Source: Pyropia yezoensis (taxonomy: Eukaryota; Rhodophyta; Bangiophyceae; Bangiales; Bangiaceae). Taken from it: 64,000 nucleotides of DNA. Location: assembly GCA_009829735.1 (NCBI GenBank), contig CM020619.1, positions 16,683,816 through 16,747,815 of the forward strand, read 5' to 3'. A program made the position numbers and the translations under genes. Positions 1-64,000 of this stretch are shown here, one piece after another. How positions within the stretch are numbered: the first letter of the stretch is position 1; every line of letters begins with the position of its first letter. The notes below the pieces were generated by a model that worked only from the letters and a program-made list of their open reading frames with translations, ran no database searches and was not told where the DNA came from.

Positions 1-658
1 TGGATAGCGGCCACAGGGGCGGAGAGACGCGCGCAAACGCGGAGGGCAAAGCTGCCGGCGCCCTGGGCGGCGGCAGTGGCGGACTGCGGCCGCGCTCGTA
101 CCGGGCCGCCTGCAGCGGTAGCGATCTGCGGCGGTGTCACAGGGGGGGGGCTCGCTCGCGTGTGCGGTCTGCATCGATAGAGGTGTTAAAGGCCCCAGTT
201 GGACCGTCGACGCTGGAACGTGTGTGCATAAAATGCCTGGCGATTGCTCTCTTCCTCTCTGTTCGGGTGCACTGGCGTGTTCGAGAGTGGTCGGAAGAAC
301 ACAGTGTTTTTCCGACCACTCTCCAGGCGTGTCTGCGTGTGTCTGCAACTCCATTAAATTCGTTTGTGTCTGGAAAATTTCGTTGTTCCCCGAAACGTGC
401 TTCCGAGGTGTGCTCCCGGCACGCCTTTGGGTCCGACCAATGGGAGGGCTCCCTGCCAGTGCTTTCTGTCTGAGACACTTCCGGGCGCTGCCGTGAAGAT
501 GGGCCCTGACGGGGATGTTCGGCGCATTCCGCAAGAAGGGCACTCGTCTTCGCCCGCATGATCTGCCGTGTAGGCGAGACAGCCGTTCGAGCAGGCGTCC
601 ACGAGCTTGGTACGCAGCGTGACTGCGTTGCGGACCAGAGACGCGAGCATGGCTGGTG
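1..658. other. Gene-free stretch left of element A
   Basis: No reading frame here shows a recognisable domain; the open frames overlap on both strands and look like by-products of high GC. The stretch is the left host flank of LTR element A, because its last bases belong with the sequence that resumes after 4373. The only structure I see is the hairpin at 283-323. Confidence 0.6.
283..323. repeat. Perfect 13-bp inverted repeat (hairpin)
   Basis: GAGAGTGGTCGGA at 283-295 is exactly matched by its reverse complement at 311-323, leaving a 15-base loop. No gene context explains it. It could be a short foldback remnant or chance. Confidence 0.7.
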
Positions 659-663
659 TACGG

Positions 664-1132
664 TGTGGCAGTATTGACCCCCAGGTAAGGGGGCAACACG
701 TGCCATGCAAGGGGCGGCAGGCCACTAGCCTGACCCGTTCCTCCACCTGCATTTGGGACCATATTCCCTAAGTTTGGGATAGTTAGCTTAGTAGTAAATC
801 CAACTTGGATTTGGGGGTTTTCTGCATTTATCGTCTTGAATTTTCGTGTGGCCCGGTGGGCAGGTGCTGGGGTGGGAGATTCTGAGTGGCGAGATTCTGA
901 GTGGACCCTGGGGGGATAAGGGGAGGGACAGCGGGGCTTGGCCCTGCGTCCCCGTCCCGACCAAGAAACTGTTGGACCACACACCATCTTCTTGTTTGTC
1001 AGTGGGGGGATCGCCCCACAACAGGTATAGAGTGTGTGCGACTTGGACTTCTTCCGGTTCCCCCGACACGGGAGGCAGCCCTTGTACACCGCCCCAACTT
1101 GGGTGTCGCATGTGCGAGAGGTTTCTGCCACA
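664..1132 (+). repeat. Element A 5' LTR
   Basis: The LTR starts TGTGGCA and ends TGCCACA, a perfect 7-bp terminal inverted repeat with the canonical TG...CA ends. Near-identical copies lie at 3900-4368 (same strand) and 40479-40947 (opposite strand), each 469 bp. Confidence 0.93.
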
Positions 1133-1135
1133 TTG

Positions 1136-1150
1136 TGGTGGAGCAGCAGG
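1136..1150 (+). promoter_or_regulatory. Element A primer-binding site
   Basis: TGGTGGAGCAGCAGG begins three bases after the LTR. It starts with the TGG complementary to a tRNA 3' CCA end, and the identical 15-mer follows the unrelated LTR of element C at 52426. The implied tRNA would have a CTGCTCC 3' acceptor strand; I do not assign its identity. Confidence 0.8.
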
Positions 1151-1829
1151 AGACAGAGGTAAACTTTACCTCCGGGTGCACCCGGGTGTAGGGGGCCCTC
1201 TGTCTCAGAAGAACGGTGGTCTTGGACTGTGTCGTGTGGATCGCTATCCAATACGGCTGGATCGGACCTCCCGACGTTCGGGAAACTCTCCGGTGACGAC
1301 TTTACACCGGCGCCTTTGAATACTGGCCAGACACAGGGTGTACCTGGGGTCGCGGAGGTGCTAGGGGCACTCAAGCCAGCAGGGTCGTGGGTATCGGTGC
1401 GGGCGGTATGCCACCCCGACCAAGTCGGATGTTCACCTTGTGGGTCCTCCCCGGACCGGTGGTTCGCACTTCGGCCACCGGGTGGTATGCCCAAAGGGAA
1501 CGTCCCAAGGTGAGAGGACTGTCCCCGCGAGATCCACTCGGGTTGGATGCAACTTCGGCATGGAGCCGTCGCCAACTAGGCGGGTGGAGGACGGCGGACC
1601 TTCACTCGTCGGTGATGGGCTCGAGCTTGTGACAGGGGTCGTAGCAAATTGTTACCCCCGCCACCCTCAAAGAAAGTATCTTTGATCGGGAGCCAAGTTC
1701 GGCTATATCGACCAACATGAGGGACCAGTAGTAGCGGTCACCCGCAACGCGGGCGGGAGTAGCGACCCGAAGTCTGGAGAGGAGAAGCACCCAGCCAAGC
1801 CGGCTGCCTCTCCTCGACCCCATGTGAAC

Positions 1830-2081
1830 ATGGAAGATGTTCCACCCAGGTTGAGGGTTCGAGTTGAACGCCTCTTGGACCAATTTCACAAGTTATGACA
1901 TGAGGACACTAAAAGCCTCATGTTGAGGGTGCGTTGGTTCGGCTATAAGGCCAAAGATGACACGTGGAGGATCCTTCGGCTGAGAAGGTCCGGGCGAACT
2001 GCGCCCGGAATGATATCGATCATACCTGCCCTCCCTCAACGTGAGCGAAGGCCAAGTGACAGTACCAAGAGAGTGCTTTAG
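1830..2081 (+). pseudogene. Remnant of Ty3 pol C-terminus (chromodomain) in element A
   Basis: The plus-strand frame from 1830 reads a chromodomain-like segment: VERLLDQF, then LRVRWFGY, then DDTW. This matches the order and spacing of the element C pol C-terminus (LYLRVRCFGF...DDTWEP). One in-frame TGA lies between the two halves, close to 1896, and the frame ends with TAG at 2079-2081. Chromodomains at the end of integrase define Ty3 chromoviruses and usually steer integration to marked chromatin. Here it shows that A derives from a full gypsy element by deletion of gag and most of pol. It is unlikely to be functional. Confidence 0.7.
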
Positions 2082-2155
2082 GTCGAAGTGGTACGCGAAG
2101 CGGTTTATAACTACAGCCTTAACCCACACACTCTCACAACAAAGGCAGCGGCCAA

Positions 2156-3560
2156 CTAGGCACGCATGCTAGACTCCCCAACACCACGGCCCTCGCCCTC
2201 ACGTGGAGGCGATCGGCGAGACCCACGCCGATAACGGTCTCCACTCGTTGGAGGGGGCGCCGGCTCCAAGTCGGAACCGCCGCGCCCCTCACGGTCGCGC
2301 AAGCGGCGCCGACTGTGGCTACTCTTCTGCTTGGTCTTGCGCGCAAGTTTGCGACGCAGACGCCGGACAGACTCCGTCTCCGACGGGGTAGAAGACTCCG
2401 AGACGGAATAAGACAACTCGTCTTCCGATACGGAGAAAGACCGCCGTGAGTGACGGCGACGGCGGCGAGGAGGCGAGTATGCCCGGCTTGCCCGACGCTT
2501 GCCGCGCCCAAGTGGGGCCGGCTGAGGCACAATCGACCCAATACGAGCCGACTTGGTCGTCATGAACCCCGCTACTGACTCGCAACTTGCGGTCGCCACA
2601 ACAGTACGAACGCGCTCCTCAAGTTAAGGAGTCTCGGAAACTTGAAGGGTTGCAGCCGACGCGGCCAACCAGGAAATGGTGCGCACCAACGTGGTGATCA
2701 TCATCTCAGCGGTCAAGGGCATGGCCGGTAGTACTAACTTGGGGTAGACCGTAAGCAGGGTGGCCCCCAAGTTGGGGGACACCATGGTGGACGTCTCAAC
2801 AGCAACGCTTATCGGGATGTCCCCGTGCGGCTGGAATGAAACGGGAGGAAGCGGAGGGGCTCGCCGAGTTGGCGGAGCCCGTGGGTAACTGCGACCCTTA
2901 CTCGGGGCCCCCGCAGCGAGTTGAGTCATGTACTCATCGTGAGATGGCACGGCTATAACGATAGCCTTGTCCGGGGGAGGCGCGGTGTGGCGATCCACCC
3001 CCGGGGCATACGGGTAGTCCCCGATGCCCAACCCCTCTCGAAGTACCACACGGCCGTCGTGAAGTTCACGACCGACCCAGACGAACTGGCGAAGTGTGCT
3101 ATCGTCCTTGGGCCCGCGGGATGATCGGCGCAACTTGTCCTCGATGCTCTCCCACTCGATGAGTTTATGGAGGCGCAGCATCACCTCGAGTAAAGTGAGC
3201 TGTCCCGATGAGCACCCCTCAGCAACTGGCTGAGGGGTGAGCTGTTCCAAACCTTGGATAAGCCAGGAGGATAGATGCCAGAGCACTCCCCGCCGCTGGA
3301 CACAAGACACACAGGTCGACATGACCTCGAGGAGCCACTGGGTTTCCAACATGGCAAACACCAGGTGGTCCGGGCTAGCCGTCAACATGACGGAGCCGAA
3401 GTGGTCGAGCACCCTTGGTAGTAGCTCCGGGTGACGCGGGCATACCATTCCCCGGAGCGACCGCGGGGCCCCCGCCGGATGTCCCGGCGGGCGCCACATC
3501 GCAGGATGTATCCTCCATCCGTTCATCCAGGGAGTCAGACCCCAACCCCTGAGTCACCAT
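2156..3560 (-). pseudogene. Antisense gene of element A
   Basis: This gene lies opposite to the LTR orientation, between the chromodomain remnant and the 3' LTR. The best start is the ATG at 3560-3558, matching the start in element B (A/V-T, then DERMEDTS and APAGTSGGG). The frame changes near 3430-3480, then runs through a core with DHFGSV, WLLEV and QRRGVLWHL to a TAA at 2624-2626. Beyond that TAA the same frame stays open to 2156 and encodes an Arg/Ser-rich basic tail with clusters of RRRRR and SVSEDE type. Relative to element B about 190 codons are missing in the middle. I recognise no known domain. The family recurs antisense in elements B, C, D and E. The basic RS-rich tail suggests nucleic-acid binding, which is inference. 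Confidence 0.7.
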
Positions 3561-3886
3561 GGCTGTCCCCAAGTTAGGGAGATACAACGCGGCTACAGCT
3601 GCACGAGACCCACCTCCAGTTGATAAGGGGCTCGGATCGCGGGTTGATGGGTGGCCTCCTCAGCGTGGGGCGGCCCAGGGTAAGGTGAAGAGGATGGGTT
3701 GGTGGTGGTGAAGTGAGTACCGGGGAGAGCAAGCTGCCAAGTGGGTAAGCTTGACGAAAGGGGCGGTCAACGCGACCGCGTCCACATCCGCGTTACGTAC
3801 TCGAGGGGGGACAGCAAGTCGCACCCCCAACGCGGAGACGTGCGTATCTACGCCCCCTTGCAGGGCCGACCGGGTCGGTCGGAACT

Positions 3887-3899
3887 GAGGAGAGGGGAG
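3887..3899 (+). promoter_or_regulatory. Element A polypurine tract
   Basis: An uninterrupted purine run (GAGGAGAGGGGAG) ends exactly where the 3' LTR begins, as expected for the plus-strand primer of reverse transcription. It confirms the plus orientation and therefore that the long ORFs inside are antisense. Confidence 0.8.
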
Positions 3900-4368
3900 T
3901 GTGGCAGTATTGACCCCCAGGTAGGGGGGCAACACGTGCCATACAAGGGGCGGCAGGCCACTAGCCTGACCCGTTCCTCCCCCTGCATTTGGGACCATAT
4001 TTCCTAAGTTTGGGATAGTTAGCTTAGTAGTAAATCCAACTTGGATTTTAGGGTTTTCTGCATTTATCGTCTTGAATTTTCGTGTGGCCCGGTGGGCAGG
4101 TGATGGGGTGGGAGATTCTGAGTGGCGAGATTCTGAGTGGACCCTGGGGGGATAAGGGGAGAGACAGCGGGGCTTGGCCCTGCGTCCCCGTCCCGACCAA
4201 GAAACTGTTGGACCACACACCATCTTCTTGTTTGTCAGTAGGGGGATCGCCTCACAACAGGGATAGAGTGTGTGCGACTTGGACTTCTTCCGGTTCCCCC
4301 GACACGGGAGGCAGCCCTTGTACACCGCCCCAACTTGGGCGTCGCGTGTGCGAGAGGTTTTTGCCTAA
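3900..4368 (+). repeat. Element A 3' LTR
   Basis: This copy is exactly as long as LTR1 (469 bp) and starts TGTGGCA. Its last bases are mutated to TGCCTAA instead of TGCCACA, but the TACGG duplication follows immediately, so the end is placed with confidence. Confidence 0.92.
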
Positions 4369-4373
4369 TACGG

Positions 4374-6002
4374 CTGGCCAGGTCTTGGCGCTGTCGTAGG
4401 AGTGCTGCCGTAGCCTCTCGCACAAACTCGAATTAAGCGCGGGTAGTGTAGAACACAATGTCTCTGATAATTGCAATGAAAACCGCCGTGGTCACGTGCA
4501 CCTCATTGACAGCAACAGTCTGGCGGACAGGCACTCTTGTCACGTCAACAGCTTGCTAAGAGTTTAGTTCGCTTTGACCCTCAACAATATCGCGAACATC
4601 TCCAGCGTCACGTTCTGCGTTCGGCAGCCAAACGCCGTCGTCGACATCTGATGTTGGTGCAGACGCCGGCGTAGTATCGACGTCGGGGATGGACCTCAGG
4701 CTGTTTCCTGCTCTCAGAGGGCTTGCGCTTTCGCCACGGTTGACGTCTGGTAGATCGCTTGACTGATCACTCGTCGAATCTTTGTCCAAGGGGGCGCGCT
4801 TACTTGAGCGATGACGTTAAAATATTGCGGCTGACACCACCTTTCCACGACATTGTGCGCACGTGCACGAGCGCGCGGGGCGGTGGAGGTCCGCAGAGGT
4901 GGGGGGGGGGGGAGGTGGGGCGGGAGGGAGAGGGGGGTTGGGTAGCGAGGGGGGGCGTCCGGGGGGGGGCGGGGGAGGGTGCGGGCGGTTACAGGGTGGG
5001 GATGGCTGGAGGGGGTGTTCAGGGGATGGGGGGGGGGGAGGAAGACGCTCGCGCAGTTGGGGCGGAGGGGGGGCGCGTCGAGGGGATCGGGTGGCAGGGG
5101 GGGGCGGTGCTTCCTCGCCGTCCGAATCTCCGCTTGAAGAGACAGGGGGGGTACCAAAACGACGAGCGTCCATGGCGACGCCAGGACCGCGTGCCGTGTG
5201 TGAGGGACTTGGGTGAAGGGAGGGATGGGCAGGTTCGGGGATCGGAGGCACCTGTTATATAGTGGTCGGGACGGACCTGTTCTTCGCGGGCGCGGCTGGT
5301 ATCCCAGGGCAGCAGCACCGCTCGTGCTCCAGAGCTTTCTAGAAGGAACCCGGATGCATCGTTGTCAGGCTCTCGCGAGTTCCACCGTGGGGCCCTCTCG
5401 GGGCCTTCGTGTGAGCTGGTGGAAGCTGAACGAAGTAACACGCCGGGTGCAGCAGTTATGGGCTGTGGCGGCCGCTCCCCGCCCTCCAGCTCCCCTCCAC
5501 TTCTGCCAGGCAGCCAGCGCGGCGTAACTGAGCGAATCCCAGAAGAGCCCCTCTCACATTCCTTTTGCTGGTCTTCGGGGATGGAGAGTCGTGCGACCGT
5601 GGAGGTGCAAGGGAATCTGGGGGGGAGGGAAGGCAGCGGCGGGGGGGGGGAACGGGCGGAGGCGGCGGGCGGCGGAGGGGAGGGGAGGATGTGGGGTGGG
5701 GTGGGGTGGGAAGGGGGAAGGGGGGAGCAAGCGGGAGCTAGGGGGGAAGGGGAGGCACCAGGGGCGGGGGAGGGGGGGAGGTGAGGAGGCGGCAGGGGGG
5801 CGGGCGGGAGGGGAGGACATGGGGTGCGGAGGGGGGGGGAGGAGCAGGCGGGGCGGGTGAAGGCAGGGGAGCGGGCGGCGGGGGGGGGGGGGTGAGCGGG
5901 GGGTGGGGCGGGTCAGATTCCGAGCGTTCATGGCTGGTGGCGACGAGATCCTTCTACACTCGGCTTCAGGCGAGGTGCCAAAATTCTGCACTGACCGGGA
6001 AC
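4374..6002. other. Gene-free, G-rich polypurine region
   Basis: No convincing gene. The plus strand carries long purine tracts with many G runs at about 4866-5140 and 5590-5900. The proline-rich open frames on the minus strand are translations of these tracts. Such DNA can form G-quadruplexes on the plus strand and triplexes. Confidence 0.6.
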
Positions 6003-6057
6003 CGCGATATCGCGCTCTGTTGCGCGATTTCGCGTTTATCTGAGCGCGATATCGCGC
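6003..6057. repeat. Cluster of GCGATATCGC palindromes
   Basis: Two copies of the palindrome GCGATATCGC (about 6004 and 6045) flank a related GCGCGATTTCGCG motif, all within 55 bases and about 220 bases outside the left inverted repeat of the KDZ block. This looks like a protein-binding cluster, but no binding protein can be named. Confidence 0.6.
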
Positions 6058-6275
6058 TTTTGATCCCGTAGGGCTCGGCGGCGGAGTCGAGGTGGCCGTG
6101 CACGGAGACGACGGCGGCGGCAAAGCTGTCGGCCCGCCGCGGCGGCCGACGCCGGCGTAGCCACTCCATGCGCAGCCACAACTTCCGAGTGGACCCGCCG
6201 CCGTCGTCGGTGCATCAGCCACTTTGGTGGCGGCAGTCGCCGCCACGGCATCCTGGGCGACCGTAAAGAAATCGG

Positions 6276-6323
6276 GCGAAGCAGCTCTCACACATATTCG
6301 TGTGAACACTGACTGAGGAACCT
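6276..6323. repeat. Left inverted repeat of the KDZ block
   Basis: About 48 bases match, in inverted orientation, 21777-21824 with roughly six mismatches. The core is itself palindromic (TCACAC, six bases, GTGTGA). The pair encloses the KDZ transposase, PIF1 helicase and orphan genes and may mark the ends or subterminal repeats of a DNA transposon. I find no clear target duplication. Confidence 0.65.
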
Positions 6324-6678
6324 ATCTGACCAATCAGATGAGCCCCACCCCCCCCCCCCGAACCGACGCTACACGGCCGCGATACCAGACACCGTTCCCA
6401 GACATGTCGCTGTCCGAGCCCGAAATACCCATACAGCCACGAAAACGACCGTGTCCGACGCCAGACACGGCGACCGACATGGTGTACGCACGGCCCCTAG
6501 CGAGAGCCCATGACAGTCACGAACGACGAAACGTCAGGGAGATACGAAGATCGCAGGACAACACGATGCCCCAGATAACTCCAATTGGCCAATCAGGCGC
6601 CATTACGTGTGCTGGACAGGTCCACTCAACAACGCTCAGAGCCCTGAACCCAGGGGCCCAGGGGGGCCCTGCTCCAAG

Positions 6679-7107
6679 CCGCACGATCTGGCGCCATTTT
6701 TCGTCGTCCATTTGATTTTTGTATTTATGCGCGACCGCGACGGGGGCTGGGCGGGCTCCCCCCCCCCGGCCCCCGCTGAGGGGGCCTGAATGGGGGGGGG
6801 GGCGGTCGCCGCCGGGGCTGGCGCCGCCTCCCCCCCCCCTCCAGCGGGGCCTGGGGGGGGGGTGCGGCAGCCGCACGATCTGGCGCCTTTTTTCGTCGTC
6901 CATTTGTTTTTTGTATTTATGCGCGACCGCGGCTGGGGCTGGGCGGGCTCCCCTCCCCCCCCCCCGTGGGGGGCTCTGGACGGGGGGGGGGGCGGTCGCC
7001 ACCCGGGACCCCCCCCGACTCCACCGGGGCCTGGGGGGGCGGTGCGGCAGCCGCACGATCTGGCGCCTTTTTTCGTGCTTCATTTGCTTTTTGTATTTAC
7101 GCGGGTT
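6679..7107 (+). repeat. Three diverged tandem copies of a ~180-190-bp unit
   Basis: The motif CCGCACGATCTGGCGCC recurs at 6679, 6871 and 7051, each followed by a T-rich stretch and GTATTTA(T/C)GCG, with C/G runs between copies. The array lies just upstream of the KDZ gene and could include its promoter. The copies differ mainly in the length of the homopolymer runs. Confidence 0.8.
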
Positions 7108-9559
7108 TACAAGTCTAGTTTGTTTTGTTCCATATCGTAGGTTTAGTTTTGCGCCAGTTCAGCTGCGATTCATAATTCTTTTCGTTGGTCTTTCCCGTGC
7201 CCCCGATCGGACACGGAGGTACCACGTACGGTTCCTCGCCGCGCCGTTTCCTTCGCCACCACCGTCTTTGCGATGCACGGGCTGCCCGTCGCTTTTGAAT
7301 GGCGCGTCATTCTGGCCGTTCGCAGTGTGGCACGTGTTCGCCGACTTCTTTTATCGCTCCTGTGGCGGTTTGCTTATGACGGTGCCGCGGCTGTGGCAGC
7401 GGTATGGACGATGATTAGGAGCATCCTGAGCAGTCGCCTTTGGCCTCGTCTGCCTTTAATCATCCTGTCGTGGTTCCGGTCGGTGGCAATGTCATCCCAT
7501 CGCAACGAGGTCCGCTCGAACTCGGCGGCGTGCAGCAGTCCGGGCTTGGATCTGTTGTTCAGTCAGCTGCGTATGGAGACGAGTGTATGCCCGCCCTTCC
7601 TGGGTGGAGCGTAACCGCCGGGCACGTCGCGGCCCCCGAGTCCCGACGACGCAGCGGCGCTATCCCGACGTTTGCTCCTGCACCGAAGAGGGCACGTCGG
7701 CCGTCTGTGGCGGGCGCGCCGCGGAGATTGGCACCTGCGGGCTCTATCTCGGACGTAGAAGACGGAGGCGCTCATTGTGGACCTCCGTTTGACCGGCCAC
7801 TGGAACCACGTGCCGCTGCGCCGTGCCGTCGTCGGCACCAACCTGGCCAAGCATCTCCTTCCAGCGACGGCATGCTGCCAGTTCTGGTCGCCTGCGTGCT
7901 GCGATGCTGCGGTTTTCCTTCCTCCACGCCAGTCAGTGAGACCATGTGCCCCGTCACGGCAACCATCGTGGGCGATCCCAACTCTCGGTCGCGAGCGATC
8001 GCGTTACGCTTTGGGGGCGCCAAGCGGGACGCTGTCTTGTGGGTCTAACCGCAGGGGGGCATTATGTGCTCGTGCTTAAATGGGACGCAGAATGCAGTAC
8101 TCCTATCAGTGTCGTCTCGGAGAACGGATTGCAAGCACACCGCTGCCCTACTGCGAAGCCTCGTCGCCTCTGGCGTGTCCGTCGGTCGTTTCGCTCAGCG
8201 GATGCGTTTGGGGATCAACGCGGCCGACTTTGCGGCTGCACGTCAGTACGGCCCTTCTGTTGTTTGGACCGTGCTGTATCAGACCGTCTTCTTCCTCGTG
8301 ACGTTCAGCGCGGGAAATTTGGCAGCCTGTGTCGCCCCTGGGTGCCGGCGGTTCCAAGGAAGGTGCGGCCACGTCAGGGTTGCACGTCCTTTAAACTCTG
8401 AGTTCAAAGCGCAGGCCGCGGCTGATGCCCTGGCAAATCCACGCCCGCCGGAGGGGCCCAACGAGGTTCCTGCTTCCAACGAGCGCGCTACCTTCATTAT
8501 TTCACCCGATGAGGACCAAGGCGTTGGGAAGCTCCCCTGTGATACGGCCCGCGACAAAGGTGACTCCCAATTGCATCAGACCTCTAGGAGAGTCCCGCGC
8601 AACATGCTTTCATGTGTGGGAGAGACGGAGGACTGTGCTGCGTGGGCTCGGACGGCCGACCTTCGCCGGGTCTTGTACGATCGCGCCTCGTGTGGACGGG
8701 ATGGGCAGTCGGGTCACTGGAAGCTTATGGGCCAGCTGTTGGCATCTCTCAAGCGGCGGGGACTTGCGCGAGACGTCATGGAGGTCCTCGCGGAAGGACG
8801 CTGCGGCTCCTGTGGGACGAAGCGACAAGAGTGGCAGCAGCTTGTGCGGAAACCGGCCAATCTCTACACAGATCACCCCACTGCGCCTGTTCTTCACGTA
8901 CGTCCTTTGCCGGTCTCATTGTGCAGCAGTGGGATACTATTGAACGCATTGAATGCTGTGATCGATCCCCGTTCACGTTCCTGGCAATCTGTCTGACCAC
9001 GCAAGTGACTCGCTCTGTTCTCTGGGTCTGGATGTGGCCTGGTGTTGCTGTCACTGGTTGTGGTGGGGAAGTGGCGGTGCGAGCTTGAGACGTGCAAGCG
9101 AATGGTCGAGTATGATGGCACGGCGGACGGCCTCTTCAACATGCGCCGGCGCACCTCAAATCAGCGATGGCTCTTGTTTTCTCGGAGTCTGTTGGATCAG
9201 CTCTTCTCTTACATCATCATGTCCCGGTCGACGTACACGGCCGCTACTCGCCACCTGACTGGCACCGTGCAGTGCTTCAACCTACGGCGTCAAGACGTAG
9301 TCAAGCTGGGAACATCCATGCTGCGCATCTTCCTTATCCCTCCAGAGACCGCACGGTGCCCTATATGCGGCCCTAACCCTGATTTCAATATAATCGACGG
9401 GCAGGCGCTTGGATGCAGTGATCCTGAGGACGCTGAGCCGCACCGTCACGACGTCGAGTGTCCCGTTCTGGATATCCCTGCAACAAAGCTCTGCGTTGTT
9501 GAGGACGCGGGCTTGCGTGCGTGCATCAACAAGATACTGCGATCGTCCACGATGCTGAC

Positions 9560-11929
9560 CGAGGCACACAGGCCCAACTCATGCGGAAGTGGTACCAGGA
9601 GATGGTCGCCAACGGCCGGCCCACGGTGGAGGGCGGCGCCGCATACCTTTTCTTTCAGTTCTTCCCGCTCGGAACGAACGAGCGCAGTGGCCCGCAACCT
9701 GGAGCGCCCTCGAGGACGGTGGCGAAACGCGCGGTGTCTGGCAGTGGACCTCCTTCCGACCCAGCTGCTGCCAGTAACCTGGGCGGCGCGAATGCGGCAC
9801 AAGGCAGCGATCAGAGCCGGCTCGAGAGCGCTCGGCGTCGCGGTCCCAATGGCGAGCTGATGCTGGGCGGCACTGGGGCGCCGGTTGGCAAGGTCGTCGA
9901 CACATGGAGGGACCGCACTGGGATTTGCGCACCGAACTTCGGCCGTTTCTCACGTGACAACGACGGGGTGTGGCTGGCAGTCCTCCCCTTTCTGCAAGCG
10001 CTGCTTGCTGAGACGGTCTCTGGCATGTTTCAAGCGCACGATGAACGAGCCGTTCGCCTTCTAGCCAACACCATGAGGCTCAAGCTGGCCGGCTCATGGC
10101 GCCGTCTTACGGCTGCCGTTGATGGCGTCGGCTTTGTTTCCAGCTTTGTGGGCCAGATGGCGCCGGCGATCGATTTTGACAAGCGCTTCCGGGTCGCCGT
10201 TGGCCTTTTGCTTCGGGCCGCCGTTGATGTGGAGTCGACCATCGACGGATTGTTCACCGAGGTTGCCGGCAGCAGTGACTCGCTTGCACGTGGCCGGCGC
10301 AACGCTGAGTACTACGCCAAGAAGGGTGGCACGCCCTCCCCCGGGGACTATCGACGCTGGCGTGCGTCGCAGAACACGTTCTTGCACGCCCCGGACTCGG
10401 ATCCATTCATCAGCTACGAGTACTTCGCAGCCCTCGAGCGCGTACGCCCTGGTATGAAGGACGCAGACGCTGCCAAGCGTCGAGTTGGCTACCGCGGCAA
10501 GGACCGCCACGCTGCTGATATGGAAGGTGAAGGCGACGCCTGCAACAAGGCACTCTCCATTAAGTGTGGCCTCACGCAGGGCGTGTTCAATGTGGTCTGT
10601 CCGCACGTCATTACTCTCGGATGTCGTTGTCTTTTTCGAGCTGAGCGCGTCGGTGAGGCACTTTCGATTGTGCTGGAGCGGTTCCCTCGGCTCCCGAAAG
10701 TGATCTTTTACGACGTCGCCTGCAAGCTGGATAAGAATGCTCTTCGTCGGGTGCGTCCCATCTTGCGCGCCCACGGGGTGCGCTGCATTCTTGATCGACC
10801 TCATTCCATCACGCATACCTGCTCCCCCGTGTACTTGCCGGACGAGAGCCTCGGCGCTACTGCAGGGGTGGCGACACAAGCCGCTGAGGTGAGCCACGCT
10901 ATTGCTGCAGCGAACCGAGCCTGTCTCGCTTTCATGTCCCCGCCCACGTACATGGTTCTCAAGATGGTCCAAGTCGCCATGATGAATGTGCGCAAGATCT
11001 ACCGTATGTCCCAGGCCAATGGTGGGGGCGAGAACGACCACATTCCTTTGTCACCTTTCTACCACAGCCGAGTGTCGCGGGTGTGCCAGCGCGGATCCGC
11101 ATGTAGCTGTCTAGCATCTGTTGCCGATACTGGCTGTCGCCAGTCTGAAGGCGCACTGCTTGTCAAGATGGCTGCTGCCGATCCTGAGGTGGACCGCGTT
11201 GATGAAGCGGCACCTGATGCCGGTTCAAGCCCAGAAGCGTTTGAAGCCACTGGTGATGGACCGGTCGATGGCGGCGTTGACGCTCCGAGGGCCGTTATGA
11301 ATGCTGTCGGTGGGACGGACGGTGACCCTCGTCGCGATGGAGCAGATCAGGAGGATCCTATGCAGCGGCACGACTCCAGCGCTCACTCGTCTGCAACCGG
11401 CGAGCAAGGCGCCATGAGTGCCCGTGGCGAGAATGCCGAGCCCGGAGGGTCTGGCGGCAGCACGGCCGGTGATCCTGTTCAAGTTGTGGGCGGTGTTGGC
11501 GAAACTCCGTCTCCTCGGCAGCTCCCATATTTTGTGCCGCTCTCTGTCATCGCGCTTGCCGAGGCGGAACTCCTTGTCAACTCCTTCATTGTCGCTGAGC
11601 AGCGTGCGTTGCCTGTGCGCGAGGAGAATAAGGCGAAAACGGTGCTCATGGGTGTGGACTATTTGACGCTGTGCGGGGAGCAGTGGTTGAACGATGAGGT
11701 GATGAACTCGTTTGTCGCACTGATCAACCGTCGAGACCAGACGGCAAGACGTTTAACGGCGACGGGGGACTTGGAGACGCGACAAGGCTTAAGTGGTTCC
11801 ACGACGAGTGCTCGACGCCACACCTTCATGTTCAACACGTTCTTCTTCTCCCGGTTGCTGGAGCGTGGCGAGCATTTCGACTACGAGGGAGTGCAGAACT
11901 GGGGAAGGAAGTGCGGTCTCGATCTTTGA
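9560..11929 (+). pseudogene. KDZ transposase catalytic core and start of Ulp1 domain
   Basis: The longest open piece of the KDZ gene. It contains a block typical of the superfamily: GVFNVVCPHVITLGCRC, then VIFYDVACKLDKNALRR with the acidic D encoded at 10712, then HSITHTCSPVYLPD. The YD(V/I)AC motif followed by a His/Cys block is the signature I relied on. A low-complexity acidic linker follows (about 11150-11520). From about 11640 the frame enters a C48/Ulp1 SUMO-protease-like domain with EQWLNDEVMNSF (Trp at 11684). No in-frame ATG near the left edge is convincing because the frame enters by a shift from the upstream segment. Confidence 0.78.
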
Positions 11930-12333
11930 ACTGTGGACATGATCTTTGTCGCTATGCACGTTGACGCTGACCATTGGACGCTGGCGGTCATTGACGTGCA
12001 GGAGAAGAGCATCCTTCTCTACGACCCGCTCTTCTCTTCGGAGCACGAGCGGCATGTTCCTCATCTTCTTCGATGGCTGCATGAAGAGGTGTGCGAGCGC
12101 CTCGGTGCGGAAGTGGCGGCGGAGTGGGATGCCCCGTCGTGGCCAATTGTGCAGGGGAACGATCTGCCGGTGCAAAAGACGAGTCGAGCTGTGGGGTGCT
12201 TGTGCTTGCTGTGGCGGACTGCATTGCTCTTGGGGCGGCCACCACTTTTACGCAGGATGACGTCCCTGTGCTGCGCCAGCGTTTGGCACTTTCTCTTTAC
12301 TCTGACGACCTCACGGCCCGTTCTCATGTATGA
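11930..12333 (+). pseudogene. C-terminal half of the Ulp1-like protease domain
   Basis: Directly after the TGA at 11927-11929 the same frame gives MIFVAMHVDADHWTLAVID, the His (codon 11972) and Asp (codon 11993) block of C48 cysteine proteases. The oxyanion Gln follows at codon 12152 (VQGND). The catalytic Cys (SSCGV, codon 12190) is in another frame, so one indel lies near 12175. The catalytic order His-Asp-Gln-Cys is preserved apart from these breaks. KDZ elements are known to carry Ulp1 domains, probably acting on SUMO or on the transposase, a role that is not shown here. Confidence 0.75.
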
Positions 12334-14290
12334 CACGTGAGGCTGTACGTGTGTCTGTTGATTTTGTGGGAGGGCACCTTTGCCAACGTTGTCGTAGCCC
12401 TGCTTGTCTTGCTCGTTTGTAGTTCGTCTTGACTGCAAGGATGTACATCACGTCCACAAAGTTTCTGGCGTACGAGGATCTGATAACCTGTGTCGGTAGC
12501 CGTCTCTTGTGTGCATGCTCATGGCATCTGTGAAGGGCGCGTACGGGCAACGTGTTTGCACCTAGCTCTGTACACCCCATCCGAAGTACGAACGCTCCAG
12601 GAACGCCGATGATCACCGTAGAGCAAGCCAGGGCACAGAGATCCCCCCACAACTCCTGTACTCAGAGATGGGAAGACCGTCGTGTTACGGCCGACGTTGC
12701 CAGGCGTCCATACTTCCGAGCTGACACCTCCCGCGCCATCCCTTGGACAGGCCGTGGCTAGGCGGAATGACACCGCCCTACAACTCCAGCATGTGGGCAG
12801 CGTGGCAGCAGGACAGCCTGAAGGGCGTTGTCGCCGAGAGCTGGGGAACTGGAGAACGAGACGGGCGGCGCCCGACAGCAACCCCGCACGCCATACCGCT
12901 CCGACGACGATCCGCTCAGTTGGAAACTTCCGTCAAACTATCCAGAGTCAGTGACGGGCAGCGGACCACCCCCCAACCCTGACTGATATGGCAAGCGGCA
13001 TTGCAGCGGACTGGCCATACGGAATTGGTTGCGAGATAGAAAGAGCATCCGCCAACGGCCCCAAAAACCCCCTCCCCAGCATGAAACTTATACTGCACTC
13101 CCCTCAGCATTTGTGCCCCACTCGAAGGGCCCACTGCCGAAAAGCGACCCTCTCCCCGAGACAGATGAGAGAAGCAGGCAAGTCGCGCCAGGGGTAGCCA
13201 CGAGAACGCTGTGGCCATTCTTTCCCACCCCCACCAAAGCCTTCCACCGCGCCCCCCCCAGCGTCCCCAGAACCTCTGTGCCTGAGAAACGATGGGAAGC
13301 CGCGACTGACACTCTCCCCACCGACCCCAACACCAACCTCCCACGACACCAGCCTCACACCGGATTTTCCTCAGCTCGCTCTCGACTGCTGGCAGAGGGA
13401 ATGACTGTCGGATCACCCGTTGCAGAATAGCGACACAACCCGTCACCCTCAACAAAGCGAGAAGCAGGCACGCAGTGGTCATCACCTCCCACCCCCACCC
13501 AAAGCTTCCACCGCGAACCCCCCAGCGTCCTCAGAACCTCCGAGGGAGGGAGAGGCAGGGAAGCCGCGCTTGAGACTCTCCCCAACCTCCCTAACACCAA
13601 CTTCCCCGACACCAAGCTGACCCCAGATTCTCCCCAGTTTCCTTTTCTCTGCTAGCAGAGGTAGTGGCAGAAGAGCCACCCCCGACACAGCTCTCCCCAC
13701 CCTAATGTACTACTACACTCCTCCCAGCTTGTAGCCCTCATCAGAGCACCCACTGCAGGGCAGCGGCACGCCCCGTCACCCCCGCCAGACGGAGAAGCAG
13801 GCTCGCTGTGGCCATTACCTCCTCCCCCCACCCCAGCCTTCCATTGCGCCCCCCCCAGCTTCCCCGGGCCGTCGTGGCGGAGAGAGGCAGGCAAGCTGCG
13901 ACCGACGAAGCGTTCCAGATCCCAACCCCATCCAAACCATCCCCCTGGTGCTCCACCCGCTCTACTGCAATTCGTTCAGGTGCGTGCGCCGTGTGGCGGC
14001 TGGCCTGCGCGTATAGGCATCCGAGCCAAGCGGAGGTGGGCGGCGGCGGCAGACTCCCATTCCCACCGCCCTCCGCTGGATTTCGTGCACTGGGAGACCG
14101 ACTCGCCATTGAGCGACTGGCACGGGGGTGCAGGCGCTGAGAAGTGAGCAGAACGTTCCTCTGGACGACCACAGCAAGGGAGCCTGGACCAGGGCGAGGT
14201 CGCAGGTCGCAGGATGTGGCGGCGCACGATGACCATGACGCCCAGACGCGCAATTCAAACTAAGGGAATGATGATGTGTCGCCGTAAAAA
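12334..14290. other. Gene-free interval with degenerate ~300-bp repeats
   Basis: No domain is recognisable. Three diverged units begin with GAGAAGCAGG at about 13170, 13459 and 13790, each followed by a C-rich CCACCCCCACC segment and CTTCCACCGCG or a variant. Open frames on either strand are short and overlap each other. The interval separates the KDZ gene from the helicase gene. Confidence 0.6.
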
Positions 14291-14965
14291 AAATTGTACT
14301 TTTTTTATCGCATACTTATATGCCCACTAAAGGAACCGGTAGCTGTGATATGTATCGCGCAGGCTTCAGCAGCTGGCGCCGTGGCATGCGAAAAGCATGC
14401 CCGACCGTGCATGACCGCGAGATATCGGACCGATGACACAAGTACGTCATGCGTGGCCGTTGAACGATTGGTCATGAACAGTTCCGTAAAGACTTGAGAT
14501 TCATTTCATATTTGCCCGAATAGTCTCCCCATGCGTTTTGCACACAGTGGTTCGCGCCAAAGTTGCTGCCGCTCTCGCCACAACAGTCCGAACGGGCCAG
14601 CCCCCGCCGTCAACCCATCCCGCGCGCGCCAGACACGTAGACGGAAACGGCTTCTCTTCCCCCGCCACCTCTCGTTATGGGCTCTCCCGCGTGCTCGCTG
14701 CCGTAACTGCGGCCCAGCAGCCTCACTTTTTTGGTTAGCTGCTCTGCTGGCACCGCACGCGAGCGCTGGCTGCCGCGTGGCTTTGGGGCCCCCGTCTCGG
14801 AGCGCTTGTGCCCGCGCTCGTGCCCCTTCGGATAGGGCATCACGGTAGGCCTATGTCACCGCGCCTGGCCCTTGGTCGTGCATTGGACGACTCGCAGCCG
14901 GGGGGGTGGGACCAGCGCTGTCGGTCCTTCTGGCTCGAGGCGGGGGCTCTCACTTGCTTGTCGCC

Positions 14966-17890
14966 ATGGTGGAGTTGCTGTGCGTCGATATGGAGCGTGT
15001 GCCCGGCCGACCGGCATATTTGGCGCTGACGTCTGCCGAGACGTCGCTCCTCGTGCGGGCGACCGACGACGCAGCTGTTGCGGGACAGCTTCTCTCCCTC
15101 CGGTCGTCTGGCCTTCTGGCGTCTGGCAACTTTTCCAGCGCGACTGCTGCTATTTGCTGGTTGACTGACCCTGTGCCGCCTGCCGTGGTATGCGCAGCGG
15201 AGCAAAGCGGCGTTCTGGGTGCCTCCAGTGGAGCAGTACGTGGCGATTGGCTGGCGGTCGTCGCTCGAGGCACCAGCTCATGCTTCAACGTAGCTCGCTC
15301 GGGCGTTGGTGGCGCCGTGAAGCTGTTTAAGAAGTCGGTGTCGCCTGTCTCTGCTGTTGGGCGCTTCGACCGCGCCGCGGACGCCTATGCGTGGCTGGCA
15401 CGGTCGAGCGTGGAAAACTTGCTGCAGCTGTTAGAGGACACCGTTGGTGCTCTGAGTACGCTGTCAGTGCCTCGTCGCTTAGGGCCGACTTGCCCTACCG
15501 ATCCTCATCGGCACCCGACGCTGGCTGATCCCGCGTTGCCGGTAACATCCCATCATTCGGTTGGTGGCCTCAGCCACCTGGGTGTCCAGTCGGCTGAGGA
15601 GCCAGGAACTGCTCCAGCTGCCGTGTGGTCTCGCCTGGCCGCCATGCAGCCGCACGCTCCCAATCATGCTCAAGCACCCAAGCGCGGTATCGAGGCCGAC
15701 GGTACGCGTGGCGCGGGACTGGCGGCCATCACGCCGGTCTGTCAAGATGGACCGCGGCAGGGCAAACGGCATCTTTCGGACATGGCTCATTCTGGCCATG
15801 AGCAGATGTTCACCAGTGGCGAGTCTGCAGCGAGCCGCCGACGCAATGCGCCTCAGGAACGGCCGTTGATCAAGAACTCCCCGCCCGCTTGCACTTGCGC
15901 TGTGTCAACTCTTCGACGCGGTTCTGGGAAGGAGGATGGCTGGCCGTCAACCGGTGCACCGCGTATCCGGCGCTGCACATGCGGAGCAGCTGCCAAGAAG
16001 GCCCGCATGTCGATGGATGGCGGCGTAGGGGCGGCTCGCAACCCTGCAGGTGGTCCAGTTGACGACAGTCGCTCGGTGTTTTCTCGATCAAACATTGCTC
16101 GCATCGTGGCGGAGGGCGCGTTGACCTGGAAGCGAAGCGACCACGACGCGGCATTGGCCGCCAGCTTGCAGGAAGAGGACATGCATCCGCGACGCTGCAC
16201 GTCGACCTTGCCTTTGGCTGCCACCCAGCCCATGCGGATTTGCACACCTTGGGCCGGGTCCGCAGCCGCCGCTGCTGTTCCTGAAGGGTCTGTCAAGAGC
16301 AGCGTGCATGCGTCGTCTGCCAGCGCAGAATCGTCCGCTTCCGCTCGCGACGGCGTCTCTGCGCCCATGCCACCTGGCGACACTCCGCTTCTTCACCATT
16401 CTCCAGCGCCATTCATTGAGGCCACCGGCGTTGGTTGTCCCGCGATGGACGTCGCTTCTTCTTCTGGCGCGGGCCCTGGGCAGCTGGGATTGCTGGCGTA
16501 CGCTGGACACTGGAAGGATCTTTGCGAAAGGCTGGCCGCTCGGCGCCACGGTCTCTTCGTTACAGGAGGTCCAGGCGTCGGGAAGTCCACCTTTCTTCGA
16601 TCTCTGCACAAGGCTCTGTGCGCGAGGTGGCCGCGGTCGGGGGACGTCATATTCGTCCCTCCGACGGGCAGCGCCGCCAAGACTGCCAACGGGCAGACGT
16701 ACCACTCCTTTTCCGGCTTTCCGAGAGACTGCCGCCTGCAGCAGAAGGATCCCATCGCGGAGGCGTCGCGGCTTCTCAAGAAAGATCGTTTTAGACCTAT
16801 CGCCCGTCGCCTGTCGCAATTCCGAGCTCTGCTGTTGGATGAGGTTTCGATGGTGGCAGCTGAGAAGTTTGATGTCATGGTTGAGCTGCTCCGCCAGGCT
16901 CGTCCAACGACCAGCCAGCCCTGTATGGTGTTCTCTTTCGGGGACTTCCCGCAGCTGGGTCCCCTTGGGGGCGGCTCCATGGCGTTTACTTCTCAGTCGT
17001 GGCGCCAGCTGTATGGCTCATGCATGCTGGAGCTGTCAAGAGTGTATCGGCAGTCAGACGCAGGTTTTGTGCAAGCCATTCGTGACGCCCGGTTTTGGCG
17101 CTGCACCGCTTCGGTGAGGACCTTGATGCAACAATGCTCTGTGACCGGCGAGCAGTACGAGGCGTTGCGGTGGAAGGTTTTCCATCTTATGCCCCGCCTT
17201 GAGGACGTCGGGCTCCACAACACTCAGTGCCTAGCAGAGCTCTGCATTGGCTCAAAACCGAAGGAGTTTGTGGCTGTTGACACTGTGGAGGTGGATAAGG
17301 ACCGGGACGTCGCGCATCCTCCTGTGAACCTCTCGCGCGTGTCGATTCTCTCCCGCAGCGCCGCCTTGGTTGACTGCGTGGCGCCTCGTGTGGTGCAGCA
17401 CTGTCTCGGAGCACGGGTCATGCTAACGAGCAACGTCGACCTGGTGCTCGGGCTCTATCACGGGAGCATTGGGTACATCTCTTCTTATCTGGGTGACAGT
17501 GTTCCCGTTGTTCGTTTTGAGAACCATGCTCTTCCAGCCGGTGTCGGTCGTGGTCTTCACGGCGTGCATGACGCCGGAGGGGACTGGCTTGAGGTGGAGT
17601 GCCCTCCAACCCTGTTTGAAGCTCGCATTCTGTAGTGTTCGGGTGCCGTCGCTGTGCGTCGCCAAGTGCCGTTTGCGTTGGGCTGGGGCATCACAGTCCA
17701 CCGGTCCCAGAGCCTCTCTCTCTCCGAAGCGGTTCTGGACATTGAGCAGGCGTTCGGTGTCGGTATGGTAAATGCCGCCATCAGCCGGGTCAGCGACAAG
17801 GAGCGCATGTTTATGAAGGCTTTTTCTGGTAGCCGCTTGCTCGCTGATCCTCTAGCTGTGCGGTCTTATAGTGAGGGTACGCGTCTGTGA
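14966..17890 (+). pseudogene. PIF1-like helicase gene with one in-frame TAG
   Basis: The start chosen is the ATG at 14966 in a strong context (GCCATGG). The N-terminal ~500 codons are not assignable; a segment near residues 95-145 faintly resembles the viroplasmin/RNase H1 N-terminal domain, which is speculative. The helicase half has Walker A GGPGVGKS (about residue 534), PTGSAAK, DEVSM (about 625), GDFPQLGP (about 659) and the C-terminal QVPFALGWGITVHRSQS. This order is diagnostic of PIF1-family superfamily 1B helicases, which unwind DNA 5'-3'. A TAG at 17633-17635 interrupts the frame, which continues without shift to the TGA at 17888-17890. The stop could be a mutation, an unseen intron or readthrough. 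Convergent with the orphan gene at 18239-21226. Confidence 0.85.
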
Positions 17891-18238
17891 CATGCTGCTA
17901 GGTAGTCTATGACTTGCAACTTGTTTCCTTCATACAAAGAACACGCGTTTGTGAAGTATCGTTCTGGGGATTCGCTCACGGGTCCGCCTCAGGAAGCGCA
18001 GTACAAGACATGGCAGCGAATCGGTGTGCTGCTGCTGGCCATAAACGTGACCAATGACTTGCGATATGAATCTAACAGTACAACAGGGAGAGAAAAAGAA
18101 CCAACAAAACAAAGGTGAAGTCCTCGACGATGCCCACCGTGCCCGCACCAGCGCTCCACGCCGGTCCATTTCCAGAAGCTCAGGCGCGCCCATCCATACG
18201 CAGAGCGCCGTCTAGATCGCCCGCCCAGCACTAGCGAC

Positions 18239-21226
18239 TCACGATGGCATATCTGCGTCGGGTGTACGCGCGTCCGACGGTTGTCGCAGCGCGCGATTGA
18301 CAGCCAAGCTCGCCTGAGCAGCCGCGTGACTCGCTGCGACACGCTGCCGCCTGTGATGACGATCTTCAAAGGAAGAATGCAAGCCAGCAACGGGCGCTGT
18401 GGGCTGCAGTTGGTTGCGAACGTCCGTCGAGAAGCGTTCGTCTGTCAATGAGCGCACGGGCCCGCCAAAAAGCTGGATGAAAGAGGCAATAGGCTCCTCC
18501 AAGGAAGACGCAGATGAAGGACAGCTTGAGGACACGTCACCGTGAGCCGCCAGAAAGGCGTTGAGCTGCTCAGGTGAACAATATGGAGGAGGACAAGACA
18601 TTGGGCCACCACCGGGAAGGAGAGGACTTGAGTCGTCTCGTTGAGAAGCAGGCTCGTCGGCGCCGGCAAGAACGCCGCCGGCAATTCCTTCGAGGCTGTC
18701 CCTGCTGGCCCTCGGGAGGATGCGCGAGAGGAGAGTGCTGGCTCCCCCTAGAAGTGAAGAATCTGCGCCACCTGGGATGGCCGGAGTGGGATGTGCAGCG
18801 CCCATGGCGCTACGTGACGGCCTGGCCGCAACTTGAGCTGGATCCGCACTTGGCTTGGCAACTGGCGCTCTTGGTGCGTCGTCCGTTGCTTGTCTAGGTT
18901 GCGGACGACGTGGAGGACAGAGAGCGAGTAAAGCTTGGAGGTAACGATGAGGGCGAGGCGGATCGAGATCTCCGCGACCTCGCAGCCGTCGACGTTTGAT
19001 GTCTGCCACCGGGGGCAGGCGAGGTGCAGGACGGGGCAGACCAGTTAGCGTAGGCAGCGAAAGCTTCGGCCGAGCCATTTGCGGAGAGCTCGAGCCACCA
19101 CCGTCACCCTCGTCAGGCACCGTGGCAGAGGCAGGCCGAGCTTGGCTGCGCGCAATGGCGCGTAGTGCACGATTGCCCGTAGTTTCTTCCGCCTTCTCTT
19201 TGGCTAGAAGACCTTCCATCTCCGCGTAAAGGTCCTCGTCTGCCTGTCCGCTAGAGCCATCGCCTTCCGCCGCAGTCGTCGTTCCCGACCGTTCAACCGC
19301 GCCAAGGAACGAATCCACTGCACCTTCAACGGCTGGTAGGATGTGGACGGCGCTTCCGTTGGTGCCAGAGCTGGGGATGACCGGAGCCTCCAGACCAGCA
19401 ATCTCAAACTGGTTGCACAAAGCAGCTGAAACAGCCAGAGACGTCGGCTCGGGGGCGCGTCCCGTAGAGATCAGCTCGGTCAATAACTCACAATAGCGTG
19501 CTTTCTACGTACCCACCATGAGCATAGTAGCGATGGAAATGAGGATCGTAGTGCGAATGTTGGGACCCACGCGCTGCAAGGTGACGACCATGGGAAGATT
19601 GTGCTTGTTGAAGTAGCGTGCTGACGCAATGCCCAGCTGCGAGATGGCCTCATGAACGGCGGCAATATCAATGTCCACTGCCCACCGAGAGACTTTGGCA
19701 TGTCTGGTAGGATGCGATAAAAATGAAACGGTGCCGGGAGGGGGCAGGGGTCCGCGAGGGCCGCCGTCGCCTACGGCAGCCTTCCACACCGGCCACGAGC
19801 GACACACCATGTCGCGCACGTCAGGCCAGAGGACAGGCGAGGGAGCAGGTCGAAGGCCGTTGGACGAAAGTACCGCTGCATCGTTGTGCACGCGCGCAAG
19901 ACAGAAAAGGCTGTCGTACGTGAGCTTGTGGAGCACGCCTCGTAAGTCCGCTCTGTCCCGTAGAGTGTGCAGCACGCCCTAGACACATTTGACAGCAGTG
20001 ACATTGGGAGTGACGACCGGTTTCGAGTCGAGGACTACGGGGGCAGGGGCGCTGTCAAGAGGGGAAGGATCATCGCCTACCAATGTGCAGCTCGGCGGCA
20101 CGGCATCGTCGACAGGAGGAGGTGGTTGTGGTTGCCCAGGCGTCACGTGAAGACCAGCCGCACGTCTTGCCACAACGAGGCCCCCATCCAGCACTAAAGG
20201 ATCCTCATGGACTCTTCCTGCTCCCACCGGCGCGTCTGAAGCGCCAAGGATGCCTGAGCCAGCACCACTGGACGTCCCTGGCGGCAGCGAAGCGTTGCCG
20301 TGCGCGGTGCCAGCGCCAGTACGCGGTACCACCAGCCCACCCATCGGCAGCAGCAGTCCATCGTCATCATTCTGTGTCTCATCCACATCTCCGGCGTGGC
20401 GTTGGGCAGTCGGAGGAGCACCACGCGCCGCGGCAGTCGAGCCATCTGCAAGAGAGGACCCCGGTACCCGAGGCACTATGACGCCACCGGCGAGAACTTC
20501 ATGGGGCTCCTGCGCCAAACTGCCAGCACCTGCCAAGACGTGATGTTGCTGGCTGAGACGGAGCGTGTTGGCAGAAACCAGTGCATCCAACTGCTTATGG
20601 CGATAGGCATACGACAGCCCGACGTTCACGACTCGATAAGCATGCACGTCCGTGTCACTGAAGAAGCCCGAGCGGTCAACCACTCGAATCGACTTGTGCT
20701 GAGGGGGCGCCCAGAGGTTTTCCGGCTTGCACATTCTGCTGACAGAGGCATGCAGATGGCCGCCAAGAGATGCGAGCTGCGCATCCAACTTGCCGGCCGC
20801 GTCATTGAAGATTTGAAGCAACCGCGCCAACGTTTGCGCCTTCCCCGTGTCCGCAACGCCCAGGGCCTCAAAGAAACGCACGCAATCATGGCTGACCTTC
20901 GTCTTGCCGCTAGCCTCTGCACGATCCATCAGCCTGAGAGAAACAAAAGTCAAGCGGAAAGCGCACAGGCAGGCAGGGAAAAAATAGTCTGTGGCTGTGA
21001 GCAAGTCGCCCCCGTGAAAGCCAAGAGGTACGGTCGCGTACGTCCGAAAGCGACCAATCGACATTGCGACACCGGCCGCATCCCCGAAGAGCTCCAGGGG
21101 ACAATCGTCTACGCTCAAGACCACGAAAAAACGTACTGCGATACCACTGGTATCTCGCTGCCTCGAGCCAGATGAAATCCTCCTCACGGCCGTGTGGCAG
21201 ACCGCAATCGACCGTGGTCCGGGCAA
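18239..21226 (-). pseudogene. Orphan gene of about 1000 codons with two in-frame TAGs
   Basis: One minus-strand frame is open from 21226 to the TGA at 18239 apart from TAG codons at 19979-19981 and 19505-19507. The first in-frame ATG is at 21064, but coding-like sequence extends upstream of it. The N-terminal third is rich in structured, hydrophobic sequence (VPLGFHGGDLL, TDYFFPACLCAF); the rest is Pro/Ala/Ser-rich. I recognise no domain. The second TAG falls inside a plausible 87-nt intron (19512 to 19426, GTACGT donor and TTTCAG acceptor, a multiple of three), so the gene may be less broken than it looks. It is convergent with the helicase and lies inside the same inverted repeats, suggesting an accessory gene of the KDZ element. 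Confidence 0.6.
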
Positions 21227-23346
21227 CTCTGCGGCAAAGATGGCGCTCGAGGGGGTAGTCGCTCAGAATGAAAGCGCACGGAAAGAAGAATCGCACTCAT
21301 GACGTAAGTAGCACAAGAATGCGTAAATGCACCGATAAGCCCCGATCGTCTAGGTACCGTGTGCACACGTGCACGCCCGTGTCGTCGACGGCCGCATCCA
21401 TGCTGCCCGCGAGACGAAGGCGGCGACGGCGAAGTCAATCTGGCACAGACCGCGACCATTTGCGCGCGCAACGCGGTGCGCTGATGGACCCACATCCGAA
21501 TAGGTCGCGTGAGTGTATCCTGGCTGAAGCTCGAGTTAGGCAGAGACTCGGGATAGATGGTTGAATCTATCCTTCCCAGCATAAATCAAGAATCCTTTAA
21601 TCCCCGCTGCGGTGGCGAGCCCGGCGGCGGTCCCGGCGGTGGCGGCAGTCCGCGGCGGCGGTGGCGGCGCGCGCGGCGGCGCGCGGGGGCGGCCCGCGCG
21701 CGCGCGCCCCCGCCCCGCGCGGAGCGCGGCGGGCGAGCGAAGCGAGCCCACCCCCCAACCCCCCCCCCCCCTCCGCAGCTTCCTCACTCAGTGTTCACAC
21801 GAATTTGTGTGAGAGCTGATTTGCACTTTTCCTGTCTTGGGGCAACGGCCCTTCCGCGTGCCGCCGCTGTGGCGGTTGCGTCGAGCGCCGCCCCCCCCGC
21901 CACCGCCGCCGCCGCGTCCGCTTTGTCGACGATGGGTGCCGGCGGGGGCGGTCGTCGCCGCCCAGAAGCGGCGGACGCTACAGCAGCTTTATCGTCGACG
22001 GAGAAAGGTGGTCGCTGGGGGGGGCGGCAGTAGCCAGCGGGAGGGGGGCGACGCGGATGAGGAGGTCGAGACAAGGGCAGCATCGAGGGACAGAAGCGAG
22101 AAGCAGGGCCACGACGAATCGTCACGGATGGCGCCTCATGATTCTCAGACAAGGTCATCATCACCCATGGGGTGACGGGATAATGACCCGTCAAACAGCG
22201 AGTCACGTCACCAACGTGATGAGCCAGAGAGGGCCTTGCCTAATCAGCCCTTTTCTGTTATTAGGCCCCGATGCCTGACGGATGCGGAGAAAAAAATGAC
22301 GTATTTGATCCAAGCCCGAACGGCAAGCCCAGGCCCCCCCCCCCCCGCCCCCCAGCGGCCCCGAGACGGCCCCCCCCCCAAACCCCCCGCAGCGCGCCTC
22401 CCCCCCCTCCCCCGCCCCCAGCGGCCCCCAGCGACTACTACCCCCCGAAGGACCCCCCAGCGCCCCCCCCCCCCCCTTCCCCACGTCCCCCTCCCCCCCA
22501 CCCACATCCATTTCTTTACAGAATCGATGTGGGACCTCTTTTTCCAAATACAAGGCCCCTTGCCCCCCCCTCCGACTCTGCTGAGCGCAGTCTTTCACAG
22601 TATTTTACCAGACACGTGGTCAATTCCAAGGTGTTTTTGCGAACGCGCTGTTAGTTTTGCGTGGCATTGGCGACTGCCAATCCCACGCGCACCGCGCGGG
22701 TAACGGCACTCCCCCCTGGCGCTTTCGCTCTGTTTGGAGCGGACCGCCTTCCGCCGCGGTCTTTCCCTCTGCCTTCTTGCCCGTGCTGGGCTCCCCGTCA
22801 ATCCCGACAGAAAAGGTCTGTGGGCGCACGGCGGCGGCGGACTCCCTGGCGCTTTGCGAGTCCCCCCCGCCGCCTGCAAGCTGATAGCGAGTGCAAGAGC
22901 TATGCAACGGTGTGCGGCTTGGGATGGCGCCGGCGACAGGGGGAGCGACCAGGGTGGCTTACGGGGATCCCCAGCGAGCGCCGTAGCCCAGCCGTTTGGG
23001 TCTGGCCAACCTGAAGATGGCTCGAGAAAAAGACCCCGCCTGCAGCCGCGTGCCCGTGGTGACGGTGCTGGCATTGAACAAGTTAGAATCGGCCGCTCTC
23101 TTCTCGCACTCAGCGGTCATGTCATGCCCGCTGTCTCAGACTGCGGCGTGCAGACCTCGTCCAAGCATGCAGCGGTACGTGGTTTGCCCTTTTTGCTTTT
23201 TTCTCTTGTAGCGTTCTAGCTCGGCGATAAGTTGCTTAGGTTGCGCCTATAGTCTGCGCCGTGAGCCACTCTGACGCTCCTTTGGCTGTCTTCCTGTGAC
23301 CTATTGCCTTGCTCCTCCTTGGGGTCTCTTGGTGTTCCTGACGTAG
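21227..23346. other. Gene-free interval with the right inverted repeat and C-rich tracts
   Basis: Contains the right inverted repeat, an 8-bp hairpin (GGATAGAT at 21551-21558 and its complement at 21565-21572), a CpG-rich block at about 21610-21740 and C-runs at 22330-22500. Pro-rich open frames here are translations of simple sequence. Just before the NTPase fragment, pyrimidine-rich sequence ending in TAG at 23346 resembles a splice acceptor. Confidence 0.55.
21777..21824. repeat. Right inverted repeat of the KDZ block
   Basis: Inverted match to 6276-6323 over about 48 bases, with the same palindromic centre (TTCACACGAAT then TGTGTGAG). Similarity stops on the inner side at a poly-C run and fades outward within a few tens of bases. 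Confidence 0.65.
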
Positions 23347-23733
23347 GTAGCCAACGTGGTGCTGACCCGCCTCGCCGATACGGATCTCGCCAATTTTCTG
23401 CGGATGTACTCCGTGGACTTCCACAGGAACGCTTCTCTCCCTCTTGTTGGCAACGACGCTAACCTGCATCAGGCGTACGACGCGGCAGTGCACAACGCTG
23501 CTGCGACGGACGACGACCCCCGGCGCTTTTTGGTCGTCAAAGGGGTGCCTGGATCGGGGAAGACTCGCCTAGGATATGATTCCCTTCGCATGTGGAATGC
23601 TCCTGATCGTCTGCGGGACCTCGCCGATCCTGTGGGCGGTCCGGTGCATCCTGTGCGGTTGTTTTTGGATTTTAACAACGGTAGTCGCTTTTCCCATGCG
23701 ATTGACGGCGACGAGATGGGTGCGTCCGAATAG
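23347..23733 (+). pseudogene. 5' fragment of a Crinkler/RHS-type P-loop NTPase gene
   Basis: The frame encodes a Walker A motif VVKGVPGSGKT (about 23535) preceded by NANLHQAYDAA and followed by RLFLDFNNGSRF, a pattern of the P-loop NTPases found in eukaryotic Crinkler/RHS-like proteins and related transposons. It breaks off at 23733, where sequence of the copia-type element on the other strand begins, so the Walker B and C-terminal parts are lost. It is a distant relative of the gene at 32989-36201. The upstream sequence offers splice-acceptor-like ends at 23346 and 23350, so an earlier exon is possible. Function in this copy is unlikely. Confidence 0.6.
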
Positions 23734-26700
23734 GCGGGTCGGGAGGGACAAGGGGCGGTGCGTCGGCATCAGGGCGCGGTGGGTGGGGTGCGGCTGGGCG
23801 TGAGACGAAGGGCTTGGTGCGTGACTCGTGGGACGAGAAGATCTTGCCGTCGCGGCGCACGTTGGTGGTCTTGCCGTCTGACAAGTGCACGGTGCCGCGT
23901 AGCCAGCCGTGTCGTTCGCGGTGGAAGAGTACCTCCTGGCCGGGCTCCACGAACGGGACGACCGTGCCGGGGTGGGAGAGCGCGCCGCGGAGACGGTCCG
24001 CCGCCGTGTGCCGCTCCATAGTTGAGCGCGCGGCCTGCATGGCCCGCGCGCGTGCGGCGATGGACGGGTTGTCATGCGCGTTGTCGCCAATGAGCAGTCG
24101 GGGCGGCTGGCCGGTGACGAGGGTGGTCGGAGACACGCCGTGCGCGCGTGGCGCGTCGTTGCGGGCCTTGTACGCCATGGCGAGGGCGTGCTCCGGCGCG
24201 AGGGCGGGCGACTCTGCCATGATGCGTAGGTAGGCGTCACGGATGGGACCGTGGTGGCGCTCGTTGCGTCCAATTGACCATGGCGCCTCGGTGGGCGCAG
24301 CTCGCCAGCGGATGGCCATGGAGTGGAGCGCGTTGATGACCGCGTCGTTCTCGGACTCGGACCCGCGGTCCGTCATGACCGTTTCAGGGCAGCCGTAGAT
24401 GGCCAGCCAGATGAGGTAGAGCAGAGAGAAGATAATCTCGCCGCGCACGCCCGGAACAAAGCGGCCTTGGCCGTAGTCCGTCTGCGTGCACGTGATGTCG
24501 AGGACTTTGGGCGCCGTCGGGGTGAGCTGGAAGACGTCCATGGCGATGACGCGGTTAAAGGCGAGTGGGCGTGGCGGGAGGGCGTACTTGGGACGGCGAG
24601 GTAGGTGCGCGTGCGTTTGGCACGGCACGCAGGAAGCGGCGATGTCCTTGAGGGTGGCGATCCCCGACGGAGAGAAGGTGCGCGGAGGGAAGGCGCCCGT
24701 CAGGGCGGCCAGGCTGGCGTGGCCAAATTGGCGGTGTGCCAAAGAGAGCTCCGACCGCGTGCAGTAGATGGAGCTTGCCGTCGTGGGTGGGCGGGGCTTG
24801 GGGGCGGGGAGGAGGGTCAGGTGGCCGCGTGCGACGGTGCACAGGACAGGGGCCTTCGCGTCGCCAACGGTGCAGGTCTTGGTCTTTGCGCGGACGACGA
24901 GGTCGAGCCGTTCGTAGGAGGGAAGGCCGGTCAGCAGGGGTACCGTGTCGTGGCGGAGGACGTAAACGCGCGGAAGGTCGAAGCTGAGGGCGTCACCGGC
25001 CTTGGTGGTCGTCGTGATGCGGATGGAAATGTAGCCGATGGTCTCCGGCACGTCACGTCCCATTGCCCAGCGGTCGGTGGCTGGCGTCATCGGGGTTGTG
25101 ACGTGCTGCGGGTTGGCGGCTAACCACTTGTCACCGACGATGTCGCCCGGGCTGCCGATGTCCAGGATGGCCGTGGTTGCGTCGGGCTCCGACACGGTCC
25201 ATGTGGACGCCTGGTAGTATATGTGGGAAGTGTGATCCAGGCCCGGGCCTTGGCGGGGTATGGGGGGGGGCTCGATCATCGGCGGGGAGGAGTAGGCGTC
25301 GCCCGTCGGGGGGGCGATCGCGTCGGAGAGCCGCACGCTCTGCGGGGCCCGCGTCTGGGAGCCTTGTAGGGCGGGACACTCTCGCGCAAAGTGGTCCGTT
25401 CCTTGACAGTTGTAGCACGGGTTGTTGGGCCCCGGGCCGCGGTATGAGCGGTGGGGGTGAGCAGTTGGGCGGTCCGTGCGGTACGGCGTTGTTGAGTTGG
25501 CACGGAAGCGCTTGAGGACGTAGAAGACGCGGTTTGGCTCGTCCGGGTCATCCGCCGCCATGGTGACCGTCATGGTGTCCGTCGCCGCGTGCTCCGTGCT
25601 GTCCGCGTGGTCCGTGATGTACGTGGATGTGGGCGGGGTGGGGTCAGTGAGGGCGGGTGATGTGGTCGACATGCTTGGCGTGGTGGGTTCCGTTGACGGC
25701 GGGCCCGTGGTCAGCATCAATTTGATGCGCGCGGCCAGGACGTGCGGGTCGCCCGCCGAGTCGGGAATGACCGTTGCCGCAAACCACTGGTCGGTAATGG
25801 TCTCCATGATCTTGTCCGTTAGCAGTGGGGCCGTCTGGTAGCGCGACGGCATCTGGGACTGCAGCGTGACCAGCCTGCCGATGAGTCGCTCGAACCGGGT
25901 GACCTCCGTGTCGCCGGCGATGTGCGGCTCGGTAGCGAGCGAAGCGATCTGCCACAGCTTGCTGATGCGGAGGTCGCGCGCCGTGGAGGTGACGCGGTTG
26001 GCGATTGCGTCCCAGATGTTGTCGGCGGAGAAGCCGTCGGGGTCGTGGATCAGGGCGGGCACGTTGTGCTCGGTTTGCTTGACGGAGAACTGGACGCAGT
26101 TCGCGCGCAGCTTGGGCGGCACGGCGAAGGCGTCGCACGTCTTAAAGAAGGTGGTGCGGGCGCGGGCCAGGGATTCGTCGTCACGTCCGCCGTACTGGCG
26201 CGCGGCCGTGTAGAACTGGGCCATGTACCGGACGGAGCTTGATGCCTGCGGGGTGTACGTATCATGTACGGACTCCTTGTCGGCGAGGGAGTAGAAGATG
26301 TTGTTGTGGGGGGGTGGGGTGACGGCATAGCTTGGGGGGGGCGCGGCCGGCGTCTCGTCGGCGGCGGTGGAGTCGGGGGTGGACCGCTCGTGGAGCGTGG
26401 GGTTGTGGCCTCGGAGGGCGGCCACGTCCAGGTAGTGGCCGTCGATGTAGCTCTTGAGGACGGTGTTGCGGTTGGTGCCTTGGACGGAGCGCTTGAGGTG
26501 GACCGGGTAGGGCGCCCAGATGCTGTTCATCAGCACGGAGATGCGGAGCGCCTGGGTGCTTGTCAGGGTGTTGATGTCAAAGTCGCCGATGATGATGCAG
26601 ACGGCGGAGCAGATGCCGTCGTCGGACCACCTCTGGGCGCCGGCCCGGTGGGCGGCGGCCAGGCGGGCGGAGATCGTGGTGAAGTCGGGGGGGTCGTCCG

Positions 26701-26740
26701 TGATGGTGTCGATGAAGGTGGACATGTCCATGGTGGCCAT
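23672..26740 (-). CDS. Ty1/copia-type Gag-protease-integrase, truncated before RT
   Basis: The start ATG at 26740 has a GCCACC context. In order: a Gag region (residues ~1-400), a CCHC zinc knuckle CYNCQGTDHFAREC (about 441), an aspartic-protease-like LDIGSPGDIVG (about 523), the integrase zinc motif H...H with CVPCQ (about 670-705) and the integrase core with MDVFQL, TDRGSESEND and GRNERHHG (about 733-825) for D, D and E. PR-IN order before RT is the hallmark of copia. The RT and RNase H that should follow are absent. The last ~20 codons are antisense to the NTPase fragment, so the true element edge lies near 23700-23735 and the terminal TAA at 23672 is fortuitous. No LTRs were recognised. 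Confidence 0.82.
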   Translation of the reverse strand: MATMDMSTFIDTITDDPPDFTTISARLAAAHRAGAQRWSDDGICSAVCIIIGDFDINTLTSTQALRISVLMNSIWAPYPVHLKRSVQGTNRNTVLKSYIDGHYLDVAALRGHNPTLHERSTPDSTAADETPAAPPPSYAVTPPPHNNIFYSLADKESVHDTYTPQASSSVRYMAQFYTAARQYGGRDDESLARARTTFFKTCDAFAVPPKLRANCVQFSVKQTEHNVPALIHDPDGFSADNIWDAIANRVTSTARDLRISKLWQIASLATEPHIAGDTEVTRFERLIGRLVTLQSQMPSRYQTAPLLTDKIMETITDQWFAATVIPDSAGDPHVLAARIKLMLTTGPPSTEPTTPSMSTTSPALTDPTPPTSTYITDHADSTEHAATDTMTVTMAADDPDEPNRVFYVLKRFRANSTTPYRTDRPTAHPHRSYRGPGPNNPCYNCQGTDHFARECPALQGSQTRAPQSVRLSDAIAPPTGDAYSSPPMIEPPPIPRQGPGLDHTSHIYYQASTWTVSEPDATTAILDIGSPGDIVGDKWLAANPQHVTTPMTPATDRWAMGRDVPETIGYISIRITTTTKAGDALSFDLPRVYVLRHDTVPLLTGLPSYERLDLVVRAKTKTCTVGDAKAPVLCTVARGHLTLLPAPKPRPPTTASSIYCTRSELSLAHRQFGHASLAALTGAFPPRTFSPSGIATLKDIAASCVPCQTHAHLPRRPKYALPPRPLAFNRVIAMDVFQLTPTAPKVLDITCTQTDYGQGRFVPGVRGEIIFSLLYLIWLAIYGCPETVMTDRGSESENDAVINALHSMAIRWRAAPTEAPWSIGRNERHHGPIRDAYLRIMAESPALAPEHALAMAYKARNDAPRAHGVSPTTLVTGQPPRLLIGDNAHDNPSIAARARAMQAARSTMERHTAADRLRGALSHPGTVVPFVEPGQEVLFHRERHGWLRGTVHLSDGKTTNVRRDGKIFSSHESRTKPFVSRPAAPHPPRPDADAPPLVPPDPPIRTHPSRRRQSHGKSDYRC

Positions 26741-28890
26741 GGTGGTGGCGGCGGGGGCGGGGGTGGCGGGAGGCGTGGTCGTGTGGTCCGTGGCGAGGAG
26801 ATCCTTGGGCTTGGTGGGTTGGCGGTGCCGGAGGAAGGCCGGGCGACGGGGGTGGGGAGCGTGAACCCTTAGCGCGGTGACCCAAAACTACCATGTGGAT
26901 ATTCGTGCGTTGGAAGGTTGCCACCCGAGCTCGGCCGACGCCGGGGCTCGGGCGGGGCTCCATTATTTCAGGCAGATATGACAGGCGGGTAAATAGCAAG
27001 TACAGTGGCGGAAGAGTTATCTCTCACACGAGCAGCCGCGGAAGCGCAGGCCACCGGGATGCCACGTGTAGTCGGGGCGCGCGCCGTCCCCGCCGAGGAT
27101 GTCGGCGCGCCCGCCAACGCCGAGGAAGAATACTCGGAACCTGATTTGGCACCCACTGTGTTTCAACAATCAGTTGACCAAAAGAAAAAAACCGTGAGGA
27201 GGGCCGCCAGGGCAGTGTCAGGATAGAGTTCTTTCAGAGTGATTCGTGGAATCCGCCGCGTTCGTTTTACAATGCCCGAGGCACGCCGAACACAGGGGAC
27301 AACACGAGTGCACAAACCCAGGGAGGGCCAAATTGGGAACGGAATAGCAAACGTCACCGCCAGGAAGATGTCCGCAACTACCTGAAGCTACCACATGTGA
27401 GGCACCGCCCACAACTGGGCAGACCTCAACGTACTGGTGACGGTGTCAGCCGCCCGCGCAAGTCAATAGGGCTGCAGGGCGGAGGGAAGGTGACGGTGAG
27501 GGTGACGGTGGAGGGAGTCGGGAAGAGGATGGCGCGACGTCGGTGGGGTCGAGGGGGTCGAGGGTAGAGCAGGTCTTTGTTGTCTGTGTATGTGGCTGTC
27601 CCCCCGGGGTTTCCCCCGGTGGCGCCCACACTCACGCATTATACACTCCCAGGGGGGCACCTAGGGTGCCACAAAGCATGCGTTTGCCGTCGCCCTCACG
27701 GGCGGCACGAAAAGGCTCAAAACAAAGAAAAGGCTCTCAGAACAAAGTATGGGCGGGCGTGTGCGCCCTAAGGCGCCCCACCAAACAGCCCCAAACGGGC
27801 GGGGGGCGGCGTGCGGCACTCAGGGCGTCGCGCGCCCTGCCCCACGCGCCGGTCGGTGGAACCGCCGCCGACGCGTGTAAGCCAGACGCCAGTCGCGGGT
27901 TGAAAATCTCGCAACGGTGAGCAATCCGGTCGCTCCCATTGGTTCGTCCGGAGAGATTCCGTGGTGCCAACGCGTCCGAGATGTGAGTCATCACTTGGTC
28001 CGTTGGCCCATTAGATCCGGGGAAGGGTGTACCCGGCACAGACGAGCCTCAGTTTGTCCCGTTGCAGACGAGTGCCATGGTTGGCCCGTCGCAGACGAGT
28101 GTCAGGCTTGACAAGGTTTAGCCCATCCGCGGCTCCCGTGCTGGCTGTCCGCCGCCCGTAGAATCTAGGGCGGACAGCACGGCATCTGCCCGACTACCGA
28201 GGAGTTGCTGAATCATGGGGGAGTTGGTTTGAAAGGACAGGGAAGGAGAGGCCCCGGTCCTTATGTCGTGTGGTGGGAAATTAGGAGGCATATCCTTACA
28301 ACATGCCCAAGGAATGAGGATCCCCTTTGTGAGAGTTCAAAATGCACAGAAAGGCGGCAGTGCAGGAGGTGAGATAAAATTGGAAAAGGCTGGACGGGGG
28401 AGGGGCTTAGGCAAGCATAGAAACTGAGTATGGGTGCAGGAGATGAAAGATGGAAGGAGGGGCGTGGAAAGAAAATGACTCTGTGCAGACACACCCAAAA
28501 AGGCGGACGCTGAAAGAGGGAAGCGGGGAAGGATGAGGGAGGGAGCGAGAGAGGGGGCACGGGGGAAGGGCGGCGCTAGGAACTGACGCGCGAAATACAC
28601 GCAGAGGGAGCGGTATGTGGTTGGGGAGATCGCGAGCCGGAACCGGCGCCCAGAAATCCCGGGATACGGGGGGGGCGGAGGACGTACCCGCGAAATTGAC
28701 GCCCTGTGAGGGGGGGGGGGGGGGGGCCTGGGGAGGGGCATTCCAGGCGGGTTCTTCCTCGACGTACCGAATCGGACGTACCCGCGATGAGGACACACTG
28801 AGGGTTCGTCAAATTCGACTGGAATCGAGGGTACTTCATCTGACGTACCATGCGAAATTGACGTCTCAGAGGTGGGGGTAGCGTCCGCCA
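26741..28890. other. Gene-free interval right of the copia element
   Basis: No protein domain and no LTR that I can pair. It holds a perfect hairpin at 28144-28178, a short degenerate repeat of GCAGACGAGTG around 28060-28105, and purine-rich sequence with long G runs at 28480-28740. If the copia element had a 5' LTR it should lie just right of 26740, but I cannot delimit one. Confidence 0.5.
28144..28178. repeat. Perfect 10-bp inverted repeat (hairpin)
   Basis: GCTGTCCGCC at 28144-28153 and GGCGGACAGC at 28169-28178 form a stem with a 15-base loop. No gene ends close by, so terminator or element-end roles are only possibilities. Confidence 0.7.
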
Positions 28891-28899
28891 CGTATATTA

Positions 28900-31056
28900 T
28901 TATAGTAGGACGCTCTCCGCGCCGTCCCAATCCAGGTGCGGTAGCCTCACCCGGGTACAGTGGGAGTCCTGGCGCAGCAACGCCAGCGCCACCGCCGCCT
29001 TGTGCAACACCAGCGTGACCAAGACCGCCGCCTTAACCAGGTACACGCCCACCGCCAGCACCGACGTCTGCGTCTGGAATACGGACGGGCACAGCGGCTC
29101 CGACATGGCCAGCCGCAGCCCCACGGTCCACACGACCGTAGCCAGCACGTCCCACGCCACCGCCCAGCTTGCCGTGTTCCCCTCTACCAACTTGATCATC
29201 AGCGCAATCGTCACGCTTGGCACCACGTCCGCCCCGCTTAACACCAACAGCACCATCGGCTGCACCAACGTCATTGAGGAGCTGGCCACGACCTACACCG
29301 CCGTCAGGATCAGGCTCGTCGCGCACGCCATCAACGGGATCACCGGCTGCACCAATATTGTCGAGAAGCTCGCTAGCAGCAATGCCGCCGCCAGCGCCAG
29401 GCCCGCCACGCACACCACCAGCAGGACCATCGGCTGCACCATCATCGTCGGGAGCCTGGCCACGACAAACGCCGTTTCCAGCACCAGGTCCGCCCCGCAC
29501 ACCGCCGAGACCACCGCCAGCGTCATTTGCATGGAGAGGCTGGCCGCCAACCACGCCGCCGCCAGCGCCGGGCCCGCCGTACACACCACCGACGACACCA
29601 CCCGCTGCTCCGATTTCGGCAAGGGCTTGACCACGCCGGTCGCCGCCACGATCTTCAGCCCCATCGCGCACAGCATCTTGTCCGTCGTCCTCATCGCCAG
29701 AATTGGCACCCCGGTCGTTCGGGTCCCCGGCCGCACCCAAAGCGCTCTCGGGCGCTCCGGCCAGGTTGTTGCGCGCGCGGGCAGTACGCAACAGCTTCGC
29801 CTCGTACCGCTGCTGGACCCATGCTTGGAAACGGCAGACCAGCCACCGCCGCAGCCCCACGCCACGATCCGCTCGAGGCAGCCCGCGCGGACCGCCGCGC
29901 ACAGAAGCGCGCACAACTGCACAAATCTCCTCCTCGGCGCGGTGCGCCGCGCAAAAACGCGACGAGGCCGCCGGTGCCACCAGGCAAGTGGCAAAACCGC
30001 ACACCAGCCCACCCATCGCAACCCCATCACCAACCAAAATATCCATCCCAGATGGCAGCCGACACGATCCACACACATGATCGGAGCGGAAATAGCCCTC
30101 GGACTGCAATAGGCGCACAACACGACGGCATTGGCAAAAGAGACTGCGCTCCACCGAGCGAGACATTCAAAGCCAGATATCCCCTCGACGGCCGCGCTTC
30201 TCCAGGAAGAGAAGGGCGCCAAAAGAACCAATGGACGTCCAGATAATATCGTCCCAGTCCACCCCGCTTACTCACCCAACAAAATCGGGGCCCCCGGCAA
30301 AGTCGACCCCACCGTACCAAACCACTCGCGCACGTCCTTCTGCCCGACCGTGTCAGCTCGGCTAACGCATGCAGACAAAAAGCACTGCCAGGCAAGCACC
30401 GCCTTGACAAAGTGGTGATCAGCGACACGCAACGGGCCACCCTCCAAAACGTGGACACGCAAGCGGCCGCCCACCTCCACCTCGGCGTCCAAAACGGGGG
30501 CTGCGTCCTCCGACAAATGGTGACGATGCACCAAAAAAAAACCGCCGTGTTAGTGCGCTGCGCGAATCCAAACAGCGTACGGCACAGTCTGCAGTGCAAA
30601 GACCGCGTGCGAACGGTGCGCTTACCCAGAAGGCCGTGCACGAGCACGTCCATGACATCACGATCACTCAACAGCTCCCCATTGCAAGGGTCGTGGGGGC
30701 ACACCTCCCCCACAGACAGCGCCAAAAAATTCTATGGTGGCTGCAGGCGGAGTCGGACGCCTCGACGAAGACGGCCGTGAGGACGACCATCACGATGCAC
30801 ACGGCGCTGCCACAGCAGAAAATGGCCAACCGCCAGATCCGCACCGCTGACCGCTGGCCAAAGCAATGTCACACAGAGCCGCAGACACTGTCTGCATCCG
30901 CTGCTGAGAGAGGCACCCAGTCTCTCGTGCAACGGCGCACAATTCACCAAGACACGATTGCATCCACTCCTGCCCGGCATCGAGACCTACGCGATTGACG
31001 GACTGGGCCACTGATGCCTCAGAATGGAATGTGGAAGTACACTCGGCCGTACGCAA
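28900..31056 (-). pseudogene. KDZ-associated Cys-cluster gene (CxC5/CxC6-like) with repeat tail
   Basis: Read on the minus strand in several frames. The piece from 30725 has CPHDPCNGELL...LHCRLCRTLF, like the CxC5 cluster that precedes fungal KDZ transposases. After a frameshift at the A10 run (about 30533-30543) comes ADHHFVKAVL. The frame from 30166 then gives ILVGDGVAMGG followed by C...C...RFCAAHRAEEEICAVV, matching the CxC6 pattern. Downstream, instead of a KDZ catalytic core, the gene runs into a 29-codon tandem repeat. A possible N-terminus extends to the ATG at 31056. CxC5/CxC6 are known only as companions of KDZ transposases. The assignment rests on motif spacing recalled from those families. 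Probably a fragment or a derived gene. Confidence 0.5.
29281..29635 (-). repeat. Four tandem copies of an ~87-bp (29-codon) unit
   Basis: Related units start at about 29281, 29368, 29455 and 29540. The spacing is a multiple of three, so the repeat adds 29 residues per copy in any frame: hydrophobic on one minus frame, Gly-rich on another, and GCTN-type on the plus strand. Which frame is used is not clear; the frame carrying the CxC6-like cluster reads it as Gly-rich. Confidence 0.7.
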
Positions 31057-32220
31057 TATGTATAGTGATTAAACACAACGTTCAGACACCATATCTAAAA
31101 CGTGTCTGGCGGCCCTGGCCACTGTCTGCGGCGGCGGCAGGCAGCTGGCGGCCAAACGCGGCCGCCACAGACCCCACGGCGTCCGCGGCGGCCGTGCACG
31201 GCGGCCAGGTTGGGGGGGGTGGCGAGGGGGGGGGGGAAGGCAGGAGGCGAGGGGAATTCCCATCTTTTCATCCGATGATGAGAATGGTGCGGGTGCTCGG
31301 GGGTTGTAGAACAGTTGACCACACATCCCAGGTGCGAGGGTCAGCGGGAAGGGTGGAGGGCCGTCGGCTGACCCGTCGACCGGCCTGGCCAGAAAATCAG
31401 TCAAGGATGCCCAGACCGCATCCTGTTTCCCTGCCACGCGGCCCAGCTCGAGGCTGCTACCCGACAGGCAGGGGCGTGTCCAGAGTTCTTTAGGGAGGGG
31501 GCCGACCCGGTACGTGCTGGGCCAGTTGGAGACGTTGGAGGGCGGGGGCAGACTCTCGAGAGACCGCTCGGACGCAGGACTCCGGTGGCCTGTTCACAGG
31601 GACAGGGAGCACCGAGGAATTGTCATGGAGGAGGTGGGCGGGGGTCGCGTGTGCTCCCTACGTGAAGCGTGGTGCTATACGTGCCATTCTGTTGGCCTCC
31701 CTCGACCAGTCGAAACCCGTGCAAGAAGAGGAGATCGGAAGCAGAAGGCACCCTTAAGGTGCAAACATACTGAACCGTCAGCGAGCGCCGCGTCAATGTG
31801 CCCAGGACGCCCGCTATTGGCCAAAAATGGAAGAAACACTTCATATGTAGGCCCCCAGAAAGCGATTTTCCTACGCAGGCTACCTGGAATCGGCGATTTC
31901 GGGGTGCCGGATCTCGGGCATCTTTTGATACTCAGCCGGGCATCATTTGATGACACTTGTACTGGCCGCCAATACTCGGGTGATTTCCATGAAAGAGTAT
32001 GGTGGGTACACACTCATGTTGCAAGTCAGTATTCGGGATGCAGACCGAGAAAAGCGAGTACCTTCACTACGCTTGAAAATTACGCGGTTCGCTACTGTTC
32101 CGACGAAGCCCAAGGTCCCAGGTCGGGTGGCAAGGTCGCACTTTGAGTCCGCTCTTCCCGCAAACCCTCCCGCCGACGTCGCCGCTGAAGCTGTCGCCGC
32201 GGCTGCCACGACAGGTGGGG
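31057..32220. other. Gene-free interval upstream of the NTPase gene
   Basis: Open frames of up to 210 codons exist on both strands, but none has a domain or a convincing coding character. A simple C/CCG tract follows at 32227-32490. Confidence 0.5.
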
Positions 32221-32560
32221 ACGCGCTCACCCCCCCCCCCCCCGCCCCCCCGAGGCAAGGGGGGTCGGCGGTGGTGGTGGCGGGAGCGGCAGAGGCGGCG
32301 GCTGCGGTGGCGGTGGCACCCGCCCGCGGTGCCGCCGGCGGCGGCCCTTTCCCGCCGCCCCTCCTCCCTCTACGAAAAGCCGGGGGAGGGGCACACCCGC
32401 CGCCGCCGCTGCCGCCGCCTCTGCTGCCGCTGCCGCTGCCGCCGCCTCTGCTGCCGCCGCCGCCGCCGCCGCCGCCACCTCTGCCCCTGCTGCCGTTTGC
32501 GGGTTCCAGCGCTCGGCCGCTTCCTTGCCCAGTACCAGCGGCCGTCACGCCGCCCCCAAC

Positions 32561-32960
32561 GGCTTGGCCTCTCCCTTCGCGCTCCCCCCTGTCCGCCTTC
32601 TTGCCCCTGCCTGCATCCCCCGCCTGCCTGGGCCGGCCCATTCCCTTGCCCCACACTCTTGTAGTCGCCGCCCGTCGGTGGGCAGCGGTGGTGGTGCAGG
32701 CGGCGGTGACGGCGACGGTCGCGTGCCCGACACGGCTGGAGCGGGCGTGGCGCAGCTACTGCTCCCGACGGCTGGCCTCTCCCCTCGCGCTCCCCCCTGT
32801 TCGCCTTTTTGCTCCTGCCCCTGCCCCTGCATCCCCCGCCTGCCTGGGCCCGCCTATTTTCTTTCCCCACACTCTTGTATCCGCCGCCCGTCGGTGGGCA
32901 GCGGTGGTGGTGCAGGCGGCGGTGACGGCGGCCGCCGCGTGCCCGACAGGGCTGCAGCAG
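32561..32960 (+). repeat. Two direct copies of a ~200-bp unit
   Basis: The segment beginning GGCTTGGCCTCTCCCTTCG at 32561 recurs at about 32770, including CATCCCCCGCCTGCCTGGG, CCCCACACTCTTGTA and GTCGGTGGGCAGCGGTGG. It lies immediately upstream of the NTPase gene and may contain its promoter. Confidence 0.8.
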
Positions 32961-32988
32961 CATTGACTTCCAGAGGACCGGTTGCGTC

Positions 32989-35900
32989 ATGGGCTCTGCT
33001 CTGTCGTTGTGTGGAAAGCGGAATCGCTCTGAGCTCGGGGAGGATGGTGATGTCCCTCGAGCGCCTCCTGCTGCACCTGGTGATGCTCAAGTCCTTTCTT
33101 TCAACCCTGCGCCAGCTGGTTCCAGAAGCCAACCTGAATCATCTCCGGACGTGGATGCAGGTCTTGCCGCCGACGCACATGGGTCTCCCGCACCGGTCGG
33201 AAACGACTCCCTTGATATTGTTGCGGAGCTGCTGAGCGAAGCCTCTGATGCTGGCAGCAACTTCAAGAGCCTTGCGAGCGCCGGAGCGGCACTGGTGCTT
33301 GACCTGTTCGCTCTGAGTGCAGTCGGACAAGACAGCGCGCAGCAGGTGGAAGCTGCTCAAGTGATGGTGGATGATCTTCCTCGCGCAGGGCAAGCTCTAC
33401 TGGCCGCCTACGACTTTGATGCTGATACCTGGACGCGGTGTGGTGACCACGCGCTGGAGCGCGCCAAGGCTCACCTGAAGGGCTGGCAACTGGCTGTCAA
33501 GGAGCTCACCGAGGCTCTACCGATCCCGCAGAGCCCCGTCTTTCCGAGCCGTGAGTCGGCAGCCCGAGATCAGTACTACAAGGCTGTCGGTCTGGCGGGG
33601 CAGTATCGGCGGCACCTGGGTGCCTTGCGGACCGGTATCAACCAGCACATGTCGCGATTGTCTTCCTCGCTGTCCGCCCGACGTCGGCGACTTCATCCCA
33701 TGCAGAATATGCTGTTGGTGTCGTCCAACCTTCTTCCAACCGGCAGACGACGTCCCGCGGTCTCCATCCTAAAGACCATGCCGATCTACGACCCCAGCGT
33801 CACCACCTCTGTACTCCTTGGGGTCCGCGTGCTCGTCATCGCCTGGTTCAATGCATTGGAGGGGATGCTGGGCGAGGCTGACGTGAACAGCCGCGCCATC
33901 GGCTTTACCTCGTCTGGTTTCGGTGGAGGTAAGACGCACCTCATCATCGACATGTGCTTTTACAAGAATCGTCTTGACGAGCATCTGTTTTGCTCGGCTG
34001 CAGATGCCGAGGGGATCGCGCCGGCGAGGTGGGACCTGATTGCCCGAGCAGCCAAGAACACGGATGTTTGCATCATCAACTTCAATGGCCATAGCGTGTG
34101 GTGTCGAGCGGACGGCGAGTTCATCAAGATCGGCATCGCGGGACCTGCCAGCGCAGCAGGTGGACCCCCGCCCTCTTCGACAGCAAGCCGGGGGCGCTCT
34201 GGGCAAGGGGGCAGCAGCAGCGCGGGTGGGGCGAGCGGTGAGACGGGACGGCGCCGCGGCACTGCTCAAGGCCCGAGTAGCTCCTTCCAGGACCTCCCAG
34301 TTGAGTGCTTCTTGCCCCTGTATGCGCGCGTTTTGTGGTGCCTTCTCTGCAGCGAGACATTATCCTACGAAGAGTTCGCTGACGCGATGCTCACGGAGCT
34401 GCGTGCTGGTAGGTGCACTGCCGCTGCTGTGCTTGCGGAGGCAAGGTCCCTCATCCGCGCCCGCGACATGCTGGTGGTCGTCGATGAGCTCAAGATGGCG
34501 TCGACGGTGGTGAATGCTCGACCCCTCTATGAGTACTACCGCCGGGATATCTGCACCTTCACGACGCTGGGGCGGACTCGGGTCTTCTTTGCTGTCCTGT
34601 CTTTTGACTTCGTTGCGGACGAGCTGGTGCAGCAGGCCAAGACCAACATCTCCTACGCTGCCATCAGGGCGGACCCACCAGATTTTGAGAAGACGCGTCT
34701 GCGCACTCCGGGACCCGGCGGCGACGGCGAGACGGACGGCTCTCCTTGGGTGCTGACCTGCTTCGCCACACTATGCAACTTTCCTGTACGAGCTGTCGCG
34801 ACGGCTGTGTTTGCTCCTGTTTTTGCGCGGCGTGCGCTGGCTATATCAAGTCAGGTCAACAACCAATCCTTGCTGGAGCCTGCTGTTGCAGCCGCCGCCT
34901 TTGCCAACCTGAGCATGGGGCACCCTCGATCCGTGGCCAACCTGCGCCAGATGATTACACACTGCCGCTCTGGAACCACCGCGTGGGACGTGATCAGGGA
35001 TGCTGCGGAGCAGGTGGGACCAGCTCCAGCAGTCAACACGCTGATGAGCTTGGTGGTCTTCCATCCCATAGTGCTTGTCGTGGGCCTTCTCGGCTGCGCC
35101 GTCCCGGGACGTGGCCGATTGGGGTATGTGGATACCCCAGACTCCGTGTCCAGGTAGTGGGACGGCGTGTTCCGGAACTTTGTGCTCTCCGGGTCGGCCG
35201 ACTTGCAGGGCAACTACCACAAGCCGACGCTGCTGTTCTTGGTGCTGGCCAAGGTGGCCGTCTCCCTGAAGCCGCGGGTCTTCGAGATGCGCCAGTCCTG
35301 GGCGGCGCTGCCCAACTCCGCCGTTGCGCTCAACATCCTCTCCCCTGCTTCTTCGATTGTGGATGCTGCACGGCTGTCAAGGAGCGGCGACTACGGCTGG
35401 GAGGTGTCCTGCTACTGGGGAGAGGTGTTGCGATCCCGCCTTCGCTCCTATCTGTGGTCCTATTGCCAGGACAACGAAGTGCTGCAGGTGGAATCTGATT
35501 TTTCCTGCATTGCCGTCTCCAAGCTCTTCCCTGGCGTCGACAACCTGTGCGACGTCCCCGTTGACCGCTCTTTGCTGGACCGGCGGGTGGATGCCACCAA
35601 GTGGGTAGACAACGCGAGCGAACCCGGCGACGCCGGAACCTTGCGGACCGTGAATGAGATCCTGACTGCCGACACGCCAAAGGAGCTGCTCGCGCGCGTG
35701 TACAAGATGCAGCAAGGCGCCGCGGCGTTCGATGCGATGCTCTTCCTGCAGGAGTCAAGGACGTCTCGGTGTAGGAGGACGTTGTCGAGGACGACGGCTT
35801 TGCGTTCGGGCTCATTGCGGAGGTCTTCCAGCGGCGCATCAGCAGCAGGACCACTTGTTGACGCGTCCGAGATGGTGTGCGTCGGCATCTCCTACAAGTT

Positions 35901-36201
35901 TACTGCTGATCCCACCAAGACCCTCGACCTCAACAGCAAGGTGGTGACGTCCCTGGTCAAGATGAAGACGGTGTTTGGCGTTAATTGGGAGACCTGGAAG
36001 AACCGTGTCCTGCTGGTGGTCGTGACGAACCACAAGAATGTCGCGTCACGCAATGTCTTCCTGAGCAGGGAGCGAGCGGCGCGCACCATCTTGGTGACGC
36101 AGGAGCATCTGGAAGAGTACTTCGGACCCTCTATCTCGCACTTCCTCCTGGGCGCTCTTGCTTTCCTGAACACAAGAGTGGTGGACCAGGGAGGCGCTTG
36201 A
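32989..36201 (+). pseudogene. Crinkler/RHS-type P-loop NTPase gene with a possible REase-like C-terminus
   Basis: The ATG at 32989 opens a 722-codon frame. It has a degenerate Walker A GFGGGKTHLIIDM (residues ~308-320), VCIINFNGHS, and Walker B MLVVVDE (about 494). A TAG at 35155-35157 interrupts it, but the same frame continues for 200 codons (WDGVFRNF...). Between about 35755 and 35860 the coding-like frame shifts and shows another TAG (35772), then shifts back. The C-terminus (VLLVVVTNHKNV...TILVTQEHLEEYFGP) resembles the end of Crinkler/RHS-type proteins, where a restriction-endonuclease-like domain follows the NTPase. Aravind and colleagues proposed that such NTPase-nuclease proteins come from transposons and were reused as effectors. 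Which role applies here cannot be told, and the breaks suggest decay. Confidence 0.6.
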
Positions 36202-36240
36202 CACTCGACCAAGACTACCGGTGGTGGCGGGAACGGTGAG

Positions 36241-37582
36241 TTGAATGGGGTCCGGTGGCCTTTGCGTCATCTCATGTGCTCTGCAGGGACTGGGGGGGTC
36301 TGTGTAGGGCGTGCTGACTCGGTGGCGGCCGTGGCGTCGGCCAAGACAGACGCGGGGCTCGGGTCTAGGGGGCACCCGCGCGCGGCGTCGGCCGCCAGCG
36401 ACACTGGCGGGGTCGGTCACGCAGGTCGGCCTGTAACGCAAGGCTTCCAGTCCGGCAGCATTCGTCTGCCAGGCGCGCGGGAACAGCCGCCTCAGGCCAC
36501 GGGCGAGCAAGGTGCTCTCCCTCCTGCACCTGCCGGGCCGAAAGTCGACGGCTGTGCACAACCTCCCAGGCCGGAGGCCCCCGACCGGGGAGCAGCGAGG
36601 GCGCCCACCATGCCCCCATCCCCCCTTCCCTCCCCACTGAGACTCGTCCACCCCCGCCCCGCCCCGACCTGCCCTACCCGTCCGCCGGCGGCGACGGCGG
36701 CTGGGGTAGCGGCGGCGGGGGTGGCCGCGGCGGCGGTAGCCCGTTGCCCGCCACGGCCGCTGCCGGGTCGCCCCGCGACGGCGGTCACGCCGGTCGTCCA
36801 CCGCGGCGGCGGCGACGCGCCGCACTCGTCGCCGCCCGCGGTGACCCTCGGCCCCGCGGCGGGGGCGGTGGTGTCCCACCACCCGTACGTGTACACGCTG
36901 GCCGCGTCGCGGGTGGCGTCGCCCGCGGCAGCCGCGGCGGCCGGCTATGGCGGCCGCCAGCCCCGTGGTGGCGGCGGCAGCGGCAGCGGCTGCGGCGGCA
37001 GCGGCCGCAGCCGCCCGCGCGGTACGAGCAGGCCCGGCGGTGGCGGCGGCGGGGGCACGCCGCCTCCGCGGCGGCACTCGGCGATGGGCGGCGGCAAAGG
37101 CACGGGCGTGGCCGCCGCGGCCGCCGCGGACGCGGCCGCGTGGGCGGCGTGGCGGCCGGCCGCGGCGGGCGCTTACTCGACGGGCAGCGGCCGTGGCGGT
37201 GGTTGTGGTGGCGGCTGGCGGGGTGGCGGCGGCGGTGGGGGCGACGGTGGGGATGGCGACGGCGGAGATGTCCCGCCGCTCGCGCGGCCGGCGCCGCGGG
37301 TGTCGCCGCTGGCGCGAGGGCGGTGGCGCCGACGCCGTGGGGGGGCGCGCAGCTGCCACTGATGGTTGGGCCGTCGCGCAAGCGCTTCCTCGCCGCCCTC
37401 TGCCGCGGCGCCGACGCGGGGCGGGCGTTCGGGCGGGGGGAGCTGGACCGCGCGACGGCTGGCGCGGTCGCGGCGGCGGTCGCGGCGGGGGAAGATATCG
37501 TGCGCGCGCACCACGAGGGCGCTGTGGCGGTGTTGCGCGTGGCCGACGCACTACTGCGGAGGCGAGACTGGTAAGGCGGTGA
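36241..37582 (+). other. GC-rich Ala/Gly/Arg-coding simple sequence; hypothetical ORF at 36744-37574
   Basis: The interval is dominated by GGC/GCC-type trinucleotide repeats, which keep several frames open on both strands. The only piece with gene-like composition is the end of the 36744-37574 frame (MVGPSRKRFLAALCRG... to ...LRRRDW), a helical, charged stretch. No homology is recognised. Confidence 0.3.
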
Positions 37583-38528
37583 TAATTGGGAAGGGCAGGG
37601 GGGGCGGGGGCGGCGGAGTCGAGGGGAGGGGAGGGATGGAGGGCGGGCGTGTTGCCGAAATTATGGTCGCTTGACAACCCCTGGTTTATCTATTTGCATA
37701 GAGCATAAAGCGCGGGAGAGGCTGGCGCCGCCCCTCAGCCCCCTCCGTCGTGGCCGCTGCGCTGGACTGCGGCGGCTGCGGACCTGTGTGGGGGCCTTCT
37801 GGAGCTGCTTGCAGCCCAGCAGGCCCACAGTGTCGCCCCAGCCATGTGTGGTGATGCCACCGCTTTCCCCCCTCCCACCCTACAAAAGGTATGCCTATCC
37901 CCTATTGAAGAGCTCCACGCCGGAACAATCAGGAAGGGTGGGTGAGCCCTGAGGGGGACGATCAGACAACAGACCTGATTCACGGATTTTACCTGTCTGG
38001 TCTGCTGCTGTCCCCCCCCTCTTCCTTGTCCCCAGAACGCCACCCCCATTATGGACGTTCCCGCCCGTCCAGTGTGAACGGCGCGTTGCGGGCAAGTGGG
38101 ACGGCCGCTTGCCGCACTGATCGTGCTCGTCTGGACGTGCACGAACTCCTTCAAGGGGTTGAATGGTCCGCCGGCGGGGTAGGGGCGGGCTGGCGCGAGA
38201 CCTCCGCACACCCTGCCTGTAGCCTGTCTGCCCCAATAACTAACCATATCACCAGACGAGGTGGTTCTCTACGGCTCCTCAAAGAAATAAAAGCGCTGCT
38301 GGAGTGAGGAGAGTGAGATCAGTCCCATAATGTCTTTTTTTTATATGTCCTATGTGAGTGTGCATCTCGTAGCGCGGCCCCCAATATGGGGCTGCCACGT
38401 GTAGTGCCCCTAAATCAACCAGCTCTGCGATGGGCCTTCAAGGCCCATCTCGAGTCCGATACGTGTCTTGAGAATTTCCAGTACGGCTCAGTGTTTACTC
38501 TTGACTCGCATAGTCGAACCGTTCTGCC
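37583..38528. other. Gene-free interval
   Basis: No domain, repeat family or RNA gene recognised. A T-rich run occurs at about 38330. Short open frames on both strands look fortuitous. Confidence 0.5.
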
Positions 38529-39800
38529 CTACGGTAGCACTGCTAAACCCAAGCGCGTCCGCTGGCGGCGCGCACAAGCTAGGAGACGCTGTTTTCGTAT
38601 TTTTTTGATTGGTCCCCTCACCCGCCGGTCCTTGGTGACGAGGGCTTCTCGAGCGCGATTATCCGTGCGCTGGTTCGTCTCTGCCGCCTTGCGCGCCGCC
38701 TCCTCGAGCATATCGGCATCCTCAGTCATGCGAGACAGACCGGGGATGGCCAACATCAACTGGGAAACCAGGTTTTTACCAGAAAGAGAAGGAAAAAGCT
38801 CACAGGCCCGCGCAGACGGGTCCACAGGGGGAGGCTCCATCCTCGGCGACGATGCATTCTCCCCCTCCTCCCTGCGAGAAGCCGCCTGCTGCCGCGCTGA
38901 TTCAGGTCCTGAGGATTTTCCAGCTACGTGGCCGGCTCCACCACGGGTAGGCGACCTTGTTGGGTGGGGGAGGTGGTGCGGGGCGAGGGGTACGTGTGGT
39001 ACAGTGGAGGGCCCTTATATGCCGCTTCCACGTTGCGTCCATCGAGGCCAGCTTGCCGCCCTTGCGCCTCTTTCCCTTCGGGGGCTCTTCGCTGCTGCTG
39101 TCGTCCCTCTGCCGCCGAGAGCTCTTGTCGCCTTTGGACCGCTTGTGGCGACGCGTGCGCCGTGATGCCTCCTCCTCGTCGGAGCTGCTCGAAGACGTGC
39201 TGCGCCGACGAAGCCGCCGGCTCTTCTGCACCTTCTTGACAGACCGCGACCTCATCTTTGTCCTGGCCGGCGGGCGCTCGGACGACGCGTCGCTGGCAGA
39301 GCTCCTGGGTGTGGTGGATGTGGAAGGCCGCGAAGAGCCGGGGGCACTCGACGTCGACGCGCTGCGGGAAGAAGACACCGTGATGCTTCCTTCTCGTCGG
39401 AGCTCCTCGAAGACGTGCTGCGCCGACGATGCCACCGGTTCTTCTGCTCCTTCTTGATCGACCGCGACCGCTTCTTTCTCCTGGCCGTCTTGGGCTCGGA
39501 GGATGTCCATGATATCCCTTCCGAGCCTATAGGTCCGCCCTCGTGTTGTTCTTTGTTGGCGGCGCTTGGTGCGCCAGAAGTTCGGCCTTGGCCATGGCCC
39601 TTTCAGACGTGAGGAGAGCGCGGAGATGCCTCTGTCGGCGGGTTGGCCTGGCGATAGGGGTCCTCACTAGGTGGGAGACACTGTCCGTAGTACGCGTAGA
39701 TGTGCTGGATTAAGTCCAAGACATCATCGCACACTTGAGGAGTGGTGAGCAGGCTTAGTGCGTCGTCATTTGCGTCGGCACGCTCGTCAGCTTCCGCCAA
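38529..39800 (-). pseudogene. RS-rich, gag-like pseudogene
   Basis: The minus strand shows coding-like sequence in pieces. 39800-39603 begins ADERADANDDALSLL and ends at a TGA. An RS-rich part follows with two consecutive copies of a block (RSRS(I/V)KK, then RRRSTSS(R/S)SSDE(K/E)EAS) about 210 bp apart. It then shifts frame to GPESARQQAASRREEG..., running to 38529 through MLEEAARKAAETNQRT. Arg/Ser-rich stretches of the same kind occur in the Gag N-terminus of element C and in the antisense gene of element A, which suggests an LTR-element structural protein. No zinc knuckle or pol lies next to it. At least two frame breaks are needed, so it is probably dead. Confidence 0.4.
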
Positions 39801-40478
39801 GACGTGGCGAAACCATGGCGCCTACCCGTTGGTCGTTTCCGGAGGGTTGCTTGAGCAATCGCCGCTGGCGTACACTGAAACGTAAGAGGGGCCAATGTTT
39901 TTCAACCCGCGTAAGCAGCACGAGAAAGGGCTCGCGCTTGCGAAGGTCCACCCTTAAGCTCCAAAGACAGAGTTGTCTTTGCAGATCACTCTTCTTCGGA
40001 AGAAGCCGGAGGGAGAGCGGGACACGAGCGGGAAATGAAGAACAGAAGTAGTTGTCGAACACAGTGTCGTCCGCCGCCGACGGTGATGAGGGCATTGCTA
40101 GCTCCCCAAATGCAGCCTTGCAGCTGCAGCCGCACGGTCCACAGCGTCACCATGCACAAAATCACCATCTCCAGCTGGAGGCACAGTCGACCAGACATCA
40201 GAAGCCCCGGTCGGACATACTCAGTGATCAGAATGGGCCCCCTGAGTGCTAAGGGCGGCCGCTGGCTGCAGAGAATAGACCCTCCGGCGCCGCTCGTTGC
40301 ACTTTGACAGCGGACGCCCATATGGCGGCACGGCCTGCCCCTCAACGCCGTTACGACATGCAGCAGCGTCCACAGGCTCGACCTCGGCAGCGCCCTGCCC
40401 ACTCGCCGGGAGCGCCAGACGACGGCCAGACGCACTGGCGTCATCAACCTCTACTGATAACCGCGAAGATGACGCCAC
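39801..40478. other. Gene-free interval left of element B
   Basis: No recognisable gene. It ends exactly at the inverted LTR of element B (40479). Confidence 0.5.
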
Positions 40479-40947
40479 TGTGGCAAAAACCTCTCGCACA
40501 CGCGACACCCAAGTTGGGGCGGTGTACAAGGGCTGCCTCCCGTGTCGGGGGAACCGGAAGAAGTGCAAGTCGCACAGACTCTATCCCTGATGTGGGGCAA
40601 TCCCCCCACTGACAAACAAGAAGATGGTGTGTGGTCCAACAGTTTCTTGGTCGGGCCGGGGAAGCAGGGCCAAGCCCCACTGTCCCTCCCCTTATCCTCC
40701 CAGGGTCCCCCCAGAATCTCGCCGCTCAGAATCTCCCACCCCAGCACCTGCCCACCGGGCCACACGAAAATTCAAGACAATAAATGTAGAAAACCCTCAA
40801 ATCCAAGTTGGATTTACTACTAAGCTAACTATCCCAAACTTAGGGAATATGGTCCCAAATGCAGGGGGAGGAACGGGTCAGGCTAGTGGCCTGCCGCCCC
40901 TTGTATGGCACGTGTTGCCCCCCTACCTGGGGGTCAATACTGCCACA
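40479..40947 (-). repeat. Element B 3' LTR
   Basis: Starts TGTGGCA (40947 downward) and ends TGCCACA (at 40479), the same perfect ends and the same 469-bp length as the LTRs of element A. Confidence 0.92.
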
Positions 40948-41277
40948 CTCCCCTTTCCTCACCGACCGGTCGGCCCTGTGAGGGGGCGCGTAAACGCACG
41001 TCTCGGCGTTGGGGGCGCGACTTGCTGTCCCCCCTTGAGTACGTAACGTGGACGTGGGGGCGGTCACGTTGACCGCCCCTCTCCTCAAGCTTACCCACTC
41101 GGCAGCTTGCTCTCCCCGGTTCTCACTTCACCATCACCAACACATCCCCTCCACCTTCCCCTTGACCGCCCCACGCTGGGAAGGCCTCCCATCTACCCAC
41201 GATCCGAGCCCCCCTCAACTCGAGGCGGGTCTCGTGGCGCTGCAACCAGGGCGTCTCTCCCTAACTTGTGGAGAGCC

Positions 41278-42166
41278 ATGGCGACCCCGGGGGTGGAGAC
41301 CGACTCTCATGATGAACGTATGGAGGACACCTCCTACGGTGCAGCGCCCGCCGGGACTTCCGGCGGGGGCTCCGCGGTTGCTCCGGGGGATGGGACTCCC
41401 GCACTATCCGGCTTTGGGTTGGCGGCGGGATCTCCCCCGGAGGCCGGCCGCGTCATCCCACGTGAGGCCTTGGGGCGGTGGTTTTTTTTACCCCGCTTGG
41501 CCTCTGTATGAGGAGGGGTTGACTGTCCTTCGCTGTGGCCGACTTGGCACAGCGATGAGTCGGGTATGGGACCGCCTACGGGAGAAGTATCCCCGTAGGC
41601 TCGGATTCCCTGCCGGCTTCATGACGGACCAGTTTGCCTTCCTGGACGATGAGGAAGTCGAAGACGTACAGCGGGCCAAGGCCATGGTGGACCGCGGGGG
41701 AACTATCCCGGGTCCCGGCGACTTGCCGACCTTTACTTGGGACGCGGTGGCAACGCGCCCCCCGTACCTGCACGAGGCCGATCCGCACACTCATCACTTT
41801 GATGCGCGGATGGAGAATGACTTCCGGCGAGGTCCCAACTTGGTGACCTCGGCTCAACTTGAGTTTCCGCAGCAGTCCGCTGCCAGTAAGGAGCAGTACT
41901 ACCCGAAGAAGCCCGAGTGGTGGCCTCAAGTTGAGGTCCCCTACGGGTTCCCTGCGATGCTACCACGGTTGCTCGACCACTTCGGCTCCGTCATGTTGAC
42001 GGCTAGCCCAGATCACCTGGTGTGGGCCATGTTGGCTACCCAGTGGCTCCTCGAGGTCATGTCGACCTGGGTGTCTTGTGTTCAGCGACGGGGGATTACC
42101 CCACCGGCAAGTACTCCTTGTCCGGCTGCTGCTGAAGCAGCACACAACCAAGTTGGTCGTCGCTAG
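41278..42166 (+). pseudogene. Antisense gene of element B
   Basis: The start is the ATG at 41278 (GCCATGG context), giving MATPGVETDSHDERMEDTS. A T-run near 41480 shifts the frame; the continuing frame shows YYPKKPEWWPQVEVPYGF, then DHFGSVMLTASPDHL and TQWLLEVMS, ending VQRRG before the similarity to element A is lost. The terminal TAG at 42164 is in rearranged sequence. Orientation is opposite to the LTR, as in A. The YYPK...P.GF block is shared with the antisense gene of element C (AYYPKVIPQQQEIKIPVGF), which links the two LTR families. Function unknown. Confidence 0.72.
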
Positions 42167-42335
42167 CGTCCACATCCAGGATGTAGTGGCCTGGGAATAG
42201 CCAAGATGGGGGGCTTCAGCAGAAGGTCCCGAAGAGTCTCAAAGGATTCCTTCTTCACCCGACTTGGGGGAGGCAGGTGCTTCGGAAGCGTTGAGCTAAT
42301 TAGCTCATTCAGCGGCTTCGCCACCTTGGCGAAGC

Positions 42336-42490
42336 TGTGGTATAAAACTCGATCCTATCAGACACGTGTCAATATCCCTTGGGGAAAAGGGACAGGTAAC
42401 ACAGAAAAGGGAACTACGAGAGTGGTATGCCTGATGCCTCACGCGCCTGCTCGCAAAGCAAACAGATACACACGGTGGAGCACTCGTCCG
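42336..42490 (-). repeat. Fragment of an element C-type LTR
   Basis: The reverse complement matches the last ~130 bp of the element C 5' LTR (AGGGATATTGACACGTGTCT, then TTTTATACCACA), and similarity stops exactly after CCACA, which supports that as the LTR end. On the other side it fades into the first unit of the 334-bp array. No primer-binding site follows, so it is a solo or broken LTR. Confidence 0.8.
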
Positions 42491-45400
42491 TTCCCCACAC
42501 CGGCCGGGGCGTCTATGCGCCCCCGGGGGCGTCATGGCGCCCCCGGCCGTGCAGGGCGCCATTCGTGCGGCTGCAGGACGCCAGTGTGGCGCGTAAACTT
42601 GGACATAAATACAAACATTCAAACCGCCAAGCCGCGGTCACCCACTGCCGCCCTCCGGGTCGTCCAGGTCGCGCAACCAAAAAGCACCTCCAGGGGTCAA
42701 ATCGGGCCACCACCCGCATGGGGGACGTTGCGCATGGCTGGGACGCGCCCCTTCCGCACCAAAAATTGGGAACAAATGTACGCATTCCATCCCGCGCGCG
42801 TTTGTCAGCTGCAGCACTCGTCCGTTTCCCACACCGGCCGGGGCGTCTATGCGCCCCCGGGGGCGTCATGGCGCCCCCGGCCGTCCAGGGCGCCATTCGT
42901 GCGGCTGCAGGACGCCAGTGTGGCGCGTAAACTTGGACATAAGTACAAACATTCAAACCGCCAAGCCGCGGTCACCCACTGCCGCCCTCCGGGTCGTCCA
43001 GGTCGCGCAACTAAAAAGCACCTCCAGAGGTCAAATTGGGCCACCACCCGCATGGGGGACGTTGCGCATGGCTGGGACGCGCCCCTTCCGCACCAAAAAT
43101 TGGGAACAAATGTACGCATTCCATCCCGCGCGCGTTTGTCAGCTGCAGCACTCGTCCGTTTCCCACACCGGCCGGGGCGTCTATGCACCCCCGGGGGCGT
43201 CATGGCGCCCCCGGCCGTCCAGAGCGCCATTCGTGCGGCTGCAGGACGCCAGTGTGGCGCGTAAACTTGGACATAAGTACAAACATTCAAACCGCCAAGC
43301 CGCGGTCACCCACTGCCGCCCTCCGGGTCGTCCAGGTCGCGCAACCAAAAAGCACCTCCAGGGGTCAAATTGGGCCACCACCCGCATGGGGGACGTTGCG
43401 CATGGCTGGGACGCGCCCCTTCCGCACCAAAAGTTGAGAACGCATGTACGCATTTCATGCCGCGCGCGTGCGTCAGCTGGAGCACTCGTCCGTTTCCCAC
43501 ACCGGCCGGGGCGTCTATGCACCCCCGGGGGCGTCATGGCGCCCCCGGCCGTGTAGGGCGCCATTCGTGCGGCTGCAGGACGCCAGTGTGGCGCGTAAAC
43601 TTGGACATAAATACAAACATTCAAACCGCCAAGCCGCGGTCACCCACTGCCGCCCTCCGGGTCGTCCAGGTCGCGCAACTAAAAAGCACCTCCAGGGGTC
43701 AAATTGGGCCTCCACTTGCATGGTGGGCGTTGCGCATGGCTGGGACGCGCCCCTTCCGCACCAAAAATTGGGAACAAATGTACGCATTCCATCCCGCGCG
43801 CGTTTGTCAGCTGGAGCACTCGTCCGTTTCCCACACCGGCCGGGGCGTCTATGCACCCCCGGGGGCGTCATGGCGCCCCCGGCCGTCCAGGGCGCCATTC
43901 GTGCGGCTGCAGGACGCCAGTGTGGCGCGTAAACTTGGACATAAATACAAACATTCAAACCGCCAAGCCGCGGTCACCCACTGCCGCCCTCCGGGTCGTC
44001 CAGGTCGCGCAACTAAAAAGCACCTCCAGGGGTCAAATTGGGCCACCACCCGCATGGGGGACGTTGCGCATGGCTGGGACGCGCCCCTTCCGCACCAAAA
44101 ATTGGGAACAAATGTACGCATTCCATCCCGCGCGCGTTTGTCAGCTGGAGCACTCGTCCGTTTCCCACACCGGCCGGGGCGTCTATGCGCCCCCGGGGGC
44201 GTCATGGCGCCCCCGGCCGTCCATGGCGCCATTCGTGCGGCTGCAGGACGCCAGTATGGCGCGTAAACTTGGACATAAATACAAACATTCAAACCGCCAA
44301 GCCGCGGTCACCCACTGCCGCCCTCCGGGTCGTCCAGGTCGCGCAACCAAAAAGCACCTCCAGGGGTCAAATTCGGCCACCACCCGCATGGGGGACGTTG
44401 CGCGTTGCTGGGACGCGCTTCTTCCGCACCAAAAATTGGGAACAACTGTACGCATTCCATCCCGCTCGCGTTTGTCAGCTGCAGCACTCGTCCGTTTCCC
44501 ACACCGGCCGGGGCGTCTATGCACCCCCGGGGGCGTCATGGCGCCCCTGGCCGTGTAGGGCGCCATTCGTGCGGCTGCAGGACGCCAGTGTGGCGCGTAA
44601 ACTTGGACATAAATACAAACATTCAAACCGCCAAGCCGCGGTCACCCACTGCCGCCCTCCGGGTCGTCCAGGTCGCGCAACTAAAAAGCACCTCCAGGGG
44701 TCAAATTGGGCCACCACCCGCATGGGGGACGTTGCGCATGGCTGGGACACGCCACTTCCGCAGGGACAGTTGTGAATAATTGTTATTATTTCATCCCGCT
44801 CGCGTTGTCAGCTGGAGCACTCGTCCGTTCCCCACACCGGCCGGGGCGTCTATGCGCCCCCGGGGGCGTCATGGCGCCCCCGGCCGTCCAGGGCGCCATT
44901 CGTGCGGCTGCAGGACGCCAGTGTGGCGCGTAAACTTGGACATAAGTACAAACATTCAGACCGCCAAGCCGCGGTCACCCACTGCCGCCCTCCGGGTCGT
45001 CCAGGTCGCGCAACTAAAAAGCACCTCCAGAGGTCAAATTGGGCCACCACCCGCATGGGGGACGTTGCGCATGGCTGGGACGCGCCCCTTCCGCACCAAA
45101 AATTGGGAACAAATGTACGCATTCCATCCCGCTCGCGTTTGTCAGCTGCAGCACTCGTCCGTTTCCCACACCGGCCGGGGCGTCTATGCACCCCCGGGGG
45201 CGTCATGGCGCCCCCGGCCGTGTAGGGCGCCATTCGTGCGGCTGCAGGACGCCAGTGTGGCGCGTAAACTTGGACATAAATACAAACATTCAAACCGCCA
45301 AGCCGCGGTCACCCACTGCCGCCCTCCGGGTCGTCCAGGTCGCGCAACTAAAAAGCACCTCCAGGGGTCAAATTGGGCCACCACCCGCATGGGGGACGTT

Positions 45401-47896
45401 GCGCATGGCTGGGACACGCCACTTCCGCAGGGACAGTTGTGAATAATTGTTATTATTTCATCCCGCTCGCGTTGTCAGCTGGAGCACTCGTCCGTTCCCC
45501 ACACCGGCCGGGGCGTCTATGCGCCCCCGGGGGCGTCATGGCGCCCCCGGCCGTCCAGGGCGCCATTCGTGCGGCTGCAGGACGCCAGTGTGGCGCGTAA
45601 ACTTGGACATAAGTACAAACATTCAAACCGCCAAGCCGCGGTCACCCACTGCCGCCCTCCGGGTCGTCCAGGTCGCGCAACTAAAAAGCACCTCCAGAGG
45701 TCAAATTGGGCCACCACCCGCATGGGGGACGTTGCGCATGGCTGGGACGCGCCCCTTCCGCACCAAAAATTGGGAACAAATGTACGCATTCCATCCCGCT
45801 CGCGTTTGTCAGCTGGAGCACTCGTCCGTTCCCCACACCGGCCGGGGCGTCTATGCGCCCCCGGGGGCGTCATGGCGCCCCCGGCCGTCCAGGGCGCCAT
45901 TCGTGCGGCTGCAGGACGCCAGTGTGGCGCGTAAACTTGGACATAAGTACAAACATTCAGACCGCCAAGCCGCGGTCACCCACTGCCGCCCTCCGGGTCG
46001 TCCAGGTCGCGCAACTAAAAAGCACCTCCAGAGGTCAAATTGGGCCACCACCCGCATGGGGGACGTTGCGCATGGCTGGGACGCGCCCCTTCCGCACCAA
46101 AAATTGGGAACAAATGTACGCATTCCATCCCGCGCGCGTTTGTCAGCTGCAGCACTCGTCCGTTTCCCACACCGGCCGGGGCGTCTATGCACCCCCGGGG
46201 GCGTCATGGCGCCCCCGGCCGTCCAGGGCGCCATTCGTGCGGCTGCAGGACGCCAGTGTGGCGCGTAAACTTGGACATAAGTACAAACATTCAAACCGCC
46301 AAGCCGCGGTCACCCACTGCCGCCCTCCGGGTCGTCCAGGTCGCGCAACCAAAAAGCACCTCCAGGGGTCAAATTGGGCCACCACCCGCATGGGGGACGT
46401 TGCGCATGGCTGGGACGCGCCCCTTCCGCACCAAAAGTTGAGAACGCATGTACGCATTTCATGCCGCGCGCGTGCGTCAGCTGGAGCACTCGTCCGTTTC
46501 CCACACCGGCCGGGGCGTCTATGCGCCCCCGGGGGCGTCATGGCGCCCCCGGCCGTCCATGGCGCCATTCGTGCGGCTGCAGGACGCCAGTATGGCGCGT
46601 AAACTTGGACATAAATACAAACATTCAAACCGCCAAGCCGCGGTCACCCACTGCCGCCCTCCGGGTCGTCCAGGTCGCGCAACCAAAAAGCACCTCCAGG
46701 GGTCAAATTCGGCCACCACCCGCATGGGGGACGTTGCGCGTTGCTGGGACGCGCCCCTTCCGCACCAAAAATTGGGAACAAATGTACGCATTCCATCCCG
46801 CTCGCGTTTGTCAGCTGCAGCACTCGTCCGTTTCCCACACCGGCCGGGGCGTCTATGCACCCCCGGGAGCGTCATGGCGCCCCCGGCCGTGTAGGGCGCC
46901 ATTCGTGCGGCTGCAGGACGCCAGTGTGGCGCGTAAACTTGGACATAAATACAAACATTCAAACCGCCAAGCCGCGGTCACCCACTGCCGCCCTCCGGGT
47001 CGTCCAGGTCGCGCAACCAAAAAGCACCTCCAGGGGTCAAATTGGGCCACCACCCGCATGGGGGACGTTGCGCATGGCTGGGACACGCCACTTCCGCAGG
47101 GACAGTTGTGAATAATTGTTATTATTTCATCCCGCTCGCGTTGTCAGCTGGAGCACTCGTCCGTTCCCCACACCGGCCGGGGCGTCTATGCGCCCCCGGG
47201 GGCGTCATGGCGCCCCCGGCCGTCCAGGGCGCCATTCGTGCGGCTGCAGGACGCCAGTGTGGCGCGTAAACTTGGACATAAATACAAACATTCAAACCGC
47301 CAAGCCGCGGTCACCCACTCCCGCCCTCCGGGTCGTCCAGGTCGCGCAACCAAAAAGCACCTCCAGGGGTCAAATTGGGCCACCACCCGCATGGGGGACG
47401 TTGCGCATGGCTGGGACGCGCCCCTTCCGCACCAAAAATTGGGAACAAATGTACGCATTCCATCCCGCGCGCGTTTGTCAGCTGCAGCACTCGTCCGTTT
47501 CCCACACCGGCCGGGGCGTCTATGCACCCCCGGGGGCGTCATGGCGCCCCCGGCCGTGCAGGGCGCCATTCGTGCGGCTGCAGGACGCCAGTGTGGCGCG
47601 TAAACTTGGACATAAATACAAACATTCAAACCGCCAAGCCGCGGTCACCCACTGCCGCCCTCCGGGTCGTCCAGGTCGCGCAACCAAAAAGCACCTCCAG
47701 GGGTCAAATTGGGCCACCACCCGCATGGGGGACGTTGCGCATGGCTGGGACGCGCCACTTGCGCACGGACAGTTGTGAACAAATGTACGCATTCCATCCC
47801 GCGCGCGTGCGTCAGGTGGAGCACTCGTCCATTTCCCACACCGGCCGGGGCGTCTATGCGCACCCGGGGGCGTCATGGCGCCCCTGGCCGTGTAGA
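42476..47896. repeat. Tandem array of a 334-bp unit, about 16 copies
   Basis: The marker GCATGGGGGACGTTGCGC (with variants) recurs every 333-334 bp, for example near 43385, 44053, 44720, 45053, 46388 and 47390. Copies are highly similar but carry shared variants: TTGTGAATAATTGTTATT near 44770, 45437 and 47105, and AAAAGTTGAGAACGCATG near 43428 and 46432. Each unit holds a GC-rich foldback (CCGGGGGCG facing CGCCCCCGG). Because 334 is not a multiple of three, every frame shifts from unit to unit; the many 147- to 298-codon open frames are by-products, not genes. The array sits between a broken LTR and a truncated pol. Confidence 0.93.
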
Positions 47897-47898
47897 CG

Positions 47899-49331
47899 AT
47901 GACTGCTCACGCCATCGAGAAAAGCTCCTGGCCTGCGCGACTGTTATCTTTTTCCGAGACTGATGACGGAGTCATATACCGGCGGGCACTCGCCGATGGA
48001 AGACATAAAGTCCTGATTTACGTGGCCTTACGACAAGCCGTCATGGAACGAGAACACGAGAACCCTAGAGCCGGACACCCGGTGGGTCTTTGTATGTTTG
48101 CAGCAATGCAAAGGTTCTTCTGCTGGCCAGAAATGGCAATCGACGTAGTCGACTACGTGCGGGGATGTCAGCCGTGTGCACGGAATCGTATGGGTCTTCA
48201 TGAGCGGGCATCCGTTATAAAACTATCCTACTCGATGGGCCCAACGAGCACGTCGCTATCGACATACTCGGGCCGCTTCCGGTAACGAAATAAGGGAAGA
48301 GGTACATCCCGGTCATGTCGGACCGCTTCACCAAGCTGTCACGAGCGGCAGCTATTCCGGATGATACAGCATACACGATCATGAACGCAGTGGTTGACCA
48401 CTGGATCAGTCCATACGGAGTGATGAAGCAACTCCTCTCCGACAACGGAGCAAACCTGACTTCAGCTTTCTGCACTAAGGTCGTGGGCATGTTCGGTATC
48501 GAACCCCGTCGGGCATCCGACTACCACCCGCAAACCAACGGGCAGGTGGAGCGGTTCAACCGCACCATCGTCAAGATGCTCCAATGCTACGTGGTGGAAC
48601 ACAAGAACACGTGGGACAGGCTCCTGTCCGTATTGACCTTGGCATACAATGCCAGGCCCCACCGGAGCACGAACATTGCACCACTGGAGTGGGTCATGCC
48701 GATGGGCGTCGGTAACCTGACGCTGCCACCGGGCAGATGCACTCTGTATGACATACCGAAGGGCCTACCGGCCGAACGAATCCACTTCGCATGGTTGGCC
48801 TAGCTATCGTGGATGATACCTAAGCTCAAGAGTGCCGTTGACCGAACACATCTTCGATACAAGAAGAACTTCGACGCCCGACTACGGGTACGCAATGCGA
48901 CCCTGGTGACAGGTCACTGGGTCAATATCAGACACCAGAAGTTCCGAGGGAACAAGCTTATGCAACCGGTCAAGGGACCGTACTAGATACTACACAGAGA
49001 TGCTCACTCTGTCATCCTCCACTCCGATACGGAGATACAATGCATCAAACTCAATGATGTGACACCTGCTCCGAAGCCGGAACAGCCTCAGCCGGTACCG
49101 GCTGGGTTGCTACATGAAGCTCTTACAACCCACCGGTCAGATGACCCGGTGGGGCCGGATGGGATTCCATACCAAGTAGAGAGCATTGTCGGACACACCG
49201 ATTCGGACCTATCAGGACCCTGGTACATCAATGTAAAGTGGGTCGGATACGACTCACCGACCTGGGAACAGGCGGCAAATATATCCCGCCAGCTCCTCAT
49301 GCCTTACATGTGGCGACGCCGCCTACTGTAA
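47899..49331 (+). pseudogene. Element E: 3' end of a Ty3/gypsy pol (integrase, chromodomain)
   Basis: The frame from 47899 carries the integrase zinc-binding block (GHPVGLCMF...CQPCARN). After a frameshift near 48240 the core continues with AIDILGPLP, a TAA (48291), LLSDNGANLTSAF and YHPQTNGQVERFNRT, the D, D and E regions. The same frame crosses TAGs at 48801 and 48984 and ends with a chromodomain (YQVESIVGH...WYINVKWVGYDSPTWEQA, 49170-49290) before the TAA at 49329. Protease, RT and RNase H are cut away at the array junction (about 47897). The sequence is clearly distinct from element C pol, so E is another chromovirus family. Not functional. Confidence 0.88.
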
Positions 49332-49761
49332 CAACCCAACCGACACCGACTTCGGCTGTTGGGGGGTGAGGCTTACACCTACTAAGCAAGGTGTCACATG
49401 GATTTGGCAAGACTTAGGCTCACTAAGTCGGAGCAAGCTTAGGCAAACTAAGTGGGCTACTGAATTTAACAAGTTTTACCTGAAGGAGAAGACTAACTCC
49501 GATAATGTCAAGGTAACCTGAGGCTTTCACCAAGGCAAACCTTCATCCATGGAGGCAAGTGACGGATTGAGGAAAGTTGACATTCACGAGTATTACCCAA
49601 TCAGCATGGGATGGGGCACGAGAAAAGCCGAGGCACGCCACTGCTAAGGCATACGGGGTAGTCCCCGAAGGCAGCCATCAGAGCCATGCAAACGCCCCAG
49701 CGGGTGATGAGTTTCTACTCACTACAACCCGGCAACCATAATGGTCACCGGGTCCCTCTCC
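49332..49761. other. Spacer between element E pol and its antisense gene
   Basis: A 430-bp stretch with no open frame of note, less GC-rich than its neighbours. It corresponds to the sense 3' UTR of E and to the 3' end of the antisense transcript. Confidence 0.5.
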
Positions 49762-51850
49762 CTAATAGCAACTGCTCTCTTCAGGGGGTGTCCCAGCTGG
49801 CCGAAGGAGCCACTCGCGCGTAGACGCGTACACTTCCATACTCCACCGGTCGGCAATCTCAAGACGGTCAACCGCAAGAGTTACCTCAGTGCATAGCTCC
49901 ACGAGAGTGCCGCGACCAGCTTCCACTTCCTCCAGGGCTAGCTGGATGCGGTCCAGCACCCCACCAAAGCAGCGCGCGGTACCAACGAGCGCAGCAACGG
50001 GGGTTAAGTCCCCCCAGCTAACAGAGAGACCCTCCCGTAGCTCGCGGGTAATGAGGGCGTCAACACCCTCATACCATAGGCAGCGACCCCCTTCCGGCAT
50101 GACAGGGGCAGAAGGAAAAACCGGCGCGGCCAGAGGAGCCGCAGGAGCCGATACGGCTACCACCGGAGCCGGTGGCACCCGGTACGGGGCACGGTAAGAC
50201 CTCATGGAAGGGGCACCACCGTAAACTCGGCGGGGCTCCCCCCGACGAAGGGACGCCTCACGCTCCCCACCCGTGGAGTCCCACTCACGGGGACGACGAC
50301 CGGCTCCCACCGGTACCGGATGACCGAACCACGGGGCTATGACCTGAAGGGGGTCATGAATGACCATGGGAATACCCAGGTCAGGGACAGCCTCGGTGGA
50401 CGCCCACCCACGGTAACTAGGCTCACCCAGCTGAGTGCGCCGGATGCGTAAATAGTGACGGGGCAGGGGGACAGTCCCGGCCTGCGGATTCCGATACGGG
50501 GGTAGGTTCATCACATCTGCCCTGTCCACGGCATCGTGAACAGCCAAGAGGGCCTGGAACTCATGGGCCAACACCGTCTTGGCAGCAATGGCGTCAACGC
50601 CCAGCTCCCTAATGCGCCGACGGACACCCGTCGGAAGATGGAACAGCGGACCCTGCCGACGGACGGACAACAGGAAGGAGGAAGCCTGCCCGCGGGTAAC
50701 AACCTCCTGGGTGAAGGTCCCCTGCAACGGGTGGACGGACCGTGAGGCCAACACGCTACCGAAATATCGGAGGCACGGGCCGGTGTCAAACAGGAAAGCC
50801 GTGGCGGGTTCCCACCCCTCCTGCCATGGAGGCGGGCGCACTAGAGTGTACACCGGCGCGCTACCGTTACCGGTCTGGCACGTCATGTCGGTGCGGAACG
50901 CATCCGCCATGACACCATGGTTGCGACGCCAGCTCGATGCCGACTTCAGCCCAACCATGGGCGGGAAGGGCGCCGTCAACGTCAAATACAGGGATACCCC
51001 CGGGAAGTACTCAAACCCGGGATACCGGTTGGTATCGGGTACGGTTTGCCCGAATACAATGGGGGTCACAGAAGTCTTGACCCCCCGAGCACTAGCCAAG
51101 TATTCAACGTCCCGCGGCAACGCGCGAGCAACCAAGTCGCATTCCCCGAAGGAGGGGATGAGGGAGTCCTGACCCCGCCCGTCCCGGGTACGCCAGAGTA
51201 AGGCATGCCGGTCTTCCGGCTGACTCAGTATCCAATGATGCTCAACGCGGACCGCATTCGGCTGGTTGACCGGCCGCACCAACTCCCGCTCCCAACACGG
51301 GTCCAGCTTGACGCGACGAGAGGAACCTCCACGGTGGCTCGGCGGGTGGAAGTCCATCCGCATCCGGCCAGCAGAGTCCATGGGCTCTTAAATGGTCACG
51401 CCACGAACCCGAGCCACCAAGTCGGAGACCGCCATAGGGGAGTGTCCCACCACCGAGGCGACGCCGCCACCCAGCGTGGCAACCCGGGCCGGCCCGGGAA
51501 GGATCGCCGGCGCCGGCCGAAGCCCAACCGGCAGATGTGCCGGCACCGCAGGCGCGCGGAGCGGACGAGGAAGAAGAAGGGCGGGCACCCGCCCGGAGTA
51601 GCTCCCGGAGTCCACCGCCATCGGGGAAGGTACTTCTTGACCGTCAGCAGCTCGCGGCACCGCGGGTAGTACACCTCCTCCAACCCGATCCGACGATGCC
51701 ACACCGGTGACGGAAGGGGGAGGCACTTCCACCGCCCTCGCGGCCGGCGCACCGGCCGGGCGGGTACCCGCACCATCTTGACCCGCCACACCGGGCGGGG
51801 CGCCGCCACGACCACCAACGGCAGCGGCTGCACTATCTTGGGGAAGAGCC
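49762..51850 (-). pseudogene. Antisense gene of element E
   Basis: The frame reads leftward from the element C LTR boundary (51850), starting inside the protein at ALPQDS. It runs through DLVARVRGVTI, a TAA (51388-51390), then 539 codons from the ATG at 51381 to a TAG at 49762. The core contains QPNAVRVEHHWILSQPEDRH, RYPGFEYFPGVS, LRYFGSVLASRSVHPLQG and SVRRQGPLFHLPTGVRR. It is colinear with the plus-strand gene of element D (62317 onward), where the TAA position is CAG (Q). The FGSV and RR.G.L[FW]HL blocks also occur in the antisense genes of A and B. The N-terminus is lost where element C begins. No known domain; about 750 codons if complete, judged from D. Confidence 0.78.
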
Positions 51851-52421
51851 TGTAGCATCCCTGGCCCCGACTTGGCCCCGACTTGGGACTACAACCAGAG
51901 GGCACCTGGTGCCAGAACACGCCCGCCGTGTGGTGATGATTGGCGGCCGTGGCCCGTGCCCGGCACTGGGATGCGGTGGACTACGCTATCCACACGTGAG
52001 AGAGGGATTTCTGATGGGTTTTTGCATACTTGTGAGGGACTTGATTTGAGAGAATTTGAGCGTGAGATTAGTGAGTGGGAATAGAATTAGTAGTGATAGT
52101 GGCCCCAGACCTGACGAGGTTAGACTCGGGTCGGGGCCACTCGGGGGTATGGGGGGGCTACCTGGCCAACGTGCCGAGGCTCTCCCAGATGCACGTCAAG
52201 AGGGACAGCGAGGCGCCCTTGGCCCGCGCCCTCAGGAAAAAGACAACTGCGCGTTTGCTTTCCTCTTATCCGTGTGCACTACCGTGGGTATCTGTTTGCT
52301 CTGCGAGCAGGCACGTGAGGCAACAGGCATACCACTCTCGTAGTTCCTCTTTCTGTGTTGCCTGTCCCTTTTCCCCAAGGGATATTGACACGTGTCTGAG
52401 AGGATCGAGTTTTATACCACA
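51851..52421 (+). repeat. Element C 5' LTR
   Basis: Begins TGTAGCATCC and ends TTTTATACCACA. The end is supported by the fragment at 42336, whose similarity stops at the same base, and by the primer-binding site four bases later. Confidence 0.88.
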
Positions 52422-52425
52422 TATT

Positions 52426-52440
52426 TGGTGGAGCAGCAGG
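52426..52440 (+). promoter_or_regulatory. Element C primer-binding site
   Basis: TGGTGGAGCAGCAGG, identical to the site of element A although the LTRs are unrelated in sequence. Confidence 0.82.
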
Positions 52441-52630
52441 GGATCGGAGTGTTTGAGAAGGGACATTTGGGAGCAGCGGTAGGGTTGTTCCTGTTCTGTC
52501 TTTTTCTGTGGTTTGGGAATTGTTTGCACCCGTTCACGGGAATCCCATTTCTGGCTCTCCAACCCCTCTCTTGTGGTCTTGCGATCTTTGGACACGCAGG
52601 CAACTGGACTGTGGCTGTCAAGAGACCAAC

Positions 52631-54502
52631 ATGGCTACCCTCCCTGGCACGATGGTGCCCGAAGGGGTAGACCCCGCGTCCCTTGACGCATGCCTGGTCA
52701 CCGTGGGGGACGGTGCCCAACCCGGCGTTCTCCCTACGGGTGAAGCAGACCTGGGTGTGACATCCGGTAGTAGACTGGAGTCTACAGGCGGCCAAGCACA
52801 TCCTGCTCCCGTTCCTCCGGCTGTTCCTCCTGTGGGAGCCACCCCGGCGTCAACGGCGTGTGAGTCCGCTCGCAGCAGACGTCTCCCTCCTGTCGGTTCT
52901 ACTCCTCAACCTCCAGGGATAGCCCCTGTTGTGTTTACTCCTGGACCCACACATGGCCGCTGGGTGTATACACCTCTTCCTGTGGGCACTAGCAGTGGCA
53001 GGGGCACCGCTGTGACTGGTTCTACGGGTCTCTTCGAGACCTCAACTCCTGGGACCGGCCAAGCTTTTCCTCCCCTTGCATCCTATGGGGCGGGGAGCCC
53101 CAAGACCAGTAACCGGAGCAGCCGGAGGCGTCGGCGTCGTCGCCGTCGCTCTAGCACAAGCGAGACCAGCTCCTCCAGCTCTGAGGAGTGATATGACTGG
53201 GACGCATCTCCTGGTCCCACCCGGCGCAGGTTAGTCGAGTTTGACTTCCCTGCCCACCAAGTTGGAGATGCCACCCTGAACAAGGTCACGTACTGGGGTA
53301 ACTACCGGCTGGAGCACCAAGACCAAGGTTACACCCGGAAGATGGCCAAGAAGATGGCATCCCTGGACCGGCGAATGCAGCCGAGCCTCGGGGGACATCC
53401 TAAGTTCTCCGAGAAGAGACCGGCGTTTATTTTTGCCTTCCTGCGCCGGTTTGTCAAGGCATGCAACGACAACGTTGTGTCCGAGGGCAAGGCTCTCTAC
53501 CTCCTGGTTCACTTCATGACCGGAGAAGCGGAACAGCGGTTTGCACAGGTTCTACCAGACTCTGCCGGACACATTGTCGGGCGTACCGTTGGGAGCTATC
53601 CGGAGGCGGTCTACTGGCTCCTGTCTAACATCGCTGACGCGGACCCCCTGCGTAAGGCAGCCGGCAGGCTGAGCCGGGCAACCATGGAGAGACAAGAGAC
53701 TCCAGAGGCCTTCGCCGGTCGTGTCCGGGAGATGAGCGAGGCTTGTGGCAACGTTTACGCTGAGAACAGGCTCAAGATGATCTTCTGGGAAGGGCTTCCT
53801 GAATATCTTCAAGTGGATGCGGAGAACTACAACCAGGAACATCAAGAACATACCTTCCAGCAGTTGATGGCCTGCACCCAGGGCAAGTACCGGCAAGCCA
53901 AGGCCCTCCAAGCTCCCATGGTATCAACTCCCAAGCCGTTGTCGTGAGTTCGTCCCGGACCCGACAAGTATAAGATAGGTGATAGCCCTGTACCGGTACT
54001 CGCAGTTGGCGAGGCCTCACCCGTGGGGTCAGGGGACAAGTGGGGCGGCTTCGTTTCTAAGGAGCAACCTTTTCTGGTCGCCCCCAAGCAGGTCAAGAAC
54101 CAGCGGTTCCGGTCTTGCTGGCTGTGCCAGAAGGAGGACCACATGTCCTACCAGTGCCCGACCATTCCCAAGGATCTCCAGGAGAAACTCAAGCGTCAAG
54201 GACTGGTGTTTGCAAAGGCGGTCAACTGGGCTGACCAGCGAGCACCCTCCAAGATGGACAAGGCACAGGTACACGCAATCCGAGTGGCAACCATACAGAG
54301 CATCACGGAGGCTCTGGCAAGGGAAGCTCCTACGGACTTTGACCTGGGGACCGAAACCTCTAAGGACCCCTCGGACCCGGGAAACGAGAAGGCCAGGCGC
54401 TCTCCCCAAGTGTCTTCCCGAACCTCCAACGGCAGGGTACTTCTACCCGTTCTCCCCTTGCGTGCCGGGAGAAAGGACGGCAGTTACCTGCTCAACTGGT
54501 AG
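52631..54502 (+). pseudogene. gag: Element C Gag, one frame with two in-frame TGAs
   Basis: The ATG at 52631 (CAACATGG context) opens a Pro-rich N-terminus that ends in an Arg9 run and a Ser-rich acidic patch (SSTSETSSSSSEE). A TGA (53189-53191) follows, and the same frame continues with the Gag core (VEFDFPA..., LVHFMTGEAEQRF, YWLLSNI, FWEGLPEYLQ) to a second TGA (53945-53947). The frame then goes on to a zinc knuckle CWLCQKEDHMSYQC near 54116 and ends with TAG at 54500. Gag packages the RNA into virus-like particles. Both TGAs lie in frame with no indel, and pol downstream is intact, so they may be point mutations or recoded stops. Pol is in the -1 frame relative to gag. Confidence 0.8.
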
Positions 54503-54519
54503 CCGCCTGGACACCCTGT

Positions 54520-57500
54520 TTGTTCAAGGGGACCTTGCTTGTCCTGCGTAAGGAAAACCTCAAGATTAATGCTCGTATGCGTGTGGGGGATAGCCTCCCC
54601 CAAGCTGTTACGCCGGTGGTTGACACGGGGGCCGGACCAAGCGTCATCACTGAGAACCTGTTACCTCCGGGCTGGCGTCGACATGCCTGGAGAGCGCCTA
54701 CCAGAACCCACATTGTCGACGCATCAGGTCAAACCCTACGACCGCTCGGCCGCCTTTCCGTCGCCATCTATGTCAACAATGAACCAATGCTTTTTCCATT
54801 TCTAGTAGTCAAGACCCTATCAGTCCCCCTTATCCTAGGCTCGGACTTCCAGAAGCAGCATGTCAAGAGCATCCTACCCGGAGAAGGAAAGGTGCAGTTC
54901 AACCATGGGTTTGTGTCACCGGTGTTGGAGCATCTGGACGCCAAGGTTCGTGTAGTCAAGAACAAGAAGGAACGCATCCCACCCTCTACCTTGACTCTCT
55001 TCAAACCGGTGCTCCTACCTCCTCGCTCGGAGACCAAGGTTCAAGTAACGACCCGGACTGCAGGTCAATGCCTAATCTACGGACGTAAGGAGTTTCTGGC
55101 GAAACACCGGTTATACTTGGCCCACGGACATCACAAGAAGGTAGAAAGGCACACTCCGTTCTCGGTGCTGATCGTCAACGTGAGCCGGATGCCAATAACC
55201 CTCGCCAAGGGCACCCGAGGTGGTACAGCAGAGCCTTACGGGGGGTCCGCTCGTGCTATGAGAAAGGAATACCTCTTGAACCTGCAACAAGAGCTGGCAT
55301 CCAACTTGACGGCCTTAGACGTACCTCCGAAACAAGAGCAGGCTGGCAGCGCCACTCCAAAGCCCGAACAAGCACCACCCGGGATGCCGAAGGTCAAACA
55401 AGAAAATGTTCTTCCCGACTTGAAGGAGGCACTGGAGAAGCTTCTCCAGGAATATCGGCACCTGTGGTCTGGAGAGCTGGGCAAGATGGACGCCACTCTG
55501 CACCGGACTCAACTCAAGCCAGATGCCAAGCCAGTACACCTGCAACCGTACCGGGCTGGACCTCATCGCCGGGATGAGATTGAGAAGCAGGTTAACAAGA
55601 TGCTCAAGATAGATGTCATCGAGCCGTCTGATGGCGAGTGGGCCTTCCCGCTGGTAGTCGTCCCAAAACCTGGCGGTCACTTCCGTTTCTGCGTTGACTA
55701 CAGGCGCCTGAACGAGATGACAGTCAAGGATGTATACCCGATACCCCGGATGGATGATTGCATCGATTTTCTCGGTGATGCCACCCTCTTCTCAACGCTG
55801 GATTGTAATGCCGGTTACCGGCAGATCCCTCTGGCTGACGAGGACAAGGACAAGACCACCTTCACGTGCCACTTGGGACTATTCCAGTGCAAGCGTCTTC
55901 CTTTTGGTCTCACCAATGCTCCGGCGACCTTCCAGAGAGCCATTGACATCATCCTGTCGGGGCTAAGGTGGAGAACATGTTTGGTCTACCTGGACGATAT
56001 TATCGTTTTCTCCAAGACCCCGGCGGAACTCCTGGAGCACCTTCGAGAGGTCCTGGCTCTCCTGTCCAAGGCTGGAGTTACCCTGAAGGCCGAGAGGTGC
56101 CACCTGTTTGAGACTGAGGTGGAGTACCTGGGGCACGTGCTGAGTCCGGGGGAGCTCCGAGTCAATGAGAAGAACATCAAGGCCCTCCGGCATGCACGGC
56201 AACCAAAAACCCAGACGGAACTCAAGAGCTTCCCGGGTATGTGCAACGTCTACCGCCGGTTCGTACGGGACTATGCTCTGATTGCCCGGCCATTGACCAA
56301 GCTCACCAGCGAGAAGCTCCCCGCACAACTCCCGGTGTTCGACGAGAAGCAGACCGCGGCCTTCGAAGAGCTCAAGAAGCGCCTGACCACCACTCCAGTA
56401 CTGGCGTTACCCAAGCAGGAGTGCCAGTTTGTCCTGGAGACTGATGCCTGTGGCTTCCAGGTGGGGTGCTCACTACTCCAGCAGCAACCTGATGGGCACT
56501 TCCTCCCGATAGGCTACTACAGTCGCGTCTTGACTCCAGCCGAGAAGAACTATTCCACGACGGAGCGCGAGTGCTTGGCGGTCGTGTGGGCTTCCTTCCT
56601 GTTACGCCCATACCTTGAAGGACAAGAGTTCCTCATCCGGATGGACCACGCCAGCCTAAGGTGGCTGCTATGCATGGACTGCAGCCAAGGAAGGGTCGCC
56701 CGGTGGCGTCTACGCCTCTCGGAATTCAAGTACAAGGTGTGCACCAGAGCAGGGAGGGAGCACCACTGCGCCGACACCATGTCCCCGCTGGAGACTCCTG
56801 CAGCCGACACCGGTCCTATCCCGGAGGATATACCTTGTTTCATCCTCCCGAATGTCGGACGTGGCTGGCATGCTCCCCTGTATGAGATACCTGAAGTTCA
56901 TCAACCGGTAACCATTCACCGGATGCTGGAGGCACAATTAACGGATCCTCAATGCTTGGAGCTTCGCCACCAAATGGACATGGACCGGAACAGTCGTTTC
57001 TCCGAGTCTACAGATGGACTCCTGGTACAAGTGTCACCCTTCGATGGGGCAACTCAAGTCTACGTACCCCGAAGTCTACGAACTGACATCCTACGACTGG
57101 AGCACTTGTCTCCCCAGGCCGGACATCCTGGTATCAATCGGATGTATGCCTCAATGCGACGACATTACTACTGGGAAACCATGGCCAGCGACGTCCATAA
57201 GCACCTGGAGGCTTGTGTTTCTTGCGCAAGGAACCGGTTGTCCCAGAGGAAGAAGACTTCCATGCTACGCCTAGTCCCTGCGGCGAAGCCCTTTGCAAGC
57301 TTAAGCATGGACATCCTGGGGCCCCTACCTGAAACATCCAGCGGCAACATATACCTGCTCATCATTTGTGACTGGCTCTCCAAGTTCACTCGAGCGATCC
57401 CGCTGAGGACCATCACGGCTCTGGATGTCACGTCAACCTTCTGCGAGTACTGGATAGCTGCCTACGGCCCTCCAGACTCCGTCTTAACAGACAATGGCCC

Positions 57501-58479
57501 CCAGTTTGCATCCCTGTTTCTCCAAGGAGTCTGTGACCTGATGGGCATCAAGAACTTGTTCACCACGACGTACCACCCGCAAACGAACGGCCAGGTGGAA
57601 CGATTCAACCGGACCCTAGTGGACATGCTACGGCACTACGTGGAGGAGCACCAGGAAGACTGGGACGAGCTCCTGGCTGTCCTCACTCTTGCCTACAACT
57701 CCCGAGTTCACCGGACAACGGGGGTCGCTCCACTCGACTTTGTCACCCCAAGGCGGCTGACCAATTTCTCCCTGGAAAGAATACCAGACGGTCTCCAACC
57801 TGCTTTGAAGTCAGGTCCCAAGGCCAAGGATGAGTTCCTGGAACAACTGAAGCTCCTGCTCCCCAGAGTCAAGGAGTCATTCTCAAAGACCCAGGAGCGA
57901 TACAAGCGGGACTATGACAAGGGAGTCCGGGAAAAGAACAAGGAACTGAGTGGTGGCGACTGGGTTTTTGTGGACAACCATAGCATGACCCGGGGGAAGC
58001 TGGACTCTAAGACGGATGGACCTTATGAGATCCTGAATACGGATGGCTGGACCTTCCTTCTAGACGTGGATGGCTCCCCGTACCGAGTGAGCAGCGACCA
58101 TGTCACCCGATCTCCACAGCCAAGCAAACGGGACTTGATCCGGCGCAAGCGGGCCGCAGTACCCTGGCTCTCCCAAGAAGAAGGCCGGGAATATGTCTAC
58201 GTCAAGTTTGTCGACCATGCCTGGAGGGACGGGCGCTTGTACCTGCGAGTACGCTGTTTCGGTTTTAACCCGGCAGATGACACTTGGGAGCCCTCAAACC
58301 GGTTACCCATCGCGGACGTCTGCGCCTACACGCGACGGAACGGGATTGAGGGCACTCCAGTTGCCAGAGCCGGCAAGATCCTGGAATCGAGCTCGGAAGA
58401 GGGCCAGGAGAACGGGGCTGATCAAGACCCTCAGGACAAGCCGAGCTCACCCGCAACGGACGTGGAACAAGAGTATTGA
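54520..58479 (+). CDS. pol: Element C Pol polyprotein: protease, RT, RNase H, integrase, chromodomain
   Basis: An uninterrupted 1319-codon frame, probably entered from gag by a -1 frameshift rather than from its own start (the first codon taken, TTG at 54520, is arbitrary). In order: protease VDTGAGPSVI (residue ~34); RT with FSTLDCNAGYRQ, LPFGLTNAPATFQ and YLDDI (catalytic DD about 492); RNase H with VLETDACG and TERECLAVVWA; integrase HHCC (GHPGIN...CVSCARN, about 865-905), core MDILGPLP, TDNGPQFAS and NGQVERFNRT (D ~931, D ~990, E ~1027); and a C-terminal chromodomain ending LYLRVRCFGFNPADDTWEP. All catalytic motifs are intact. RT-before-integrase order and the chromodomain place it in Ty3 chromoviruses. 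Confidence 0.97.
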   Translation: MFKGTLLVLRKENLKINARMRVGDSLPQAVTPVVDTGAGPSVITENLLPPGWRRHAWRAPTRTHIVDASGQTLRPLGRLSVAIYVNNEPMLFPFLVVKTLSVPLILGSDFQKQHVKSILPGEGKVQFNHGFVSPVLEHLDAKVRVVKNKKERIPPSTLTLFKPVLLPPRSETKVQVTTRTAGQCLIYGRKEFLAKHRLYLAHGHHKKVERHTPFSVLIVNVSRMPITLAKGTRGGTAEPYGGSARAMRKEYLLNLQQELASNLTALDVPPKQEQAGSATPKPEQAPPGMPKVKQENVLPDLKEALEKLLQEYRHLWSGELGKMDATLHRTQLKPDAKPVHLQPYRAGPHRRDEIEKQVNKMLKIDVIEPSDGEWAFPLVVVPKPGGHFRFCVDYRRLNEMTVKDVYPIPRMDDCIDFLGDATLFSTLDCNAGYRQIPLADEDKDKTTFTCHLGLFQCKRLPFGLTNAPATFQRAIDIILSGLRWRTCLVYLDDIIVFSKTPAELLEHLREVLALLSKAGVTLKAERCHLFETEVEYLGHVLSPGELRVNEKNIKALRHARQPKTQTELKSFPGMCNVYRRFVRDYALIARPLTKLTSEKLPAQLPVFDEKQTAAFEELKKRLTTTPVLALPKQECQFVLETDACGFQVGCSLLQQQPDGHFLPIGYYSRVLTPAEKNYSTTERECLAVVWASFLLRPYLEGQEFLIRMDHASLRWLLCMDCSQGRVARWRLRLSEFKYKVCTRAGREHHCADTMSPLETPAADTGPIPEDIPCFILPNVGRGWHAPLYEIPEVHQPVTIHRMLEAQLTDPQCLELRHQMDMDRNSRFSESTDGLLVQVSPFDGATQVYVPRSLRTDILRLEHLSPQAGHPGINRMYASMRRHYYWETMASDVHKHLEACVSCARNRLSQRKKTSMLRLVPAAKPFASLSMDILGPLPETSSGNIYLLIICDWLSKFTRAIPLRTITALDVTSTFCEYWIAAYGPPDSVLTDNGPQFASLFLQGVCDLMGIKNLFTTTYHPQTNGQVERFNRTLVDMLRHYVEEHQEDWDELLAVLTLAYNSRVHRTTGVAPLDFVTPRRLTNFSLERIPDGLQPALKSGPKAKDEFLEQLKLLLPRVKESFSKTQERYKRDYDKGVREKNKELSGGDWVFVDNHSMTRGKLDSKTDGPYEILNTDGWTFLLDVDGSPYRVSSDHVTRSPQPSKRDLIRRKRAAVPWLSQEEGREYVYVKFVDHAWRDGRLYLRVRCFGFNPADDTWEPSNRLPIADVCAYTRRNGIEGTPVARAGKILESSSEEGQENGADQDPQDKPSSPATDVEQEY

Positions 58480-58624
58480 GAAGAAGGGAACGGGTGTATC
58501 AAAGAAAACACGCAATGCAAGCATGGAACTATCAAGAAAAACAAGCACCCGCTCGAGCAACCCTTCTCTCCGCCTCTTCCCTCCTCGCTTCTCCCAAGAC
58601 TCTCACCCTCCCTGCCTCCAAGTA

Positions 58625-60741
58625 CTACTCCCGGCGCGGACGCTGCGCCGCGGGAGCGTCCTCCAGCGCTGCCTCCGCGGCACGACGGGAACCGGAGGAA
58701 GGCGGGATGACGTAGTGCGGTGGGCGCGGCGCATCCAGGTATGACGCCATCGGAGTAGTACCGGTAGTTGCCGGGCGCTCCCGCTCATCCAGATATGCCT
58801 GTCGGCGCCCCTGGAAGTCAGTGAAGGTCTCTGACCACTGCTGGGCCAAGCCATGCCGCGTCAAATTCGCCAGAAGTTCGCCAACCACCGGGCTGTCCGA
58901 CATCTGGCCGCTGTCTGCGCAAGCAAACACCCGGTCAACCACGTTGTTCAAGACGCTAGCGTAGGTGCCCCGCACCAGAGAAGTCCCGACGCCTTCGACT
59001 TGCACAGGAAGACGACCCAGCTGGTCTTCAATCATGCCGACGTCATACTGGTCGCACGTCGCGCCACCTTGGTGCAGGTACCAGTCAGGCACCCGGAAGC
59101 GGGTAAGGCGAAGAGTCGGCGCCGGGATCTCGAACCGCCCCGAGGATGCCACTACCGGACGGTCCACGACAGCCCCGGAGACCGGAGTCCCCAACTCAAG
59201 AGGAGGCACAGGGCCGCCGACGTTTGAAGAAGGCGCCCGAGACGGAACGGCCGGAGTAGTCGGCGACCGCACGGCCACGCCCAGACTCGCTGCAGACAAG
59301 CGCGGTGCCGGAGGAGCTTGAAGCACCGGCACAGATGGAGCAGAACGAAAACGCGCCGGCTACGGTCCAGGCGAAGCCACCGGGACGACAGGTGCAACAG
59401 GAGCAAGCGGAACCGCCGCAGACGCCCGACCGACCGCCGCGGCCCATCCCGACTCTTGCACCGGCGGCCCAGTTGGCAAAGGATCGAGGGCGACCGGAGC
59501 AGGAAAGCTGCCTAGCTGAGGCCACGCCGGAAGCGGTGTCGCCAGCTGCACCTTGGCCGTAGAAGACTGGTAGACCACCTGCACTCAACCGGAGCCATCC
59601 CGACGCGGGCTGTTCTGGTCGGCGATCGCGTTCAAGAAGCTCCGGTCCTGCACCGGCAGCCGACGCCGGAAGTCGATCATCGCCTGGAAGAGCTCCTTGT
59701 ACTCCTCGTCCTGGCTGCACAGGAAGTCGACGGTCAACTTGTCAACGATCCGGACCATCAGGAGGTCGGGGAGGAACCAAAGCCGGTTGGACACTAAGAC
59801 CTCGTGGAGCCAGTGGCTGGCCGCCAAGACCGTCAGCTCAGAGGTGTACATCATGTACGGGATCGAGTGGAAGAAGCTCTTGATCGACGCCTGGGTTAAG
59901 GCGTCCAAGAAGTACCAGTTGAAGGGGATGCTGGATGGAGCAAACCCGACTGGGATCTTGATTTCCTGCTGCTGCGGGATGACCTTGGGGTAGTACGCCG
60001 CCCGGTTGGCCTTGTCCAGCTTCCAGAACTCCTGATGGTTGCAGCTCACGATGAAGTCACGCTGGCTGCCGCGCCGCTCGCCCTGCTCCCGTGCCGGCGA
60101 CAACTTCGAATACTTCCGGGTCAGGAAGGGCGGCTCCAGAGCGACCATGCTCGGACGGGGATCGCAGTTCAGGCCCCCCGACCCCTTGAGCGCCTCGTTC
60201 CAGACCTTGAGCGCCCGGTGGACGTACCCTTCCTCCTCTGGCCACCGGAGAACGGACGCAGACAGGCGACGCTCGGTCAAGGGTAGATCCAGCACCAGCG
60301 CGAAGGGGAGATCCTCCAGGCGAGCAACTCAAGAGGAACCCGAGAAGCTCTGGGAGCGGTCTTGTGCCAGGCGCATCTGGTCCGGCGTATGAAGGCGAGT
60401 CTTGTCCATCTCGGTCAAGACCCCGCGCTGGAGTTCCTTGCGCCAGATGTCCAAGCAATCCTGTTGGCACTGGGCCGCGCTGGCGTTGCCGACCACCGTG
60501 GAGTAGCGCCGGCCCGCCAGAGGATCCTGCCCAAGAAGCATCTCCGGGAGACCCACTGGGGGGGTCTCGACCGGGTGCAACGCAGAAGCCGGGGAACCCG
60601 ATCCGTCCCCGCCGTGGCGACCGGCGCCGGCACCGACACTCGAGGATCCGGAGGCAGGAGAGGGGCGCGACTACCCGAGTTCTCTTCCGCAACACTCGCC
60701 GCCGGAACCACTGGCCCAGCCTGGATCTCGGAACTGGACAT
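58625..60741 (-). pseudogene. Antisense gene of element C
   Basis: It lies between pol and the 3' LTR on the opposite strand. The likely start is the ATG at 60741 (MSSSEIQAGPVV). One frameshift near 60590 is followed by a single frame of ~650 codons to 58625, broken only by TGA at 60329, TGA at 59585 and TAG at 59360. The core has AYYPKVIPQQQEIKIPVGF, SFFHSIPYMMYTSELT, ASHWLHEVLVSNRLWFLPD and a charged DEEYKELFQAMIDFRRRLP. These align with YYPK...VPYGF, the FGSV region and TQWLLEV in element B. The C-terminal part is Pro/Ala-rich, then FRVPDWYLHQGGATCDQYD. No known domain, signal peptide or membrane span, so it is not an obvious envelope. Similar protein in five elements implies selection. 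Confidence 0.75.
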
Positions 60742-60913
60742 GACGTCCAGAATCCGGGGGGAACGAGAGGGCCAAGGTGAAGGAGAAGAGGGGGGGACAG
60801 AATCAGAGCAGGTGATCTTGACCGGGGTGAAGACGCTCGACCTCGGCACCGGTGTGGACGTGCTCGAGGCTGTGCACGGTGGCACCTGGATCGGCCCGAG
60901 GACGTGCCAGACT

Positions 60914-60926
60914 AGGGAGGGAGCTA
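60914..60926 (+). promoter_or_regulatory. Element C polypurine tract
   Basis: AGGGAGGGAG followed by CTA sits directly before the 3' LTR start (TGTAGCATCC at 60927). It confirms the plus orientation. Confidence 0.7.
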
Positions 60927-61388
60927 TGTAGCATCCCTGGCCCCGACTTGGCCCCGACCCGGGAGTACAACAAGAGGGCACCAGGTGCCAGAACACGCCC
61001 GCCGTGTGGTGATGATTGGCGGCCGTGGCCCGTGCCCGGCACTGGGATGCGGTGGACTACGCTATCCACACGTGAGAGAGGGATTTCTGATGGGTTTTTG
61101 CATACTTGTGAGGGACTTGATTTGAGAGAAATTGAGTGTGAGATTAGTGAGTGGGAATAGAATTAGTAGTGATAATGGCCCCCGACCTGACGAGGTTAGA
61201 CTCGGGTCGGGGCCACTCGGGGGTATGGGGGTGCTACCTGGCCAACGTGCCGAGGCTCTCCCAGATGCACGTTAAAAGGGACAGCGAGGCGCCCTTGGCC
61301 CGCACCCTCAGGAAAAAGACAACTGCGCGTTTGCTTTCCTCTTCCCCGTGTGCACTACCGTGGGTATCTGTTTGGTCTGCGAGCAGGC
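60927..61388 (+). repeat. Element C 3' LTR, truncated
   Basis: Matches the first 462 bp of the 5' LTR at about 96% by eye, then stops at GAGCAGGC, where the LTR of element D begins. The last ~109 bp, including the TATA-like TTTTATA, are missing. Confidence 0.9.
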
Positions 61389-61752
61389 TATAGCACAATA
61401 GGGTATCCGTTTTACGTCCACTCTCAGGGAGCACTCACCACGGGGGATCGACACCAACGTCACCGGGAGGCCAAGGTTGCTGTCCTTCGAGCGCAAGCCA
61501 CGGGACCAAGATGGGAGCCCAAATAGGAGGGGTTCGTTGTTCTACCTTGGCCGGCGGTGGATTCGCCGCCGGCCCCCTCGTTATAAACCCTCGGAGACAC
61601 TACTAACTGCCCTCCACCCCAAGATGCAAGTCCCGCTGGTCATACGTAACTTATCGATACCGTGACCAGTACGGACTCCCAAATTGAAAGTTAAGTGATA
61701 GATGTAGCCCCCCTAATATTAGGGTCACAATACGAACAACCATATTGCTACA
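61389..61752 (-). repeat. Element D 3' LTR (proposed)
   Basis: On the minus strand it begins TGTAGCA and ends TGCTATA, a 7-bp inverted repeat with one mismatch. It contains a TATA-like TTTATAA (61581-61587 on the minus strand). There is no second copy in the window, so the call rests on its ends, the adjacent purine tract and the junction with element C. Confidence 0.6.
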
Positions 61753-61764
61753 TATCCCCCCCTT
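61753..61764 (-). promoter_or_regulatory. Element D polypurine tract
   Basis: On the minus strand TAAGGGGGGATA runs into the TGTAGCA start of the proposed 3' LTR. Confidence 0.55.
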
Positions 61765-62316
61765 AGATTCGGCCCGTCCTCGGGTCGAGTTGCATTCGGG
61801 GTTCCCAATGTAAGTGGGTCGCGTGACCGTTTACCAGTCGGGAGGGGCTTTGCGCCCTGTCGCGACAGACACCCCTTTTCGAGGTTGTCTGAGGGGGGTG
61901 CCCCCCTTTTGTGTGGTACACACACGATCCGTTTTCCGGACCGTTAAATTCCCGATGCGGGTTTCTGTTCACGACCCCCCTTTCCGAGGGGTGGTGCAAG
62001 CGGATCCGCCACCAGGCGTCTGGTGGTGGGGGGGCCCCTCTCGTGTGGACGATTGAGTGGGGGGCGGTTGGGAGTGACCCCGCTTGATTACCCCGCGTGG
62101 GGGGGGCGTGGCTCCGGTCCAGGTGCCTGGGTGGAGCGCCCTCGTAGCTCGGCTGGCGTGGGTCGTCCCTCGCTGCCGTATCGCTCGTGCTGAGCTGTGT
62201 GGTTATAAGCGCGGGTGCCCACGCTTCCCTGGCTCGTCCGCGCGAGCGTTCCTTGTACCGGGTCGAGCCGGCCTCGGCCTTTCTGCACGGGGCGCCCCTG
62301 CTACCCCGGTTTCACC
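61765..62316. other. Leader region of the element D antisense gene
   Basis: About 550 bp without a gene between the purine tract and the ATG at 62317. A TATA-like GGTTATAAGC occurs at 62201-62210, about 110 bp before the start codon, so the antisense gene may have its own promoter. Confidence 0.45.
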
Positions 62317-64000
62317 ATGTCGGACCCCCAGGTACCCGGGGGCGAGGACGACCTCCTGCTTGAGGAGGAGGAAGGGGTGATGGTGGACGACGTTCCCGTC
62401 TCTGCCACCGCTGCCGAGTGCTTCTTGACGAGCTCGTCCGAAGACGAGGGCGACCGGGTAACCGTCCGCGTGGCCCCGGAAGGTGCGCCGGGCGGTTTGT
62501 CGTCAGTGTGCAGCGGCACGACGGCTCCGTCGGGTGGCGGGCAACCGCGTGTGGCAGCTGCCTCTACCCCTACTCCTCCGGCGGCCCGGATGGCTCCTGT
62601 CGCCGGTGCCGGCGCGGCTCTACCTCAAGACGGCGTCGCCGGCGTGTCGGATGGTCGTGGCGGCACCCCGGCCGGGACGGCGGGTCAAGACGGCGCGGGT
62701 GCCCGCCCGGCTGGTGTATCCGCGGCGGAGGGTAACGGGTCTACCCCTGCTGCCCCCGTGGTGCCCACGTCGGGCCCGGGTGGCGGCGATGCTCTGCCCG
62801 CGGTGCCGCGGACGCTTGGTGGTCAAGAAGTGTCTACCCCGATGGCAGTGGACTCCGGGAGCTAATCCGGGCGGGCGCGCGCCCTTCTTCTTCCTCCTCG
62901 GCCCTGTGCACCTCCGGCACCGGCCCATCTGCCGGTGGGGCATCCCCCGGCGCCCCCTATTCTTCCTGGTCCTGCCCGGGTTGCCCCTTTGGGTGGCGGT
63001 GTCGCCTTGGCGGCGGGTCCACCCGCTATGTCGATGTCCGACTTGGTGGCTCGGGTCCGAGGCCTGACGGTGCAGGAGTCGATGGAGTCCGTTGGGCGGA
63101 TGCGGGTGGACTTCCACCAGCCGCGTCTTCCTGGAGAGACCTTTCGGCGCGTCAAGGTGGACCCGAGTTGGGAGCGGGGGTTGGTGCGGCTGGTCAACCA
63201 GCCGAACGCGGTCCGGGTGGAACATCAGTGGATCCTGAGCCAGCCGGACGACCGGCATGCGCAGCTCTGGCGCACCCGGATGGGGCGGGGTGAGGTGTAC
63301 CTCGACTCCGCCTTCGGGATATGCGACTTGATTGCCCGCGCGTTGCCGCGGGAGGTTGACTACCCGGCTAGTGCTCGGGGGGTTGCGGCGGCGGCGGAGC
63401 CGGTAGCGTTTGGGGAGACAGTGGGTGATACCGGCCGGTATCCCGGCTTTAAGTACTTCCCGGGGGTATCCCCGTATCTGACGTTGACGGCTCCCTACCC
63501 GCCTATGGCGGGGTTGAAGTCGGCGTCCAGCTGGCGGCGCAACCATGGTGTCATGGCGGATGCGTTCCGCACCGATATAACATGTGCGTTGCAGACCGGC
63601 AACGGTCGTGCGTCGGTATACACTCCCGTGCGCCCACCTCTGTGGCAGGAGGGGTGGGAACCCGCCCCTGCTTTCCGGTTTGACACCGGCTCCTGCCTCC
63701 GGTACTTCGGGAGTGTGTTGGCCTGCCGGCCGGTCCACCCGTTGCAGGGTACCTTCACCCTTGAGGTTACCCTCGGGCAGACTTCCTCCTTCTTGCTGTC
63801 CGTCCGCCGGCAGGGGCGCCTGTTTCATCTTCCGACGGGTGTCCGTCGGCACATCGCGCAGTTGGGCGTGGACATGATAGCCGCCAAGACCGGGTTGGCC
63901 CGGGAGTTCGAGGCCCTGCTGGCTGTTCACGATGCCGTGAGCTGGGCTGGGGTGTTGGCTTTTCCCCCGTACCGGGATCCGCAGGCTGGGGCTTCCCCCT
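62317..64000 (+). pseudogene. Antisense gene of element D, open to the window edge
   Basis: The ATG at 62317 (TTCACCATGT) starts an acidic N-terminus (DDLLLEEEEG, SSSEDEGD) and a Pro/Ala/Gly-rich stretch. A TAA at 62863-62865 replaces the TAC (Tyr) present in element E. The same frame continues to the last base with DLVARVRGLTVQESMES, QPNAVRVEHQWILSQPDDRH, RYPGFKYFPGVSPYL, LRYFGSVLACRPVHPLQG and VRRQGRLFHLPTGVRR. Over ~500 codons it is colinear with the E copy at high identity. The downstream ATG at 63028 could start a shorter protein. Function unknown; same family as the antisense genes of A, B and C through FGSV and RR.G.L[FW]HL. Confidence 0.75.

What the first reader, a model, noticed from the sequence alone, without database searches (positions are those of the whole stretch)
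58625..60741. A conserved antisense gene at the 3' end of five LTR elements
Seen: elements A (2156-3560), B (41278-42166), C (58625-60741), D (62317-64000) and E (49762-51850) each carry a long frame on the strand opposite to the LTR/pol orientation, between the end of pol and the 3' LTR. Shared blocks link them: YYPK...P.GF (B, C), FGSV (A, B, D, E; FHSI in C), WL.EV (A, B, C) and RR.G.L[FW]HL (A, D, E). The LTRs and pols are of at least two or three distinct families, so the antisense protein outlasted pol divergence. In A it persists although gag and most of pol are gone. Established: antisense extra ORFs are known in some plant Ty3 elements (Grande-type). I do not recognise this protein family. 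Inference: it may regulate sense RNA, bind nucleic acid or assist particle formation.
Basis: partly seen in the sequence, partly recalled or inferred. Interest (0 to 1): 0.88.

Follow-up and report, generated by a model that had tools for sequence, protein, structure and literature searches.

The report
Antisense gene of red-algal retrotransposons
Several families of jumping genetic elements in what is probably a nori seaweed genome carry, written backwards behind their enzyme gene, the same unknown protein gene that evolution has kept working; backward genes of this sort are known from flowering plants, but this protein is of a kind not recognised before.

Summary
Window copies A, B, C and E are broken or cut; D leaves the window. 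Unbroken copies (many frames of 724-847 codons) are common in the same 107.5-Mb genome, probably a Bangiales red alga. The antisense frame is under purifying selection (dN/dS 0.42, 0.27, 0.30 in three families). Four other frames give 1.07-1.78; the phase-mirrored fifth gives 0.35-0.54 but is rich in stops. The three families' proteins are homologous: profile E 1.4e-5, 5.2e-5 and 0.005, with 0 of 60 shuffles per pair reaching the real score. A 46%-identical protein is annotated in Pyropia vietnamensis. No Pfam, PHROGs or PDB relative was found; PF04195, the plant Retand antisense domain, does not match. The arrangement is that of plant 'aORF-3R' genes (Grande, RIRE2, Retand) with a new protein family in another host phylum. 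Most likely it is an element-encoded accessory regulator transcribed from in or near the 3' LTR; transcription, localisation and function are untested.

The parts
58628..60741 (-). element C: antisense gene, broken copy in two frames (residues 1-50 and 51-705 of the L043 protein)
   Evidence: tblastn 89-94%; dN/dS 0.24 against L043
51851..52312 (+). element C: 5' LTR
   Evidence: 96.5% to 60927-61388
60927..61388 (+). element C: 3' LTR, preceded by a purine tract
53342..53947 (+). element C: gag-like frame (reading by eye; no Pfam match)
   Evidence: 0 families
54520..58479 (+). element C: pol (protease, RT, RNase H, integrase; weak chromodomain-like end)
2159..3560 (-). element A: antisense gene remnant in two frames, residues 46-223 missing
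   Evidence: dN/dS 0.20 against L044
663..1129 (+). element A: 5' LTR
   Evidence: 97.0% to 3899-4365
3899..4365 (+). element A: 3' LTR, preceded by a purine tract
1902..2041 (+). element A: remnant of the end of pol
41278..42097 (+). element B: antisense gene remnant, residues 1-272 in two frames
   Evidence: dN/dS 0.16 against L044
40476..40961 (-). element B: 3' LTR (same family as A), purine tract beside it
42099..42351 (-). element B: pol fragment next to the cut antisense gene
62317..64000 (+). element D: antisense gene from its ATG, continues beyond the window
   Evidence: 91% to L033 over residues 1-561
61391..61754 (-). element D: 3' LTR (element's sense strand is minus)
   Evidence: 95.9% to L053 495-858; pol on minus in L042
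49810..51861 (-). element E: antisense gene, residues 97-780 of the D-type protein
   Evidence: dN/dS 0.40 against D
47895..49328 (+). element E: 3' part of pol, in more than one frame
   Evidence: D-type pol residues 872-1349

Best explanation
It is a real protein-coding accessory gene of a group of Ty3/Gypsy LTR retrotransposons in a Bangiales red alga. SHOWN: the gene lies antisense and tail to tail with pol (111-451 bp between the stop codons in three genomic copies). Its proposed ATG faces the 3' LTR at 0.18-0.56 kb. It occurs in three element families with different LTRs and pols only 39-46% identical, is under purifying selection, and its proteins share a core of roughly 170-180 residues. 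INFERRED: the three families inherited it from one ancestral element. INFERRED: it is transcribed from an antisense promoter in or just inside the 3' LTR, in the manner of maize Grande gene23 and HTLV-1 HBZ. INFERRED: the protein (acidic or Ala/Pro-rich N-terminal part, conserved core, basic tail in the B and C types) acts in the nucleus on the element's own expression or integration. The antisense mRNA, complementary to the 3' part of the genomic RNA, could add control at the RNA level.
For: dN/dS 0.42/0.27/0.30 in this frame, with four other frames at 1.07-1.78 and the fifth rich in stops; window pairs 0.40, 0.20, 0.16, 0.24. Frame length beyond 200 of 200 shuffles per family. Cross-family profile matches with 0 of 60 shuffles each reaching the real score; BLASTP of C and B cores E 1e-8. 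Constraint lowest in the shared core in D and C. 46% and 41% identical proteins in Pyropia vietnamensis. The pol end/antisense-gene end junction is complete in 40 of 40 scored C copies and 40 of 40 scored B copies (the best-scoring of 559 and 1390 candidates). Frames and distances.
Against: No transcript or protein evidence. The D-C profile link alone is weak (probability 7). dN/dS of the gene (0.41) is clearly higher than that of pol (0.17) in the same D-type loci. In B one block outside the core is more constrained (0.16) than the core block (0.20). 3 of 11 D-type loci examined lack more than 1 kb of pol beside the gene. No domain or fold points to any function; the nuclear role is by analogy only.
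Confidence: 0.6

Rival explanations
1. The antisense RNA, not the protein, is what matters: an antisense promoter at the 3' LTR makes RNA complementary to the 3' part of the genomic RNA, which tunes it through dsRNA or siRNA, and the open frame is a passenger.
For: Tail-to-tail layout means any antisense mRNA overlaps the genomic RNA. PMC7264820 (parts 1-2 of 3 read) discusses this possibility for plant elements.
Against: Codon-level constraint in exactly this frame, strongest in the core shared across families. It may still act in addition.
Confidence: 0.12
2. An env-like, structural or movement protein that happens to be encoded antisense, helping particles or transfer between cells, with no regulatory role.
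For: Position between pol and 3' LTR is where env-like genes sit (PMC7264820, parts 1-2 read); no test here excludes a structural role.
Against: Opposite orientation to env-like genes; no Pfam domain of such proteins; basic, Arg/Ser-rich tail in the B type seen in the alignment. Membrane-spanning segments were not predicted with a dedicated tool.
Confidence: 0.13
3. A captured host gene or a remnant of another mobile element that was picked up once and is now merely carried along.
For: Its base composition differs from pol (GC2 0.52-0.59 against 0.42-0.45) and no origin is known.
Against: Same place and orientation in three families with long-diverged pols, and continuing purifying selection. 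The capture itself may be true as an origin; carriage without function is not supported.
Confidence: 0.08
4. A by-product of base composition or of a sense-strand gene; no gene at all.
For: Long sense-strand frames of 299-683 codons occur opposite the gene in single copies (L032, L033, L036-L038).
Against: Frame length beyond 200 of 200 shuffles in each family. Sense-strand frames have dN/dS above 1, or below 1 with 15-39 stops per 1000 codons; one search agrees.
Confidence: 0.02

Closest known systems
Antisense additional ORFs (aORF-3R) of plant Ty3/Gypsy elements: maize Grande gene23, rice RIRE2, Silene Retand ORF4 (PMC7264820, parts 1-2 of 3 read; PMC11963269, passages)
   Same: Protein gene antisense between pol and 3' LTR, kept in most copies of a family, with conservation at protein level
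   Different: No PF04195 (TRP28) match. Host is a red alga, not a flowering plant. Retand is a non-chromovirus lineage by PMC11963269, while these pols end in weak chromodomain-like stretches. Transcription and nuclear location, known for Grande, are untested here
HTLV-1 HBZ and other retroviral antisense genes (PMC11963269 passages; PMC7264820 parts 1-2)
   Same: Antisense gene at the 3' end of a provirus whose start faces the 3' LTR
   Different: No bZIP or other Pfam domain found; promoter not tested; no sequence relation shown
Boty of Botrytis cinerea (antisense ORF, as described in PMC7264820)
   Same: Antisense ORF between pol and 3' LTR outside plants
   Different: Fungal host; its protein was not available here for comparison
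Hypothetical proteins MMPV_009242 and MMPV_008948 of Pyropia vietnamensis
   Same: Clear homologues of the D/E antisense protein (46% over 79% and 41% over 69% of the query)
   Different: Annotated as ordinary genes; their genomic context could not be seen

Membership tests
[quoted passage not shown]
aORF-3R class (antisense ORF between pol and 3' LTR) | present in most copies of a family, not a one-off capture | tested here: met
   junction complete in 40 of 40 scored C and 40 of 40 scored B copies, the best-scoring of longer lists; pol beside the gene in 8 of 11 D-type loci examined
aORF-3R class (antisense ORF between pol and 3' LTR) | conserved as a coding sequence | tested here: met
aORF-3R class (antisense ORF between pol and 3' LTR) | antisense transcription | not testable with these tools
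   no RNA data held
Retand antisense protein (TRP28, PF04195) | match to PF04195 | tested here: not met
   0 matches at E<=10 in the whole genome; not among hmmscan matches of 9 + 13 alignment members. A resemblance in residue spacing that I recall comes from no call
Chromovirus (pol) | chromodomain at the C-terminus of integrase | tested here: inconclusive
   PF00385 E 0.00045 (B), 0.022 (D), 0.077 (C), all under the curated cut-off
env-like additional ORF | same orientation as gag-pol | tested here: not met
HBZ-like retroviral antisense gene | antisense promoter in the 3' LTR | not testable with these tools
   only the facing arrangement is seen
HBZ-like retroviral antisense gene | bZIP domain | tested here: not met
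   no bZIP family among Pfam matches

The most novel reading that the evidence does not exclude
The red-algal antisense protein and the antisense proteins of flowering-plant Retand/Grande elements descend from one ancient antisense accessory gene, so that a 3'-LTR antisense regulator is an old shared part of the Ty3/Gypsy life cycle in algae and plants. The only hints are the identical arrangement and a spacing of core residues that I recall as resembling TRP28; the HMM test for TRP28 was negative. If the origins are separate, this is an independent arrival at the same arrangement, which would itself point to a general need for it.
Probability: 0.1. Interest if true: 0.85.

Novelty: new variant of a known kind. 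Interest (0 to 1): 0.58.

Why it matters
Antisense genes behind pol are established in flowering-plant elements, but their function is unknown. Here is a case in a distant host phylum with a different protein family, many copies (at least 80 with a near-identical junction) and a compact constrained core. That gives a comparative handle on what such genes do, with a clear test by stranded RNA-seq and protein localisation. It also shows that 'hypothetical proteins' in red-algal gene lists may be element genes; MMPV_009242 may be one, though its context was not seen.

Full report
SETTING. The window lies in a 107.5-Mb genome of 11 contigs, at C2:16683816-16747815. The nearest named proteins are from Pyropia vietnamensis (Bangiales). 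The size fits what I recall for Neopyropia yezoensis; the species is an inference.

OBSERVATION. With three unbroken genomic copies as queries (L033 for the D type, L043 for C, L044 for B), tblastn finds the antisense protein at A 2159-3560, B 41278-42097, C 58628-60741, D 62317-63999 and E 49810-51861. LTR pairs: A 663-1129/3899-4365 (97.0%), C 51851-52312/60927-61388 (96.5%), D 61391-61754 with L053 495-858 (95.9%). A and B share one LTR family (95.6%); C and D have others. A purine tract directly before the 3' LTR fixes the sense strand in A, B and C and the D type, and pol does so for E and D (L042). The protein frame is on the other strand each time. The window copies are mostly damaged. 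A lies in two frames, lacks residues 46-223 and keeps a pol remnant at 1902-2041, as an internal deletion would. B lies in two frames and is cut at residue 272 beside a pol fragment. C lies in two frames. E lacks residues 1-96 and its 3' LTR where C begins. D starts at its ATG and leaves the window.

INTACT COPIES AND ANATOMY. Genome searches list 80 scored D/E-type hits (of 1493 first-look candidates), 150 C-type (of 1800) and 110 B-type (of 4695); the lists are cut, so these are lower bounds. Many rows show stop-free frames, for example 825 codons (D/E), 761-847 (C) and 724-742 (B). In L043, L033 and L044 the stop codons of pol and of the antisense gene face each other at 145, 451 and 111 bp. 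The proposed ATG lies 184, 563 and 341 bp from the 3' LTR (ATG, LTR edges). A 631-bp probe across the C junction matches 40 of 40 scored copies over its full length at 99-100%, and a 571-bp B probe 40 of 40 at 100%. These are the best-scoring of 559 and 1390 candidates, so complete copies are favoured. Of 11 D-type 10-kb loci (10 chosen from the best hits, plus the window flank L042), 8 have more than 1 kb of pol beside the gene; L031, L037 and L040 do not. The near-identity of the B and C junctions implies recent spread of copies that carry the gene.

IS IT CODING? Longest stop-to-stop frames of 825/845/724 codons compare with maxima of 507/550/402 in 200 dinucleotide shuffles per family. Nei-Gojobori dN/dS over representatives less than 95.5% alike (D 26 of 31 sequences, C 4 of 5, B 5 of 7; copies identical to the reference were left out before) is 0.42, 0.27 and 0.30 in the antisense frame. 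Frames -0, +1, +2 and -2 give 1.07-1.78. Frame -1, whose third positions coincide, gives 0.54/0.35/0.41 but holds 23/15/39 stops per 1000 codons, against 2.2/1.3/1.8 in the antisense frame. The pairs share branches and some copies are dead, so the values are descriptive and without error bars. Window pairs: D-E 0.40, A against L044 0.20, B against L044 0.16, C against L043 0.24. A and B overlap too little to be compared with each other. D-type pol gives 0.17 (8 of 11 loci usable) and the antisense gene 0.41 (11 of 11): constrained, but evolving faster than pol.

ONE FAMILY OR THREE? Profile comparisons align the same region in the same order: D-B E 1.4e-5 (probability 80), C-B 5.2e-5 (67), D-C 0.0048 (7) (E-values for single comparisons). 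Of 60 profiles per pair shuffled within 40-column blocks, none reaches the real score (best 25.6/24.9/27.0 against 50.1/45.6/32.2); reversed profiles score 21.4/16.6/23.0. BLASTP of the C and B cores gives E 1e-8, 23% over 166 columns. The D-C link is weak alone and rests on B. Along the gene, dN/dS is lowest inside this stretch in C (0.08-0.09) and D (0.22-0.24). In B the core block is 0.20, but a block outside it is lower (0.16). Pols are 41% (C-D), 46% (C-B) and 39% (D-B) identical. Descent of gene and pol together is the simplest reading; trees were not built. A homologue 46% identical over 79% of the query (661 aa) is annotated in Pyropia vietnamensis, a second 41% over 69%. The C- and B-type searches returned one near-identical protein each.

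WHAT DOES THE PROTEIN LOOK LIKE? Read by eye from the alignments: an N-terminal part rich in Ala/Pro/Gly with acidic stretches, a conserved core, and a variable tail that is rich in Arg and Ser in the B type and ends in RPRRE in the C type. No informative Pfam, PHROGs or PDB sequence match. AlphaFold is not informative: in the D core model only residues 212-284 and 294-329 reach pLDDT 50 or more, mostly helices, with no structural neighbour.

MECHANISM. I commit to an element-encoded accessory regulator made from an antisense transcript that starts at or near the 3' LTR. Position, orientation and protein-level constraint are shown. Promoter, nuclear action and regulation are inferred from maize Grande, whose antisense protein is nuclear and transcribed from its own upstream promoter (PMC7264820, parts 1-2 of 3 read), and from HTLV-1 HBZ (PMC11963269, passages). 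RNA-level effects may act in addition.

COMPARISON AND NOVELTY. The arrangement is that of plant aORF-3R genes. The Retand domain PF04195 is absent by HMM. Pol ends resemble chromodomains only weakly, and the 2012 survey saw none in this group of algae (PMC3350952, passages). Seven literature searches in an open-licence library listed no earlier report for red algae; this does not exclude one in subscription journals or repeat databases. I file it as a new variant of a known kind: known arrangement, new protein family, new host phylum.

Noticed in passing
window 42468-47774: 16 head-to-tail copies of a 334-bp unit, 94-100% alike, directly beside element B.
   Followed up: no
window 52309-52419; 42335-42448; L053 858-968: A segment of about 111 bp just inside the 5' LTR of C recurs (91-94%) at the edge of the 334-bp array and next to the outer LTR of D, which suggests a history of recombination.
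   Followed up: partly
L043 about 4192-5818: The C-type LTR is present twice (4192-4655 and 5357-5818) with a masked stretch between them.
   Followed up: no
window 51851 and 61388-61391: Element C abuts E on one side and the outer LTR end of D on the other, without matching flanking bases, so it does not look like a simple insertion.
   Followed up: partly
window 9521-11929 (+) and 14906-17635 (+): ORFs of 802 and 909 aa that by eye resemble a KDZ-type transposase and a PIF1/Helitron-type helicase; names are recalled, no search was made.
   Followed up: no
window 23672-26740 (-): A 1022-aa ORF that by eye looks like a copia-type gag-protease-integrase frame; an integrase stretch matches B-type pol weakly (E 1.8e-6).
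   Followed up: no
window 32989-35157 (+): A 722-aa ORF with a possible P-loop motif (by eye), family unknown.
   Followed up: no
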